Shown here: positions 1 through 54,748 of the stretch, piece by piece
Layout: every line of letters starts with the position of its first letter
How positions within the stretch are numbered: the first letter of the stretch is position 1
Source: Gammaproteobacteria bacterium
Lineage (GTDB): Bacteria > Pseudomonadota > Gammaproteobacteria > Steroidobacterales > GCA-2729495
Reading direction: 5' to 3'
DNA length: 54,748 nucleotides
Assembly: GCA_024277915.1 (NCBI GenBank)
Contig: JAJRUG010000012.1
Span: 1 to 54,748, forward strand
Notes under the pieces: generated by a model
Database searches by the model: none
What the model saw: only the letters and a program-made list of their open reading frames with translations
Told to the model about the DNA's origin: nothing
Program-made: the position numbers and the translations under genes

Positions 1-96
1 AACAACCGTCGCCTGCTCGAGCCTATTGGTGATATTCCGCCGGCTGAATACGAAGCGATGTATTATCAAGAACAGGCTCAGGCGATGGCCGCCTGA
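1..96 (+). CDS. IS3-family transposase (orfB / integrase core), C-terminal 31 residues
   Basis: Only the last 31 codons are present, ending in TGA at 94-96. The readable end (NNRRLLEPIGDIPPAEYEAM, followed by YYQEQAQAMAA) matches the usual C-terminus of IS3-family OrfB transposases, where the conserved IGxIPPAEFE segment follows the DDE integrase core. OrfB is normally made as an OrfAB fusion by -1 frameshifting and catalyses strand transfer. The catalytic residues lie outside the window, so nothing can be said about function. Truncation here is caused by the window edge. Confidence 0.8.
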   Translation, partial: NNRRLLEPIGDIPPAEYEAMYYQEQAQAMAA

Positions 97-135
97 GTCA
101 AGACAAAAACCCTCCGGAGAACCCGGGGCGATTCA
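1..135 (+). mobile_element. Right end of an IS3-family insertion sequence
   Basis: The window opens inside the 3' end of a transposase gene, followed about 14 bases after its stop codon by a terminal repeat (about 110-135) ending in ACCCGGGGCGATTCA. This resembles the inverted repeats of the IS51-type subgroup of the IS3 family, which begin with TGAACCGCCCCGGGT on the opposite end. The left end lies outside the window, so completeness, the target duplication and activity cannot be judged. The element sits just upstream of an orphan antitoxin-like gene. Confidence 0.75.
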
Positions 136-235
136 GCATGGTCTGCTGCGCTTGAATAGCTCAATCTCCTTATCAGCCCATTCGGGGTGATGAGCGGTTT
201 TTTACTTTGGTTAATTTCAGGCCGCGTTCTTGATT

Positions 236-259
236 ATTACTAACAAATAGGTTAGTAAT
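236..259. promoter_or_regulatory. 9-bp inverted repeat, likely autoregulatory operator
   Basis: ATTACTAAC (236-244) and GTTAGTAAT (251-259) form a perfect inverted repeat with a 6-base spacer. It lies about 105 bases upstream of the start chosen for the HigA-like gene at 365 and directly abuts an alternative ATG at 260. Antitoxins of this helix-turn-helix type usually repress their own promoter through such palindromes; that role is inferred. Confidence 0.5.
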
Positions 260-364
260 ATGCCTGAGTTGGCGGAGTACCTGGATACTCAAGACAGGAG
301 ATATTTTGCAGGCAAGAGCGAACTGGAAAATGTACCAGCGCCGCAAACTACGAAGCGATTCAAT

Positions 365-679
365 ATGGCACTGACAAGAGAGTTTAAGGAAACGATCAAG
401 GCCCGCATGGAGCGTGATCCGGGTTTCCGCAAGGCGTTGCTAGCACGAGCGGCACAGGCATTACTGGCCGGCGAAACGGATATCGGCAAGTCGATGCTGC
501 GCGACTACATCAATGCGACGGTTGGTTTTCAAGATCTGGGTGCGGACATCGATAAGACGCCGGAGAGCCTGATGCGCATGCTCAGCGCAACCGGTAATCC
601 CCGCACCAACAACCTGATGGAGATCTTTGAATACTTGCAGCAAGCCGAGGGGATTCAACTGGTGGTCAAGTCAATTTGA
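365..679 (+). CDS. HigA-like helix-turn-helix antitoxin / transcriptional regulator (orphan)
   Basis: The 104-residue protein starting MALTREFKETIKARM resembles small XRE/HigA-type DNA-binding proteins that serve as antitoxins to RelE/HigB-family RNases. The C-terminal part (SLMRMLSATGNPRTNNLMEI) is the typical helix-turn-helix of this group. The frame is open back to an ATG at 260, which would add 35 residues unlike the family; the internal ATG at 365 gives the usual length and is preferred, although neither start has a strong ribosome-binding site. No toxin gene is seen next to it: upstream is an IS end, so the partner may have been lost by the insertion. Its DNA-binding role is inferred from resemblance. 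Confidence 0.7.
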   Translation: MALTREFKETIKARMERDPGFRKALLARAAQALLAGETDIGKSMLRDYINATVGFQDLGADIDKTPESLMRMLSATGNPRTNNLMEIFEYLQQAEGIQLVVKSI

Positions 680-731
680 TTGAGGTGTTATTTGGTGTTC
701 TAACTGGTGCCGAAAATAGTAGAATCCCCCC

Positions 732-1394
732 ATGCCAAACGCCATTGTCACCGGAGCAAACCGAGGGATCGGACTGCAGCTCTGCCATGAGCTGAAAAAT
801 CGCGGCTACACCGTTACAGCCCTGTGCCGGCAGCCCAGCGATGCGCTGATTGATCTGGGGATCAACATCCATGATCACTACGACGTCACCGATGCTGCAG
901 CCGTCGAGGCATTCGCACAATCAGTCGAGCCCGAATCAGTTGATCTTCTGATCAACAACGCCGGCATTCTACGCAGTACCTCTCTCGACAACCTGGATAT
1001 CGAATCGGCACGGCAACAATTCGAGGTCAATGCACTGGGTCCATTACGCGTGACACATTCCTTGCTGCACGCACTCAAAGATGGCGCCAAAATTGCACTG
1101 GTGACGAGTCGCATGGGCTCCATCGCAGATAATGATTCGGGTGGTGGTTACGGTTACCGCATGTCAAAGGCGGCTTTGAATGCGGCGGGTGTGTCACTGG
1201 CAAGAGATCTGAACGGTCGGGGAATTACAGTTGCCATCCTGCATCCCGGCTATGTCAGAACCGACATGACCGCGCAATCCGGTCTGATTGATGTCGAGGA
1301 GTCGGTCACCGGTTTGCTCGATCGCATTGATGAGCTGAATCTGGAAAACTCCGGTAGCTTTTGGCACAGCAATGGTGAATTGCTGCCGTGGTGA
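732..1394 (+). CDS. Short-chain dehydrogenase/reductase (SDR family)
   Basis: A 220-residue classical SDR. Near the N-terminus TGANRGIG is the glycine-rich NAD(P)-binding turn, NNAG follows strand 4 and YRMSK carries the catalytic Tyr-Lys pair. The length and the motif variant resemble the C-factor/CsgA-like branch of small cytosolic SDRs, which reduce carbonyls or oxidise alcohols; the substrate cannot be read from sequence. A TAGAAT hexamer at 720-725 lies only 6 bases before the ATG and no Shine-Dalgarno site is visible, so the mRNA may be nearly leaderless. It converges on the cytochrome gene at 1411 with a 16-base gap. Confidence 0.88.
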   Translation: MPNAIVTGANRGIGLQLCHELKNRGYTVTALCRQPSDALIDLGINIHDHYDVTDAAAVEAFAQSVEPESVDLLINNAGILRSTSLDNLDIESARQQFEVNALGPLRVTHSLLHALKDGAKIALVTSRMGSIADNDSGGGYGYRMSKAALNAAGVSLARDLNGRGITVAILHPGYVRTDMTAQSGLIDVEESVTGLLDRIDELNLENSGSFWHSNGELLPW

Positions 1395-1410
1395 AAAGGC
1401 GCTGAACCAG

Positions 1411-1809
1411 TCAGTTATCCCTGGCCCCCTGATCAATCCACAAGCCAATCGTCTCAATCTGCTCCTCGGTCAGAGGTTCCCCCCTGCCTGCCGGCAGTCC
1501 TTTCAAATGGTGCGGGGGCATCTGGATCTCGGGTGCGGCTTTGTGGTCGATCAGCAGATACAGTGTGCTGGATATTCGGCTGCCTGAAACGATGACGGGC
1601 CCGAGTTGGGTTCCTTGCATGACTGTTGCGTAGCTGGATACGTCGAAGCCACTGGTGAGCTTGCCTTCACCATCCGGGCTGTGACATTCCGCGCAATGCA
1701 GTTGCAGAATAGGAGCGACATCGTTGGCAAAACTGATGTCTCGCTCACAGGCAGTGAGCTGAATGATAAGCGCGACCATTCCGATGCATCGCAAAATTCT
1801 TGCTGCCAT
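1411..1809 (-). CDS. Cytochrome c-type heme-binding lipoprotein
   Basis: A 132-residue exported protein. Starting at 1809 gives a signal peptide (MAARILRCIGMVALIIQLTAC) with a lipobox ending in LTAC, and a GGAGG sits 7 bases before this ATG; the frame is open further upstream but without these signals. The mature part has one CAECH motif (CxxCH) for covalent heme c, in the context FANDVAPILQLHCAECH typical of single-domain c-type cytochromes fused to or standing beside periplasmic oxidoreductases, and a methionine-containing MPP segment that may give the second ligand. It probably carries electrons at the periplasmic face; the partner is not identifiable nearby. Confidence 0.8.
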   Translation of the reverse strand: MAARILRCIGMVALIIQLTACERDISFANDVAPILQLHCAECHSPDGEGKLTSGFDVSSYATVMQGTQLGPVIVSGSRISSTLYLLIDHKAAPEIQMPPHHLKGLPAGRGEPLTEEQIETIGLWIDQGARDN

Positions 1810-1897
1810 CACGCACCTCCGTTGTAAACATCGTCGGCGACGTATCACTATGTATACGCCAATCGGGTGCGTTATTGAATACGTAATTGCCGTGAAA

Positions 1898-3253
1898 TCA
1901 CTTTGGAAAAATCATTCGGACAACTAACCCGGGTATGTTGTTGTCGAGTTCGAGTCGTGCTCCGTGGCGTTGTGTGATCGCCTTTACAAGACTGAGTCCG
2001 AGACCTGCCCCCGGCTCCGAACGGCTTTCATCCAGTCGAAAGAAATGCTGCAGAACCTGTTCGCGCATATCTACCGGTATGCCCGGGCCTGAATCAGCGA
2101 CGGACAAAATGAAGTGCCCGGAATCCTGTTGCAGGCTGATCGATACATCACCGCCCGCCGGAGTGTATTTGATTGCATTGTCGAGCAGGTTGGTGATGGC
2201 CTGGAACAGCAGGTTCCGGTCGCCGTGCACTTCGATAGCATCAGGTGCATCGCAAGTGAGGTTAATTGATTTCGCATCCGCCAGCGCCTGGTACAACTCA
2301 TAGCCATCACAAATGCACTGGCTCAGGTCGACCGGGTTTAATTGTGTCGTATAGGTTCCTGATTCAATGCGCGCGATACTGAGTAACGAGGAAAACGTTG
2401 ACAGCAGACCCTCAGCATCTTCAATACAGGTATCAATCTCCTTGATGTCCGAAGCATCTGCATGCAGCCGCAGATCCTCAAGCCGGTTGCGCAGGCGAGT
2501 AAGCGGCGTGCGAAGGTCGTGGGCAATATTATCCGAGATATGCTGAATATTTTTCATCAGCGATTCGATCTGGTCCATCATGGCATTCAGGTTGTTGGCC
2601 AGTTGATCGAATTCGTCACCCGTTCCTTTGGTTGCGATTCTCTGCGTGAGATCGCCCTCCATGATTTGCCGGCTGGTGGCGTTGAATTGAGCGACGCGGC
2701 GCAGGACGTTGTTGCTCATCATCAGTCCGCCAATCAACGCCAGCGCCAGCGTAACGAATAGTCCCCAGAAAAGAGTTCGGTCAAACAGCTGCTCCAGTTG
2801 TGTCAGGGCCCATACTTTCCGGCCGACAATCAGGCGCAGGTTGGCTTGTGGTGCAAAGACCCGGGCCCGAACAGTAACGCTTTCGCCGTTCGCTTCGATG
2901 TGCTCGAATGAAACCCAGCCATCGGTACTCGAAGTCAATGCCGGCCACTTGCTGATGTTGCCGACCAGTGGATTAAGATCGGTATTCGCGATCAGATAAA
3001 TAGCATCACCATCCGGATTGGCGTTGATTCTCATATTGATGACGTCGGCGAGTCCCTCCGACCCGCGCAGGGCGAACTGTTCCTTGAGTCCGATGATCTC
3101 TGCCTGGATGGCGGCATCGGTTTCCTGCTCAAGGTAACCTGTTGCAGTCCAGCTGATGAATACGATCAGGATCGTTACGGAGACGAAAAACAGTACCATG
3201 TACCTGAAGGTCAGCAGGAATGCGGTAGTCCGTGTTTGATCAGCCAGTCGCAT
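1898..3253 (-). CDS. Sensor histidine kinase (OmpR-partner type)
   Basis: A 451-residue membrane sensor kinase. It has an N-terminal membrane helix (about residues 15-35), a short periplasmic domain, a second helix near residues 165-185, a HAMP linker, a dimerisation/phosphoacceptor box (NIAHDLRTPLTRLRNRLEDL, with the His) and a HATPase domain with NLLDNAIKYTP and GLGLSLVKAI. It would autophosphorylate on His and pass phosphate to the regulator encoded just upstream (3240-3920). The ATG at 3253 overlaps the end of that gene by 14 bases; a TTG one codon earlier is the alternative. The input signal is unknown; the short sensor domain is like that of QseC/CusS-type kinases. Confidence 0.93.
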   Translation of the reverse strand: MRLADQTRTTAFLLTFRYMVLFFVSVTILIVFISWTATGYLEQETDAAIQAEIIGLKEQFALRGSEGLADVINMRINANPDGDAIYLIANTDLNPLVGNISKWPALTSSTDGWVSFEHIEANGESVTVRARVFAPQANLRLIVGRKVWALTQLEQLFDRTLFWGLFVTLALALIGGLMMSNNVLRRVAQFNATSRQIMEGDLTQRIATKGTGDEFDQLANNLNAMMDQIESLMKNIQHISDNIAHDLRTPLTRLRNRLEDLRLHADASDIKEIDTCIEDAEGLLSTFSSLLSIARIESGTYTTQLNPVDLSQCICDGYELYQALADAKSINLTCDAPDAIEVHGDRNLLFQAITNLLDNAIKYTPAGGDVSISLQQDSGHFILSVADSGPGIPVDMREQVLQHFFRLDESRSEPGAGLGLSLVKAITQRHGARLELDNNIPGLVVRMIFPK

Positions 3254-3920
3254 CAACTTTGTATCCTGCGCCGCGCACTGTGTGGATCAACCGTGTGCCG
3301 AAACCCTTGTCGATTTGCGATCGAAGGCGGCTGATATGCACATCAATGACATTGGTTTGCGGATCGAAATGATAATCCCAGACATTTTCAAGCAGCATGG
3401 TGCGGGTGACAACCTGACCTTTGTGCCGCAGCAGGTATTCGAGCAATTGGAAATCACGTGGTTGCAGTGCGATGATTTGGTCACCGCGCCGGACTTCTCT
3501 GGACAGCAGGTCCATGTGCAAGTCTGCGACGCTGAGCGTGGTTTCGGTTTCAGTCTTTCCTTGCGAACGCCGGGATAGTGCTTCGATGCGTGCTTCCAGT
3601 TCGCTGAATGCAAACGGCTTGACGAGATAGTCATCTGCGCCGGCCTGCAGGCCTTTTACCCGATCGTCGACCTGGCCCAGTGCGCTGAGAATCAACACGG
3701 GTGTATGGTCGTCGGATGCGCGCAGGGTACGAATAATCGACAGGCCGTCGACACCCGGCAGCATACGGTCGACGATGAGCGCATCGTAGGATTCGGTGGT
3801 CGCCATGAACAACCCGTCTTTGCCATTGTCGGCGTGATCAATGGTATGCCCGGCTTCTTTGAAACCGCGGGTGATGAAACTGGCGACACTGCTGTCGTCT
3901 TCGATGACTAAAATGCGCAT
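3240..3920 (-). CDS. OmpR/PhoB-family DNA-binding response regulator
   Basis: A 226-residue regulator with a receiver domain (acidic pocket ED at residues 7-9, phosphoacceptor Asp51 in IVDRMLPG, switch Lys in LVKPF) and a C-terminal winged helix ending in HTVRGAGYKVD, the usual OmpR-family signature. It is the first gene of a two-gene operon with the kinase at 1898-3253. A 9-bp inverted repeat about 80 bases upstream of its start (4002-4023) is a candidate control site. The regulon is unknown; the order regulator-kinase and the sequence type recall QseBC/CusRS-like systems, but no specific orthology is claimed. Confidence 0.94.
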   Translation of the reverse strand: MRILVIEDDSSVASFITRGFKEAGHTIDHADNGKDGLFMATTESYDALIVDRMLPGVDGLSIIRTLRASDDHTPVLILSALGQVDDRVKGLQAGADDYLVKPFAFSELEARIEALSRRSQGKTETETTLSVADLHMDLLSREVRRGDQIIALQPRDFQLLEYLLRHKGQVVTRTMLLENVWDYHFDPQTNVIDVHISRLRSQIDKGFGTRLIHTVRGAGYKVDATG

Positions 3921-4001
3921 GGAAAGCTGCTGAGGGCAAGGGTTATATTAAGTGGTGTTCGACTAAGCTAATGTATTAGAAGGTAAAAACACCCATCTGG
4001 C

Positions 4002-4023
4002 AACATTAACTATTGTTAATGTT
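4002..4023. promoter_or_regulatory. 9-bp inverted repeat upstream of the response-regulator operon
   Basis: AACATTAAC (4002-4010) and GTTAATGTT (4015-4023) are perfect reverse complements separated by TATT. The site lies 82 bases before the start of the response-regulator gene on the minus strand and just before the candidate RNA on the plus strand, so it could control either or both. An autoregulatory operator is an inference. Confidence 0.45.
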
Positions 4024-4040
4024 CCGGAAACCGGCTGTTT

Positions 4041-4237
4041 AGGTGAGGTTCTCTATACTTCTCCCCATCGAATGCAACAGAGCTTATGAAGCTGAACCAC
4101 AAAAACCGGCGTTGTCTTCCCCCTGGCTTCGCCGGAAGGTTCAAAAAACAGGAGTTTGTGCCGCGATACTGGATGAAGTAACTAACCTCCAGAGACTAAA
4201 ACCTAAAAGCCCGGGTCCCTCCACCCGGGTTTTTTTT
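4041..4237 (+). ncRNA. Candidate structured small RNA with its own terminator
   Basis: This 456-base gap between genes holds a strong plus-strand terminator (4210-4237) although no plus-strand gene precedes it, which implies a non-coding transcript. The segment can fold: GAGGTT (4045-4050) pairs with AACCTC (4184-4189), ACTTC (4057-4061) with GAAGT (4175-4179) and TCC (4062-4064) with GGA (4171-4173), closing a long rod. Inside are AGCTT/AAGCT (4081-4093) and CCGGCG/CGCCGG (4106-4135) hairpins. The promoter is unclear. It does not match 6S, 4.5S, tmRNA or a riboswitch that I recognise. The 5' end given is approximate. Confidence 0.4.
4210..4237 (+). terminator. Rho-independent terminator
   Basis: CCCGGGT (4210-4216) and ACCCGGG (4223-4229) form a perfect 7-bp GC-rich stem with a CCCTCC loop, followed by eight T residues (4230-4237). 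On the minus strand only four T's follow, so it acts mainly on plus-strand transcripts. Confidence 0.88.
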
Positions 4238-4301
4238 CGTCTAGAATTTCTTGTTAACAATACAGGTTATTGGCATGGCAGCTGGCCAGACCACCAATAA
4301 T

Positions 4302-4354
4302 AATGGTCTGGCTATATGGGTTCTCATAGCGAATGGTTCTATAATGGCACCATT
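4302..4354 (+). promoter_or_regulatory. Promoter/operator region of the VapBC-type operon
   Basis: A perfect TATAAT (4340-4345) lies 32 bases before the antitoxin start; no good -35 box is seen. AATGG occurs at 4302-4306, 4332-4336 and 4343-4347, and CCATT at 4350-4354, so AATGG-CA-CCATT forms an inverted repeat overlapping the -10 box. Repeats of this kind fit an autoregulatory operator for the ribbon-helix-helix antitoxin; binding is inferred. Confidence 0.55.
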
Positions 4355-4376
4355 ACAGATCTATGAGGATATGGAG

Positions 4377-4619
4377 ATGCCGGTGAACCTGTCGATCAAG
4401 AATGTACCGGATCAGCTTGCTGAAATGCTGCGGCAACGCGCAGCCCTGCATCATCGGTCTTTGCAGGGGGAATTGATGGCGATCCTTGAGAACGCGGTTG
4501 TGCCATCAGCAACATCGCTCACCGCTGCCGCGGTACTGGCTCAAGTCAGAGCTAATGGTATAGCTACTCCTGCCGAGGCAGTCGATATGATTCGGGCAGA
4601 TCGCGATGCTGGTCGTTGA
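4377..4619 (+). CDS. FitA/VapB-like ribbon-helix-helix antitoxin
   Basis: An 80-residue protein. NLSIKNVPDQLAEMLRQRAA followed by LHHRSLQGELMAILENAV is the ribbon-helix-helix (Arc/FitA-like) DNA-binding fold; the C-terminal tail would wrap around and block the PIN toxin. The ATG at 4377 is chosen because AGGA lies 7 bases before it; an ATG at 4371 is too close to that site. It overlaps the toxin gene by 14 bases, the classic antitoxin-toxin order with translational coupling. Expected to repress its own promoter with the toxin as corepressor. Confidence 0.85.
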   Translation: MPVNLSIKNVPDQLAEMLRQRAALHHRSLQGELMAILENAVVPSATSLTAAAVLAQVRANGIATPAEAVDMIRADRDAGR

Positions 4620-4977
4620 TGCTTGCGCTGTTGCTGCAGTGCTGTTCGGGGAACCGGGTGCTGATGAGGTAGTTGAACAAATCGAAGGTAAGCAGTTGGC
4701 TGCGCCAACCTTGCTTTGGTACGAGCTTGCAAGTGTTTGTTTGAAAAAAATTGCAGCCTACCCGGAATTGTCAAAAAAGTTACTGGAGGCATTTTCATTG
4801 CTTGAGTGCATGAACATCACTGCTGTCTCGATTGATCACCTGGAGTCAGTACAATTAGCCGGTGAATATCGGCTTACTACCTACGATGCCAGCTATCTTT
4901 GGCTGGCAAGCTACCTTCGAGCAGAAGTTGTGACGCTGGATCAGCGTTTGCAGCGTGCGGCAAGGTTACTTTCTTGA
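4606..4977 (+). CDS. vapC: PIN-domain ribonuclease toxin (VapC family)
   Basis: A 123-residue PIN protein. The four acidic metal ligands expected for VapC nucleases are visible: Asp5 (VVDACAV), Glu40 (LLWYELASV), Asp94 (TTYDASYLWLA) and Asp112 (VTLDQRL). VapC toxins cut tRNA or rRNA when freed from the antitoxin; the target here cannot be predicted. The start lies inside the antitoxin gene. The last 12 bases overlap the convergent cyclophilin gene, so the two transcripts would be antisense to each other at their 3' ends. All catalytic residues are present, so the toxin appears intact. Confidence 0.92.
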   Translation: MLVVDACAVAAVLFGEPGADEVVEQIEGKQLAAPTLLWYELASVCLKKIAAYPELSKKLLEAFSLLECMNITAVSIDHLESVQLAGEYRLTTYDASYLWLASYLRAEVVTLDQRLQRAARLLS

Positions 4978-5568
4978 AACACTCACAATAACAACCGGAT
5001 CACTCAGGATTTGCCCCTTCGTATAGGCAGAACCTGTAGCGGTATTCACCGGCAAGCCGCTTATTCTCCTGACAGCATCCATTCCACTGGTGACTTTGCC
5101 GAAGGCTGCGAAGCCCTGCTGGTCTGGATTGCGAGACTGGCCGAAATCAAGCCCGGGGTTATCGCCGATTGATATGAAAAACTCCGAGCTTGCGGTGCCC
5201 ACATCTCCACGCGCCATCGAGATCACTCCATCGGTATGCAGGATGCCGGTTTGTTCTGTGGTCTCATGGCTGATGGGTGGGAGCGATTTGCCGCTGCGAC
5301 CGGTACCCCCCTGGATGACTTCGATTTTCGGATTGCCGTTGTCATTCTCATAGGTCACTGTGCGGTAGAAGGATCCGCCATTCAGAAGTTCACCATCAAC
5401 GTAACGCAAAAAATTGCCCACGGTAATGGGGGCTTTATCCGCGTAGAGCTCGATCTCGATGGATCCTTCGCTGGTGACCATAACGATTTCGATGACCTCA
5501 CCTGCGATGGCTGGGCCGGCCATGGACAGCAGGATGGCAATAAATGAGGTTCGAATGACTGACTTCAT
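4966..5568 (-). CDS. Exported cyclophilin-type peptidyl-prolyl cis-trans isomerase
   Basis: A 200-residue protein with a cleavable signal peptide (MKSVIRTSFIAILLSMAGPAIAG) and a cyclophilin domain that should catalyse cis-trans isomerisation of X-Pro bonds in the periplasm. The ATG at 5568 is chosen over one 9 codons upstream because it gives the clean signal peptide and has GGAG 8 bases before it. The active-site region is divergent: the FHRVIPxFMIQGG stretch of the family reads SFYRTVTYEND... with IEVIQGGTG, so the catalytic Arg is kept in FYR and the Gln in VIQGG, with an insertion between them. It belongs to the divergent PpiA-like class. A near-palindrome lies in its divergent promoter region. 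Confidence 0.85.
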   Translation of the reverse strand: MKSVIRTSFIAILLSMAGPAIAGEVIEIVMVTSEGSIEIELYADKAPITVGNFLRYVDGELLNGGSFYRTVTYENDNGNPKIEVIQGGTGRSGKSLPPISHETTEQTGILHTDGVISMARGDVGTASSEFFISIGDNPGLDFGQSRNPDQQGFAAFGKVTSGMDAVRRISGLPVNTATGSAYTKGQILSDPVVIVSVSRK

Positions 5569-5587
5569 GACCTGTACTCCTTCGATT

Positions 5588-5613
5588 CCGGCCAACCATT
5601 AATTGGTTGCCGG
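5588..5613. promoter_or_regulatory. Near-perfect inverted repeat between ppiase and MATE genes
   Basis: CCGGCCAACCA (5588-5598) and TGGTTGCCGG (5604-5613) are reverse complements except for one missing G. The element is 20 bases upstream of the minus-strand cyclophilin start and about 115 bases before the MATE gene. An operator for a local regulator is possible, but no regulator gene is adjacent. Confidence 0.35.
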
Positions 5614-5728
5614 GATTGCTGCTTTTGGTGAAAACCGGGTAACGAGCTGAGACTCGCTCAACAGAGATACCACTGCAGATGATTTTATCTGATAATCATT
5701 CCCATCGAATGAATTAAGAAGTTCCGTT

Positions 5729-7069
5729 TTGTCTGTAGATCTCACCACAGGGCCGGTAGCCGGCCATCTGCGCCGCCAGGCGACGCCTATGGCCTTCGGG
5801 CTGCTGGCGATTATTTCCTTTGATGCGGTGGATTTGTTTTTTGTATCACTATTGGGTGAGGGGCCACTGGCGGCAATCAGTTTCACTTTTCCGGTGGTCT
5901 GGCTGCTGGTGAGTATCACCATCGGGTTTGAGGCGGGCGGCGCTTCTTGTATCTCTCGTGCGATCGGCCGGAGCGATAATGCGCTTGCCCGGCGGCTGAC
6001 CACGGATACTGCAGTGCTTGCGGGGCTGACCAGCCTGGTGCTGTGCATGATCGGGCTGATGACCATCGGGCCGCTGTTCCGGTTGCTGGGTGCAACGGAT
6101 GAGTTGCTGCCCATGGTCAGTGACTACATGGGGATCTGGTATTTTTCCGAGCCTGTTGCGGCGGTGATGTGGACCTGTCTAGCGGCGGTTCGGGCACGCG
6201 GTAATTCTTTGCTGGAAGGCAAACTCATTACCATGGCTGCGGTGATCAACGCGGTTCTGGACCCGATATTTATTTTTGGCTGGTTCGGGTTCCCACGCAT
6301 GGAAATTGCGGGTGCAGCGCTGGCGACGCTGGTGGCCAATGGGATCATGCTGATTGTCACGCTGGTATACCTGCATGTGAGTTTGCGGGTTTTTGCTACA
6401 CCGTTTACCGCCATCGGGAACATTCTGAATTCGTGGCGACAGATGTTGAAGGTGGGTTTGCCGGCGATGGCGACCAATGCAATTGTACCTGTTTCCAATG
6501 GCATCATCGTGGCGATGGTGGCGACCTTTGGTGTTACTGCAGTGGCGGGGTTTGGTGTGGCGATGCGTATCGAGCCGATGGTTCTGATCGCTTTTTTTGC
6601 ACTATCAGCAGTGACCAGCCCCTTTATGGGGCAGAACTATGCGGCGGGAAAACTGGACCGGGTTGCGGAAGCGCGAATGAAGATCGCAAAGTTTTGTCTG
6701 TGGTGGGGGTTGGCTCTGGCAGTGATCCTGGCGCTGCTCGCCTATCCTGTGGTGTCATTGTTCAGCGACAATGAGCTGATCAGGCCAGTCGCTGTGCAGT
6801 ATCTGTGGATCATGGCGCTGAGCTATGGAGCCTACGGTATGGTAATGATCACCTGTGCCGGATTTAATGGCATGGGATACCCGCTGCCGGGTCTGGTGAT
6901 TTCAGCCACCCGAACACTTATATTACTGCTTCCTTTGGCGTTGCTGCTCAAGATGTCCTATGGGATGACGGGTATTTTCATGGCCTCGGCTATTTCCAAC
7001 ATCGCCCTCGGGCTATTGGGCTTCATATGGCTGGGCCGACGTATTGAACGCCTTCGCCTAAGCCAGTAA
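5729..7069 (+). CDS. MATE-family multidrug/metabolite exporter
   Basis: A 446-residue inner-membrane protein with about twelve hydrophobic segments arranged as two related halves, as in the MATE superfamily, which exports cationic drugs or metabolites using Na+ or H+ gradients. The N-terminus ([21 protein letters not shown]) matches the usual MATE start, so the TTG at 5729 is accepted although its ribosome-binding site is weak; no better start exists. Substrate and coupling ion cannot be read from sequence. It is followed after 41 bases by a cyclophilin gene on the same strand. Confidence 0.9.
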
Positions 7070-7110
7070 AGTGGCAGCCAGTTTTTTACCACGATTGCAG
7101 GAGTGACCGA

Positions 7111-7596
7111 ATGACCGACCAACAATGGGATCAGCCGCCGGAAATGCAAATAGACGAGAGCAAGGTCTATAAAGTAAGCATTGAGACTTCACGCGGCACT
7201 ATCGAGCTTGAGCTTTTTCCCGAGCATGCCCCCAAGACTGTGAACAACTTCTTATTCCTGGCAGGCGAAGGGTTTTATGATGGAGTGAGTTTTCATCGTG
7301 TGATTCCTGATTTCATGATCCAGGGGGGCGATCCTACTGGTAGCGGAATGGGTGGTCCGGGATACAGGTTTGAGGATGAATTTGACGGCAATCCTTTAAC
7401 CCATGAAACCGGCACGCTTTCGATGGCTAATGCAGGGCCGGGTACCAACGGCAGTCAGTTTTTTATTACCCACGGGCCCACGCCGCATCTTGACGGCCGG
7501 CACACGGTATTTGGCAAGGTGGTGAACGGGCAGGATATTGTCGATGCCGTAGAGCAGGGCGATACGATGAACAGCATCACTGTGACAACTGATTAG
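7111..7596 (+). CDS. Cytosolic cyclophilin-type peptidyl-prolyl cis-trans isomerase
   Basis: A 161-residue cyclophilin without a signal peptide. The active site is complete: [14 protein letters not shown] supplies the catalytic Arg, Phe and Gln, NGSQFFIT and [11 protein letters not shown] follow. The position of the human cyclophilin A tryptophan (WLDG) is His here (HLDG), as in many bacterial, cyclosporin-insensitive enzymes. AGGAG precedes the ATG by 7 bases. It would act on cytosolic proline-containing clients. The GST gene follows after 17 bases and is probably co-transcribed. Confidence 0.93.
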
Positions 7597-7613
7597 TAAG
7601 CAGGAGGATTATC

Positions 7614-8195
7614 ATGCGGCTTTATACATTTCCGGTTACGCCAAATAACAGAAAAGTGGTGGCCTTCATCAAGCACTATGATCTTGATGTCGAAATTCAT
7701 CAGGTTAATTTTGCCAAGCAGGAAACCAAACAACCCGAGTATCTGAAAATCCACCCGATGGGCAAGGTGCCGGCGCTGGTCGATGGTGATCTCAATCTTT
7801 GGGAATCCAATGCGATCCTGTGTTACCTGGCGGCAAAATTCCCCGAGACCTGCGGCGTGCCCACTGATATAGAGGGCAGGGCAGAGGTTGATCGTTGGCT
7901 TCATTGGCAAAGTTGTCACCTGATGACAGCGATGGGTGCGCTGAAGGCAGGTGAGGAAACAGATCTTGAATCACTCCAGCCGTTGCTCGCAGTGCTCGAC
8001 CAGCAGCTGGAAGGCCGGGAGTATATTCTGGGCGAACTCGGTGTAACCGATTTCGCTCTGGCGGTTTATCTGCTGACAAAGTTGGGCAGGAAGCTGGATT
8101 ACTCGGCTCATCCCAATCTGACCGCCTGGCGTGACCGGATGTCGGAGATGAAGGGGTTTGTCGAGTCACAGGTCAAGCGGCCTGCTCCGAAATAA
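7614..8195 (+). CDS. Glutathione S-transferase
   Basis: A 193-residue protein with the two GST domains. The thioredoxin-like N-terminal domain ends in GKVPALVDGDLNLWESNAILCYL, where the cis-proline VPAL and the ESNAI motif bind the glutathione gamma-glutamyl group; the rest is the all-helical substrate domain (TDFALAVYLL). AGGAGG precedes the ATG. It probably conjugates or reduces electrophiles in the cytosol. The family has many functions and the sequence does not tell which. Confidence 0.9.
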   Translation: MRLYTFPVTPNNRKVVAFIKHYDLDVEIHQVNFAKQETKQPEYLKIHPMGKVPALVDGDLNLWESNAILCYLAAKFPETCGVPTDIEGRAEVDRWLHWQSCHLMTAMGALKAGEETDLESLQPLLAVLDQQLEGREYILGELGVTDFALAVYLLTKLGRKLDYSAHPNLTAWRDRMSEMKGFVESQVKRPAPK

Positions 8196-8211
8196 TATTC
8201 GGGGCGCGGAA

Positions 8212-8961
8212 ATGACCAAGAAAAAAGCATTTCTGATTCACCTTTCCATTAGCACTGCTGTCGTGGGCAGTGTGCTGGCGATAATTTATTTCCTGTGGTA
8301 CCCCGATCCCTATCTGCGGATGTCCGGGGCATTCAAGGTCATTGGCATGCTGGTTGGTGTCGACCTGATTCTGGGGCCATCACTGACACTGATGCTGTAC
8401 AAGCCGAAAAAACCCAGGTTGGTGTTTGATTTATCGGTTATTGCGATCATTCAGCTGTCTGCTTTGATCTACGGCACAGCTTCGATTTATGAGGAGCGGC
8501 CGTATTACATGGTTTTTGTTGTCGATCGGTTTGAAGTCGTGCCGCAGAAAGATATCAACGAGTCGTTGATTGAAGCGGGGGTACTGAAAGCCAAGCCATG
8601 GGCTGCGCCCATTCTCGCTGTTGCACTGCTGCCGCAAGACAGGGATGAGCAGCAGAAGCTATTGATGGAGCTCCTTGAAGGAAAACCGGATATTGAAAGG
8701 CGACCTGAGTATTGGAGCCCTTATGAAGAACATATCGATGCTGTGAGGGCGCGGGCAAAACCTCTGGGTGGACTGAAAGCGGAGGATGAGAAAGTAAAAA
8801 GCAATATTGCCAGGCTGTTTCTGCAATATCCGGAAGACGGGCGGCTGCTCTATCTGCCGGTCAAATGGAGGGGGTATGCATTCACTCTTGTATTTGATGG
8901 TGTTACTTTTTCACCAGTCGAGACCATTCTTGTTGATCCCTGGGATTTAGACACATCATAG
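8212..8961 (+). CDS. TfpX/TfpZ-like type IV pilin accessory membrane protein
   Basis: A 249-residue membrane protein with about four N-terminal helices. The segments FLWYPDPYL, VDLILGPSLTLMLY, PRLVFDLSVIAIIQLSAL and YGTASIYEERPYYMVFVVDRFEVV match the TfpX/TfpZ family, members of which help assemble or modify type IV pilins in species where they neighbour the pilin gene. No pilin lies next to it here, so that role is uncertain. The start at 8212 (MTKKKAF) is preferred over an upstream one overlapping the GST gene. Its stop codon directly abuts the next gene. Confidence 0.75.
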   Translation: MTKKKAFLIHLSISTAVVGSVLAIIYFLWYPDPYLRMSGAFKVIGMLVGVDLILGPSLTLMLYKPKKPRLVFDLSVIAIIQLSALIYGTASIYEERPYYMVFVVDRFEVVPQKDINESLIEAGVLKAKPWAAPILAVALLPQDRDEQQKLLMELLEGKPDIERRPEYWSPYEEHIDAVRARAKPLGGLKAEDEKVKSNIARLFLQYPEDGRLLYLPVKWRGYAFTLVFDGVTFSPVETILVDPWDLDTS

Positions 8962-9513
8962 TTGGCTACTGTATTTCTCATCTTTGTCATTTTTCTGGTT
9001 CTCGCGGCCATAGTTCTCTACAACCGGCTGGTGAGAGATCGTAACCAGGTACGAGCGGGATGGAGCGATATCGATGTGCAGTTGATGCGGCGATACGATC
9101 TGGTACCTCAGCTGGTGGAAGCAGTGAAGGCTTATGCCGGATATGAAAAGGCGATACTGACCACCGTCACCGAGCTGCGTGCACGCAGTGCTGCAGCCAC
9201 ACAGTTATCAGACAAGGCAGCGATCGAGGATGAGATGCAGGTCGGCTTGCATCACCTGATGGTTCTGGCCGAGGACTATCCGGATCTCAAGGCAAGTGAG
9301 AATTTTCTGGCATTGCAGGAAGACCTCACAGAGATAGAGGACTATCTGCAGTATTCGCGGCGATTCTATAATGGTGCTGTGCGAATTCTGAATACTCGTA
9401 TTGAGTCTTTTCCACATTTGCTGATTGCAAAATTTTTCGGGTTTCGGAAAGCGGAGTTTTTTGCAGCCTCGGGTACTGATGTCCGGTCAGCGCCCGAGAT
9501 CGAGTTAAGCTGA
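8962..9513 (+). CDS. LemA family membrane protein
   Basis: A 183-residue LemA protein: an N-terminal membrane helix (VFLIFVIFLVLAAIVLY) followed by a helical bundle with the family's NRLVRDRNQVRAGWSDIDVQL and RRYDLVPQLVEAVKAYA signatures, the long arm facing the periplasm or outer leaflet. It starts with TTG placed exactly after the TAG of the preceding gene, and its own TGA abuts the ATG of the next, implying strict translational coupling. LemA and DUF2207 proteins are a known genomic pair whose joint function is not established. Confidence 0.88.
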   Translation: MATVFLIFVIFLVLAAIVLYNRLVRDRNQVRAGWSDIDVQLMRRYDLVPQLVEAVKAYAGYEKAILTTVTELRARSAAATQLSDKAAIEDEMQVGLHHLMVLAEDYPDLKASENFLALQEDLTEIEDYLQYSRRFYNGAVRILNTRIESFPHLLIAKFFGFRKAEFFAASGTDVRSAPEIELS

Positions 9514-11211
9514 ATGAAACAGTTATTGCTGGTTTGCTTTGGTCTGATCTGGGCATCAGCCGCTATGGTGAATGCCAGTGCTGACGAGCGCATTCTGTCC
9601 TATAACAGCGAGATCACGGTTGCAGCTGATGGCTCGATGACAGTTGTCGAGACTATCCGGGTGCGTGGCGAGGGGCGCAATATTCGCCGCGGGATTTATC
9701 GGGATTTTCCGACGGACTATAAAGACCAGCTTGGCAATCACTACAAGGTATTGTTTGAAGTGCTTGATGTTCGTCGTGATGGCGGTGCCGAGGCTTTCTA
9801 CACCACAAAGCGCCCCAATGGCGTGCGGGTATATGCGGGTCGGAATAATGTGCTCCTTGCTCCTGGTGAATACACCTATACGATTCGATATCTTACGGAT
9901 CGCCAGCTTGGTTTCTTCGATGATCATGATGAGTTGTACTGGAACGTCACCGGGAACGGCTGGGGGTTTCCGATCGACAGTGCCAGTGCGACAGTAATAT
10001 TGCCTGGCGGTATTCCGGGTGCTGCAATCACGATTGAGGGATATACCGGGCGAAAAGGCAGCACCCGCCAGGATGTGACCGGTGATGCGACGGATAGCCG
10101 GGCGATGATCCGGGCGACGGAGTCGCTTGGTGTCGGAGAGGGGCTGACACTGGTAGTTGGCTGGCCGAAAGGGCATGTTGATGAACCGGGTACCGTGGAC
10201 AGGATCGGGTACCTGCTGAAGGACAATCTTGGTTTACTGCTGTCGTTGCTGGTACTTGTGTTGTCCGGATGCTATCTGTACTACGTCTGGTCAAAGTACG
10301 GTCAGGATCCGGAATCCGGGGTGATTTTTCCTCACTATCAACCGCCAAAGGGTTATTCACCTGCATCGGCGCGGTTTATTTCAAAAATGGGTTACGACAA
10401 CAAAACACTGACGGCCGCGGTGATCAATCTTGCAGTGAAGGGGTATATCGAGATTGATGATACGGGGGACGACTATGTATTGACGAAGCAGGCTTCCAGA
10501 GAGCCGCTCGCACCCGGTGAGAAGGTGCTGTATACAAAACTGTTTGCCGAAGGGTCGGAGCTTGCGCTGGACAGCAAGAACCACGCACAAATTTCTTTGG
10601 CCCGGACTCACCACAATATCGCACTGAAAAAGAACTATGAAAAAATCTATTTTTTCATCAATTCGCCGCTATTGCTTCCATCCTTGCTGCTGTCGATGGC
10701 CGTTGCAGTGGGTATTGGGATTACCGGTCTTGGTGTACCGGCTGTGATCGCGGTTTTCGTGGCAAACTTCTTTCTTCATGGTGTTTTTTACTATCTGATG
10801 CGGGCGCCGACACAAAGAGGGCGCCGGTTGCTTGATAAGCTTGAGGGTTTCAAGTTGTATCTTGAAGTGGCCGAGCAGGAAGATCTTGATCTCCGTAACC
10901 CGCCGGAGAAAACACCCGAGTTATTCGAGCGTTATTTACCGTTTGCATTGGCACTTGGCGTGGAGCAGGCCTGGTCGGCTCAGTTTGCCAGTGTGTTTTC
11001 GGCTTTGCAGGCTGGGGGCAATGATTATCATCCTCACTGGTACCGTGGCCATTTCAACTCCATGCAACTGGGTAATTTTGCCGACAATGTTGGCAGCTCT
11101 CTCGACTCGGCAATCTCTTTAGCATCGGTTGCACCGGGCTCGTCTTCCGGCGGCGGAGGCGGGGGATTTTCCGGAGGCGGGGGAGGCGGCGGAGGTGGTG
11201 GTGGCTGGTAG
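9514..11211 (+). CDS. DUF2207 membrane protein with glycine-rich tail
   Basis: A 565-residue protein: signal peptide, a DUF2207 extracytoplasmic domain ([20 protein letters not shown] at the start), a membrane helix near residues 230-255, a cytoplasmic domain, two more helices near 385-430 and a C-terminal tail of almost pure glycine ending in GGGGW. This architecture is typical of DUF2207 proteins that follow LemA genes. Biochemical function is unknown; a role in envelope homeostasis is only suggested by the co-occurrence. The start codon immediately follows the lemA stop. Confidence 0.88.
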
Positions 11212-11220
11212 GGCGCAGTC

Positions 11221-11269
11221 TTGACTGATGTGATGAGAATGCGCATAATCTATGCGCATAGATTATGCG
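11221..11269 (+). promoter_or_regulatory. ccdAB promoter with perfect 28-bp palindromic operator
   Basis: TTGACT (11221-11226) and CATAAT (11244-11249) form a good sigma-70 promoter with a 17-base spacer. A perfect palindrome runs from 11242 to 11269 (each half CGCATAATCTATGC on its strand), covering the -10 box and the expected transcription start. The CcdA-CcdB complex of known systems represses its own promoter, and this palindrome is the obvious operator. Confidence 0.75.
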
Positions 11270-11282
11270 TGGTAAGAGCCTC

Positions 11283-11528
11283 ATGAAGCAACTTTTCGAT
11301 AGCAAAGCGGCAAAACAGGCTGCTAATCTGAGTATTAACAGTGACTTGTTAATGAAGGCAAAGGGCCTGAATATCAATCTTTCTGCCACTCTGGAACAAG
11401 CGCTCCGCGAGAGGCTCAGAGAGCAGGCGCGTTCTGACTGGGTGCAAAACAACAAGAACGCCATTGATTCTTATAATGCTTCTGTTGATGCGAACGGTAT
11501 ATTCGGGGAGGAATACCGGAGCTTCTAG
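11283..11528 (+). CDS. ccdA: CcdA-like antitoxin
   Basis: An 81-residue protein with the N-terminal ribbon-helix-helix DNA-binding half (NLSINSDLLMKAKGLNINLS) and the acidic, flexible C-terminal half that binds CcdB (WVQNNKNAIDSYNASVDANG, then IFGEEYRSF). This pattern matches CcdA closely. The ATG at 11283 is used because GGTAAGAG precedes it; an in-frame ATG at 11265 lies inside the operator palindrome. The toxin gene begins one base after the stop codon. Confidence 0.93.
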   Translation: MKQLFDSKAAKQAANLSINSDLLMKAKGLNINLSATLEQALRERLREQARSDWVQNNKNAIDSYNASVDANGIFGEEYRSF

Positions 11529-11529
11529 A

Positions 11530-11841
11530 ATGAGTCAGTTTTCAGTTTATCCAAATCCGAACAAGGAAACAGCCGGTGTAATTCCGTACTTCGTTGATGT
11601 TCAGAATAAGTTGCTTGAGAACCTGTCTACGCGGATTGTGATTCCGCTGGCAAGTAGCACCGGGGATAACGTGATCGAGCATCTATGCCCGATAGTCCGG
11701 GTGGAAAACCGTCCTTGTGTGTTACTGACACCACAGATTGCGTGTATTCCCGTATCGGTTCTGCAAACCCCGGTATGTTCCGTTGAGAATCAACGCTACG
11801 AAATTCTTAACGCGCTGGATTTTGCGATCACGGGTATCTGA
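11530..11841 (+). CDS. ccdB: CcdB-like DNA gyrase toxin with altered C-terminus
   Basis: A 103-residue CcdB homologue: QFSVYPN at the start, FVDVQNKLL, RIVIPLAS and CIPVSVL align with the F-plasmid toxin, which traps gyrase on DNA through its last three residues Trp-Gly-Ile. Here the protein ends in AITGI, so the tryptophan position is threonine. The chain is otherwise full length. Loss of that tryptophan weakens poisoning in the plasmid protein, so this chromosomal copy may be attenuated or have a changed target interaction; that is inference. Confidence 0.92.
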   Translation: MSQFSVYPNPNKETAGVIPYFVDVQNKLLENLSTRIVIPLASSTGDNVIEHLCPIVRVENRPCVLLTPQIACIPVSVLQTPVCSVENQRYEILNALDFAITGI

Positions 11842-11845
11842 CAGG

Positions 11846-12883
11846 CTAGAGGCAGGTTTTCAGCTTCGGCATCACTTCTGCTGCAAATAATCTGGTTTGC
11901 TCGACTAACCCGGCTTGTCGCTCCCCGTGCGGGTGAGGAACAGGCGAGCCTCCAAGTACATATACGTGATCGAGTCCCATTTCGATGAGCGGCTGCAAAC
12001 GATCGATACATTTTTGCGGTGGCCCGCAAATCGAAAACCAGTCGATAAAATCATTGTCCACCAGCTCAAGGTGTGATCCTTCTTCCTGGGCATGGTGCGT
12101 CATGTCGTATTGCTGTTGCATTTTGATTGCCAGGGTTTTCAGTTGCGGTGGCAGGTGATCAACAGGTGCATTTTTGATGCCGGCAAAATGGGCGACCATA
12201 CCGGCAATCATTTTCCCCAACTGAATCGCACGCTGTTCATCCGGGTCGCATACCACATTGATGAATGCGCCGACATTCAGTGAGCTTCGGTCACGGCCGG
12301 TTTCTGCGAGGCGCTGGTTCAGGGTATCGAGTGCCCACTGCAGGCGCTCGGGGGCGCTGCCGACAGCAAAGCTGATTCGGTCGGCAACATCGGCGGCCAT
12401 GCGAATGGTTTTGGGGCCAGTGCAGGCGATATCAACAGGTGCAGGTGGAATGATGGCCGGGTCCAGCCAGCGCAGTCCACTGTGCTTTTCACCCAGGTCG
12501 ACTTCCTCACCGCGCATATAGGCGCTAATGTTTTCTACATAGCGCTTTAGTTGCGCAGTCGTCGCATTTTTCCTGCCGATATGTGCTGCCGACGAATCAC
12601 CGCGCCCGATCACACAGATAGCGCGGTTACCGGATTCCTGTTGCAGGCTTGCGATGGCCGTTGCAGTCACAGCGGCATCACGGGTGACGGGATTGGTCAC
12701 TCCGGTACCCAGATGCAGCGTGGTTGTTGCTGCAGCAGCGAGGTTCAGTTGCCCGTATGGATCGGGACTAAGATTCTGCGTGTCGGGACAGAGCAGGTAG
12801 TCGAACCCCATGGCTTCGATCTCTACCGCCAGTCCGGGTGTGTAGCCTGGAGAGGCTTCCATGACAATTCCGAATTCGGTCAT
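11846..12883 (-). CDS. LLM-class flavin/F420-dependent oxidoreductase
   Basis: A 345-residue luciferase-like (bacterial luciferase/F420 reductase fold) monooxygenase or dehydrogenase. Seen are the TIM-barrel strands LLCPDT, LHLGTGVTNPVTRDAAVTA and ICVIGRGDSSAAHIG, the last resembling the cofactor-binding stretch of F420-dependent LLM enzymes. The window also encodes F420 synthesis (37-43 kb), so F420 is a likely cofactor, though FMN cannot be excluded. Its start overlaps the end of the sortase-system kinase gene by 4 bases (ATGA), making it the third gene of that operon; that linkage is unexpected. It converges on ccdB with a 4-base gap. Confidence 0.85.
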   Translation of the reverse strand: MTEFGIVMEASPGYTPGLAVEIEAMGFDYLLCPDTQNLSPDPYGQLNLAAAATTTLHLGTGVTNPVTRDAAVTATAIASLQQESGNRAICVIGRGDSSAAHIGRKNATTAQLKRYVENISAYMRGEEVDLGEKHSGLRWLDPAIIPPAPVDIACTGPKTIRMAADVADRISFAVGSAPERLQWALDTLNQRLAETGRDRSSLNVGAFINVVCDPDEQRAIQLGKMIAGMVAHFAGIKNAPVDHLPPQLKTLAIKMQQQYDMTHHAQEEGSHLELVDNDFIDWFSICGPPQKCIDRLQPLIEMGLDHVYVLGGSPVPHPHGERQAGLVEQTRLFAAEVMPKLKTCL

Positions 12884-14925
12884 GTTGTTGTCCTGCTGTT
12901 ACTGAGCGGGAGTGTGATGGTGAAGCACACGCCTGCGTCATTTTCGAGATTCCGCGCAGCAACGCTGCCCTGATGAAAGTTCACGACCAATCTTACTATG
13001 GTCAGACCGAGCCCAAGATGCGGTTTGTCATCTTTGTTCATTCTTATTGATACCATTGAGTCGAAGAGCTGCATGCCCATTGCTTCAGGTAAGGGCGGCC
13101 CGTCATTGGAAACTGTAATTTCGGCGTCACCATCACGTTCGGCAAGTTTGAACAGAATTCTGCCTTCGTCCGGGCAAAAATCGGCAGCGTTGTCCATGAG
13201 CTTGTCCAGCATCTGTGCCAGTAGCTCGGGCGATGCCTCAATGCTGAGCAATTGTTCTGTTATCTCGAGGTCAATGGTTTGATCGGAGTAGGCAGTACGA
13301 TACCCGGCTACGTTGCTATGGAGAAAATCGTTGAGCAACAGGAGTTCCTTATCAGCAGATTCAATACTCTCCTCAACCCGGCTGGCGGAACTCATTGCAT
13401 TAAGGATATGGCTCAGACGAGCGCTGCCCTGCCGCGCCCGGTCGAGGGTGTTCCGGGTCTGTCGCTCGGTTTGAGTCTGTTCAAGATTATCGAGAGAGCT
13501 TCTGACTACTGCCAACGGTGTACGCAACTCATGTGAGAGTTTGGATGAAAGTGTTCGCAGGTATTCCGTGTACTCGTGGACACGGCTCAATAGCTCACCA
13601 AAGCTGCGGCCCAGGTCCCCGAGTTCATCGCCTCCCCATTGCTTCGGGAACTTGCCCGAAAGACTGCCATCGGGTGTCATCACTGCGGTCACATTATTGC
13701 TGAGCCGGCGAATACGGAATGACAGCCAGCTTGCGTATGCGACGAGCCCGAAACCAATAATCAATGTCGCGACCAGGGTAATCAGCAGCAGGCGGGTCAT
13801 TGCTGTATTAGTGAGTGACAGAACCTCATCGCTGGTTTGTTCTGCAACCACCGCACCAACGATGGTTTCATTTCTGATGACCGGAAATGCAGCGCTGACG
13901 ATTGCGCCATCGCTTCCGTCGCCCCGGGTATACCAGGCTGCCTGATTGTTCCCGTTCAACGCAGCCAGAATTTCCTCCCGTATGAGTTTTCCCTGGCGAG
14001 GTGTTCCGTATTGGCTGGCGATGGAGGGGGCATCCATGAGCCACCGATAGAGTGCCCCGAGTAGCCATGTGCCTGACAGCCCGGTTTCCGTGGCTGCTGA
14101 TTTCCGGTCGGGTGTACCGGTAGATACCCGTAGCCAATGTTCGGTATCGACCACTGACAGGTGCAGGTTCTCCTGCGGAAATAGCTGCAGCACCGAAGCC
14201 AGCGGGACACTCTGGTGAATGATTTTTCCGGGCAGGCCTGACGGGTGCATGCTGCCTGTCCAGTATCCGGGCGCAGCGCTATCGACCACAGCAAAACCGA
14301 GACGGTCTCCCAGCATTGCTGCCGGGAGGCTGAGTTCCAGCTGATATCCGGAATCTGTGTCTCGCCATGCGCCGCGAATTCGTGAATCTGTTATCAGCTG
14401 GTCGCCGAGCAGGCTTCGTGCACTCAGCTCACCCGGTGCTTCGGGTGTTAGCCAGAAGTATTGTGTCGCTCCATTATCGATGAGCGCAAGCAGGATATAG
14501 TCTCCGTTCGCAATACCGGGTAGCGAAGGGTTGTGATAGCTGACTGTGGTATCCGCCACATCGAAATAGAGCCATGTGGTTGCAGCATTGGTTGCTGCGT
14601 AGAAGTTGACCCGGCCGGAAAAATTCTGAAAATCATCGCTGGCATTGCGCCATTCATCGGGGTATCCGTCTGCAATCGCATGCCCGTTGAAAACATGGTT
14701 GTATAGTGTGGAGCCGGTTCGTTCCGGCTCTTCGGCAACAACCAGTTCATCGACCAGCTCCGGACGCGCATTGATGGTCATTGCGACAGCTCGTGCGGTG
14801 GACAACAGTGCCTGTTGTTGTCCTTGTCGCAGCACTGTTTCCATATCTTTTATGTAGGTGCAACCTGCCCAGGGAAGACAGAGAGCGAGCAGGCTGACCA
14901 GGATGAGCTGAAGGCGCAGCCTCAT
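12880..14925 (-). CDS. Proteobacterial dedicated sortase system histidine kinase
   Basis: A 681-residue membrane kinase. The N-terminus is a membrane anchor, followed by a very large periplasmic sensor (about residues 30-370; segments such as WLYFDVADTTVSYHNP suggest a carbohydrate-binding-like beta sandwich), a membrane helix (about 375-400), HAMP, the His box (KLSHELRTPLAVVRSSLDNL) and a HATPase domain (LDKLMDNAADF, GLGLTIVRLV). Length, architecture and neighbours match the kinase of the dedicated sortase systems of marine proteobacteria. The gene overlaps the regulator upstream and the LLM oxidoreductase downstream by 4 bases each. Identification rests on remembered family features. Confidence 0.85.
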   Translation of the reverse strand: MRLRLQLILVSLLALCLPWAGCTYIKDMETVLRQGQQQALLSTARAVAMTINARPELVDELVVAEEPERTGSTLYNHVFNGHAIADGYPDEWRNASDDFQNFSGRVNFYAATNAATTWLYFDVADTTVSYHNPSLPGIANGDYILLALIDNGATQYFWLTPEAPGELSARSLLGDQLITDSRIRGAWRDTDSGYQLELSLPAAMLGDRLGFAVVDSAAPGYWTGSMHPSGLPGKIIHQSVPLASVLQLFPQENLHLSVVDTEHWLRVSTGTPDRKSAATETGLSGTWLLGALYRWLMDAPSIASQYGTPRQGKLIREEILAALNGNNQAAWYTRGDGSDGAIVSAAFPVIRNETIVGAVVAEQTSDEVLSLTNTAMTRLLLITLVATLIIGFGLVAYASWLSFRIRRLSNNVTAVMTPDGSLSGKFPKQWGGDELGDLGRSFGELLSRVHEYTEYLRTLSSKLSHELRTPLAVVRSSLDNLEQTQTERQTRNTLDRARQGSARLSHILNAMSSASRVEESIESADKELLLLNDFLHSNVAGYRTAYSDQTIDLEITEQLLSIEASPELLAQMLDKLMDNAADFCPDEGRILFKLAERDGDAEITVSNDGPPLPEAMGMQLFDSMVSIRMNKDDKPHLGLGLTIVRLVVNFHQGSVAARNLENDAGVCFTITLPLSNSRTTT

Positions 14926-15620
14926 TCGGTCTCCGGCCGCCAGCGATAGCCCATTCCGTATTCTGTCTGGATAGGATCGGCTGTTGCATCAACTTCGCGG
15001 ATTTTGCTTCGTATCCGTTTGATCATTGAAGTGACCGTGTTTTCCTCCACGACCATTTTTCCGGCTTCCATCAACTGGTCACGGGTTTTCAAATGACCTG
15101 GGTACCGGGCAAGTGCTGCCACAATCCAGCATTCGGTAACAGTCAGATCGATCAGCTGATTGTTCCACGAGGCTGTCGCACAGTCCATGTCAATCTCCAG
15201 TGGACCCTGCCGGATGGTTCCGGCATCACCGGAGGTGGTATCGCGTGCCTCGATTCTCCGGAACAATGCATTCACGCGCGCCATCAGGTGTACCAGAGAG
15301 ATGTCCTTGGTCAGGTAGTCATCTGCTTCAAGCCGCAATCCCGATACCTTGTCCGCATCGCTGTCCCGTGCTGTGAGAAAGATGATGGGCAAGGCGGTCG
15401 AACGCTGGCGCAACAGCCGGCATAGCTCAAACCCCCCTTCCGGCTCTTCGCCCAGGCCGATATCGATAATGACCAGATCCGGGAGCCGTTGTTCGAAGCC
15501 GGCCACAGCCGTGGCACGATCCGGGTAGTGAACAACCCGGTAACCCTGCTGCCGGAAGGCATCCTGGTAGTTGGCAGCCAATGCTGCCTCATCTTCGACA
15601 ATCGCGATCAGTTTGGGCAT
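14922..15620 (-). CDS. pdsR: Proteobacterial dedicated sortase system response regulator
   Basis: A 232-residue OmpR-like regulator: receiver with acidic residues at 9-11, phosphoacceptor Asp53 (VIIDIGLG) and switch Lys in YLTKDIS, then a winged helix ending MGYRWRPETE. The receiver start MPKLIAIVEDEAALAANYQDA and the C-terminal end fit the regulator class that accompanies dedicated sortases. It is the first gene of the regulator-kinase-oxidoreductase operon. A strong minus-strand terminator 20 bases upstream separates it from pdsO. The 37-bp inverted repeat at 16477-16513 is a candidate target. Confidence 0.85.
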   Translation of the reverse strand: MPKLIAIVEDEAALAANYQDAFRQQGYRVVHYPDRATAVAGFEQRLPDLVIIDIGLGEEPEGGFELCRLLRQRSTALPIIFLTARDSDADKVSGLRLEADDYLTKDISLVHLMARVNALFRRIEARDTTSGDAGTIRQGPLEIDMDCATASWNNQLIDLTVTECWIVAALARYPGHLKTRDQLMEAGKMVVEENTVTSMIKRIRSKIREVDATADPIQTEYGMGYRWRPETE

Positions 15621-15638
15621 GGGGGGATATTAACACCG

Positions 15639-15667
15639 AAAAAAAGGGGGGCAGTATTCTGCCCCCC
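15639..15667 (-). terminator. Rho-independent terminator between pdsO and pdsR
   Basis: GGGGGGCAG (15646-15654) and CTGCCCCCC (15659-15667) form a perfect 9-bp stem with a TATT loop; seven A's at 15639-15645 give a T-run on the minus strand. It ends the pdsO transcript, so pdsR probably has its own promoter or is reached by read-through. Confidence 0.9.
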
Positions 15668-15693
15668 AAGCCCTGGAGATACGACAACATTAT

Positions 15694-16410
15694 TCAGGGC
15701 CTGGTTGTGCGAGCCACGCTTGCATCGTTGATCGAGGGGAGCAGTTCGATCGTGACGCGCCGTTCCAGAGCGTAAGCGTCATAGTCTTTTTCAGCAGCCT
15801 GAGACTGGCTGGCGCCGAAGCTCCGGGTGGTGATTCGAGTTCTGGGTACACCCCAGGCTTCGAATAACTCGGTGATGCTTTCCACTCGCTGGGCGGAAAG
15901 CTGCTCGTTGTAAGTATCATCACCACGGGGGTCGGCATAACCGCTGAGCAGCAGGTTCATACTGGGCTGCTCGGCGAGAAACTGGGCGAGTTGCGAAATA
16001 CGATTCTCACTGTCGGCCAGCAGTGCGCTTTCTCCTGTGTGGAATAACACCTGAAACTTCAGGGTCTCGGAGGCAAGACGCTGGTATCGGGCAGTTGTTT
16101 CGGCAGCATCCAGAATTTTTCGCTCAAGCTTGAGCTGTTTGTTTTTACTGGTGAGTTGTACGTCTTGCAGGTCTTGTTCCAGGCTGTCGTATTCATAGCC
16201 CTTGGCAACATTCTCACCCAGCCACATGCTGGCGATTGCACCCGCAAATAATCCGATTGGTCCACCCAGAGCCCCGCCGACCACTGCAGTGCCGGTAAAG
16301 AGCGCGGCTCTTTTGCCTTCATGTGTTTCGGGTTCGGCGATGCTGATGCCGGGTAGTAACAATGACAGTGTTAAAGCGAGCAGTGTGGTAGTCGTTTGCA
16401 CTATTTTCAT
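15694..16410 (-). CDS. pdsO: Sortase-associated OmpA-like protein PdsO
   Basis: A 238-residue exported protein: signal peptide (MKIVQTTTTLLALTLSLLLP), a glycine-rich hydrophobic segment (VVGGALGGPIGLFAGAIASM), a predicted coiled coil (about residues 70-110) and a C-terminal OmpA/MotB peptidoglycan-binding domain (LSGYADPRGDDTYNEQLSAQ, then RVESI). This arrangement matches PdsO, a regular neighbour of proteobacterial dedicated sortases. AGGA precedes the ATG. It is divergent from the sortase-target gene, with a large inverted repeat in between. It probably anchors to peptidoglycan; its molecular role in the system is not established. Confidence 0.85.
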   Translation of the reverse strand: MKIVQTTTTLLALTLSLLLPGISIAEPETHEGKRAALFTGTAVVGGALGGPIGLFAGAIASMWLGENVAKGYEYDSLEQDLQDVQLTSKNKQLKLERKILDAAETTARYQRLASETLKFQVLFHTGESALLADSENRISQLAQFLAEQPSMNLLLSGYADPRGDDTYNEQLSAQRVESITELFEAWGVPRTRITTRSFGASQSQAAEKDYDAYALERRVTIELLPSINDASVARTTRP

Positions 16411-16476
16411 GATGTCAGTCCTGTATTTATTTGGAGATTGAAAGCATAGGACCGAAAAAAGGAACCGTGGTGATCG

Positions 16477-16513
16477 ATTGTGATGAATTCTGACTGCCAG
16501 AATTCATCACAAT
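16477..16513. promoter_or_regulatory. 37-bp perfect inverted repeat in the pdsO / sortase-target divergent region
   Basis: A 16-base arm (16477-16492, ATTGTGATGAATTCTG) is repeated as its exact reverse complement at 16498-16513 around the spacer ACTGC. It lies 67 bases before pdsO and 63 bases before the target gene. It has no T-run on either side, so an operator is more likely than a terminator. PdsR or a global dimeric regulator could bind it. Confidence 0.6.
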
Positions 16514-16575
16514 GTATCGCCTGTCAGCCATTTTCCAACTGTTTAATGGGCGTGTTATTTACAGGAGGAAGTTCA

Positions 16576-18498
16576 ATGGCGATCCGGCTGATTTTGATAA
16601 TTCTCGGTTTCCAGGCAGGGGTGGCCACTGCTGCGCGGACATTAGATGAGGTTGGGCGCGGAGAGCTGTTACTGCGAACCGCTCAGCTCGGGCAATACGA
16701 GCCCGCATTACAGCTGCTGTCTCACACCCATATCAGCATCAGCGGAATGGTGGCCGAGGTGACCGTCAGCCAGCGGTTCAGAAATCCCGCTCGAGTCTGG
16801 TCTGAAGGTCTGTACGTGTTTCCGTTGCCGGAAACTGCTGCAGTCAACGCGATGCAAATTCAAATGGGTGACAGGGTTATTGTTGGCGAGGTTCGGGAGA
16901 AAGAGGAAGCCAGGGAACTGTTCAGAAAGGCAAGGAGCGAGGGCAAAAAGGCTGCATTGACAGAACAGCGCCGCCCAAATTTGTTCGCGACTGCCGTAGC
17001 GAATATTCCGCCCGGAGAGGAGCTGACTGTCGAGATAACCTACCTGCAGAAAGTTTCCTATCGTAACGGGGTGTTCAACCTGCGTTTCCCAATGGCAATC
17101 ACCCCACGTTATCCGGCACCCGCAGCAATCAGTGCCGATCAGGGATCTCAAGCCGGGCCAATCAAGCTGACGATTGACCTTGACCCCGGCATTCCGCTGG
17201 CTCGCATTTCCAGTACTTACCACGATATCCAGATTGTGCGGCAAGGGGATTTGTACTCGATCAGTTTGTTACAGGAAAACGAGCCAATGGACAGGGATTT
17301 CGACCTCAGTTGGGAACCAACACCCGGCCAGGCGCCCCGGGCTGCGTTGTTTACTGAACAGTACGGTGGAGAGACCTATGCGTTGCTAATGGTATTGCCG
17401 CCGGATCAGAAACAGCAAGCACGACTGTTACCACGGGAAGTAGTGTTTGTGATTGATACTTCCGGGTCTATGGGCGGAGAGCCGATCAGACAGGCAAAAG
17501 CGGCGTTGCAGCTGGCGGTTCGGTCATTGGGTTCGGAAGATCTGTTTAATGTGATTCAATTTAACAGCACCACAAATGCTGTTTTCCGGTCATCCCGCGC
17601 GGCTACGGAAAAAAACCTGAACATCGCCCTGCGCTATATCGCCGATCTCGAATCAAATGGTGGCACCGAGATGATTCCGGCAATACTTTACGCACTGAAA
17701 CGAGGTGCTGAGAATAGTGAACGGTTACGCCAGGTTGTTTTCATTACCGATGGCGCGGTGAGCTATGAGCAGGAATTATTCGCGCTGATCAAACGATCAC
17801 TTGGTTCGAGCCGGCTGTTTACCGTCGGTATCGGCTCCGCACCAAATAGTTACTTCATGCGCAAGGCGGCCCGGTTTGGTCGTGGTACTTTTACCTACAT
17901 CGGCAAACTCGATGAGGTGCAGCAGAAAATGGATCAGCTGTTTCGCCTGCTCGAGCACCCCGTATCACGCAATATAGTATTGACCTGGCCGAGAGGTATT
18001 GTTCCGGAAGGGTATCCAACTGTAATACCCGATTTATATATGGGTGAACCATTGGTGATGACTGCTCGTCTGAAAAAGGTGAAAGGGGAGCTCACGGTGT
18101 CCGGGGAGGGAGCGGATGGAGAATGGCAGCAGGCGTTGTCGCTGGAAAATGTCAGGCTTTCCAACCGGGGAATAGCAAATCTTTGGGCTCGCGACAAGAT
18201 ATCCGCACTCGATGATGAGATAGCACTGGTGGGTGAAACAGATTTTCTGCGGGGCAGCATGATCAGTGTTGCGTTAAATCATCAGCTAGCCAGTCGCTAT
18301 ACCAGCTTTCTTGCCGTTGAAAAAGAACCGAGCCGGCCTGCCAATACAAGACCTCGTGGCCAGGCGACCCAGGCTTTAGCCTATCCCCGGACAGCAACTT
18401 CGGCCATGCAGAAAGTGTGGTTTGGGATAGTAGCGATTCTGCTGGCGTTATTGATCAATACCTGGTCGCGCAGAGTTTCCAACCGTGTTCGGGTCTAA
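16576..18498 (+). CDS. Marine proteobacterial sortase target protein (VIT and von Willebrand A domains)
   Basis: A 640-residue surface-protein candidate: signal peptide, a VIT domain (VTVSQRFRNPARVWSEGLYV, FPLPE), a von Willebrand A domain with metal-site residues DTSGSMGG, the GGTEM turn and FITDGAV, then a C-terminal membrane helix (KVWFGIVAILLALLIN) and a basic tail (RRVSNRVRV), as in the sole target of dedicated sortases. AGGAGG precedes the ATG at 16576. The sorting motif expected before the helix (LPxTG-like) reads YPRTA, so the leading leucine and final glycine are lost. The downstream sortase gene overlaps by 14 bases and is truncated. Confidence 0.88.
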   Translation: MAIRLILIILGFQAGVATAARTLDEVGRGELLLRTAQLGQYEPALQLLSHTHISISGMVAEVTVSQRFRNPARVWSEGLYVFPLPETAAVNAMQIQMGDRVIVGEVREKEEARELFRKARSEGKKAALTEQRRPNLFATAVANIPPGEELTVEITYLQKVSYRNGVFNLRFPMAITPRYPAPAAISADQGSQAGPIKLTIDLDPGIPLARISSTYHDIQIVRQGDLYSISLLQENEPMDRDFDLSWEPTPGQAPRAALFTEQYGGETYALLMVLPPDQKQQARLLPREVVFVIDTSGSMGGEPIRQAKAALQLAVRSLGSEDLFNVIQFNSTTNAVFRSSRAATEKNLNIALRYIADLESNGGTEMIPAILYALKRGAENSERLRQVVFITDGAVSYEQELFALIKRSLGSSRLFTVGIGSAPNSYFMRKAARFGRGTFTYIGKLDEVQQKMDQLFRLLEHPVSRNIVLTWPRGIVPEGYPTVIPDLYMGEPLVMTARLKKVKGELTVSGEGADGEWQQALSLENVRLSNRGIANLWARDKISALDDEIALVGETDFLRGSMISVALNHQLASRYTSFLAVEKEPSRPANTRPRGQATQALAYPRTATSAMQKVWFGIVAILLALLINTWSRRVSNRVRV

Positions 18499-18781
18499 AG
18501 GCATTGTGCTGGTGCTACTGGTTTTCTCCGAGTGGCAATGGAGCGGAGCTGTATTGATACATGCCAAAGCTGTGCTCGCTCCAATACTGATCGAGCGGGC
18601 ATGGCAAAGTACCCTGACCCAAGGATCATCGGAGCCGGCGAGGCACACAGTAAAACCGTGGCCATGGGCAGATAGCTGGCCGGTGGCAAGGTTGCAGCTG
18701 CCTGCCCAGGCGGTTGATCAGCTTGTCCTGGCCGGTACCAATGGTGCTTCGCTGCCTTTAGGGGGCCTCATCGATTGGTAG
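18485..18781 (+). pseudogene. Class GN (marine proteobacterial) sortase, truncated before the active site
   Basis: This 98-codon frame starts with GTG inside the end of the target gene. Its sequence (IHAKAVLAPILIERAWQ, VKPWPWADSWPVARLQLPA, VDQLVLAGTNGASL) matches the N-terminal half of class GN sortases, which are roughly twice as long. The frame stops at TAG (18779-18781) exactly where the catalytic His-containing segment should follow, and none of the three frames up to the next gene at 18880 shows the missing His, Cys or Arg regions. A deletion is therefore more likely than a frameshift. The product, if made, would be an anchored stump without transpeptidase activity. Confidence 0.85.
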
Positions 18782-18879
18782 TTACGGCGCTGGAAGACTG
18801 AGCAATGCTCAAACTGTGATCGCTTTCCCGCCAATTTTATGGCGGAGGAAGTAGCATTTCGGATCTTGATGCATACAGC

Positions 18880-20790
18880 GTGGGCATATCCTTGAATCTG
18901 ATTTCTCTGCTTGAATACGATCAGGCGTGGTTACTGGGTGTTGCGGTTGTTGGCATATTGATTGCAGCCGGGGCGCTGCTGATGGTGATACAGCTTTGTA
19001 ACCCGCAGGCAACGGCACTAAAACAAAAAACCTGGGCGCGATTCCCGACTGTACGCCAACGGCTGCTCGTTGGCTTGTGTATCGTTGGTATCGCACCGGC
19101 GCTGAGTATACCGGTGATATTGGCTGCGGGATCTGCGGGTGCTGCGCAGCAGGAAGCAGCTGCTCAACTTGGTGGTGCATTACAACCGATTGTCGCAAAC
19201 CTGAATCAGCAGGTTGAGCAGCAGATTGCCCGGATCCGGAAATTTGCCGGGCAGCTGGGTGCTCAGGAGCAGATCGGCAGGGCATCTCTTGCGAGATGGC
19301 TGCAGCATTTTCATGATATGAATCCCGAGCTCGTTACCATGCTGGTAGCCGATGAAAAGGGGCAGATACTTGCCGCAACCGCATTTGCTGACGATCATGT
19401 TCGAGAGTGGAACGGGCCATTGGCCGGGGTATCGGATCTTCAATACTTTAACCAGCCGATGTTGACTGGTCTGGTATTTGTATCACCTGCCACCAGGGGG
19501 CCGGCTCCACGATACGATGCATTGGTTGATATCAGCGCCCCGCTCACTGGTACGGTAAGTGAACCGGGCTCCGGCATGGTTCGGGGCATTGTCCATGCAC
19601 GGTTGAACCTCAGAAAACTGTCGGGAGCATTTGGCGCCGATGAATCTGCCTCAGGTACATTTTCGGTGCTGACTGATGAAAACGGGCGGGTCATTCTCGC
19701 ATCTGAAGGCGTGTGGTTTAACGCCTTTGATAATCTTTCAGATCATCCGTTACTTGCACCAGTAGTGGATGGTGCGACAGCGGAGGGTTTCACATTCTCC
19801 GGGCTCATGGAAAAGAATCGAGGCTCCGGAAGGTACCTTGCAGCACACAAGCAACTGGAAAATGGCTGGAGGGTATTTCGCATCCAGTCATTAGCTGGGG
19901 TACAGACCACACTATTTATCCAGCTGGTCTTGGCCTTGATTTGGGCCGCTGCTGCTATCTGGATGTGCAAGCGGCTTGCAACAACACTGAGTGAAGCGGT
20001 TTCTGTGCCGTTGAAAAAACTGGATGAATCACTGGATAATTTTGATTCCGAGCCGACAATGCGATTTATTGCCAAGGCGCCGGACGATGCGCCGGACGAG
20101 ATACAGGCGGTATACGGGAAGGTTCGAAAATCTCTGGAGAAGTCACGCGAATCCTATCGAACAATGATGAGTGCGATCAGTGAAGGAGAGCAGTTGCGTC
20201 AGGTCATGAGATCACTAAACGGTGGTCGTTCTTCCGAAGCGGGACCTGTTGCCGATCAAAGCCCGGTCGAGGTGTTTGAAAGTGCTCTGGCCAAAACCTG
20301 GGAAACCTGCTCGGCAGAGGGCAAATCATTGTCTCTGCTGATGATTGGTATCGGTGATCCGTCGAATGCAAAGGCCCCCCCACCCGCGCAGGAAATCATG
20401 GATGCGATAGCATATATTCTCAAAGACTGTGTAAAAGGAACGGCAGGTTTTTCCGGCCAGGCAGATAGTCATGAAGTAGCGATTATCCTGCCGGAGGCAG
20501 ATCTTGAGGCTGCCCTGGTCGTTGCGGAGAAAGCGCGTGTTGCAGCGCAGATGACTTTGGCATCATGCGACGATAAGCGGATTTTTACAGCGAATATAGG
20601 TGTCGGCACAATAGTGCCGAATGTTAAAGGCGATACGATTGCTTTCCTTCGCCTTACCCGGCGAGTATTGCTGACGGCCTGTCAACTCGGTAGCAGCCGT
20701 ATTGCACACCTGAACGGCAAGGGTAAGGTTTCGGTGCTGCGTGCCTCGCCCGATAGTCCGCCGATGGCACAACAAAAACTGAGTGCATGA
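18880..20790 (+). CDS. Membrane sensor with Cache-like domain and degenerate GGDEF domain
   Basis: A 636-residue protein: hydrophobic helices near residues 18-42 and 62-88, a large periplasmic Cache-like domain (about 90-340), another helix (about 345-370), a HAMP-like linker and a C-terminal domain resembling a diguanylate cyclase. The catalytic GGDEF loop reads ADSHE (in QADSHEVAIILPEADLEAAL), so cyclase activity is unlikely; it may bind nucleotide or a partner. The GTG at 18880 lacks a close ribosome-binding site, and the frame is open back to 18820. It follows the broken sortase gene by 98 bases. Confidence 0.75.
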   Translation: MGISLNLISLLEYDQAWLLGVAVVGILIAAGALLMVIQLCNPQATALKQKTWARFPTVRQRLLVGLCIVGIAPALSIPVILAAGSAGAAQQEAAAQLGGALQPIVANLNQQVEQQIARIRKFAGQLGAQEQIGRASLARWLQHFHDMNPELVTMLVADEKGQILAATAFADDHVREWNGPLAGVSDLQYFNQPMLTGLVFVSPATRGPAPRYDALVDISAPLTGTVSEPGSGMVRGIVHARLNLRKLSGAFGADESASGTFSVLTDENGRVILASEGVWFNAFDNLSDHPLLAPVVDGATAEGFTFSGLMEKNRGSGRYLAAHKQLENGWRVFRIQSLAGVQTTLFIQLVLALIWAAAAIWMCKRLATTLSEAVSVPLKKLDESLDNFDSEPTMRFIAKAPDDAPDEIQAVYGKVRKSLEKSRESYRTMMSAISEGEQLRQVMRSLNGGRSSEAGPVADQSPVEVFESALAKTWETCSAEGKSLSLLMIGIGDPSNAKAPPPAQEIMDAIAYILKDCVKGTAGFSGQADSHEVAIILPEADLEAALVVAEKARVAAQMTLASCDDKRIFTANIGVGTIVPNVKGDTIAFLRLTRRVLLTACQLGSSRIAHLNGKGKVSVLRASPDSPPMAQQKLSA

Positions 20791-20810
20791 ATATGCGATG
20801 ATGCCGGTTA

Positions 20811-21428
20811 ATGAACTCTGTTGTGACAGTCAAAACACAATTCACTGGAACTTCCAGCGCTGCTGAGCGAAACCGCGAACCGATACTGCGCATTCTGGAA
20901 GAAACGTTCGGAGACCGGAGCAGAGTGCTGGAGGTAGGCAGTGGTACCGGACAGCATGCCACCTTCCTGGGGGGCAAGTTGCCACACCTTGTTTGGCAGC
21001 CAAGCGATTGTGCGGAGTATCTCATCGAGTTGGCTTTATGGGTTGATCGTCACGGGTCTGAGAATATTCTTGCTCCCGTCGAGCTTGATGTTCGAACCAG
21101 ACCCTGGCCGGTGTCTGCCGTTGATGCTGTATTCAGCGCCAATACGCTTCATATCATGTCATGGCAATGCGTTGAAGATTTCTTCTCCGGTGTCGGGAAG
21201 GTGCTGGAGGCGGGTGGTCTGTTGTGTATCTATGGCCCGTTTAGCTATGCAGGCGAGTTTACCAGCGAGAGTAATGCTTCATTTGACGCATTCTTGCGTC
21301 AGCGTGATACGGAAAGTGGTATTCGGGATTTTGTAGCCGTCAACGCGCTGGCAGAAGAACAGGGATTGAAATTGCTGGCAGATCACGGGATGCCTGCGAA
21401 TAATCAAATGCTGGTATGGCAGCGATGA
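20811..21428 (+). CDS. DUF938 SAM-dependent methyltransferase-like protein
   Basis: A 205-residue protein of the DUF938 family. VLEVGSGTGQHATFLGGKLP is the SAM-binding glycine loop; the family signature near the N-terminus (SSAAERNREPILRIL) and the segments WQPSDC, VFSANTLHIMSW and GLLCIYGPFSYAGEFTS are all present. Homologues are common in proteobacteria and eukaryotes, but the substrate is unknown. It begins 20 bases after the preceding gene and could be co-transcribed with it. It converges on a hypothetical gene. Confidence 0.88.
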   Translation: MNSVVTVKTQFTGTSSAAERNREPILRILEETFGDRSRVLEVGSGTGQHATFLGGKLPHLVWQPSDCAEYLIELALWVDRHGSENILAPVELDVRTRPWPVSAVDAVFSANTLHIMSWQCVEDFFSGVGKVLEAGGLLCIYGPFSYAGEFTSESNASFDAFLRQRDTESGIRDFVAVNALAEEQGLKLLADHGMPANNQMLVWQR

Positions 21429-21440
21429 GACAATCGGCCG

Positions 21441-21779
21441 CTAGAACTCTGCAGTAAACTTCAGGTGCCTTTGTGTGGATTTCCATGCTTCGAGCAGCAT
21501 GTTGATTCGAAGCCAGTCCATGGTACGTTTTCGTGCTGACTGGGTGCCATCACTGCCGAACTCTGAAAGCTTTCTCGCTACTTCTTGTGCTTCCCGTTCT
21601 GTGACTTCATGCGGGCAGTCAGGCTGACCATTGGGAATATGCTCAAAAGTATAGTCAAAGACAGCCTGAAGCAACGGGCGCGCACGCTCCGTCGTTCGGA
21701 GTTGTGGTGGCAGTGCGTAGTAGGCTGCACTTGCCCGATGTGCCTTGTAGGCATTTAGGGATATGATAGGAGCAGACAT
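21441..21779 (-). CDS. Hypothetical protein
   Basis: A 112-residue protein not recognised. It is soluble, rich in Ala, Arg and Glu, with predicted helices and no signal peptide or metal-binding motif. The ATG at 21779 has no clear ribosome-binding site but is followed by a plausible N-terminus (MSAPIISLNAYKAH). Codon use looks ordinary for the window, which supports it being real. It stands alone between two plus-strand genes. Confidence 0.6.
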   Translation of the reverse strand: MSAPIISLNAYKAHRASAAYYALPPQLRTTERARPLLQAVFDYTFEHIPNGQPDCPHEVTEREAQEVARKLSEFGSDGTQSARKRTMDWLRINMLLEAWKSTQRHLKFTAEF

Positions 21780-21891
21780 ATTATTTTTTTTGTTGTCTGA
21801 TATGTCATCAAGATTAAATCATGAAGGCTCGCAGCGAAACGGGAATTTGACTAAATGCGGGTATGAATCAGGAAAAAAGGAGAATTAGAGA

Positions 21892-22752
21892 GTGATTTTG
21901 CTTACAGGGGCGACCGGCAAGACCGGCGGTGAAGTAGCCAGGCAATTGGCTGCGAAGGGTGTGATCTGCAGAGCATTGGTTCGGGATGCAGAAAAAGCGG
22001 CTTCACTCACGGATTCTGGCATTGAGCTGGTGATTGGTGACATGGGTGATCAGGCGATACTCGCTGAGGCATTGCTGGGTGTCGATAAGGCGATCCTGAT
22101 TTTGCCGAATAGCGCGAAACAGGAGACACTGGAAAAGCAATTTATCGACGCGGCCTCAAAGGCAGGAGTCGCTCACCTGGTCAAATTATCTTCGATGGAA
22201 GCAGTTGCGAATACTGATAGCCCGATACCAGCAATGCACTATGCAGTTGAGCAGCATCTCAAGGGTTCCGGCATGAGCTGGACAATGATTCGGCCAAATT
22301 TTTTCATGCAAAACCTTTTGTCATCCGCCGGCACGATCAAGGATAAGCAGGGGATCTTCCTTCCGTTGGGAAATGGCAAGACCGGTATGAGCGATAGCCG
22401 GGATATTGCAGCGCTGATAGTTGAGGCAGTTACCGGATAGGGTCACGCCGGGAAAAGCTACGAGGTGACGGGGCCAGAGTTGCTGTCATTTTATGAAGTA
22501 GCGGAGCGCTTTACCGAGGCGCTCGGTACCACCATCAGCTATGTCGATATGCCTCCGGAAGCCTATCGGGAAATACTGGCGAATTTTCTACCAGATGAAT
22601 GGCATCTCAATGCCGTCTGTGAATTATTTGCCGGAATTGCCGCCGGCGGGCTGGATCACAAGACCGATACGATCAAACAGGTTTTGGGTCGAGATCCGAT
22701 TTCTCTAAGTCAGTTTATCGAGGACCACCTGGCCGTATTCAGAGGCTCCTAG
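21892..22752 (+). pseudogene. NmrA/TMR-like NAD(P)-binding reductase interrupted by an in-frame TAG
   Basis: Reading from GTG 21892 (AAGGAG 9 bases before it), the protein begins ILLTGATGKTGGEVARQLAA, an atypical-SDR/NmrA NAD(P) loop, and continues through MIRPNFFMQNLL to VEAVTG, where TAG occurs at 22438-22440. The same frame continues at once with GHAGKSYEVTGPELLSF, which is the expected next part of this family, up to TAG at 22752. Total length 287 codons including the internal TAG equals the normal family size. A single nonsense change (for example from GAG) explains it. Without read-through the product would lack its C-terminal third. Confidence 0.85.
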
Positions 22753-22781
22753 CGCGCACAAACCAACACGCACAGAAAAGC

Positions 22782-22817
22782 CAGCCCCGCATGAAAGAGT
22801 GCGGGGCTGGTTGTTTT
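22782..22817. terminator. Bidirectional rho-independent terminator
   Basis: CAGCCCCGCA (22782-22791) and TGCGGGGCTG (22800-22809) form a 10-bp stem with an 8-base loop. TTGTTTTT follows on the plus strand and CTTTTCTG on the minus strand, so it can end both the reductase transcript and the convergent cold-shock gene. Confidence 0.9.
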
Positions 22818-22838
22818 TCTGTGGTGTGGGAGTCGGGT

Positions 22839-23045
22839 CTAGCTTGCCGGCGAAACGTTAGCGGCTTGCCGACCCTTGGGACCTTCTTCAACGTCGAAGT
22901 TTACGCTCTGGCCTTCTGCCAGACTGGCGTGTCCTTCGCCTGCAATTGCTGAGGCATGCACGAATACGTCGGCCCCTCCGTCAGACGGCTCGATGAAGCC
23001 ATAACCCTTAGATTCATTGAACCACTTTACGGTACCTGTAACCAT
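22839..23045 (-). CDS. Cold-shock (CspA family) RNA-binding protein
   Basis: A 68-residue single cold-shock domain. [17 protein letters not shown] carries RNP1 (KGYGFI) and VFVHASAI carries RNP2, the two single-stranded nucleic-acid binding motifs. It would act as an RNA chaperone; whether it is cold-induced cannot be told. AGGAAG precedes the ATG by about 7 bases, and the gene ends at a shared terminator. Confidence 0.96.
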
Positions 23046-23137
23046 TTTAATCTTCCTGTATTAACTTGATAGTTTGTTGTGCGATCGCGGGCAGAGGCCA
23101 GCAATCGGGGCTACTATAACCGACTGTTGGACAGATT

Positions 23138-23821
23138 TCATGCGGGTTTGGACAGATGGTGTCTTTTCCGTATCCAGCCCAGCAAGCCCAGCCCAGAGGC
23201 AAATAGCCAGACTGCAGGGGGAAGCGGTACCACCGGGGCGTTGATCAGGCCGATATCGGAGAAATCGTCGATACTGAAGCCATCCCATTCGCCCGTGAGA
23301 GGGTCCAGATTCGGCAGGAAATCGTCATTTGGATTGCTGTCTCCGGAGCTTACCCCAGGCCGGCGCCGCAGCGTCATGTTCAACGTGGACAGGATATCCG
23401 TAGTCCACCCGGCACCCGGATCGAATCCAATCTGGCCAATGGTATCCACCAGCACGCCGTTCAATATCAACCCGATGGCGTCGTCACCATTGAAGTTGAG
23501 GCTGCCGCTGAGCTGGTCGGCCAGGCTGGCCAGTGCCGGGTTTGATCTTGATCCGGCGATCACGAAGACGCCACCGGGTGGAATCGATCCGTTCAGAGCA
23601 ATGGTCGCAGAGGGTGAACTGCTGCCGTTGGCATATAGCACTATTTGCAGGTTCTCGACGGCAATCGCGCCATGATTGAATATTTCCAGTGCCTTGTTGA
23701 ATGACGAGCCTTCAAGGTATTCCGAAAAATAGACCGATGAAGCATTTGCTGTGATCGGTGTCGAGAGCGGGATGGCCAGAAGTGAAAGAATGGCCAGTTT
23801 TCCAGGTAAGGTGTTGAACAT
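23138..23821 (-). CDS. Exported lamin-tail domain protein with VPLP/PEP-CTERM-type sorting signal
   Basis: A 227-residue exported protein: signal peptide (MFNTLPGKLAILSLLAIPLS), a lamin-tail-like domain opening with SVYFSEYLEGSSFNKALEIF, then a C-terminal VPLPPAVWLFASGLGLLGW helix and an IRKRHH tail. That tripartite end is the signal read by exosortases (PEP-CTERM family, VPLPA variant). GGAGG precedes the ATG at 23821; the frame continues upstream without a better start. No exosortase lies in the window. Such proteins are surface or matrix components in exopolysaccharide-producing bacteria. Confidence 0.85.
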   Translation of the reverse strand: MFNTLPGKLAILSLLAIPLSTPITANASSVYFSEYLEGSSFNKALEIFNHGAIAVENLQIVLYANGSSSPSATIALNGSIPPGGVFVIAGSRSNPALASLADQLSGSLNFNGDDAIGLILNGVLVDTIGQIGFDPGAGWTTDILSTLNMTLRRRPGVSSGDSNPNDDFLPNLDPLTGEWDGFSIDDFSDIGLINAPVVPLPPAVWLFASGLGLLGWIRKRHHLSKPA

Positions 23822-23935
23822 TTGCTGCCTCCATATATCCAGGGAACAGGCACCGGGGATCGGCGCCGACAGCAATAGTTACTTAGTCAGCCGTGCCGGG
23901 TCGACGCGACTAACTGATCAGGATATGTGGATTCG

Positions 23936-25144
23936 CTATTTCAGTGGCAAGTAGAAAGTTTCTATTTGCGCGGGGTCACCGGGCTTGGTCCAGGCAAACA
24001 GCAGCCGGTTGTTGGTGTTCACCATTTGTGGAAATCCGGCAGCGCGTGACACATCGGTTTCGGCAACTAGCCGAATGGGGCCCAGCTCTCCTTTTGGCGG
24101 TACCGCGCGCATGGCGATGATGCCGTTTCCTGCATCATTTTTCCCGGCCCAGCTGACGATGGCTACACCATCGTTCAGCAGTACGATATCAACCCGGCCG
24201 CTGGCTTTGCCGCTATCAACCAATATCGGTTCAGCAAAGGTACGCCCGCCATCGGAGGAACGCGCCATCTGTACCCGCGGATTTCGTCGTGAGGCAGTAA
24301 ACCAGGCGACCACCACATCGTTTCCGGAAGCAGCAATTGCCGGGCCATTGACAGGGCACCCGGCTATTTTCCAATTATCATCACCCAGCACGATCGGATC
24401 AGACCAGCGCTCACCATCGTAGCGGCGAACCAGGTGATCCCGAATTTCATCCTTGGTTCGACCGCGATACACCACTACCGGGCCGTCGGTCGCGACGGCG
24501 ACGTCGGTCATGCAACAGTCGCATACCAGGTTGTCAATTTCGCCCTCATCCAGAATCTCGCCATCATAAGACAGATTCGCAAAGCGCAGGGTCATGGCGC
24601 TTTTTTCCCTGCTGGAGAAACGACCATCGAGCCAGACTGCTCCGATCCCGTCTTTCCACGGGAATAAAGAGGCAAAGCCATGTTCGGTATCGGTGCCATC
24701 TGTGTGAGGCTGTGCCGGGTCCGACCATGTTTCGCCACCATCAGATGAGCGTGCGATGACCACGTCATAGGCATAGGTATGGTCACCATTTCTTACCAGC
24801 CAGTGAGCGGCCCACTCGGATTCGGTTAACGGCACGACAGATGGGTAGTCTGCCCAATTGACAAACCAGTCGCTTCCTTGTGCGATGGTGACCGGTGCTG
24901 ACCAGGTGTCACCTTCCAGTGTTGATACCTTGAACGAGAAATTTTTGCCTTCCGCTGGTTCCAGCCAGCTCATCACCACAGAGCCGTCCAGGGCAACTGC
25001 AAGATGTGGTTCACCACTGGCCGGGGCGCTTGGTGAGGTCAGTGGAACCAGCCCCCCCAGTGAAGAGAGGTCAACCTGGTCATTGTCACAACCACTGAAT
25101 AACAACGCAGCGGCCACCATGAATGTGAGGGCAAGGTATTTCAT
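23936..25144 (-). CDS. Lipoprotein with BNR/Asp-box sialidase-like propeller
   Basis: A 402-residue lipoprotein. Starting at 25144 gives MKYLALTFMVAAALLFSGC, a clear lipobox; the ORF's upstream TTG adds nine residues without this signal. Asp-box motifs SSDGGETW and SSDGGRTF mark a beta propeller of the BNR/sialidase fold. A cysteine-rich NLVCDCCMTDVAV and a later AGCPVNGPAI suggest a metal or disulfide site. Catalytic sialidase residues (Arg triad, Tyr-Glu pair) were not identified, so enzymatic function is not claimed. Confidence 0.82.
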   Translation of the reverse strand: MKYLALTFMVAAALLFSGCDNDQVDLSSLGGLVPLTSPSAPASGEPHLAVALDGSVVMSWLEPAEGKNFSFKVSTLEGDTWSAPVTIAQGSDWFVNWADYPSVVPLTESEWAAHWLVRNGDHTYAYDVVIARSSDGGETWSDPAQPHTDGTDTEHGFASLFPWKDGIGAVWLDGRFSSREKSAMTLRFANLSYDGEILDEGEIDNLVCDCCMTDVAVATDGPVVVYRGRTKDEIRDHLVRRYDGERWSDPIVLGDDNWKIAGCPVNGPAIAASGNDVVVAWFTASRRNPRVQMARSSDGGRTFAEPILVDSGKASGRVDIVLLNDGVAIVSWAGKNDAGNGIIAMRAVPPKGELGPIRLVAETDVSRAAGFPQMVNTNNRLLFAWTKPGDPAQIETFYLPLK

Positions 25145-25191
25145 GCCCGAATTATGGGGCAGGCGGGTCAATATGGCTACCTATCGGTCAG

Positions 25192-25620
25192 TTAGTGTAT
25201 GCGGCGGTCGAACCCCGTTTCCCGCTGATCATCACTGACATCGGTATCAAGCCCGGTTGCAGTCACGTAAGTTGCACGGCGAGCCTTGCCATCGCGGCGA
25301 TCACTATACTCGGCATATTCGCATTGGCACGTGGTTCGGTCACAGCCTTTCAGAGGAAGTACCGGTACTTCATTGGTCAAATATCGCTTGCCCTTTTGCG
25401 CCCAGGCAGCGTCACAGGCAGTCGGGTGGGGACGAATAGCAACTCCCGGGTAGCTGCGAGGTATGGGCCGGGCGATGACCGGTCGTCCGGTCTGCTGTTT
25501 GACAGGTGCTGCGTGTTTGTTTGCGGTGGGTCGTCCGCGCACCAGAATAATCGTCGCGGCAATGGCGAGGCCTATGCCCGTTCCCAGTGTGATCCAGCTA
25601 ATAGTGTTCAATATCGTCAT
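25192..25620 (-). CDS. Hypothetical single-pass membrane protein with Cys motif
   Basis: A 142-residue protein: one N-terminal membrane helix (ISWITLGTGIGLAIAATIILV) and a basic, proline-containing region followed by a short Cys-rich element (CDAAW... GCDRTTCQCEYAEYSDRRDG). Similar short C-x(4)-C-x-C-x-Y plus DRR segments occur in uncharacterised proteobacterial proteins. The cysteines could bind metal. No function is assigned. It runs in the same direction as the BNR lipoprotein 47 bases downstream. Confidence 0.7.
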   Translation of the reverse strand: MTILNTISWITLGTGIGLAIAATIILVRGRPTANKHAAPVKQQTGRPVIARPIPRSYPGVAIRPHPTACDAAWAQKGKRYLTNEVPVLPLKGCDRTTCQCEYAEYSDRRDGKARRATYVTATGLDTDVSDDQRETGFDRRIH

Positions 25621-25818
25621 CCTGTCGTGTTGTTATTGTTATGTTCAGGTTTCCGTAGCATATAAATACCAGAAAGGTGTTGTGTATTCCGGGAGGGCTG
25701 TCACAGAAACGGATTGTCGTACTGTTCATCTCGTGGTGGCCTGCTGTTGGACTCGGAGCAGGGCCGGGTGTCATAATTTCCGCAGGTATTCACCACAATA
25801 AGAATGAAAGGAACCGCC

Positions 25819-26343
25819 ATGAGCACTGCCCACCCCTGGCTTGAAGAAAAGCCCTGGCCGACAAAAAAAATGCCCAGGGAATTGCTGGAGCGTCATATCA
25901 ATCGGGTGCTCACCCTGACCAATATCGGGGTATTAGGCACCGTCAGCAAAAGCGGCGCCCCGATTGTCAGTCCGGTCGAGTTCTATGCGGACGGGCTGCA
26001 AATTTATATTTTTCCCCAGCCAAACAGCCCGAAACTCAAAGCAATGCAACGCGACCCGCGGGTTGGCTTCACGGTGATGAACCCGATGGCTGGTTGGGCC
26101 TGCACGATGGGTGCACAGGTTTTCGGCCAGGCTAATTTGCTGGATATCGGTACCCCCGAGTGGGAACACGGCATGAAAATCTTCAAGTGGGTGGCCTCAT
26201 CCTGGGAAATGGGCAGCGGCCTCGACCAGCCACCACAGGGTCAGTTGATGCGACTCGACCCGGACCGGATCGTGTTCACCGAGCATTTCATGCGGATTGA
26301 CGGCTGGGCGCCGCGTCAGATCTGGCGGAAAGATGAAGACTGA
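25819..26343 (+). CDS. Pyridoxamine 5'-phosphate oxidase-like split-barrel protein (FMN or F420 class)
   Basis: A 174-residue split-barrel flavin-type protein: VLGTVSKSGAPIVSPVEFYA and QPNSPKLKAMQRDPRVGFTV are the PPOX/FDOR signatures, where cofactor phosphate binds. In actinobacteria this fold holds many F420-dependent reductases, and this genome region encodes F420 synthesis, so F420 is a reasonable candidate cofactor. The ATG at 25819 is preferred because AGGA lies 8 bases before it. The kinase that follows is in the same reading frame after the TGA. Confidence 0.83.
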   Translation: MSTAHPWLEEKPWPTKKMPRELLERHINRVLTLTNIGVLGTVSKSGAPIVSPVEFYADGLQIYIFPQPNSPKLKAMQRDPRVGFTVMNPMAGWACTMGAQVFGQANLLDIGTPEWEHGMKIFKWVASSWEMGSGLDQPPQGQLMRLDPDRIVFTEHFMRIDGWAPRQIWRKDED

Positions 26344-26379
26344 TCGCAGGCTCACATCAACAGCCATCTACATCGTCAT

Positions 26380-27786
26380 ATTGTAATAGGCCTTGATCTT
26401 GGCAGTACCTCTCTGAAGGCAGGGGTATTGCAGAAAGACGGAAGCTTTCAGTCAGTTCAACGGGTTGCCGCTCCGCCGCTCACCACCAACGGCCTTCGCG
26501 TAGAGGGTGATCCGGCTACCTACCTGGACACTGCCAGGGATTTGCTCAAGACCGTCATCAGTGGTTTGCCGAACGGCCATGACCACCCGCTGTTGCTGGG
26601 AATCGCCAGTCAGCGCTCGACTTTCATATTATGGGATGGGGAAACCGGTGTCCCTGAGACACCAATGATCTCCTGGCAGGACAGGCGTGCCGAGTCATGG
26701 TGTACCCGGCGGAGTGATCTGGAACAGGAATTGATTCAGGTGACGGGCCTGCTGCTGTCACCTCACTATGTCGGCCCGAAGCTCGCTTCGATGCAGGATC
26801 AGGATCCGGAGCTTCGTGCTGCGATACACAGTGGTCGCCTGCTGTTTGGCAATCTCGATACTTACCTGGTGTGGTGCTGGACAAGAGATCGGTGCCACCG
26901 GACGGATCTGACTATGGCGGCGCGTACTGCCATGGTGGACATTAATACCGGGGACTGGTCGGCGAGCCTGTTGGCTCACTACGATGTACCGGCATCAATA
27001 CTGCCCCAGATCGGATCAAGCGACGGTATCGGGCTCGAACTCGAGCCCTGGCCTGGCACGAAACTCATATTGTCAGCAAGTCTGGCGGACCAGGCCTCAG
27101 GTGCGCTGACAATATTCCAGCCGGGCGAGCAGGCGGCGCTGGTCAATCTTGGGACAGGGGCATTTGTATTGTGCCCGGCAAAAGATGCTTCCGAGCGGCG
27201 ACCAGGCTATTTGACTGCACCGATAATGGGTTCTGTCTCCGGTGATCACTTGTTCTCTATGGAGGGCACTATTAATGGTGCCGGACCTGCGGTTGATCAG
27301 TTCGGCAGTGAGTCGGCAGAATTGCCTGACGAGGACCCCTTTCCCGGAGCATTCGCAGTTCCAGATCTCGCCGGGCTTGGCGCGCCGCACTGGATTCCGG
27401 AGTTTGGTCTCACGTTGTCGGCAACAGCGAAGTGTATCGACCGGGCAGATCAGCGACGGACTGTGATCGAGGGTGTGTTATTTCGTGTGTTTGAGATTCT
27501 GGAAGATCTTTTCCCCGGGTGTCCGCCCGGGCGAGTGGTGGTGTCCGGCGGATTGAGCCACGATCCCGCTGTCTCCGGAGGTTTCGCCAGTCTGCTTGGC
27601 CGTTCCATTGAAATTGCACCCGAATCCGAAACCACATTGCTCGGGGTCACGCGTCTCGCTGCCGGTCAGCCGGCTTGCCTCCCGGATAAGGCCGTCATTA
27701 TTGCGCCTGGCAACCCAGGCCAGTATCTGGCGAAGAAATATCTCCTATGGCGTTCATGGTTCGAATATTTGCTTGACAAAGCATAG
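26380..27786 (+). CDS. FGGY-family carbohydrate kinase with non-canonical start
   Basis: A 468-residue sugar or polyol kinase: DLGSTSLK (phosphate-1), SWQDRRAE, NLGTGAFVL (phosphate-2), GAPHW and VVSGGLSHDP (adenosine) place it in the FGGY family with glycerol and xylulose kinases; the substrate is unknown. The first ordinary start in frame (TTG 26428) would delete DLGSTSLK. Translated upstream the frame reads IVIGLDLGSTSLKAGVL, exactly the family N-terminus, and the only codon that could begin it is ATT at 26380 (an ATC at 26356 is the alternative). The stop codon of the preceding gene is in the same frame. Either ATT initiation or a damaged start codon is implied. Confidence 0.8.
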   Translation: MVIGLDLGSTSLKAGVLQKDGSFQSVQRVAAPPLTTNGLRVEGDPATYLDTARDLLKTVISGLPNGHDHPLLLGIASQRSTFILWDGETGVPETPMISWQDRRAESWCTRRSDLEQELIQVTGLLLSPHYVGPKLASMQDQDPELRAAIHSGRLLFGNLDTYLVWCWTRDRCHRTDLTMAARTAMVDINTGDWSASLLAHYDVPASILPQIGSSDGIGLELEPWPGTKLILSASLADQASGALTIFQPGEQAALVNLGTGAFVLCPAKDASERRPGYLTAPIMGSVSGDHLFSMEGTINGAGPAVDQFGSESAELPDEDPFPGAFAVPDLAGLGAPHWIPEFGLTLSATAKCIDRADQRRTVIEGVLFRVFEILEDLFPGCPPGRVVVSGGLSHDPAVSGGFASLLGRSIEIAPESETTLLGVTRLAAGQPACLPDKAVIIAPGNPGQYLAKKYLLWRSWFEYLLDKA

Positions 27787-27830
27787 TATTGGGGTATATT
27801 GCCCCAAATACAGCTATTTTTGGCTGTATT
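27773..27830 (+). promoter_or_regulatory. Promoter and hairpin upstream of the DUF5666 operon
   Basis: TTGACA (27773-27778) and TATATT (27795-27800) form a sigma-70 type promoter with a 16-base spacer at the end of the kinase gene. Just downstream, AATACAGC (27807-27814) and GCTGTATT (27823-27830) form an 8-bp inverted repeat inside the expected 5' leader, an operator or an mRNA hairpin ahead of the AGGAG that serves the next gene. Confidence 0.7.
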
Positions 27831-27845
27831 GATCAGGAGATGGGC

Positions 27846-29309
27846 ATGAAAATCAAATTTTTAGCGATATGTATTGCGCTGCTGATATTGGCAGCCTGCG
27901 GCGGGGGTAGTGGGTCACCGGCATCTGTCGCAGATCCGACCGGAGCTGCATCTACAGGAACAACGACCGGCACTGTGACCGGGTTTGGCAGTATTTACGT
28001 CAATGGAATCGAATTTGATACCAGCGGTACATCATTCGATATTGACGATGCTCCTGGTCAGGAAAGCGATTTAGAGGTGGGGCACGTTGTCACTATCGAG
28101 GGAACAGTTCATTCCGATGGAAGAACAGGTGTTGCGGAGCATGTGTCTTTCGAGGATGAAGTAGAAGGTCCAATCAGCAGCATCGATCTGGCAAATCAAT
28201 CCTTCGTGGTTGTTGGTCAGACGATTATCGTTGATGACCTGACATCCTTTGATGATGACATCGTCCCTGCCTCGTTTGAGGGTCTGGCAGTTGGTAATTT
28301 TGTTGAAGTCAGCGGCTATGCTGATGCGGAAGGCAATATTCGTGCTACCCGGGTAGAAGTAGAAACAGACAGTGGTCGAGAGATCGAAGTGAAAGGAATG
28401 GTTGCGAGCCTGGATAGCGCAGCCAGCACATTTCAGATCAATGATCTTGTCGTGGATTTCAGCAGTGCCACGCTGAGTGATTTCCCGGACGGTATAATTG
28501 CTGATGGCGATTACGTCGAAGTCAAAGGGACTGATTTCGGGCCGGCCGGTGAATTGATTGCAACAAGAGTTGAGTCTGAAGATGATCGTCATGACAACAG
28601 CGAAGATGATGATGTAGAGATCGAGGGGTATATCACCACTTTTGATTCTCCTGACAACTTTTCTGTTTCCGGAATGCCTGTTATAACCAATAGCCAGACG
28701 CAGTTCGAGCACGGCTCGGTTGACGATCTTGCACTGAACGTGAAACTGGAGGTAGAGGGTGTTGTTAACGCTGATGGTGTGCTGGTTGCGCGAGAGGTAG
28801 AGTTCAGAGAGCACCAGACCGATGAAAATGACATTAAGATAGAAGCTGCTGTGCAGGCCGTAGATTTCGAGGCTGGTATACTGACGATGCTGGGGATAAT
28901 CGTCCACGTTGACGAGATGACCCGGATTGAGGATGACAGCGACTCTGATGTTCGACGTTTTTCACTGGCCGATATTCAGGCAGGGAATTTCATCGAGGTA
29001 CGCGGTATTGAGATATTTGATGCCGACGGGTTGTCGACTGGCGAGATTCGGGCGCTACGCCTGGAGCGGGAAGACTTTGATGATGATGTATCGTTGCAGG
29101 GAGCGGTGACAGAATATTCCGAAGGTACATTGATGATTCTGGGTGTAACCATCGATACTCACGCGGGTACTGAATTTGAGGACGATGACAATTCACTCAG
29201 TTCGGCAGAGTTCTTTGCATTGCTTTCGGCAGGGGCGATCATCGAGGCAGAGGGTATTCAGGTTTCTGATGCCGGAATATCTGCTGACAAGCTTGAGTTC
29301 GAGGATTAA
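27846..29309 (+). CDS. DUF5666 repeat lipoprotein
   Basis: A 487-residue lipoprotein: MKIKFLAICIALLILAAC gives the lipobox, and CAGGAG lies 9 bases before this ATG. The rest consists of about six tandem beta-rich repeats of the DUF5666 type, each alternating a line like GTVTGFGSIYVNGIEFDT with VGHVVTIEGTVHSDGRTGVA (OB-fold-like strands). It is highly acidic. Function unknown; the repeats suggest an envelope binding scaffold. It has a close paralogue at 30170-31618, with a DUF6502 gene between. Confidence 0.85.
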   Translation: MKIKFLAICIALLILAACGGGSGSPASVADPTGAASTGTTTGTVTGFGSIYVNGIEFDTSGTSFDIDDAPGQESDLEVGHVVTIEGTVHSDGRTGVAEHVSFEDEVEGPISSIDLANQSFVVVGQTIIVDDLTSFDDDIVPASFEGLAVGNFVEVSGYADAEGNIRATRVEVETDSGREIEVKGMVASLDSAASTFQINDLVVDFSSATLSDFPDGIIADGDYVEVKGTDFGPAGELIATRVESEDDRHDNSEDDDVEIEGYITTFDSPDNFSVSGMPVITNSQTQFEHGSVDDLALNVKLEVEGVVNADGVLVAREVEFREHQTDENDIKIEAAVQAVDFEAGILTMLGIIVHVDEMTRIEDDSDSDVRRFSLADIQAGNFIEVRGIEIFDADGLSTGEIRALRLEREDFDDDVSLQGAVTEYSEGTLMILGVTIDTHAGTEFEDDDNSLSSAEFFALLSAGAIIEAEGIQVSDAGISADKLEFED

Positions 29310-29325
29310 CAGGTAAGTTATATTT

Positions 29326-30159
29326 GTGAATGGTGTAAATCGGCAAGCGGTTGTTCAGGCATGCAAGGCATTGCTGCGGCCGGTTGCCGGTTTCCTTCTC
29401 AAGTGCGGCATGACCTGGAAGGAATTTGCCGAAATTTCCAAGGCTGTATTCGTTGATGTCGCTGGTGAAGAGTATGGGATCCGGGGCCGAAAAACCAATG
29501 TGTCCAGGGTATCCATTCTCACCGGCATCAGTCGCAAGGAAGTCAAACGGCAGCGCGAATTGCTGACTGCCGGCCAGCCGCCACTACCGAACAAGACAAC
29601 GGACGCCACGCGTTTGCTATCCGGCTGGTACCAGGACCCGGATTTTATTGATCCTGCCGGCAAGCCATTGGTGCTGCCGCTGGAAGGTGACGGCGCCAGC
29701 TTCGCAACACTGTGGCAGCGATATGGTGGCGATGTTCCGGTGAGTACCATGCTCAAAGAGCTAGAGCGGGTTGGTGTGGTGAAACAATCTTCCGACGGGA
29801 GTCTTCAGGTAGTGAATCGCTACTATATGCCGGTTCAGTTTGATGCACAGTGGCTATTAAATGCTGGCAGCGTATTCAGGGACCTGGGGGAGAATATCAA
29901 TCACAATCTTTCGGCCGGCGATGAGACTCCCTCCCGGTTTCTTGGCCGGGCGACCAATCACAGCATCGAAGAGAGTCACTGGCCGGAGTTCAGGGAGTTT
30001 CTTGAATCGGAAGGTGAGGAATTTCTCGAGAAAGTTGATGACTGGCTCACCGAACACCAGGTAGCTGATGATGAAAGTAATGGCCGTGTCAGACGGTATA
30101 TACGATTAGGTGCAGGGCTTTTTTTGATCAAGGGCGAATCTCCGGATGATACGAAATAG
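29326..30159 (+). CDS. DUF6502 family protein
   Basis: A 277-residue soluble protein. The N-terminal part (LLRPVAGFLLKCGMTWKEFA, then VSILTGISRKEVKRQ) matches DUF6502 proteins, where a helix-turn-helix-like region is predicted; this may be a DNA-binding regulator. It begins with GTG, with AGGT about 9 bases upstream. It lies between two DUF5666 lipoprotein genes with gaps of 16 and 10 bases, so the three are very likely one operon. The pairing of these two families is seen repeatedly, but I know of no experimental description. Confidence 0.85.
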   Translation: MNGVNRQAVVQACKALLRPVAGFLLKCGMTWKEFAEISKAVFVDVAGEEYGIRGRKTNVSRVSILTGISRKEVKRQRELLTAGQPPLPNKTTDATRLLSGWYQDPDFIDPAGKPLVLPLEGDGASFATLWQRYGGDVPVSTMLKELERVGVVKQSSDGSLQVVNRYYMPVQFDAQWLLNAGSVFRDLGENINHNLSAGDETPSRFLGRATNHSIEESHWPEFREFLESEGEEFLEKVDDWLTEHQVADDESNGRVRRYIRLGAGLFLIKGESPDDTK

Positions 30160-30169
30160 GTGCAGAGCA

Positions 30170-31618
30170 ATGAACAAAATGCTGAGTTGTGTGATTGTCG
30201 CTGGTATGACTGTCAGCCTGCTGGCTGGCTGTGGCGGCGGTGGTGGCAGCGCGCAAATTGCCGGGATTGACAGGCTGGGAGTTTCCAGCGGAACGGTGAC
30301 CGGGTTTGGCAGCGTGTTCGTCAACGGCGTCGAGTTTGAGACCGACAATGCGGTATTTACTATCGACGGAGTGCCGGGTGTCGAAAGCGATCTGAATATC
30401 GGCCAGGTTGTGACTATTACGGGCAGCATTGATGTAAACGGGACAACAGGGACAGCCAACAGTGTTGTATTTGACGATGATGTTGAAGGGCCCATCAGCA
30501 GTATTGATCTCTCCGGCAATTCTTTCGTTGTTCTCGGGCAAACCGTACGGATAGATGGTGATACATCGTTTGATTCACAAATCACCCCGGCATCGGTAGC
30601 GGGTCTTTCTGTTGGTGAGGTTGTCGAGGTCAGCGGATTTGTTGATGGCAATATGGGGATTCGGGCTACCTATATCGAGCGCAAGGATGCGGGTAGTGAA
30701 TTCGAGCTGCAAGGTGTGGTCGATAGTCTGGATAGCGGTGCGAGCACTTTTCAGATCAATGGCTTCACTGTAGATTTCGCCAGCGCGATGCTCGACGGGT
30801 TTCCCTCAGGCATGATCAGTAATGGCGACAATGTTGAAGCCAAGGGTACGAGTTTCGGGGCTTCAGGTGAGCTGATTGCCAGCACAGTGGATTTCAAAGA
30901 TCAGGGGATTCCGGGTGCAGAGGGTGACGAGATTGAAATCGAGGGTTTTGTCACCCGCTTCGTATCCTTGACCGATTTCGATGTTTCCGGGGTGCCGGTT
31001 ACTACCAACGGACAAACGGAGTATTCGGGCGGACCATCCGCTTCACTTGCGCTGGATGTGAAAGTCGAAGTAGAGGGCATACTTTCCGCAAGCGGCGTCA
31101 TCGTCGCCGAGGAAATTGAATTTCGACCCGAAGCAGAGCTTCGCATCACGGCATTGGTGGATTCAGTAGACAGTGGCACAAATTCCCTGACCTTGCTGGG
31201 TGTCGCGATCCGCGTGAATCTGTTGACGCGGTTTGAGGACAACAGCTCCGCAGAGATCGCGCAGTTCTCACTGGCCAATGTGAATGCCGGTGAATACCTG
31301 ATCATTCGCGGGACCGGGGACACAACTGGTACTGCTGATGTGCTTGCGACATTGCTGGAGCGCGAAGATACCCCGGATCCACCGGTGGAGACTTCAATCC
31401 AGGGTTTTGTGACCGGGGTTGATAATCCGACACTCACTATCCTTGGTGTGACGATTGAAACCAGTGCCGGAACCGAGTTTGAAGACCAAAATGGAGATCC
31501 ACTGACTGCCGCAGAATTCTTCAACAGTGCTGTATCGGTGGATACCCTGATTGGAGCCAGCGGCGTTGAAAGTGACGGGCCGACTATTGTCGCTGATAAA
31601 GTGGAGATTGAGGATTAA
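30170..31618 (+). CDS. DUF5666 repeat lipoprotein, paralogue of the upstream gene
   Basis: A 482-residue lipoprotein with MNKMLSCVIVAGMTVSLLAGC as signal and lipobox. Repeat units such as GTVTGFGSVFVNGVEFETDN align with the protein at 27846-29309 over nearly the whole length, including shared GPISSID and SLDSGASTFQINGF-like segments, so this is an in-place duplication that has since diverged. ATG 30170 is preferred; the frame is open to 30146 without a better site. It converges on the potassium channel gene. Confidence 0.85.
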   Translation: MNKMLSCVIVAGMTVSLLAGCGGGGGSAQIAGIDRLGVSSGTVTGFGSVFVNGVEFETDNAVFTIDGVPGVESDLNIGQVVTITGSIDVNGTTGTANSVVFDDDVEGPISSIDLSGNSFVVLGQTVRIDGDTSFDSQITPASVAGLSVGEVVEVSGFVDGNMGIRATYIERKDAGSEFELQGVVDSLDSGASTFQINGFTVDFASAMLDGFPSGMISNGDNVEAKGTSFGASGELIASTVDFKDQGIPGAEGDEIEIEGFVTRFVSLTDFDVSGVPVTTNGQTEYSGGPSASLALDVKVEVEGILSASGVIVAEEIEFRPEAELRITALVDSVDSGTNSLTLLGVAIRVNLLTRFEDNSSAEIAQFSLANVNAGEYLIIRGTGDTTGTADVLATLLEREDTPDPPVETSIQGFVTGVDNPTLTILGVTIETSAGTEFEDQNGDPLTAAEFFNSAVSVDTLIGASGVESDGPTIVADKVEIED

Positions 31619-31660
31619 CGGTGATCGTCGAGACTGAATCTTTCGAGTATGAGATCGTTG

Positions 31661-32617
31661 CTATTTGTCCAGCGATTCGCCGCAATGCCGGCAGAAACTG
31701 CTATGACTCGTCACGCTCCTCTGCATGGCAATCATATTTCGAACCACTTCCTCGGGCACGCCGAGTTTCTGTTTGAGTGCCAGAATTGCCTGCTCCTCGG
31801 AAGCATCTATGTGACCGTCCCGCAAGGCGTTGATGACACTGGTTCGCAGTAGTTCCCGTCTGCTTTGTAATTCCTCCGAGAATCTTGCTGCGAGAATACC
31901 AGCCGGTAGTGCCATGGTTCCAACCCCAAACATCATGATGACGATGGCCAGCAGTTTTCCGCCGAAGGTGAGTGGTACGACATCTCCGTAACCGACAGTG
32001 GTGAGCGTGACGACTGACCACCAGATTGCCTGGGCGATGCTTTCAAAATGGCCGGGTACCGATGCATTTTCTACAGTAAACATCAGGCAGGCAGAGACAA
32101 CGATCAGGATCAGCATGATCAGCATTGCACCGGCAATGGCTCCGGCTTCGCGACGCAGGACTTTTCCGAATACCTGCAGGCCATCGAAGTAAGTGGAGAG
32201 TTTAAGCAGTCGCAACAACCGGAACAGGCGCAGGTAGCGAAGATCGATGGGGATGAGCAGTGTCAGGTAGAATGGTGCGATGGCCAGCAGATCAACCAAC
32301 GCCATCGGTGTGAACATATATCTGATGCGTGCCCGCCAGGCCGGCAGGCCTCTATAACGCTCCTGGTCTACTGATACCCATAGTCTGGCGATGTATTCAA
32401 CCGAGAAAATCGAGACTGAGAACAGTTCGAATAACAGGAACCAGCCCAGATACATGGCCCGGATTTCTGCATTGGACTCAAGTATCACGGCGATACCGTT
32501 CGCCACGATCAATGCGATGATGAATCGATTGATATGTCGCAGGTAGGATTGATTGGCAAGCCGACCGTCGGCAAGACCTGAAGCCATACTGCGTAATGTA
32601 GAGGTTGAGCTTTCCAT
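31661..32617 (-). CDS. Voltage-gated potassium channel (six-helix) with C-terminal CxxC knuckle
   Basis: A 318-residue ion channel. Six hydrophobic segments are visible; the fourth carries spaced arginines (LRYLRLFRLLRLLKLS), as in voltage sensors, and the pore loop has the potassium filter TTVGYGD before the sixth helix. After the channel comes a helical region (DGHIDASEEQAILALKQKLG) and FCRHCGESL, a CxxC pair that could join a second subunit to bind metal. Likely sets or senses membrane potential in the inner membrane. Confidence 0.92.
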   Translation of the reverse strand: MESSTSTLRSMASGLADGRLANQSYLRHINRFIIALIVANGIAVILESNAEIRAMYLGWFLLFELFSVSIFSVEYIARLWVSVDQERYRGLPAWRARIRYMFTPMALVDLLAIAPFYLTLLIPIDLRYLRLFRLLRLLKLSTYFDGLQVFGKVLRREAGAIAGAMLIMLILIVVSACLMFTVENASVPGHFESIAQAIWWSVVTLTTVGYGDVVPLTFGGKLLAIVIMMFGVGTMALPAGILAARFSEELQSRRELLRTSVINALRDGHIDASEEQAILALKQKLGVPEEVVRNMIAMQRSVTSHSSFCRHCGESLDK

Positions 32618-32677
32618 AGACGATACCCGGTAGGGTTATCGGCATATGGGAGGGAAAGCTTGAGGCCGGACTTGCGG

Positions 32678-33976
32678 TTAGCTGCCGCTCCATTGATCGG
32701 CTTCGATCACGCTTTCCCGGAAGTGTTTGAGATTGGCGATGAGGAAGCCGAGAGCCAGGATGCCGGCGCCGATAACGACGCAGACGATTGAGTAGCGCAG
32801 GGCAGCATCGTCGGCGAATACGAAGTCGGTTACGAGGGCGACCGCAGTGGGGCCGAGTACCAGACCGAGAATGCCGATCACAAAGTAATAGAGAGCCGTG
32901 GTTACGGCGCGCATTTGATTGGGAACAATCATCATCAATGAGGCTGCACCGGTAGCCGATGGCATCGCCGCACCGAGTGTGGCGGGAAAGAGCATGGCTA
33001 CGGCCAGTTCGGGTGTGGGCATTAATGGTGCGGCAGTAGAAAAAATAATAAGGATCACTACACCGACCAGAGTGGCGCGCATATGTCCGTCACGATGACC
33101 CTTGCGATATAGCCAGTCGCCCAGCCACCCGCCAAGCGCCACGCCGGCAGGCCCGGCAATCAGTACCGCGATACCATAGGCTCGGCTGATTTCGGGAATG
33201 GTCCATCCCCAGGTGCGGACGAACATGGTCGGGATCCAGAACATGTAGGCATATCCGATGATGGTGACGACCGACATCCCCATGAATAATGTGCCGTATG
33301 TTCGTCGACGCTCGAACAAAAAGCGGATGACTTCGCGCATCGGGACGCCTTCATCGGCAGCATTTTCCTGGCTTTGTAACTGGATTTTATCCTGTCGTAC
33401 CGGTTCGGTGACGGTTGCCATCAATACGGCGATGACAAGACCAGGCAAGCCGACCCATAGCAATACTGTTTGCCATGCAGCGAGCTCTCCGACCAGTGGT
33501 AGTGTGACCGGTGGAGCGGTTGATACAAAACCGATGACCTGACCGCCTACCAGCAGCGCGATGCCGCCACCCAGGGAAATTCCCATACTGTAGAAAGCGA
33601 TGGCTTTGCCGCGTCGCTCTCTGGGAAAGTAATCGCTGATCATCGATAATGCGGCTGCATTCAGCGGTGCTTGACCGACACCAACCCCCAGCCGGGCAAT
33701 AAAAAGCTGAACGAAATTTTTCGCCAGACCACAAGCTGCTGTCATCAGGCACCAGACAGTAATGCCGATCGCGATCATACCGCGGCGGCTGCGTCGGTCG
33801 GCCATGCGACCCAGCGGTATGGCCAGCATTGTGTAGAAAACAGCGAAAGCCAACCCCAACAGCAGGCTCATCTGGGTATCGGAAATACCCAGATCGCTTT
33901 TAATTGGTTGTACCAGCAAGGCAAGGATCTGGCGATCCAGAAACGATACCGCGTAGGCAATAGTGAGCACCACCAC
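32678..33976 (-). CDS. Major facilitator superfamily transporter (Spinster-like)
   Basis: A 432-residue twelve-helix carrier. SFLDRQILALLVQPIKSDLG and the loop GRMADRRSRRG between helices 2 and 3 are MFS signatures, and the start resembles Spns/ACS-like carriers. Such transporters move organic acids or lipids; the substrate here is unknown. The GTG at 33976 is the first possible start after an in-frame stop, but the natural N-terminus may include the upstream AYGWYV stretch with a non-standard start. It may be co-transcribed with the outer-membrane protein gene upstream. Confidence 0.87.
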   Translation of the reverse strand: MVVLTIAYAVSFLDRQILALLVQPIKSDLGISDTQMSLLLGLAFAVFYTMLAIPLGRMADRRSRRGMIAIGITVWCLMTAACGLAKNFVQLFIARLGVGVGQAPLNAAALSMISDYFPRERRGKAIAFYSMGISLGGGIALLVGGQVIGFVSTAPPVTLPLVGELAAWQTVLLWVGLPGLVIAVLMATVTEPVRQDKIQLQSQENAADEGVPMREVIRFLFERRRTYGTLFMGMSVVTIIGYAYMFWIPTMFVRTWGWTIPEISRAYGIAVLIAGPAGVALGGWLGDWLYRKGHRDGHMRATLVGVVILIIFSTAAPLMPTPELAVAMLFPATLGAAMPSATGAASLMMIVPNQMRAVTTALYYFVIGILGLVLGPTAVALVTDFVFADDAALRYSIVCVVIGAGILALGFLIANLKHFRESVIEADQWSGS

Positions 33977-34025
33977 GACGTACCAGCCGTAGGCTGGCGC
34001 CGGGTAGGTCGAGGGTGTTACAGGT

Positions 34026-34574
34026 TTAGAATCGATACTCTACACCCAGTGAAACCGCCCATAGTGCCGAATCCTGAGTGCCGTACCAGTCGAATTCAGT
34101 TCGAACGCTGAGCTGATCATGGACATAGATCGAGGTGCCAAATCCGACAGCAAGGCCGTCGTCAGATCCGGTTTGTGAAATAGTACCTTCTTGAGCCAGT
34201 TCGATATCGAAATCGTAGTAGCCGACCTTCACAAACAGTTCGATATCATCGCTGCTTAACGGGATATACCCGATCGCGTGCAAACTGACTCCTTTGAAGG
34301 ACTGATCTGTGTTTCCCCCCGGGTCGTTTGGGGTCAGATCCTGGGAAAAGTCAGCACTGACATAGTAACCGCCTTCCACCCCGAACCAGCGATTGAATTT
34401 GTACTGCGCATTAAGTTTGAATCCGACACTGCTATCGCTGATCAGACCATCATCACGTTCAAAATCCGCAAATGATGCACTCGCGCCGACACGCCATTGG
34501 GCTGCCTCGTTTTCTTCCGCCTGGGCTGAAAACGCGATTAATAAAAGAATCGCTGCAATCGCAGTTCGTTTCAT
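34026..34574 (-). CDS. Outer-membrane beta-barrel protein (OmpA/porin-like, small)
   Basis: A 182-residue exported protein: signal peptide (MKRTAIAAILLLIAFSAQA) followed by alternating amphipathic strands (FKLNAQYKFNRWFGVEGGYY, SIYVHDQLSVRTEFDWYG) ending in phenylalanine (VEYRF), as needed for insertion by the Bam complex. It belongs to the small eight-stranded OmpA/OmpW-like barrel class. AGGAGG precedes the ATG. No peptidoglycan domain is present. Function unknown. Confidence 0.85.
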   Translation of the reverse strand: MKRTAIAAILLLIAFSAQAEENEAAQWRVGASASFADFERDDGLISDSSVGFKLNAQYKFNRWFGVEGGYYVSADFSQDLTPNDPGGNTDQSFKGVSLHAIGYIPLSSDDIELFVKVGYYDFDIELAQEGTISQTGSDDGLAVGFGTSIYVHDQLSVRTEFDWYGTQDSALWAVSLGVEYRF

Positions 34575-34771
34575 AGTGGAGCCTCCTTGATCAGCTCGCG
34601 ATTTGATAGTCCGTCAGGATCCCTGTCAGGAAAGTCGGCGTACCAACCTGACCCGCGGGAGGACTCTTTTTGTTTGTAATCACCAAGAAGTATACGGGAG
34701 CAGGGGTCTCGGTCAACCACCGCTCCCTGTTGTGCACCTATATATAGTATATTCGACTGCCCTATGGACAG

Positions 34772-35398
34772 GTGATCCTGGTGACAGCACAGCAGCAGAT
34801 TTCAGCCCTTCAGTTTGATCCGACCTTTGGAGTATTTGTAGCCCAGGATTCGAGACCGGAAGGGCTCAGCGGTGTCAGTCTGGAAACCTTAAGCCCGTTA
34901 CAACGCTCGTTATTGTTGATTGACGGTACGGTCACAAAGTTTCTGGAGGCCTACCTGTTCGAACCGGTGCAGGTCACACGGCTCGAACAATCAGGTCGAG
35001 TGCTCGATCAGGATGATCAATGGCTGCAGGCTCCCGCAGGTACTGAGCTTATTGATCGCAGTGTGATGCTCTGCGGTGTGGAAAGCGGGCAGCTGCTTGC
35101 CTATGCCGAGTCCACCATTGTTACCGGGCGTCTGACCCCTGCCATGCTACGCGCGCTTGCTGCCGACACGGATACGGGCGGGCTAGGCCGGATTTTACTC
35201 GATAGCCGTTTGGAATCCCGCCGTGAAGCGCTGTGGTTTGGCCTGGAGAGTCCCGTATCCCGATTTCATCGCGAGGCAGCGAAACTGTATGATGGAGCCT
35301 GTCTGCTACGAACCTACCGGATTCTCGTGTCCGATCACCCGTTAATGGTCATTACTGAACGGTTTCCACTGATGCCTCAATCGGCTTGCCCGGATTGA
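34772..35398 (+). CDS. Chorismate lyase-like protein (DUF98/UbiC family)
   Basis: A 208-residue protein resembling chorismate pyruvate-lyases of the DUF98 branch: SLLLIDGTVTKFLEAYLFEP, IDRSVMLCG, LLAYAES and a C-terminal RTYRILVSDHPLMVITERF. These enzymes split chorismate into 4-hydroxybenzoate and pyruvate, feeding ubiquinone or secondary metabolites. The GTG at 34772 or 34781 can start it (AGGTGA precedes the second). It may be a housekeeping enzyme or part of the nearby biosynthetic block; the sequence does not decide. Confidence 0.75.
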   Translation: MILVTAQQQISALQFDPTFGVFVAQDSRPEGLSGVSLETLSPLQRSLLLIDGTVTKFLEAYLFEPVQVTRLEQSGRVLDQDDQWLQAPAGTELIDRSVMLCGVESGQLLAYAESTIVTGRLTPAMLRALAADTDTGGLGRILLDSRLESRREALWFGLESPVSRFHREAAKLYDGACLLRTYRILVSDHPLMVITERFPLMPQSACPD

Positions 35399-35472
35399 GA
35401 CGCTGTGGTTTGCAAAACCAGCAGGGCTGGCCATAAAGTGCGGAATCGGAGTATGCTTCGGCGCATTGGCTT

Positions 35473-36039
35473 ATGTTAACTGATCTCCAGAACTTGTTTT
35501 CTCAACAGCAGCTAATCGCGGCAGTTGCCGTGATTGCTTTGATTACCGGCTGGGTGATCGCCAGAATCAGCGCCCGGATGAAACGCAGCACTGGCTCGGG
35601 GGACAGCAGTGTCGAGTTGCATCGTCACATACGGGCTTTGGAAGCAGATCTTCGTGTGGCTCAGAAGAATGCAAATGAGGCGACCGAAAAGTTGACCACC
35701 GAGCATCAGGATCTTGAGGAAGCCAAAAAGAGTTTATTCGAAACCCAGTCATGGCTGAAAGAAAAAGAAGAACAGATTGTTCAAGTCAAGGATGATCTTC
35801 AATTTGAATGTTCCAAGACCAAGGACTTGAGAAGGGAACTGGCGGACCGGGCCGAGACGTCAATTCGTGCCGAAGCACAGCTCAAACAGGCTGAGACAGA
35901 ACTGAGTGTTGCACAGGTGGGTTCGGAGGCTGTGATAGATGAAGTGAACCGTCTCGAAGCCGAGCGCAAGGAACTGACCGGGAAACTCAGGGCATTGCAG
36001 GACAATATGCTGGATCCTGACGAACTGCTGGGTCATTAA
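35473..36039 (+). CDS. Membrane-anchored coiled-coil protein
   Basis: A 188-residue protein: an N-terminal membrane helix (LIAAVAVIALITGWVIARI) followed by about 130 residues of Glu/Lys/Gln-rich heptads (HIRALEADLRVAQKNANEAT and so on), a long coiled coil. No family recognised. It precedes the LLM oxidoreductase by 18 bases, so a shared transcript is possible. Such proteins often tether envelope machinery, but no partner is indicated. Confidence 0.7.
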   Translation: MLTDLQNLFSQQQLIAAVAVIALITGWVIARISARMKRSTGSGDSSVELHRHIRALEADLRVAQKNANEATEKLTTEHQDLEEAKKSLFETQSWLKEKEEQIVQVKDDLQFECSKTKDLRRELADRAETSIRAEAQLKQAETELSVAQVGSEAVIDEVNRLEAERKELTGKLRALQDNMLDPDELLGH

Positions 36040-36057
36040 GCTGAACAGGGAACTGAT

Positions 36058-37101
36058 GTGAAACTGGGACTGATCGCCGGCTATTCGCCGGCCAAACTGA
36101 ATTTGCCCATGGAGCAGATTCTTGAGGCGGAACAACTGGGCTACGATTCTGTATGGACATCGGAAGCCTACGGGTCTGACGCTGTATCGCCGGCCGCCTG
36201 GATCCTGGCTCGCACCTCAACCATCAAAGTAGGTACCGCCATCATGCAGATGCCGGCACGTACTCCGACCTGTGCTGCAATGACGGCGATGACACTATCA
36301 GCATTATCCGGGAATCGGTTTTTGCTGGGTCTGGGGCCTTCCGGCCCCGGTGTTGTTGAAGGCTGGTACGGCGTGCCCTATGGTCGGCCGATGACCCGTA
36401 CCCGGGAATACATCGATATCATTCGTCAGGTGCTGGTTCGGGAAGCTCCCCTGGTACATAGCGGCCACCACTATCAGATTCCCTATTCGGGTGAAGATGC
36501 TACCGGTCTTGGGCGACCGATGAAAAGTATCCTGCATGGAGATCCGGGGCTAAAGATCTATACGGCATCCATAACACCCGCCGGCTTGCGGTGCAGTGCG
36601 GAGCTTGCCGATGGGGTATTTCCAATCTGGATGAATCCGGAACGTTTTGATTTGATTTCCGGGCCGCTCGAAGAAGGTTTCGCGAAGGCGGAGGGTGACA
36701 AGGGACTGTCGGATTTTGATGTCGCTCCCTTCATTCAGGTTTCAATGGGTGATGACCTTGATCGTTGTCGGCTGCCGATCAAGGCAAACATGGCACTGTA
36801 TATCGGTGGCATGGGCCCGAAGAGCAAGAATTTCTACAATGACTATGCCCGGCAGATGGGATACGAAGAAGCCGCAGAGAAAATTCAAACACTTTATTTA
36901 TCGGGCGAAAAGAAACAGGCGACGATGGCGGTGCCTGATCAGCTGGTTGATGATTGTGCGTTGGTGGGGCCTCCCGACCGGATCAGGGCTCGGCTCGCAG
37001 TATGGAAAGAAGCCGGCAACAGGGGGCAGGTGGGCTCTATGATGATTGGCGGAGCCTCGACTGAGGCGTTACGTTTGTTGGCTGAAGAGTTGCTGCCTTA
37101 A
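36058..37101 (+). CDS. LLM-class F420-dependent oxidoreductase
   Basis: A 347-residue TIM-barrel enzyme of the luciferase-like superfamily. The segments DSVWTSEAYGSDAVSPAAW, VGTAIMQMPARTPTCAAM and RFLLGLGPSGPGVVEGWYG are characteristic of F420-dependent LLM oxidoreductases, where a bulge after strand 3 contacts F420. It starts with GTG after CAGGGAA. It faces the F420 biosynthesis operon tail to tail, with a long inverted repeat in the 97-base gap. The substrate is unknown. With the coenzyme made next door this is the best candidate user of F420 in the window. Confidence 0.9.
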   Translation: MKLGLIAGYSPAKLNLPMEQILEAEQLGYDSVWTSEAYGSDAVSPAAWILARTSTIKVGTAIMQMPARTPTCAAMTAMTLSALSGNRFLLGLGPSGPGVVEGWYGVPYGRPMTRTREYIDIIRQVLVREAPLVHSGHHYQIPYSGEDATGLGRPMKSILHGDPGLKIYTASITPAGLRCSAELADGVFPIWMNPERFDLISGPLEEGFAKAEGDKGLSDFDVAPFIQVSMGDDLDRCRLPIKANMALYIGGMGPKSKNFYNDYARQMGYEEAAEKIQTLYLSGEKKQATMAVPDQLVDDCALVGPPDRIRARLAVWKEAGNRGQVGSMMIGGASTEALRLLAEELLP

Positions 37102-37147
37102 CGTTTGCGCCGGTCTCGCATTGTTTGAATCATCGTGCCAGTCATTC

Positions 37148-37234
37148 GGCATTGCCAGCCCGATCTCCTTTTGGTGGGATGGCTCCCTGCGGTCCGCTTT
37201 ATTCCCTCCAAAAGGAGATCGGGCTGGCAATGCC
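37148..37234. repeat. 27-bp perfect inverted repeat overlapping the 3' end of fbiC
   Basis: A 27-base arm (37148-37174) recurs as an exact reverse complement at 37208-37234 around a 33-base loop. Its right arm forms the last coding codons of fbiC (tail GIASPISFW). No T-run follows, so it is not a standard terminator, although it could stop convergent transcripts with Rho or protect mRNA ends. The form recalls REP/MITE hairpins; no second copy was noticed in the window. Confidence 0.75.
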
Positions 37235-39589
37235 TTGGTTCGCCGCAAGCGATTTTGCCTGATAGGACCGCGTCATCTGAGTATTGTTCGGGTTTCCGTA
37301 CAGCGTGCTTCGCTGGCGGGGCGTTCGATCGCACTCTGTAATGAGTTGATCCATTTTCGCCGGTGTCAGTTCCTGACCGTGATCGGCACCTGCAGCGCGG
37401 GAAATTGATTCATTCATCAGTGTGCCACCGAGATCATTGGCTCCCGCCGCAAGACAGGCACTGGCGCCAGCCTTGCCCAGCTTTACCCATGAAGTCTGAA
37501 TGTTGCTGATGACCGGGTTGAGTACCAGTCGTGCAACAGCATGCATGAGCAGGTTCTCACGCCAGGTCGGGCCGAGTCGTGCCTGGCCGCGGCGAAACAA
37601 TGGCGCTTCCATATGGATGAAAGGCAAGGGGACCAGTTCGGTGAACCCGCCGGTTTCGGACTGGAGGTCGCGAATGGCCAGCAAATGCCGGGCCCAGTGA
37701 ACAGGGGATTCCATGTGGCCGAACATGATGGTGGAGGTTGTTGGAATGCCCAGTGAGTGAGCAGTGCGCATGATATTCAGCCAGTCTGCAGTCATGACTT
37801 TATCCGCGCAGAGGGTTACCCGAATATCGTCATCGAGTATTTCAGCTGCAGTGCCGGGCAGGCTCGCCAGGCCAACTGACTTGAGCTCGGTCAGGAATGC
37901 CTTGTCTGAAAGCCCCAGGGTTGCAGCACCATGACTGACTTCCAGAGGAGAAAATGCATGTATATGAATATCAGGGGCAGCTTTCTTTACAGCCTGACAA
38001 ATATCCAGATAGGTCTGGCCGGTAAAGCTCGGGTGAATACCGCCTTGTAAACAGACTTCGGTAGCGCCCCGCTCCCAGGCTTCCTTTGAGCGCCGCCCGA
38101 TTTCTTCCATCTCCAGCAGGTAGGGTTTGCCCCGCAGGTTTTCGCTGGTCTTTCCTTTGGCGAATGCACAAAACTGGCATTTGTACCGGCAAATATTCGT
38201 GTAGTTGATATTGCGATTGACGACATAGGCAACAGAGTTGCCACAGGTGTCGATCCGGAGGCCATCAGCGATCGTGCAGACTGTTTCGAAATCCGGGCCT
38301 CTGGCATTGAACAGTCGTTCGATTTGCTGTTCGCCGAGACGTTCACCTGCCTGTGCCTGTTGCAGGATATCCGTCAGCTTGTTGTCACGAAGTATGCTTG
38401 ATGTACCGGATACGGTGAACGGCAGTCGGGCCGAAGAACCGGCCGCCCAGCTGTCACAGCGAGCATAGCCTTCCGCATCTGAATGTCTGAATAATTGTGG
38501 TCGTAATTTTTCGTGAACCCAATCGCCGGCGTCCCGAACGTAGTCAGGATAGAGCGTTAGCCTCTGCACCAGGGTTTTGCCTGCAGCCGCTGTCCGGGTG
38601 GCGAGTTTGTCGAGCTGCGGCCAGGGAGACTCGGGGTTGACATGATCCGGAGTGACCGGTGATACACCGCCCCAGTCATTAATACCGGCATTGATCAGCT
38701 CGCTGAGCCGGCCTGCGTTGAGGTTAGGCGGGGCTTGTATATTCATTTCGGAACCGAAGATGTGCCGGGCCATGGCAATCGTCCACAACAGTTCTTCGAA
38801 GGGTGGTTCCGGTACTGCGTGCATCAGCGTGGCGGGCTTGGGTACAAAGTTCTGAATAATAATTTCCTGCAGATGACCGAATTCGATATGCAGGTCTCTC
38901 AGTTTGATCAGGCTGTCGATGCGGTCAATTCGTGATTCGCCAATGCCGATCAGGATGCCGGTAGTCAGTGGTACTTTCGCGATGCCTGCATCCCGAATGG
39001 ACTGCAGTCTGACCACAGGATCTTTATCCGGTGAACCGAAATGTGCACCACCACGTTGAAGCAAGGCCGGTGATGTTGACTCCAGCATGATGCCCATGGA
39101 TGGCGCGACTTCGCGAAGGCTTCGGTAGTCATCAAGATCAAGCACGCCGGGATTCAGATGTGGCAGGAGGCCGGTTTCCCGATGCACCAGCGTCGCGACC
39201 TGCTTCAGGTAGCTGATTGTCGATTCATGCCCCAGAGCCTCAAGTGCCTCGCGAGCTGCCCGGTAGCGAAGTTCGGGTTTGTCTCCCAGGGTAAATAATG
39301 CCTCCCTGCAGCCGACCGCGAGCCCCGCCCGGGCGATTTCCAGAACCTGATCGGGTGACAGGAAAATATTATCAAGCTGACGGGGTGTTTTGGCATAGGT
39401 GCAGTAATGACAAACATCCCTGCACAGTTCGGTCAACGGGATAAACACCTTGCGGGAATAAGAGACAATCGCGCCCTTGCCCTCGTCTCTGATAGCTGCA
39501 GCCTCAAGTGTCAATTGCTCCAGAGAAGTGGATTGCCCCAATTCAATGGCAGTTTCCTGATCCAGTGCTGCGGTAGCCGGGTGTCTCAT
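37199..39589 (-). CDS. fbiC: FbiC: 7,8-didemethyl-8-hydroxy-5-deazariboflavin (F0) synthase, CofG-CofH fusion
   Basis: A 796-residue fusion of two radical-SAM domains. The N-terminal CofG half carries CRDVCHYCTYA (4Fe-4S ligands, CxxxCxxC) and the C-terminal CofH half CRYKCQFCAF. Together they build F0 from tyrosine and 5-amino-6-ribitylaminouracil, the first committed step to coenzyme F420. The fused form is typical of actinobacteria; archaea and cyanobacteria use two proteins. The end after RTPRQRSTLYG is longer than usual by about 30 residues, and its last part is encoded by a 27-bp inverted repeat. It overlaps cofC by 4 bases. Confidence 0.95.
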   Translation of the reverse strand: MRHPATAALDQETAIELGQSTSLEQLTLEAAAIRDEGKGAIVSYSRKVFIPLTELCRDVCHYCTYAKTPRQLDNIFLSPDQVLEIARAGLAVGCREALFTLGDKPELRYRAAREALEALGHESTISYLKQVATLVHRETGLLPHLNPGVLDLDDYRSLREVAPSMGIMLESTSPALLQRGGAHFGSPDKDPVVRLQSIRDAGIAKVPLTTGILIGIGESRIDRIDSLIKLRDLHIEFGHLQEIIIQNFVPKPATLMHAVPEPPFEELLWTIAMARHIFGSEMNIQAPPNLNAGRLSELINAGINDWGGVSPVTPDHVNPESPWPQLDKLATRTAAAGKTLVQRLTLYPDYVRDAGDWVHEKLRPQLFRHSDAEGYARCDSWAAGSSARLPFTVSGTSSILRDNKLTDILQQAQAGERLGEQQIERLFNARGPDFETVCTIADGLRIDTCGNSVAYVVNRNINYTNICRYKCQFCAFAKGKTSENLRGKPYLLEMEEIGRRSKEAWERGATEVCLQGGIHPSFTGQTYLDICQAVKKAAPDIHIHAFSPLEVSHGAATLGLSDKAFLTELKSVGLASLPGTAAEILDDDIRVTLCADKVMTADWLNIMRTAHSLGIPTTSTIMFGHMESPVHWARHLLAIRDLQSETGGFTELVPLPFIHMEAPLFRRGQARLGPTWRENLLMHAVARLVLNPVISNIQTSWVKLGKAGASACLAAGANDLGGTLMNESISRAAGADHGQELTPAKMDQLITECDRTPRQRSTLYGNPNNTQMTRSYQAKSLAANQGIASPISFWRE

Positions 39590-40254
39590 GCTACTGCTGC
39601 CTGTTCTTCGAGCCGCCGGGCAATTCCGGATTGTTCGACACAGGTTCGTGTATGTCCCGGTACCGGATTGGCGCAGAAACGGCGCAGATCATCCGGCGTA
39701 TCGATATCGTGGGAAAAAGCAGGGATGCTTATCTGCCTCGCTTTTATATTCAGCCCCGATGCGGCTTCCATATGCTTGCGTGCACTGTCAGCACCGAACT
39801 GAAAGGGCAGGGCATCAGCCGGATTAATGATCAGCGCGTTGGTGCCACCGTCGATTTCAGCGGGACAAATTACCAGGCCCTCCCGGTAACAATTCAGCAG
39901 CGTGACAATATCAGTGCTTTTTATCATTGGCAGATCACCATGGATGATGAAAAGATTTTCCACTCCTTCTGATCCGAGTTGTGCCGCTGCCCGGTTGAGT
40001 CCATCGCAGAGATTTGTGACGGGCTCTTCCCGAAGTACCCTGCAATCAAGTTCCTGTGCGATCCCGGTGACTCTGGCGTCGTTGCTGAACAGAACCACCT
40101 GACTGATTTGCGGCGTACTGGTCAGAGCAGTGAGTACATCGCGCAACATGCTTTCCGCCAGGGCGGCACATTCAGAAGTGCGCAGGATGGGCGCAAGCCG
40201 GGTTTTTGCCCGGGAAAGCTTTTTGATGGGCACTAGCGCGCAAAAATCGGTCAT
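39586..40254 (-). CDS. cofC: CofC: 2-phospholactate / phosphoenolpyruvate guanylyltransferase
   Basis: A 222-residue nucleotidyltransferase. VPIKKLSRAKTRLAPIL is the GTP-binding start of CofC/FbiD, FIIHGDLPMIKSTDI supplies the metal-binding Asp, and the DGGTNALIINPADALPFQFG segment is family-specific. It activates 2-phospholactate, phosphoenolpyruvate or 3-phosphoglycerate with GTP; which one cannot be read from sequence. ATGA overlaps on both sides tie it to fbiC and cofD. Confidence 0.93.
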   Translation of the reverse strand: MTDFCALVPIKKLSRAKTRLAPILRTSECAALAESMLRDVLTALTSTPQISQVVLFSNDARVTGIAQELDCRVLREEPVTNLCDGLNRAAAQLGSEGVENLFIIHGDLPMIKSTDIVTLLNCYREGLVICPAEIDGGTNALIINPADALPFQFGADSARKHMEAASGLNIKARQISIPAFSHDIDTPDDLRRFCANPVPGHTRTCVEQSGIARRLEEQAAVA

Positions 40255-41213
40255 CGGGCAGCCTTTGTTATAGAGTCAGCGAATTCAATCGCAAACCGGG
40301 CAAGTCGGGTTTTATCCTCAATTGACCGCATGACAGTCCGGGTGCTCATTACCGCCATTCCCTGGCCAGGCCTGAGCGCCTGGATTTCGTCTGAAAGCCC
40401 GCAGTCAACCGTATCCAGTATGAAGCCATCCAGCAGCTGTTGGTAGTGGCGGGCTACCGTGACAGCCGATGGTTGGTCACCCAGTTCAGTCATGATTTTT
40501 GCCGTCGGTCCCTTGATGGCTGCACCACCGACTATAGGGGAGATGGCCAGCACCGGTGCCGGGCTGTCTGATATTGCCTGGCAGATCGCTGGTATGGCAA
40601 GAATGGGGTCAATACTCAGGTACGGGTTTGATGGCGCCAGCACAATGGCCCTGAGCCCTGGATGTGCCAGCACTGCGCGGATTGCGGGGGACGGATCTGC
40701 TGTTTGCGCTCCGGAATAATGGAAACCCGAGACCCGGGGTTTCGCCTGTCTGCGAACAAAATAGTCCTGAAAATCCAGCTCACCCTGATCTGTCTGAATT
40801 CGTGTTCGAACCTTGTCATCGGTCATTGGCAGAATTCCGGACTCGATGCCAAACCGCTGGCATAGATCGACAGTGACATTCGAGAGTGTTGCCCCGGCCG
40901 AAAGACGTCGGGTACGTTCGATATGTGTGGCCAGGTCGCGGTCCCCGAGGCGGAACCAGGTTTCACCGCCCAGTGCCTCCACGGCATCCATGAATTGCCA
41001 GGATTCCTGTTTTCGACCCCAGCCGGTTTCCGGGTTGACCTCGCCTGACAGGGTATACATCAACGTATCGAGATCAGGGGAAATGCACAGGCCCAGGTGG
41101 GTGAAGTCATCGCCGGTATTCGCGATGACTGCAAGTTCTTCCGGTGGCATCACCTGACTCATGCCGAGTACCAGTTTCGCACCACCGACTCCCCCGGATA
41201 AAACAACAATCAT
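40251..41213 (-). CDS. cofD: CofD: phospholactate/PEP transferase forming (dehydro-)F420-0
   Basis: A 320-residue CofD/FbiA enzyme. MIVVLSGGVGGAKLVLGM is the typical start, IANTGDDFTHLGLCISPDLD follows, and SPIVGGAAIKGPTAKIM is also conserved. It transfers the GMP-activated phospho-acid from the CofC product onto F0, giving F420-0 or its dehydro form. The ATG at 41213 is used since the family starts at this MIVVLSGG and it overlaps the cofE stop codon by 4 bases; the frame is open 12 residues further. Confidence 0.95.
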   Translation of the reverse strand: MIVVLSGGVGGAKLVLGMSQVMPPEELAVIANTGDDFTHLGLCISPDLDTLMYTLSGEVNPETGWGRKQESWQFMDAVEALGGETWFRLGDRDLATHIERTRRLSAGATLSNVTVDLCQRFGIESGILPMTDDKVRTRIQTDQGELDFQDYFVRRQAKPRVSGFHYSGAQTADPSPAIRAVLAHPGLRAIVLAPSNPYLSIDPILAIPAICQAISDSPAPVLAISPIVGGAAIKGPTAKIMTELGDQPSAVTVARHYQQLLDGFILDTVDCGLSDEIQALRPGQGMAVMSTRTVMRSIEDKTRLARFAIEFADSITKAAR

Positions 41214-41968
41214 CGAAACAGATCGCCGGCTCTGGGGCGTTGCAAGCATCCTGCAGTCTGGTCGGAACCGGTGTTGGCGAGCCCTCTGATCAACACTACC
41301 GGGGTTGCCTCAGCGCCTTCGCCGATCAGCAGATTTGCTGCACTGGCAATACAATCCCCGGTTGCAGTTTCGCTGACCATAAGTGTTCGGCCAAACAAAT
41401 CTGTATTGCCACGGAGATCATCCAGCATGTTCACGCCGGAACAACCAATCGCAATGGCGGTAGTGCCGAGTCGCCAGGGGCGGCCGACGCTGTCCGAGAT
41501 CACGATACCGGGGAGCATGTCAAAATGTAATCCTAACGCCGTGCGAATGTTCTTTGCTGAGCGATCCGGATTTTCCGGAAGCAGCAGTACAATATTGTCA
41601 TCGCCTGCGACGTTCGAGTGATCAATGCCTGCATTGGCCAGGACGACCCCCAGCCGGTGCTCAACGATGATGACACCGGGGCTGGTACGAACCACTTCGC
41701 TGGACTCTCTGAGAATCAGCTCTACCAGCCGCGGATCCTTATCAACTTCAATCGCAAGTTTATTCGCCCGGGCAGAAGCCGTGATTTCATCAAGACTGAT
41801 CAGGCAACCCTCTGCCTTGGAGACTATTTTCTGTGCAATAACCAGTACATCACCATTGTGCAGCTCCAGTTCGGCGCGACCCAGCGCGGCGATGATGATT
41901 TCCGGCAAATCATCACCTGGTTCGATCATCGGGATCCCCGGAAGGGAGAACAAGGATAGTTGTGACAT
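41210..41968 (-). CDS. cofE: CofE: coenzyme F420-0 gamma-glutamyl ligase
   Basis: A 252-residue ligase. GDVLVIAQKIVSKAEGCLIS, VIIVEHRLGVVLANAGIDHS and VISDSVGRPWRLGTTAIAIG are CofE signatures. It adds one or more gamma-linked glutamates to F420-0 using GTP. It has only the CofE domain; the C-terminal reductase domain of actinobacterial FbiB is absent, so reduction of dehydro-F420-0 would need another enzyme if the PEP route is used. It follows npdG by 18 bases. Confidence 0.94.
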   Translation of the reverse strand: MSQLSLFSLPGIPMIEPGDDLPEIIIAALGRAELELHNGDVLVIAQKIVSKAEGCLISLDEITASARANKLAIEVDKDPRLVELILRESSEVVRTSPGVIIVEHRLGVVLANAGIDHSNVAGDDNIVLLLPENPDRSAKNIRTALGLHFDMLPGIVISDSVGRPWRLGTTAIAIGCSGVNMLDDLRGNTDLFGRTLMVSETATGDCIASAANLLIGEGAEATPVVLIRGLANTGSDQTAGCLQRPRAGDLFR

Positions 41969-41986
41969 CAGGCTGGCAGGCCAGGG

Positions 41987-42658
41987 TTATTCCGGAATTC
42001 CGGTAATCCTGATTCCGGCGTGCGGTGCGCCGTAACGTTTGTTGAGCAGGATCAATATCGAGGTGAGTGCTTCGGCAGCTGCTGCATTGTCGAGTGGGCC
42101 GGCGTGCCAGGCCCGGAACCCGGCTTGCTGTGCCAGCCCGATGACGATTTCCCTGGCGGCCACGACATCGCCGGTCACCAGTACATCACAATCTCCGTTC
42201 TCATCTGTGGCCAGAAGATCGGCGGCGACATTCTGAAAAGCGGAAACTACCGTGACCTCCTTGCCTAATGTGCGCTGGGTAATCACCGCAGCGCAGCCCT
42301 CTGGAGGCAGTTGTACCCGTGCTACTTTGGGCGGCACCAGCGGAACAGTGGTATCAATCAGGATTTTTCCGGCAACCCCCGGCTTGATTCGCTCGAGAAT
42401 CGCCGGATGGTGTGAAAAAGGCACTGTGATGACCACCAGGTCGCTTTCCTGCGCGGCTTCGAGGTTTTCTTTCCCGGATATTGCCGTGCCCGGCAGTTCC
42501 TTTAATAGCGCTGCTGCCGAACTGATCGCTTTATCAGGAGTGCGGGACCCGATAATGATGGTATAGCCGGCTTTTGCCCAGCGTCTGGCCAGCCCGCTGC
42601 CCAGTGCGCCCGTTCCGCCGATCAGGCTGATGGTTTTGATTTCTGATTTGATGTCCAT
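41987..42658 (-). CDS. npdG: F420H2:NADP+ oxidoreductase (Fno/NpdG)
   Basis: A 223-residue reductase: [20 protein letters not shown] is the NADPH-binding Rossmann loop, followed by [19 protein letters not shown] and [12 protein letters not shown], all features of Fno/NpdG. It passes hydride between NADPH and F420, providing reduced cofactor for the LLM and PPOX enzymes. It is first in the operon npdG-cofE-cofD-cofC-fbiC. Its ATG has no obvious ribosome-binding site, and a TAGAAT lies about 5 bases upstream on its strand, so the mRNA may be leaderless. Confidence 0.93.
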
Positions 42659-42699
42659 GCCGCATTCTAATGCAAGCGTGGCTGGTGCAAAATAGCGAT

Positions 42700-42717
42700 A
42701 ACACCCGTCGGGGTGTT
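42700..42717. promoter_or_regulatory. Palindrome in the shared F420 / biosynthetic-cluster promoter region
   Basis: AACACCC (42700-42706) and GGGTGTT (42711-42717) form a perfect inverted repeat around GTCG. It lies between the divergent npdG (start 42658) and queD (start 42748) genes, the only space for both promoters, so a regulator binding here could control both operons. No regulator gene is adjacent. Confidence 0.45.
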
Positions 42718-42747
42718 CAAAACAAGAAGCGTTGGCAGGAGAAAGAC

Positions 42748-43110
42748 GTGGAAATATACAAGGAGTTCACATTCGAAGCGGCTCACAGGCTGCCTCGGGT
42801 TCCCCAGGGGCACAAGTGCAGTCGGCTGCATGGCCATTCATGGCGGGGGACAATCTATGTTGAGGGAAATGTTGATGAGACCACAGGGTGGATAATGGAC
42901 TATGCGGGGATCAAGAAGGCATTCCGACCCATTTACGATCAACTGGATCACTACTACCTGAACGATATCGAGGGTCTGGAGAATCCGACCAGTGAAGTGC
43001 TGGCAAAGTGGATCTGGGATCGTCTGAAGCCGGAGCTGCCGATGTTGTCACGTATTGTAATCAACGAAACCTGTACTACCGGTTGCATTTACCAGGGTGA
43101 GAATGCCTGA
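42748..43110 (+). CDS. queD: QueD-like 6-carboxy-5,6,7,8-tetrahydropterin synthase
   Basis: A 120-residue QueD/PTPS-family protein. [10 protein letters not shown] and CSRLHGHSW give the zinc-binding histidines and the catalytic Cys; LDHYYLN and [11 protein letters not shown] are conserved; INET supplies the pterin-binding Glu. QueD turns dihydroneopterin triphosphate into the 6-carboxypterin used for 7-deazaguanine (queuosine and deazapurine antibiotics). GTG at 42748 has AGGAG 7 bases upstream; the frame is open earlier without such a signal. It overlaps the deaminase start by 8 bases. QueC and QueE are not in the window. Confidence 0.93.
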
Positions 43111-43579
43111 TTCCGATCAAGATCATATGCGCGTTGCAATCGATATTGCGCGCCGTGGCTTTCTGGCAGGGGAGGCTCCGATTGGCGCTTGTCTGGTTCG
43201 GGACGGAGAAATTGTCGTTACCGGTCATAATGGAGTGATCGGAGATCTGGATATCACCGCCCATGCTGAAATAAGAGTTATGCGTGAAGCCTGTCGTGCG
43301 CTGCGCAAGCTGGATCTGGCCGGTTGCACGCTGGTCTCAACAGTTGAGCCCTGCTGCATGTGTCTGACAGCCAGCCACTATGCGCATATCGACCGGATCG
43401 TATTCGGTGCCAGCCTCGCCGATATTGATGCGGTGACTCACAATGAACTGTTACTTTCCCATCAGACGATACTGGCAGACTGTGATCGCAAGCCGGTAGT
43501 TCTCGGGGATGTGCTGGGAGATGAATGCAGGGCATTACTGAGGGAGTGGGCTGATCGGCGGCCTGGGCTGATTACCTGA
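43103..43579 (+). CDS. Nucleoside/nucleobase deaminase (CDA/TadA-like fold)
   Basis: A 158-residue zinc deaminase: HAEIRVM supplies the zinc-ligand His and the proton-shuttling Glu, and VEPCCMC the two cysteines. The total size and GASLADIDA segment resemble guanine or cytosine deaminases and tRNA adenosine deaminase more than cytidine deaminase. It is translationally coupled to queD (the ATG overlaps the queD stop by 8 bases), so it may act on the same purine or pterin pathway, or in the NRPS pathway that follows. The frame starts at 43097 with GTG; the ATG at 43103 better fits the AGGGTGAG site. Confidence 0.9.
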
Positions 43580-43589
43580 CCGGAAACCC

Positions 43590-44330
43590 ATGCCTTCCCA
43601 GTACGATCATATCGCAGACCTATACCAGCGCTCAAAAGAAACTCCGCTGCGGCGCTACGTTGAAGCCTGGTCATTTTTCAAGCTGATCGGTGATGTATCC
43701 GGCAAGTCGGTGCTGGATCTTGGCTGTGGTGAAGGGTTTTATACCAGGGAACTCAAACGTCGCGGTGCGGCGCGTGTTCTGGGGGTGGATATCTCTGCGA
43801 CAATGATTGAGATGGCGAAGCAGCAGGAAAATGAACACGCGCTCGGTATTGAATATGTGTGCAGCGATGTAAAAGAGATGCCGGATCCTGGCGAGTTTGA
43901 TCTGGTCGTTGCTGCTTATCTGTTGCATTACTCGGAATCTGTTGCAGATCTGTTAACCATGTGTCAGCAAATTCGCCGGAGTCTCGCCCGCGGCGGGCGG
44001 TTTATCGCCCTGAATGAGAATCCCGATCAACTGCCGGAACACTATTCGGGTTACGAGCAATATGGATTCGGCAAGAGTGCAGAGTTGCCGCATCAGGATG
44101 GTGCCGCGATTAACTACTGGATTGTTGCCGGTCGCGAAGTTTTCCGGTTCAGTGTTTGTCATTTTGATCGGGTGACCTATCAGAGGGCGCTTGGTCTGGC
44201 AGGCTTCGACGAGATCGTGTGGCAGCCACTCAGCCTGGATCCCCGGGGTGTTGAAAAACACGGTGAGGAGTACTGGCAGAAGTACCTCAATAATCCGCCG
44301 GTCACTGGTTTGACCAGCCGGGCCTGTTGA
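43590..44330 (+). CDS. Class I SAM-dependent methyltransferase
   Basis: A 246-residue methyltransferase with [20 protein letters not shown] (SAM loop), [11 protein letters not shown] and [11 protein letters not shown]. Its end ([20 protein letters not shown]) resembles small-molecule N- or C-methyltransferases. It lies 10 bases after the deaminase gene and 17 bases before the NRPS gene, so it is probably a tailoring enzyme of that pathway, acting on the peptide or a precursor. The substrate is not predictable. Confidence 0.9.
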
Positions 44331-44347
44331 CCGGGGCGTTATCGACC

Positions 44348-47300
44348 ATGATCTGCCTTCATCAACACGTCGAGCAACACGCCCGTTCAACACCAGACGC
44401 GGTGGCTGTTTCGTTTGGTGAGAGCCGGTTGAGTTATCGAATCCTGAATGGACAGGCCAACCAGTTCGCTCATTTGCTCGTTGAGGCGGGAGTCAAGCGG
44501 GGCAGCATGGTTGGTTTGTGCCTGGAACGGGGTCTGGAGCAGATCATTGCGCTGCTGGCTATTCACAAGGCGGGTGGCGCCTATGTTCCGCTGGATCCGG
44601 TTTATCCGACAGCTCGCTTGCAGCAGATGCTTGAGCAGGCACAGCCGGAAGTGGTGGTGACCAATCGACAACTGGCCAGGCTCGTGGCAGTTGATTCATC
44701 GACGATAGTTTATGTCGATGATGAGCAGTGTCCGATTGATAGCAATTGCATTGAGAACCCCGGTGTAGAACCAGCTGCGGATGATCTGTGTTACGTGATG
44801 TTTACTTCCGGGTCGACCGGCCGGCCGAAGGGAGTGATGGTGACCCATGGGAATGTAGCACGCTTGTTTGATACCTTGGGTGAAGAGCTCGGATTGACTG
44901 CGGATTATGCCTGGTCGCAGCTTCATTCAATTTCTTTCGGGTTTTCTGTCTGGGAGATATGGGGGGCTTTAATATACGGTGGGCGGTTAGTCATAGCACC
45001 GACCTATTGCCACGCTGACCCTGCCGCCATGTTCAGATTCCTGCAGGACGAACAAATTACCATCCTGAGCCAAACGCCCTCGGCATTTCGGCAAACTGTC
45101 CTGAGCGAAAACTTCGGCAATATCGAAGCGCTCTCTCACCTCGCGTCAATCATGCTCAGTGGTGATGCTGTTGTGGCAGAGGATCTTCAGTACTGGTTCA
45201 GAACAACACGCCATCCACGTTTGTTCAACAGCTATGCAATTACAGAAACAGCGGGGCAGATTGCCTGCCGTGAATTGAGTGATCAAAGCATGCACGCCGG
45301 CAACCTCGGCAAACCGTTGTCCGACACACGGGTGCTGGTTCTTGACGCGAATCGGGAACCGTTGCCGGCAGGTTCCACAGGTGAAATTTATATCGGAGGA
45401 CCCGGCGTAGCGCTTGGGTACATCAACGATCCGGAGCAGACCCGGCAATGTTTCATTGACTTGAGTATTGATGGCGAAGGTAAGCAGCGGTTTTATCGCA
45501 CCGGTGACCGGGCTCGTCAATTGCCCGGTGGCGAGCTTGAATTTGCCGGTCGGCAGGACAGCCAGTTCAAGCTGAATGGTTATCGCATCGAGCCTGGTGA
45601 TGTCGAATCAATGCTGCGCACCCACTCTGATGTAACTGATGTTGTGGTGACAGTCGCCCTGACTCCGGATGGTGTTTCGAAGCTGACCGGCTACATCGTT
45701 TCAAGTGATCCTGTCGAGATCTGGCCGTCTCTGGGCGGGTACCAGGTATACGATGAGTTTCTTTACGACCTGATGGTTGCCGAAACCGGGCGGAACACAA
45801 GTTACCAGGCAGCATTTAATCAGCTGGTCAAAGACAAGACAGTGCTGGATATCGGCACGGGTCAGCATGCGTTGCTGGCGCGCATGTGCATCGAGGCCGG
45901 AGCAAGGAAGGTCTATGCCATTGAGGTCATCAAGGAGGCTTGTGACAAAGCCCGGGCGCTGGTTCAGGAACTGGGCCTGGAAGACAGGATCATTGTGGTG
46001 CACGGTGATGCACGAACGGTTGAGCTTCCGGAACAGGCGGATATTTGTACCCAGGGCATCATCGGGAATATCGGTAGTGCTGACGGCATCGTTCCAATCT
46101 GGAACGGAGCACAGCATCTGCTGAAAAATGACTGTATTGCTGTTCCCTCAAAATGTACGACGATGATCGCAGCGGTCGAGTTGCCTGATGATTTGCGGCA
46201 GCTGCCGGTTTTCAGTGATCTTGCGACAACCTATGTTGAAAAAATGTTTGCCTCAGCTGGCCGGCAATTTGATACTCGGTTATGTTTGCGAAATCTTCCG
46301 CTATCACAACTTTTATCGGAGCCGCGGGTTTTTGAGGAACTGGATTTCTCTGCAGCACTTGATGATGAAGTCCGGGGCGAAGACTCTTTCCTGATACGCC
46401 GCGATGGACGGCTGGACGGGTTTCTGCTCTGGACAGTTGTGACGACGGTTGAAGGAGAGACTGTTGATTACCTGAAGCAGCAACAGGCATGGTTGCCGGT
46501 ATTTTTTCCGATCTGTGACAGGGGCGCGGCTGTTGCTGCGGGTGATCTGTTGTCGGCAAACTGGAATACCCGTGTCACTTCAGGTGAAATCTGCCCGGAC
46601 TATTCCATCACTGCAGCACTGGGGCAGCAGAAGTTTTTCTATACGACACAGCACCGGGAAACTGCGCTCAACAGTACGGAGATCCATCGGCAGTTGCTGG
46701 CTGCCATGGACAAGACCGGGCGCTCGTCACCTGGCAGTGATTTGCGTGCATGGCTGAGCGAGCGTCTTCCAGAGTACATGGTGCCTTCGGCCTGGGTATT
46801 TCTGGATCATCTTCCGCTGACTCCGAACGGCAAGCTGGATCGCAGCGCATTGCCTGCACCGGGGAATGCGCGTTTCGGGGTGGCGGCTGAGTATGTCGCA
46901 CCGCGAACTGCTCTTGAGAGTGAGCTTGCCGGGGTCTGGTCGGCAGTGCTGGGCGTTGAGCTGGTTGGTATCCACGACAATTTTTTTGATCTGGGTGGCG
47001 ATTCCATCAGCGCGGTTCGATTGACCAGCGACATGCAGCGTTTGTTGAATGACGACGTAACGCTGGTTGCACTGTTTGACTCGCCCACTATTGCCGGGTT
47101 TTCGGGGTATTTGCAGCAGCATCACCGCACTGCCGTCGCAGCCATCGAGCCGGATCAGCCACTGGCACTGTCCCGGGCGCAGCAAGGGTTCTGGTATCTG
47201 AATGCAATGACTGATGGACAGTCCGGAGCAAATGAACAATTTGTTATTCGACTCCGTGGCACCCTGGATGAAACTGCGTTCGAGAAATCCTGGAACACTG

Positions 47301-50300
47301 TTCTGGAACGACATGAGTCCCTGCGAACGGTTTTTAAGGAACAGGATGGTGAACCCTGTTGCATCATTAAAGCATTTGATGCTGTGCCCCTTGAGATTGC
47401 GTTGCATCAGTCGCTGGATGCTGCCGCCGAAGCAGCGATTCTCGAACCATTTAACCTGACCACCGGGCCGTTGATCAAAGCACAGTTGATCAGACAGTCG
47501 GAAAATGATCATGCATTCATCGTGACCGCACACCACATGATTGCCGACGGGCTGTCGGTGCGCATTATTTTTGATGAGCTGGTTTCTTTCTATCGGGGAG
47601 AGAGAAAAATAGCAGACCCGGTACAGTACTCTGAATTTGTTGCCCGACAACATGCGGCGCTCAGCGATCAGGCACTACAGAGCCGGCTTCAGTACTGGCG
47701 CGAGACGCTGGAGGGTTTGCCCGGAGAAGTCATGCTGCCGGGCAAGCAGCAACAGGATACTCCAGGGTTGCAGCGGCGGATCTGTTTTGAAATCAATGCA
47801 CAGACTGCAATCGGGCTGCGGAGTCTGGCCAGACGCTCGGGCGCTACTCTATATATGACCCTGCTGGCTGCGTTTCGGGTATTGCTGGCCCGGTATTCGA
47901 ATCAGGATGATATTGCGATCGGTTCTCCCGTGACCAACCGGGATGCTCCGGAGTACCAGGGCATGGTGGGTTGTTTGGTCAACAATGTTGTATTGCGTAA
48001 CCTGACAGCAGGCGACCCGGTGTTCACGGAGTTGCTTCAAAAAGAACGACAGGTAATTCTTGAGGCGATAGAACATCGTGATGTGCCATTTGAAAAGATC
48101 GTACAGGCGCTGAATCCCGACCGGCGTTCGGGGAAACATCCGTTATTCCAGATTCTGTTTCTGTTTGAATCAGGTCACGGTTCAGAGCAATCTGCCGGTG
48201 GTCTGTCATTCAGTTTTTCTGAAACGTATGTTGACCGGGTTTCGTATTGGGATCTTGAATGTTCAGTCACTGATCATGGTCCGGATCAGCCTTTGTCCGG
48301 TTTCATCGGCTATGCGGAAGCATTATTTGAGGACTGGTTTGCCGAGGCGATTCCGGGGCACTTCAGTGCGTTGCTGGCGGATATTGTCAGGGATGCAGGG
48401 CGACCGGTTTCGAGCCTGTCGATACTGCCGGAGGCGGAGTATCACCGCATGGTGGTGGAGTGGAATAATACTCAGGCGGCTTATCCCGATCAGCAGACGT
48501 TGCATGGACTTTTCGAGCAGCAGGTTCGTCGCACACCCCAGGCCTGTGCCGTGGTGTGTGGCGAGGAGCATTGGAACTACGATGAGTTGAACCGCCGGGC
48601 CAACCGGCTGGCGCGTTACCTGCAAAAACTGGATGTTAACCCGGGTGATTTTGTGGGTATTGCGCTGGGACGAACCAGCGATATGGTGGCGGCAGTACTC
48701 GGAGTGCTCAAGGCGGGTGCCGCCTATGTTCCGCTGGATCCGACCTGGCCGGTTGCACGACGCAAATTCATGCTGGAGGATTCCGGTGTGACTGTGCTGG
48801 TTACCGAGTCGCTGATTGATTCGATGCCTGATCATCCCGGCTTGTGCCTGGATATTGGAGCTACCGTACATCCGGATAATCCGGCCTGTCTTTTGTATAC
48901 ATCCGGTTCTACCGGGCAGCCAAAGGCGGCAATCGGCTTGCATCGTGGTGCTGTGAATCGCTGCCACTGGATGTGGGAACGCTACGACTTTGGTTCCGGC
49001 GATGTATTCGCACAGCGTACCAGCCTGAACTTTGTTGATTCTGTTTGGGAAATATTCGGGGCGCTGATGCATGGTGTGCCTTTGATCATGATTCCCGATC
49101 AGCATGATCTGCCGGCATTGCTGAGGTTGATCTCAAAGCATGGGGTGACGCATCTGGTGATGGTGCCATCGATGTTGCAGGCGGTTCTGGAATTGTCCGG
49201 TGCATCTGATTGGAAACTCAGGCAGGTTTGCACGTGGATCAGCAGTGGCGAACCACTGCCGCTGGCACTGGTTGAAAAATTTCACCAGCTGCTACCCGGG
49301 GCGCGATTGCTGAATACTTATGGGACTTCCGAAATCTGGGATGCTGCCTGCTTTGATGCTTGCGACCTGCTTGAAACACATCAACGGGTACCAATAGGAA
49401 AGCCGATCGCCAACGTCCAGACCTATGTACTTGATAGTGGACTGCAACCGGTTCCAGCCGGTGTAACAGGCGAGCTATATGTTGCGGGCACTGGTCTGGG
49501 TTCAGGTTACTGGCGTCGCCCGGAACTGACTCAGGAACGATTCCTTGCCAATCCTTTTGACGGCACAACCGGGTCACGACTATATCGAACCGGTGATCTG
49601 GCCCGCTATCTGCCGGATGGCTCACTGGAATGCATGGGGCGACGCGATCAACAGGTCAAGATTCGTGGTGTCAGGGTAGAGCCCGGCGAAATTGAGGCGG
49701 CGTTGTGTCGGGATGAGAATGTATCCAATGCAGCAGTGGCACTGCGGGTCGATACTGCGGGTGAGTCACAGCTGGTTGCCTGGGTGACCGGAACAGGTTT
49801 GTCAAAACCGGTTGTCATTCAGTTACGGGCTGATTTGAAAAGTATGTTGCCTGCAGTGATGTTACCCGTGTCCATCACCATCGTTGACTCTTTTCCACTC
49901 ACGCCAACAGGAAAGACAGACAGGAAAGCCCTGTTGGCGATTGATGAAGACCTGCCGGGCGGTTCACCGGGTATCGGGCCACGCACTGAAACCGAGCATG
50001 TGATCGCAGCGCTATGGCATGAGTTTCTGAACAGTGACTCATCGGACAGTGTGTTGAATGTATTCGATGATTTTTTCGAGTCCGGCGGCCATTCGTTGCT
50101 GGCGATCCGGCTGGTGAACCGCGTTGCAGGGCAATTTCAGGTTGCTCTTGCCCTGGCAAAGTTTTTTGCTGCCCCAACGATTGCGGCACTGGCATCACAG
50201 GTCGATGCAATGCTCGCTGCCAGTGAATCTGTTCCATCAGATATCGGGCCGGTCGCTATTGAGCGAACTGGTGACTGCGAGTTGTCGTTTGGCCAGGAAA

Positions 50301-53300
50301 GACTGTGGTTTCTGGATCAACTTGATCCGGGCAGTCCCGCCTATTCAATCGCGTGGCCGATCAGGCTGGCAGGGTCGTTGGATCTTGTTGCCTTACAGGG
50401 CGCCATCAATGCATTGGTGGCACGCCATGAATCGCTCCGAACGATATTTTTACCACAGCAGGGGAAACCGCAGCAGCATATCGCCGAACATCTGACCATC
50501 CCCGTCGTTGTTGAAGATCATACCGATTGTTCCGACGCTGCACTGAAAAAACGCTGTGTCGAGTTGGCAAGACAGCCGTTCAGGCTTGATGCCGGCCCCC
50601 TGCTGCGTCTGACGCTGCTCAAAACAGGCGTGGATGAACACCTGTTGTTTATCGTGATTCATCACATTATTACCGATGGTGAATCCAATGCGATTTTCTT
50701 CCGGGAACTGACCCTGCTGTACCAGAGTATCGCTGCCGGGCTCGATCCGTCCTTGCCTGATCTGCCCTGCCGGTATTCTGACTATGCGGCATGGCAAAAG
50801 CAGTGGCTGAAAAATGATCGCATCAAGGAACAGATGGGCTACTGGGTAAAGCAGTTGTCCGGTGCGCCCGCAGCACTCGAATTACCAACCGACTATCCCC
50901 GGCCACAGGAGCAACAATTCAGAGGTGCCTGGGTATGGCGCACAGAAACCCGCGCTTGTGCCGAGTTATTGGCGACACTCGGCAGAGAATCCGGATGTAC
51001 CTTGTTCATGGTGATGCTGGCAGTGTTTAACGTGTTGCTGCAGCGCTATTCACGCCAGGACGATTTACTGGTCGGCACGCCGGTCGGTGGCAGGGTGCAT
51101 GGTTCAGTCGAGGGATTAATCGGTCTGTTCGTCAACACGGTTGTATTGCGCACTGATCTGTCCGGGAACCCTTCTTTTAATGAACTCTTGCAGCGTATCC
51201 GGCCGATGGCGATGGATGCCTGGGCAAACCAGGAGCTGCCGTTTGAAAAGCTGGTGGATCAGCTCGCTCCTGACCGGACGCTCAGCCATGCGCCGGTATT
51301 CCAGGTGATGTTTAACCTGATGCAGTTCAGTGATCGTCAAATCACTGCCGGAGGAGTTGATTTTGAAGTGCAGCGGCTCGAGGACCATGGGGTATCGAGT
51401 TTCGACCTGACGCTGTCCGTGGGCGAGCATGCCGACGGGCTGGAACTGATTTTCGAATATGACCGTGACCTGTTTGACGAGGCAAGCATTATCAGTCTGG
51501 CGGATCATTACCAGACCCTGCTTGCGGAAGTGATCAGTAACCCGGAACGGCGTTTGTCTGAACTGCCTTTGACGACCGAAGAATATGATCAGCAACTGCT
51601 ATGCCGGTGGAATGATCCGGAGACAGACAGTGTTGCTGATGGGTCAGTAGTCGAACTGTTCACACAACAGGCAACGCGCCGGCCTGATGCCGAAGCGATT
51701 GTTTTCGGGCAACAACGGATGAGCTATCGGGCACTTGATCAACAGTCGAACCGGCTGGCGCACCATCTGATCACGCTTGGTGTGGGTGCGGGGGTTCGGG
51801 TTGGCCTGTGTCTGGAGCGCTCAGCCGAATTGCTGGTGGGTATTCTGGCAGTACTCAAGGCAGGTGGTGCTTATGTGCCGATGGATCCTGAATATCCTGC
51901 CGGTCGACTGGGGTTGATGATCCATGATGCAGGGGTTCGGGTGCTCTTGACCCGTTCAGAGTTCACTACAGTGAATGGCGGGGAAACAGTCAGTCGCGTT
52001 GATCTCGATACTATCGAATTACTGCTCGATAAATATCCGGCGAACACGCCGCAGCAACCGGCCAGTGAAGATGATCTGGCTTATGTGATTTATACCTCCG
52101 GTTCTACGGGTCAGCCCAAGGGTGTCATGGTGACCCGGGGCAATCTGTTCAGTATTTATTGTGCCTGGGAAATAGCCTATGAGCTGCTGCCGGGAGAAAA
52201 TCATCTGCAAATGGCCGGTGCCTGTTTCGATGTATTCACCGGTGATTGGGTAAGGGCGCTTTGTTCCGGTGCACGGCTGGTCGTGTGTCCACAGGCAGTG
52301 CTGCTCGAACCCCGATCTCTGCATGAGCTGATCAGAGAGGAGGATATTCATGTTGCCGAGTTTGTGCCGGCGGTGATTCGGCCGCTGATCGAGTACATGA
52401 AATTGGCTCGCGCTGATCTCGACACCATGCGATTGATCATTGTCGGCTCGGATACATGGCATGTCAGTGAGTACCACGAACTTTCCGGGTATTGTCGAGT
52501 CGATGCACGGGTCATCAACTCCTATGGCACTGCCGAGTCGACGATAGACAGCAGCTGGTTCGAAGCAACGATCACATCACAAGCGCACAGCCGGATACCG
52601 ATCGGGCGGCCCTTTGCGAATGCCCGCTTTTATGTGCTCGACCCGAACCTGCGGCCGGTTCCGACGAGCCTGCCGGGCGAGTTGTATATCGGTGGACGGG
52701 GGGTAGCACGCGGGTACCTGAATGACGAAGGGGTTAAAAACGGTTTCTGCGCGGATCCGTTTAGCAAACAACCCCGTGCCCGGATGTACGCAACCGGCGA
52801 CTGTGTGAAGTTCAGGCCGGATGGCAATTTCGAATTGCTGGGTCGTCTGGACGGGCAAATCAATATTCGCGGCTTCCGTATCGAACCAGCCGAAATCGAG
52901 GCTGTGTTGTATCAGCTTGATGAAGTTTCGGATGCAGTGGTTACCGCATGCGATGGTGAACGGCTGGCTGCTTATCTTGTCGCGGCTGGCCAACACGTGA
53001 TTGATACGTCCCGGGTTATTAACACGCTGAAGTCCACGTTGCCCGCTTATATGGTACCCGCAGCGATTGTAGTGATGGAGGCGTTACCGCTGACGCCGAA
53101 TGGCAAGCTGGACCGGAATGCCCTGCCGGCGCCGGACTGGAATGAAAATGCCGGCGCATCATATATACCGCCGCGCACACCGCTGGAGCATTCCCTGTGC
53201 GGACTGTTTTGTGAAATTCTCGAAATTGATTCGGTCGGGATTCACACCGGCTTTTTTGAGTCGGGTGGTCATTCCCTGATGGCGGTAAGACTGGTGTCGA

Positions 53301-54748
53301 GGATTCGTGATGCGCTGGATGTCGAACTATCACTGCGCAGTTTGTTCGAGCATCCTACTGTTGCAGGTGTGGTGGCTGAGCTTGCAGGTAGTGAAGACAC
53401 GCCTGTTTTGCCTTTGCAAAAAACATCCCGGTGCAGGGAAGCAGTGATACCTGCTTCGTGGTCCCAGCAACGGCTTTGGTTCCTTGATCAACTTGAGCCG
53501 GGTGGCTCAGCCTATACCTTGCATTGGGTATCCCGGCTGCGCGGTTCCCTGAATATCCAGGCGCTGGAGCGGGCAGTGACGGTCCTGGTTCAACGCCACG
53601 AAGTATTACGCACGGTATTTTCTTCCAGGGCCGGTATGCCGGTTCAGGTGATACTGGATACGCCATCGATTGCAGTGAATGTAGAGGTGTTTGAGGGGCC
53701 AGATCAGCTGACCAGGCTGATAGCGCTGCCCTTTGATCTTCGCAGTGGCCCGTTGCTGCGGGTACATGTTCTGCGCGTATCCACTGTAGAGCAGGTGTTG
53801 TTGCTGGCGATGCATCATATTATTTCTGATGGCTGGTCGATGTCGATACTGTTGCACGAATTGAGCAGCGGCTATAACGCATTTGCCCGGGGTAAGTTGC
53901 CAGACTTTGCTTCCCTGCCTGTGCAGTTTGCAGACTATGCGGTCTGGCAACAGGCACGAATGGCCGCTGGCGAATTACAGCACCAGGTTGAATTCTGGCA
54001 GCAACGCCTTGAGGGTGCACCGCCGTTGTTGAACCTGCCTGTTGATCGTCCGCGTCCTGTTGTTCAGAGCGGTGCAGGTGCCTGGCATAGTGAAACCCTG
54101 CCGATTGATCTGGCAGAAAAACTGACGTCGCTGGGTCGGTCGCGGCAGTGCACCCTTTTCATGGTCCTGCTGGCAGCCTTTGATGTGCTGCTGGCCCGGC
54201 ACAGTGGCGAGCTGGATATTGTTGTGGGGACGCCGGTGGCCGGTCGTAACCAAACCGGGCTTGAAGGGCTGATTGGTTTTTTCATTAACACACTGGTGCT
54301 GCGCAATGACCTTACGGGCAACCCGCGGTTTGACGAGTTACTTGAGAGGGTCAAACACACCGCACTGAAAGCCTATGCCCACCAGGACCTGCCGTTTGAG
54401 AAACTAGTGGAGGTGGTACGGCCACAGCGAAGCCGAAGCTATCAGCCTGTTGTTCAGGTGATGTTTAATTTGCACAATGAACCGGGTCCGGTGTGTTCTT
54501 TTGAGGACGTCGAGGCGGTCATGGAGGCCGTTGCGGGGGATAGTGCCAAGTTCGATCTGAGTCTGCATGTTGCATCGCAGGCAGAAACATTGATCGTTGC
54601 ATTCGCCTACAACAAGGACTTATTTGATGCGGTGACGATCGAGGCGATGTCGGGCCAGTATGTGCGGTTGCTGGAGTCGGTAGTATCGGCACCGGAGACG
54701 CGGATCGCTTCGTTGAGTTTGCTCGACGGGGTCAGTGAAGGCGAGCAG
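44348..54748 (+). CDS. Nonribosomal peptide synthetase, A-MT-T-C-A-T-C-A-T-C, running off the window
   Basis: One frame stays open for 3,467 codons from ATG 44348 to the edge. A1 starts at once (no C domain: initiation module), interrupted between motifs A8 and A9 by a methyltransferase. T1 has LGGDS (Ser886). C1 has HHMIADG (from residue 1062), A2 about 1380-1860, T2 ESGGHS (Ser1916), C2 HHIITDG (2105), A3 about 2430-2920, T3 ESGGHS (Ser2976), C3 HHIISDG (3156) and is cut. Pocket residues, read by eye against GrsA: A1 G-F-W-S-M-S-S-G-Q (no Asp at the amino-binding site, Gly198), A2 V-D-W-V-I-S-T-D-A (beta-alanine-like), A3 D-V-G-E-I-G-S-I-D (ornithine code). Peptide and release domain unknown. 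Confidence 0.95.
45715..46660 (+). other. Methyltransferase domain inserted in the first A domain, PRMT-like fold
   Basis: Residues about 456-771 of the NRPS. Between [16 protein letters not shown] (A8) and [11 protein letters not shown] (A9) lies [20 protein letters not shown], then VYAIEV and [20 protein letters not shown], which follow the order of protein arginine methyltransferases rather than the usual NRPS N-methyltransferase. A C-terminal part ([30 protein letters not shown]) corresponds to the PRMT beta barrel. The double-Glu loop that grips arginine in true PRMTs reads [13 protein letters not shown], so the substrate is likely different. Domain borders are approximate. Confidence 0.75.

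Follow-up and report, generated by a model that had tools for sequence, protein, structure and literature searches.

An F420 biosynthesis operon retained in an uncultured gammaproteobacterial family beside a nonribosomal peptide synthetase: predicted pathway and candidate users

Coenzyme F420 is best known from archaea and actinobacteria. A 2021 review gives biochemical evidence for it in alpha- and betaproteobacteria, and the portion of its text available to us never uses the word Gammaproteobacteria (PMC8498797); by title, none of the matches listed in a literature search covering few subscription journals dealt with F420 in Gammaproteobacteria, alone or together with nonribosomal peptide synthetases (NRPS). 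The prediction of an F420 operon in a genome of an uncultured gammaproteobacterial family (3.10-Mb assembly, 178 contigs, 92.5% complete) raises the question whether the operon is genuine, which form of the cofactor it would make, how long the lineage has possessed it and which enzymes would use the product. The DNA analysed, hereafter called the window, comprises 54,748 nucleotides of contig 154, starting at base 1.

Five genes for F420 biosynthesis

The minus strand carries npdG-cofE-cofD-cofC-fbiC in head-to-tail order (37199-42658), and in the profile search each of the five genes exceeded the cut-off of its NCBIfam equivalog (Table 1); fbiC is also above the cut-offs of TIGR03550 and TIGR03551, and two CxxxCxxC motifs are visible in its translation. 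CofE is a single-domain protein devoid of the FbiB reductase domain, just as had been predicted, and its PDB matches are solely CofE chains (7uld, 2phn and 2g9i); under a second model, NF009809, it scores 246.8 against a cut-off of 274. The 4-base ATGA overlaps claimed for the cofE/cofD, cofD/cofC and cofC/fbiC junctions are exact, and the gap between npdG and cofE, calculated from the coordinates, is 18 bases. The first-ATG open reading frame (ORF) of cofD begins at 41249, and the start at 41213, which creates the ATGA overlap, is probably the true one. A 32-bp inverted repeat located between the end of fbiC and the gene of an LLM-family oxidoreductase (LLM1) looks like a two-way terminator.

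Table 1. Features discussed in the text, with positions in the window, strand, and profile scores in bits or other remarks
Feature	Position	Strand	Remarks
LLM gene	11846-12883	-	4-base overlap with histidine-kinase ORF
PPOX-fold protein	25804-26343		PNPOx_N match above cut-off
Rv2949c-like chorismate lyase-family protein	34772-35398	+	close to LLM1 in some family members
Coiled-coil-like protein	35473-36039	+	close to LLM1 in some family members
LLM1, F420-dependent-type oxidoreductase (Rv3520c-type)	36058-37101	+	TIGR03559 368.3, cut-off 335
32-bp inverted repeat	37148-37234	.	97% complementary
fbiC, fused CofG-CofH FO synthase	37199-39589	-	NF006687 1115.9, cut-off 1018
cofC, guanylyltransferase	39586-40254	-	TIGR03552 155.4, cut-off 105
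cofD, transferase	40251-41213	-	TIGR01819 306.6, cut-off 257.45
cofE, F420-0:glutamate ligase	41210-41968	-	252 aa; TIGR01916 260.1, cut-off 180.65
npdG, NADPH:F420 oxidoreductase (Fno)	41987-42658	-	TIGR01915 188.9, cut-off 149.8
queD	42670-43110	+	TIGR03367 107.2, cut-off 89.25; divergent from npdG; sole PTPS copy of the genome
TadA/guanosine-deaminase-like protein	43097-43579	+	TadA equivalog 89.4, below cut-off 150
SAM methyltransferase	43590-44330	+	PF13649; conserved between deaminase and NRPS
NRPS, truncated by contig end	44327-54748	+	A1 (PRMT-like methyltransferase insert)-PCP-C-A2-PCP-C-A3-PCP-C

All genes of the operon are under constraint. In comparison with G001, a genome of the same genus, the dN/dS ratios are 0.061 for fbiC, 0.116 for cofC, 0.099 for cofD, 0.092 for cofE, 0.083 for npdG and 0.035 for LLM1; since dS approaches saturation (reaching 2.3, with no value obtained for the gene at 34772), these ratios are rough, yet plainly below 1. 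Genes cofC, cofD, cofE and npdG are present in most loci of the family. No npdG was found between cofE and queD in G005 (locus L029), a TAA codon interrupts the FbiC frame in G002 and the CofE match of G028 is split in two, the latter two cases being either assembly errors or decay. The five profile scores and the low dN/dS ratios uphold the original prediction of a complete operon, which is genuine and very probably functional.

The reading that we consider highly likely is that this operon works in F420 biosynthesis, that it has been retained since the ancestor of the family, that its CofC accepts 2-phospholactate or phosphoenolpyruvate (PEP), and that LLM enzymes use the product; it is from these genes and their relatives that we infer the production of F420 in the family, its chemical form and its users. 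FbiC would make FO, and CofC would use GTP to activate a phospho-acid of three carbons, which is most likely 2-phospholactate or PEP rather than 3-phosphoglycerate. CofD would then couple the activated acid to FO, CofE would attach the glutamate tail, and NpdG would pass a hydride from NADPH to F420, the reduced form of which would supply LLM-family oxidoreductases, some of them encoded at the locus.

Precursor acid and the reduction step

A Ser or Thr at the position of S162 in the CofC of Mycetohabitans (Mrhiz) has been described as diagnostic for 3-phosphoglycerate (PMC8764529). The window CofC exhibits Gly at this position, as does FbiD of M. tuberculosis (Mtb), while Mmaz CofC has Tyr, and among 98 CofC rows, which count certain genomes twice, Gly was found in 96, Asp in two and Ser or Thr in none. 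At the second position the window protein has Leu, not Met. Of the PEP site in Mtb FbiD, it retains the Thr, the Ser and the Gly along with the three metal-binding Asp residues. The Gly rule is based on few characterised enzymes, and the PDB entry that the window CofC matches best by sequence is 7p97, the Mycetohabitans enzyme.

The PEP route requires a dehydro-F420 reductase, and the known reductases of this kind possess the nitroreductase fold (PMC8498797). In a mycobacterial-type pathway, PEP would lead to dehydro-F420, and an FbiE of the nitroreductase fold, its gene located away from the operon, would then reduce it, an arrangement with which the Gly shared with Mtb FbiD agrees, as do the PF00881 proteins present in 18 of the 32 FbiC-positive family genomes (three of them in G005, a single-contig assembly) and the independent FbiE described in Thermomicrobium roseum (PMC8498797). 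Against it, no PF00881 match was found in 14 of these 32 genomes, including the window's own (92.5% complete) and the single-contig G003 and G010; the same search gave matches in all 14 reference genomes used as a control, E. coli included, and at least one match in each of the 20 FbiC-negative genomes outside the family. None of the family's PF00881 proteins passes the cut-off of the FbiB C-terminal model, which a stand-alone FbiE need not pass. Moreover, of 80 named loci, the 17 that belong to the family have no nitroreductase match near the operon; such matches were found in the non-family loci L074 and L099 and, weakly, in L055. We regard this pathway as unlikely for the family, albeit one to be reckoned with.

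The 3-phosphoglycerate route, which would end in 3PG-F420 as in Mycetohabitans, requires no reductase and would by that reasoning (PMC8764529) suit the genomes free of nitroreductases. However, both the Gly in place of the diagnostic Ser/Thr, a state from which none of the 98 rows departs toward Ser or Thr, and the Leu at the second position disfavour it, and we consider it quite improbable. The original prediction had left all three precursors open: 3-phosphoglycerate is now disfavoured by the Gly, PEP is burdened by a known reductase type that is undetected in many genomes, and 2-phospholactate remains. The higher score of CofD against the archaeal 3c3d (204.7 bits) than against the mycobacterial FbiA, 6uvx (176.5 bits), is a weak pointer in the latter direction.

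Owing to the Gly in CofC and to the 14 of 32 genomes with no nitroreductase-fold match, the options would narrow to 2-phospholactate, PEP with a reductase of another type than the nitroreductase, or dehydro-F420 as the end product. Since the nitroreductase-fold dehydro-F420 reductase was undetected in part of the family, at least that part would obtain saturated F420 via 2-phospholactate or with an unknown reductase, or else would keep dehydro-F420 as the final form. One source calls the archaeal reduction step unresolved and proposes a hypothetical CofX as the unknown reductase, and no candidate for a lactate kinase is reported in the parts of that source available (PMC6450877). The bacteria considered here, some of them represented by single-contig assemblies, bear on how F420 is completed without FbiB: they keep the whole operon, with a CofC expected not to use 3-phosphoglycerate and no nitroreductase-fold match, which separates F420 synthesis from this fold in real genomes.

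Distribution, age and origin of the operon

FbiC was matched in 31 of the 36 other genomes of the family and CofE in 33 of them (30 above the cut-off and three partially), so that at least one of the two is found in 34. Among the five genomes with no FbiC match, the contig of G008 stops 0.6 kb beyond cofE, G020 and G025 have partial CofE matches, and G021 (92% complete) and G035 (78%) have neither protein matched. In the order's other families, FbiC and CofE were both found in the same three of 23 genomes and neither in the remaining 20. At the level of the class, FbiC is present (E <= 1e-100) in 15 of the 369 genomes sampled, including the window's own and one further family member, in agreement with the patchy occurrence that had been claimed for proteobacteria. 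Most of the genomes examined are fragmented assemblies.

The trees were calculated with FastTree from query-anchored pieces, with local support values; of the 82 loci, all of which have FbiC, 15, 20 and 12 are absent from the CofD, CofE and CofC trees, respectively. In the FbiC tree the family clusters with support of 0.975 together with two outsiders, L030 and G038 (L030 was scored as non-family despite this grouping, L025 was scored as family from synteny alone, and membership of loci L021-L053 was deduced from their coordinates, which were paired with handles). The family stands alone in the CofC tree (0.945), is joined by three outsiders in the CofD tree (0.943), and stands alone in the CofE tree with support of just 0.238. 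The phylogenetic check proposed for the Cof proteins thus gives family groups for FbiC and CofC, with a less clean picture for CofD and a weakly supported one for CofE.

According to a competing explanation, the cassette was imported recently into one genome, or the contig was mis-binned. The rarity of FbiC in the class and in the order's other families would fit such an event, as would its presence on 58 records of a plasmid collection, which are proteobacterial as well as actinobacterial and in some cases chromosome-sized. However, the same locus is found in G001, with 67-89% protein identity, and over nine genera of the family; the family clusters in the FbiC tree, the two outsiders notwithstanding; and the GC content of 2-kb windows over the operon (54.7-56.0%) lies within the range of the whole window (50.7-56.5%). 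With family-wide synteny ruling it out for practical purposes, we give recent transfer or mis-binning very little probability, and the suggestion of horizontal acquisition fails as far as a local or recent event is concerned.

The family has possessed the operon for a long time, with no recent import, as follows from the family-wide retention of FbiC and CofE and from the grouping in trees. An old transfer into the ancestor of the family is possible and, because the operon is rare elsewhere in the order, even likely. In the FbiC tree the family falls within a large proteobacterial assemblage, well away from the group of Nonomuraea, Nocardia, Rhodococcus RHA1 and Paenarthrobacter. The assemblage may have had an actinobacterial source, which remains conceivable since the FbiC proteins of Rhodococcus WAY2 and Miltoncostaea branch beside it. 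As an operon, the locus is known in kind; what is new is how widely it has been kept across an uncultured gammaproteobacterial family.

Predicted users, neighbouring synthetase and known systems

Candidate users had been predicted in the window itself. LLM1 does converge tail to tail with fbiC, as claimed; the LLM gene at 11.8 kb, for which the same had been said, has no such convergent arrangement with the operon, because it lies on the minus strand in the same direction as the histidine-kinase ORF that it overlaps. The PPOX-fold protein has the fold attributed to it, and its matches to the F420-dependent NCBIfam models are all below cut-off (the best scoring 38.4 against 79.05). Relatives have up to three additional LLM enzymes beside or between the genes of the locus. 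At the genome level, the numbers of LLM enzymes (PF00296, E <= 1e-10) follow the presence of the operon, in line with the prediction: the median is 13 (range 4-25) in 35 FbiC-positive genomes and 0 (range 0-2) in 20 FbiC-negative genomes of the order's other families, these genomes being relatives and hence phylogenetically non-independent. The three FbiC-positive genomes of other families have 14, 8 and 5 such proteins, and within one of these families the FbiC-positive G046 has eight versus one in the FbiC-negative G059; the five family genomes with no FbiC match have 6-13. That the operon merely feeds FO to a photolyase antenna, its later genes being relics, is scarcely credible: a deazariboflavin antenna chromophore has been reported for a photolyase (PMC9178010), but cofC, cofD, cofE and npdG are intact, constrained and widespread in the family, and LLM enzymes expand alongside the operon.

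On the other side of npdG, the deaminase-methyltransferase-NRPS block adjoins the operon in all 25 family genomes whose contig reaches far enough, spanning all nine genera sampled, and in each of the 25 the first A domain starts 18-96 bases past the methyltransferase (measured from hit to hit). This count is based on 31 family genomes, the contigs of six (G018, G027, G028, G029, G032 and G033) stopping before the methyltransferase; G015, G020, G021, G025, G030 and G035 do not belong to the 31. Among the 17 named family loci, the NRPS is seen in 12 and lies only farther out in L028 (G023), whereas L021, L024, L027 and L031 stop before it could be reached. In 63 F420 loci from outside the family, none of these NRPS domains was found within the available stretch, which is at least 15 kb in 41 of them; some of these loci are short, so an NRPS could be hidden there. 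The deaminase-like protein falls short of the TadA tRNA deaminase cut-off; the NRPS assignment is supported by three A, three PCP and three C domains in the part present in the window.

Six A domains are seen in G003, G010 and G013, and five in G009 and G016; no thioesterase match was found at the end of the last NRPS protein of G013, which terminates in a PCP. In all 24 genomes in which A1 was read, Gly occupies the position of Asp235, the residue that A domains for alpha-amino acids have there. An aryl-acid or pterin starter was considered on account of this Gly and was not retained; the closest solved relative of A1 is an A domain of linear gramicidin synthase. A2 reads [VI]DW in 22 of 22 genomes and A3 reads DVGxxVS[IV]D in eight of 12 and is of the DIE type in four; these codes may be beta-alanine-like and ornithine-like, respectively, and neither reading is used as evidence. 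A dedication of QueD to the NRPS pathway was likewise considered, and it is weakened because queD is the sole PTPS copy in the six genomes searched, because a strong QueC match exists in nine of ten genomes (the window's own has weak partial matches only), and because QueD was not found at the locus position in G004, G007, G009, G011, G014, G016, G022 and G031.

The constant neighbourhood suggests that NRPS and F420 may be functionally linked, and it is also possible that they are two stable neighbours with no common function. We tentatively propose, as a rather doubtful extension of the preferred reading, that F420 matures here in a nitroreductase-free manner, by a bacterial 2-phospholactate route or a CofX for which NpdG and the LLM enzymes would be the first candidates, and that the operon would supply the cofactor for an NRPS locus of five to six modules present throughout the family, with F420-dependent LLM enzymes carrying out the last steps on its product. 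Of all parts of the analysis, the link to the NRPS is the most novel and the least explained; as a constant neighbour, the synthetase points to a natural product conserved over an uncultured family.

Among known systems, plasmid 2 of Aromatoleum aromaticum (NC_006824) has the same genes, with the npdG-cofE-cofD-cofC order shared and a fused FbiC of 59% identity. There, however, fbiC comes first and the genes are located among transposases on a conjugative-typed plasmid, whereas in the window fbiC comes last in a family-conserved locus adjoined by an NRPS. With the mycobacterial FbiA/FbiB/FbiC/FbiD pathway the window shares the fused FbiC and the Gly/Ser/Asp pattern of CofC (the counterpart of FbiD), but its CofE has no reductase domain, its npdG lies inside the operon, and part of its family has no detected nitroreductase-fold protein. 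The 3PG-F420 system of Mycetohabitans is likewise Gram-negative, also needs no reductase and provides the best PDB match for CofC, from which the window protein differs by the replacement of the diagnostic Ser by Gly. The archaeal CofC/CofD/CofE enzymes have in common with those of the window a single-domain CofE with no nitroreductase partner and a CofD nearer to 3c3d than to 6uvx; on the other hand, FbiC is fused in the window and Gly replaces the Tyr of Mmaz CofC. Finally, the NRPS resembles the interrupted A domains of the LynB3 type in having a PRMT-like methyltransferase inside an A domain (PMC10127204), and differs in that the insert occurs in the first module, in an A domain with Gly at the Asp235 position.

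Genes around the F420 operon

The fbiC gene of the F420 operon runs into a 32-bp inverted repeat, one arm of which contains approximately its last eleven codons, and FbiC matches to most relatives stop approximately 10-30 residues short of the C-terminal end of the window protein. The window, like several relatives, has a chorismate lyase-family protein in the neighbourhood of LLM1, the LLM oxidoreductase gene convergent with fbiC. The second LLM gene, LLM2, shares 4 bases with a histidine-kinase-like ORF, which in turn overlaps a response-regulator-like ORF, and together they possibly form an LLM-two-component operon. Two similar large proteins, separated by a single gene, look like paralogues.

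Features of the window discussed in the text
Coordinates	Feature	Remark
11846-15620	LLM2, kinase-like and regulator-like ORFs	
27789-29309	large protein	Gly-rich lipoprotein-like start
30146-31618	large protein	Gly-rich lipoprotein-like start
34772-35398	Rv2949c-like member of the chorismate lyase family	close to LLM1
37203-37234	inverted repeat arm	
44327-54748	NRPS with PRMT-like insert	PRMT6 best in PDB

The NRPS and GTP cyclohydrolase I genes

The NRPS gene is incomplete, as the window ends within it. Its first A domain harbours a protein-arginine-methyltransferase-like insert, with PRMT6 as the best PDB matches. Among the ten genomes compared, four (G003, G010, G013 and G016, with two or three GTP cyclohydrolase I copies each) have one copy at the far end of the NRPS or about 5 kb past it. 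G005 and G009 have no NRPS-proximal copy. One of the two or three copies lies close to the start of a contig in the own genome (G000, C152:315-845) and in the same-genus genome (G001, C282:10-540).

Observations in other genomes

Nitroreductase-fold matches within open frames of about 1960 aa (G007 C42:34999, G014 C123:9767, G022 C76:29738, G031 C24:64140) are perhaps domains in other large synthetases. In the Paraburkholderia sprentiae locus L176, pqqABC and an LLM gene adjoin the F420 genes, and the plasmid that carries it was typed as conjugative.

Follow-up and report, generated by a model that had tools for sequence, protein, structure and literature searches.

The first adenylation domain (A1) of an NRPS encoded at the end of the window, i.e., the whole 54,748-nucleotide stretch that was analysed, is interrupted by a methyltransferase domain that, at the level of sequence, is demonstrably related to the protein arginine methyltransferases (PRMTs). 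Three features of this system are new: the clamp glutamates of the methyltransferase are replaced, Asp235 is lost in a threonine-derived A domain, and the operon is divergent from the coenzyme F420 genes family-wide. Tentatively, and with a confidence that falls a little short of even, the loading module is proposed to activate a small acid without an alpha-amine, which the embedded domain would methylate, probably on oxygen. The features of the locus are collected in Table 1.

Table 1. Position of the NRPS domains, diagnostic motifs and neighbouring genes in the window
Feature	Position	Strand	Evidence
F420 genes cofGH, cofC, cofD, cofE, npdG	37199..42658	-	TIGR03550/03551, 03552, 01819, 01916, 01915 above cut-offs
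TadA-like zinc deaminase	43097..43579	+	PF00383 2.6e-24; in 21/21 loci
Free methyltransferase, overlaps NRPS start	43590..44330	+	PF13649 7.2e-23; in 21/21 loci
NRPS, A1(MT)-T-C-A-T-C-A-T-C	44327..54748	+	Open at contig end; ORF and domain search
A1 core (A1-A8), threonine-type ancestry	44348..45691	+	TIGR01733 400 bits
Gly codon at PheA Asp235 position (FGFSVWE)	44939..44941	+	Gly in 30/30 family members
Inserted PRMT-like methyltransferase domain	45692..46735	+	Profile, homology and tree evidence
SAM motif I (VLDIGTGQ..., 14 residues)	45842..45883	+	Asp, Gly invariant in 27 members
Altered double-E loop (12 residues; PRMT/OMT: SE..G.....E)	46052..46087	+	Alignment
C-terminal barrel-like part, QAWLPVFFP replacing THW region	46124..46666	+	Alignment; predicted strands
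A9-A10 with catalytic Lys	46754..46843	+	Lys in 30/30 family members
T1 carrier domain, Ser intact	46922..47113	+	PF00550 3.1e-13
Module 2 C-A-T, pocket VDWVISTWD, presumably beta-alanine-like	47159..50104	+	
Module 3 C-A-T, pocket DVGEIGSID, ornithine	50282..53284	+	

Module layout of the NRPS

The start codon is either TTG 44327, which overlaps the stop codon of the preceding gene, or the in-frame ATG 44348, and the reading frame runs for 3474 codons without a stop up to the contig end. The domain search of the window NRPS found no C domain upstream of A1, and module 1 is therefore read as a loading module. The T1 motif lies at 46976, with the serine conserved in all 28 family members in which T1 is present. 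By the A-domain code tables, the pocket of module 2 is presumably beta-alanine-like. For module 3, the A-domain code DVGEIGSIDK corresponds to ornithine (PMC3992020).

In the relatives, complete NRPS lines mostly comprise 5-6 modules, the last domain being a T domain, and those of loci L043-L058 leave no room for a fused thioesterase after it. In two later modules of these lines the pockets DAQHVGG and DAMHVGG recur, which match no A-domain code known to us. In one genome (G005), a C-A stretch is found on the opposite strand.

A PRMT-like domain between A8 and A9

The insert comprises about 350 residues, at about residues 456-803 of the NRPS. An A8 motif of 11 residues is located at 45569 and a 13-residue motif of the insert at 45716; LPEYMVP (A9) at 46766 and TPNGKLDR (A10) at 46820 come after it, followed by the T domain. 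Since A8 precedes and A9/A10 follow the methyltransferase, the insertion is assigned to the A8-A9 junction, and the arrangement is that of an NRPS interrupted A domain, with an auxiliary domain set between the core motifs of a single A domain.

The relationship with PRMTs is apparent from the comparison with solved structures. When the single insert sequence is used (phmmer), PRMTs account for all of the best 60 PDB matches listed, the best being PRMT6 (E-value 1.6e-16). The 27-member family profile gives a best value of 1.2e-23, again with only PRMTs among the 60 matches listed, over a match that spans positions 16-253 of 328 and leaves the domain end and the later barrel part uncovered. The HGDA motif of the inserted domain lies at 46001. 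The original prediction, which had described an A domain interrupted by a PRMT-like methyltransferase of a type other than the common NRPS one, is thus confirmed, including the position given for the insert. A standard NRPS N-methyltransferase was considered and rejected, as PF08242 gives no match and 5wmm, an interrupted A-NMT, is absent among the PDB matches listed.

The proposed Pfam comparison was only partly informative. The PRMT5 model does match the insert, but at 18.0 bits, below its cut-off of 22.9, while the generic Methyltransf_18 and Methyltransf_25 models pass; consequently, Pfam alone would not call the insert a PRMT. Across the whole genome of origin, PRMT5 finds no match above threshold.

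As for the barrel-like C-terminal part also predicted, a barrel is likely according to structural modelling, although the model itself is of low confidence. AlphaFold, run on a three-sequence alignment of the insert, gives a Rossmann part followed by eight C-terminal strands at a mean pLDDT of 46.7, and the 50 best Foldseek matches of this model are all PRMTs, with TM-scores of about 0.35. Because of these low values, the predicted barrel is regarded as topological support only. The model of the whole A1-MT-T segment (three sequences) was poor, with a pLDDT of 40.5, and was left out of the conclusions.

Distribution and known relatives

The interrupted module occurs in 36 of the 40 sampled genomes of the family to which the window belongs, which rules out chance or an assembly artefact. 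Among 59 other genomes of the order it was found in none, and only two weak free-standing PRMT-like proteins were detected there. Just three further close relatives (G273, G583 and G504) emerged from 369 class and 398 phylum genomes, one in a KR-containing PKS/NRPS module and the other two encoded by ORFs of their own within NRPS loci. In the tree, the MT domains of the family form one clade (support 100/100), placed beside the NRPS O-methyltransferases (OMTs) and separate from the free-standing PRMT-like proteins.

The original view that few NRPS A domains carry such an insertion needs correcting: this kind of domain is already known in A domains, namely in LynB3, in HcaA/VatN and in cryptophycin- and didemnin-type NRPSs. 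The search for other NRPSs with the same insertion was also successful, the best plasmid matches being those of Tistrella mobilis pTM3 (didemnin locus, L079) and Nostoc ATCC 53789 (cryptophycin CrpC type, L080). Both interrupt their A domains where the window MT does, and show full-length homology to it at 40-43% identity. The pockets neighbouring the Tistrella domain are presumably those of Leu, Pro and Tyr, which fits didemnin, and the PKS-NRPS-SDR gene order of the Nostoc locus fits cryptophycin. Didemnin and cryptophycin both contain O-methyltyrosine. In contrast to the window's family, which shows neither feature, the MTs of L079 and L080 keep the SE...E clamp and sit in Tyr-like A domains with Asp235.

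LynB3-OMT is described as showing about 30% similarity to arginine methyltransferases (PMC10127204), HcaA and VatN have OMT domains that fall into one clade (PMC10949194), and the LynB3 and HcaA OMTs are assigned to phenolic O-methylation (PMC10127204, PMC10949194). Compared by description only, LynB3-OMT resembles the window domain as an arginine-methyltransferase-like MT inside an NRPS module, and HcaA-MT1 and VatN-OMT as same-clade OMTs inside cyanobacterial interrupted A domains. These three belong to Tyr modules and are followed by an N-MT, whereas the window MT has no such partner and its loading module lacks Asp235. No description of a clamp-less domain of this kind in a putatively non-amino loading module, constant across a family and tied to F420 genes, was found in the open-access literature, which is weak evidence of novelty.

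The glutamate clamp loop

The clamp columns read as S-E-x8-E in PRMTs correspond to Q-G-x8-D in the window's family. The double-Glu arginine clamp that marks a protein arginine methyltransferase is therefore missing from the window domain, as had been predicted. In the family alignment Q is present in 30/30 members, Gly replaces Glu144 in 29/30 and Asp replaces Glu153 in 29/30, and new invariant N and S residues appear between Q-G and D (30 members). The loop has thus been changed and then held constant. PRMT6 and CARM1, the closest solved structures by sequence profile among the PDB matches listed, are free enzymes with a double-Glu clamp, a THW loop and peptide arginine substrates, whereas the window domain is embedded and clamp-less.

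The missing clamp had been taken as a sign that the fold is reused for another nucleophile. This interpretation is not supported, since both glutamates are kept in all five aligned OMT relatives and, by eye, in a sixth; the conserved SE...E loop of these PRMT-like OMTs is replaced by QG...D in 29/30 members of the window's family. As judged from the alignment, the loss of the glutamates came as an additional change confined to this family, and the acceptor and the chemistry may consequently differ from those of the OMTs. Embedded PRMT-like OMTs with and without the glutamate pair offer a natural comparison for the role that these residues play with acceptors other than arginine.

The loop also bears on two further possibilities. 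PRMT ancestry would agree with a domain that N-methylates the guanidine group of an arginine-like starter, but both guanidine-binding glutamates are absent and the A1 pocket is small and threonine-derived; arginine methylation is rejected on these grounds as highly improbable. Loss of both clamp glutamates might instead reflect a catalytically dead domain kept as a structural part. This is considered very unlikely: although the MT domains of the family are often only about 50% identical to one another, neither the SAM motif residues nor the loop residues Q, N and S vary among them, which indicates strong selection on the active-site loop.

Substrate pocket of A1 and proposed function

The A1 pocket, mapped by motif and not by structure, reads G-F-W-S-M-S-S-G-Q. 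In a search of 299 phylum genomes, the A domains closest to A1 carry threonine-type pockets of the DFWNIGMVH type. Asp235 is present in all of the dozen nearest threonine-type domains examined, so its loss in A1 is a derived change; compared with these relatives, A1 is also altered at N278, G301, M322, V330 and H331. The Asp235-to-Gly change, like the family-wide link with F420, had escaped the original prediction. Replacement of Asp235 is tied to A domains for alpha-hydroxy acids (Gly in EnSynA1) and alpha-keto acids (PMC11253843). A1 shares the change to a small or aliphatic residue, Gly in 30/30 members, with EnSynA1 of enniatin synthetase and with StsA. The substrates of these two are other, and keto-acid depsipeptide modules such as StsA use a ketoreductase where the window module has an MT. 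The A5 motif in the family's A1 is YA[IVL]TE, and StsA also lacks the A5 proline (PMC11253843); this motif weighs little, because threonine-type domains already carry Ile or Val there.

The catalytic residues are intact, the domain shares common descent with the NRPS OMT domains, and pocket and clamp loop are both changed. From this pattern we infer the substrate class, oxygen as the nucleophile and the timing of methylation. A1 would adenylate a small carboxylic acid that lacks the alpha-amino group (alpha-hydroxy or alpha-keto) and load it onto T1, and the embedded domain would then move the SAM methyl onto the tethered acid, most likely onto a hydroxyl oxygen, as do cis-OMTs. The methylated starter would pass to the beta-alanine-like and then to the ornithine module, resulting in a capped, non-amino starter. 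The non-amino starter is suggested by the constant absence of Asp235, as in hydroxy- and keto-acid A domains; O-methylation is suggested because the MTs of 40-43% identity serve didemnin- and cryptophycin-type NRPSs and the LynB3 and HcaA OMTs are those assigned to phenolic O-methylation. Conservation of the SAM motifs, the A10 Lys and the T Ser, together with the fully supported MT clade, favours the loading-module reading. Loss of Asp235 does not prove a non-amino substrate, since McyG has Val at this position, yet was crystallised as a Phe-activating A domain (PMC11253843).

An unlikely alternative is that the substrate of A1 is an amino acid after all, ordinary or aminated in its side chain, in spite of Gly235, and that the embedded domain O-methylates a side-chain hydroxyl. 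Threonine-type ancestry and the precedents of side-chain OMTs would agree with this, but all threonine-pocket residues are changed except Phe236 and Trp/Phe239, and Asp235 is invariably Gly. As far as its description in PMC10127204 goes, ColG offers such a precedent, an interrupted A domain whose embedded MT acts on a side-chain oxygen (Ser O-methylation); it has two MT domains, A1 one.

The main chemical rival to O-methylation is C-methylation of a keto acid, in which the starter would be an alpha-keto acid methylated at the beta-carbon via the enol, with the QG/D loop serving enolisation. Gly235 fits keto acids, and the loss of Glu144 and the Asp at Glu153 (29/30) also speak for this route, but every close relative to which a role has been assigned is an O-methyltransferase and the C-methyltransferase profiles find nothing outside the SAM motifs, making C-methylation quite unlikely.

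Genomic context and coenzyme F420

The F420 gene set is complete in the window and divergent from the NRPS operon. The order deaminase-methyltransferase-NRPS is preserved in all 21 loci checked. In 19 of them, within the limits of the stretch available, npdG-cofE-cofD-cofC-cofGH adjoin the operon divergently; G023 makes a twentieth genome, with cofG about 14 kb from the NRPS on a shared contig. The module is missing from four family genomes, three of which also lack cofG above cut-off, although some of these genomes are incomplete. Other families of the order carry cofG without the NRPS, and F420 thus does not require it. The open-access papers searched contained nothing relevant on NRPSs linked to F420 in Gammaproteobacteria.

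NRPS clusters usually have a patchy distribution, which makes a family-wide NRPS locked to F420 genes unusual and points to a core rather than an accessory metabolite. The paired change of the A1 pocket and the MT loop suggests joint evolution of activation and methylation. Taken further, and as a rather doubtful extension, this near-universal F420-linked pathway may have given a PRMT-derived domain a new methyl acceptor in step with its A domain giving up threonine for a non-amino acid, yielding a conserved metabolite specific to the family, perhaps an essential one, that relies on F420 or acts together with it.

The TadA-like deaminase, always upstream of the free methyltransferase and the NRPS, scores 89 bits against a TadA cut-off of 150. 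A luciferase-like monooxygenase at 36058-37101 passes the F420-dependent Rv3520c model TIGR03559 and is a possible F420 user near the cluster; a second lies at 11846-12883. By eye, GTP cyclohydrolase I directly follows the NRPS in five genomes (G003, G010, G013, G017 and G030), and a heme/siroheme block (hemL, hemB, hemC, hemA-like, cysG) is seen further downstream in many family members. Elsewhere in the window, two repeated-DUF5666 proteins (27789-29309 and 30146-31618) flank a DUF6502 protein.
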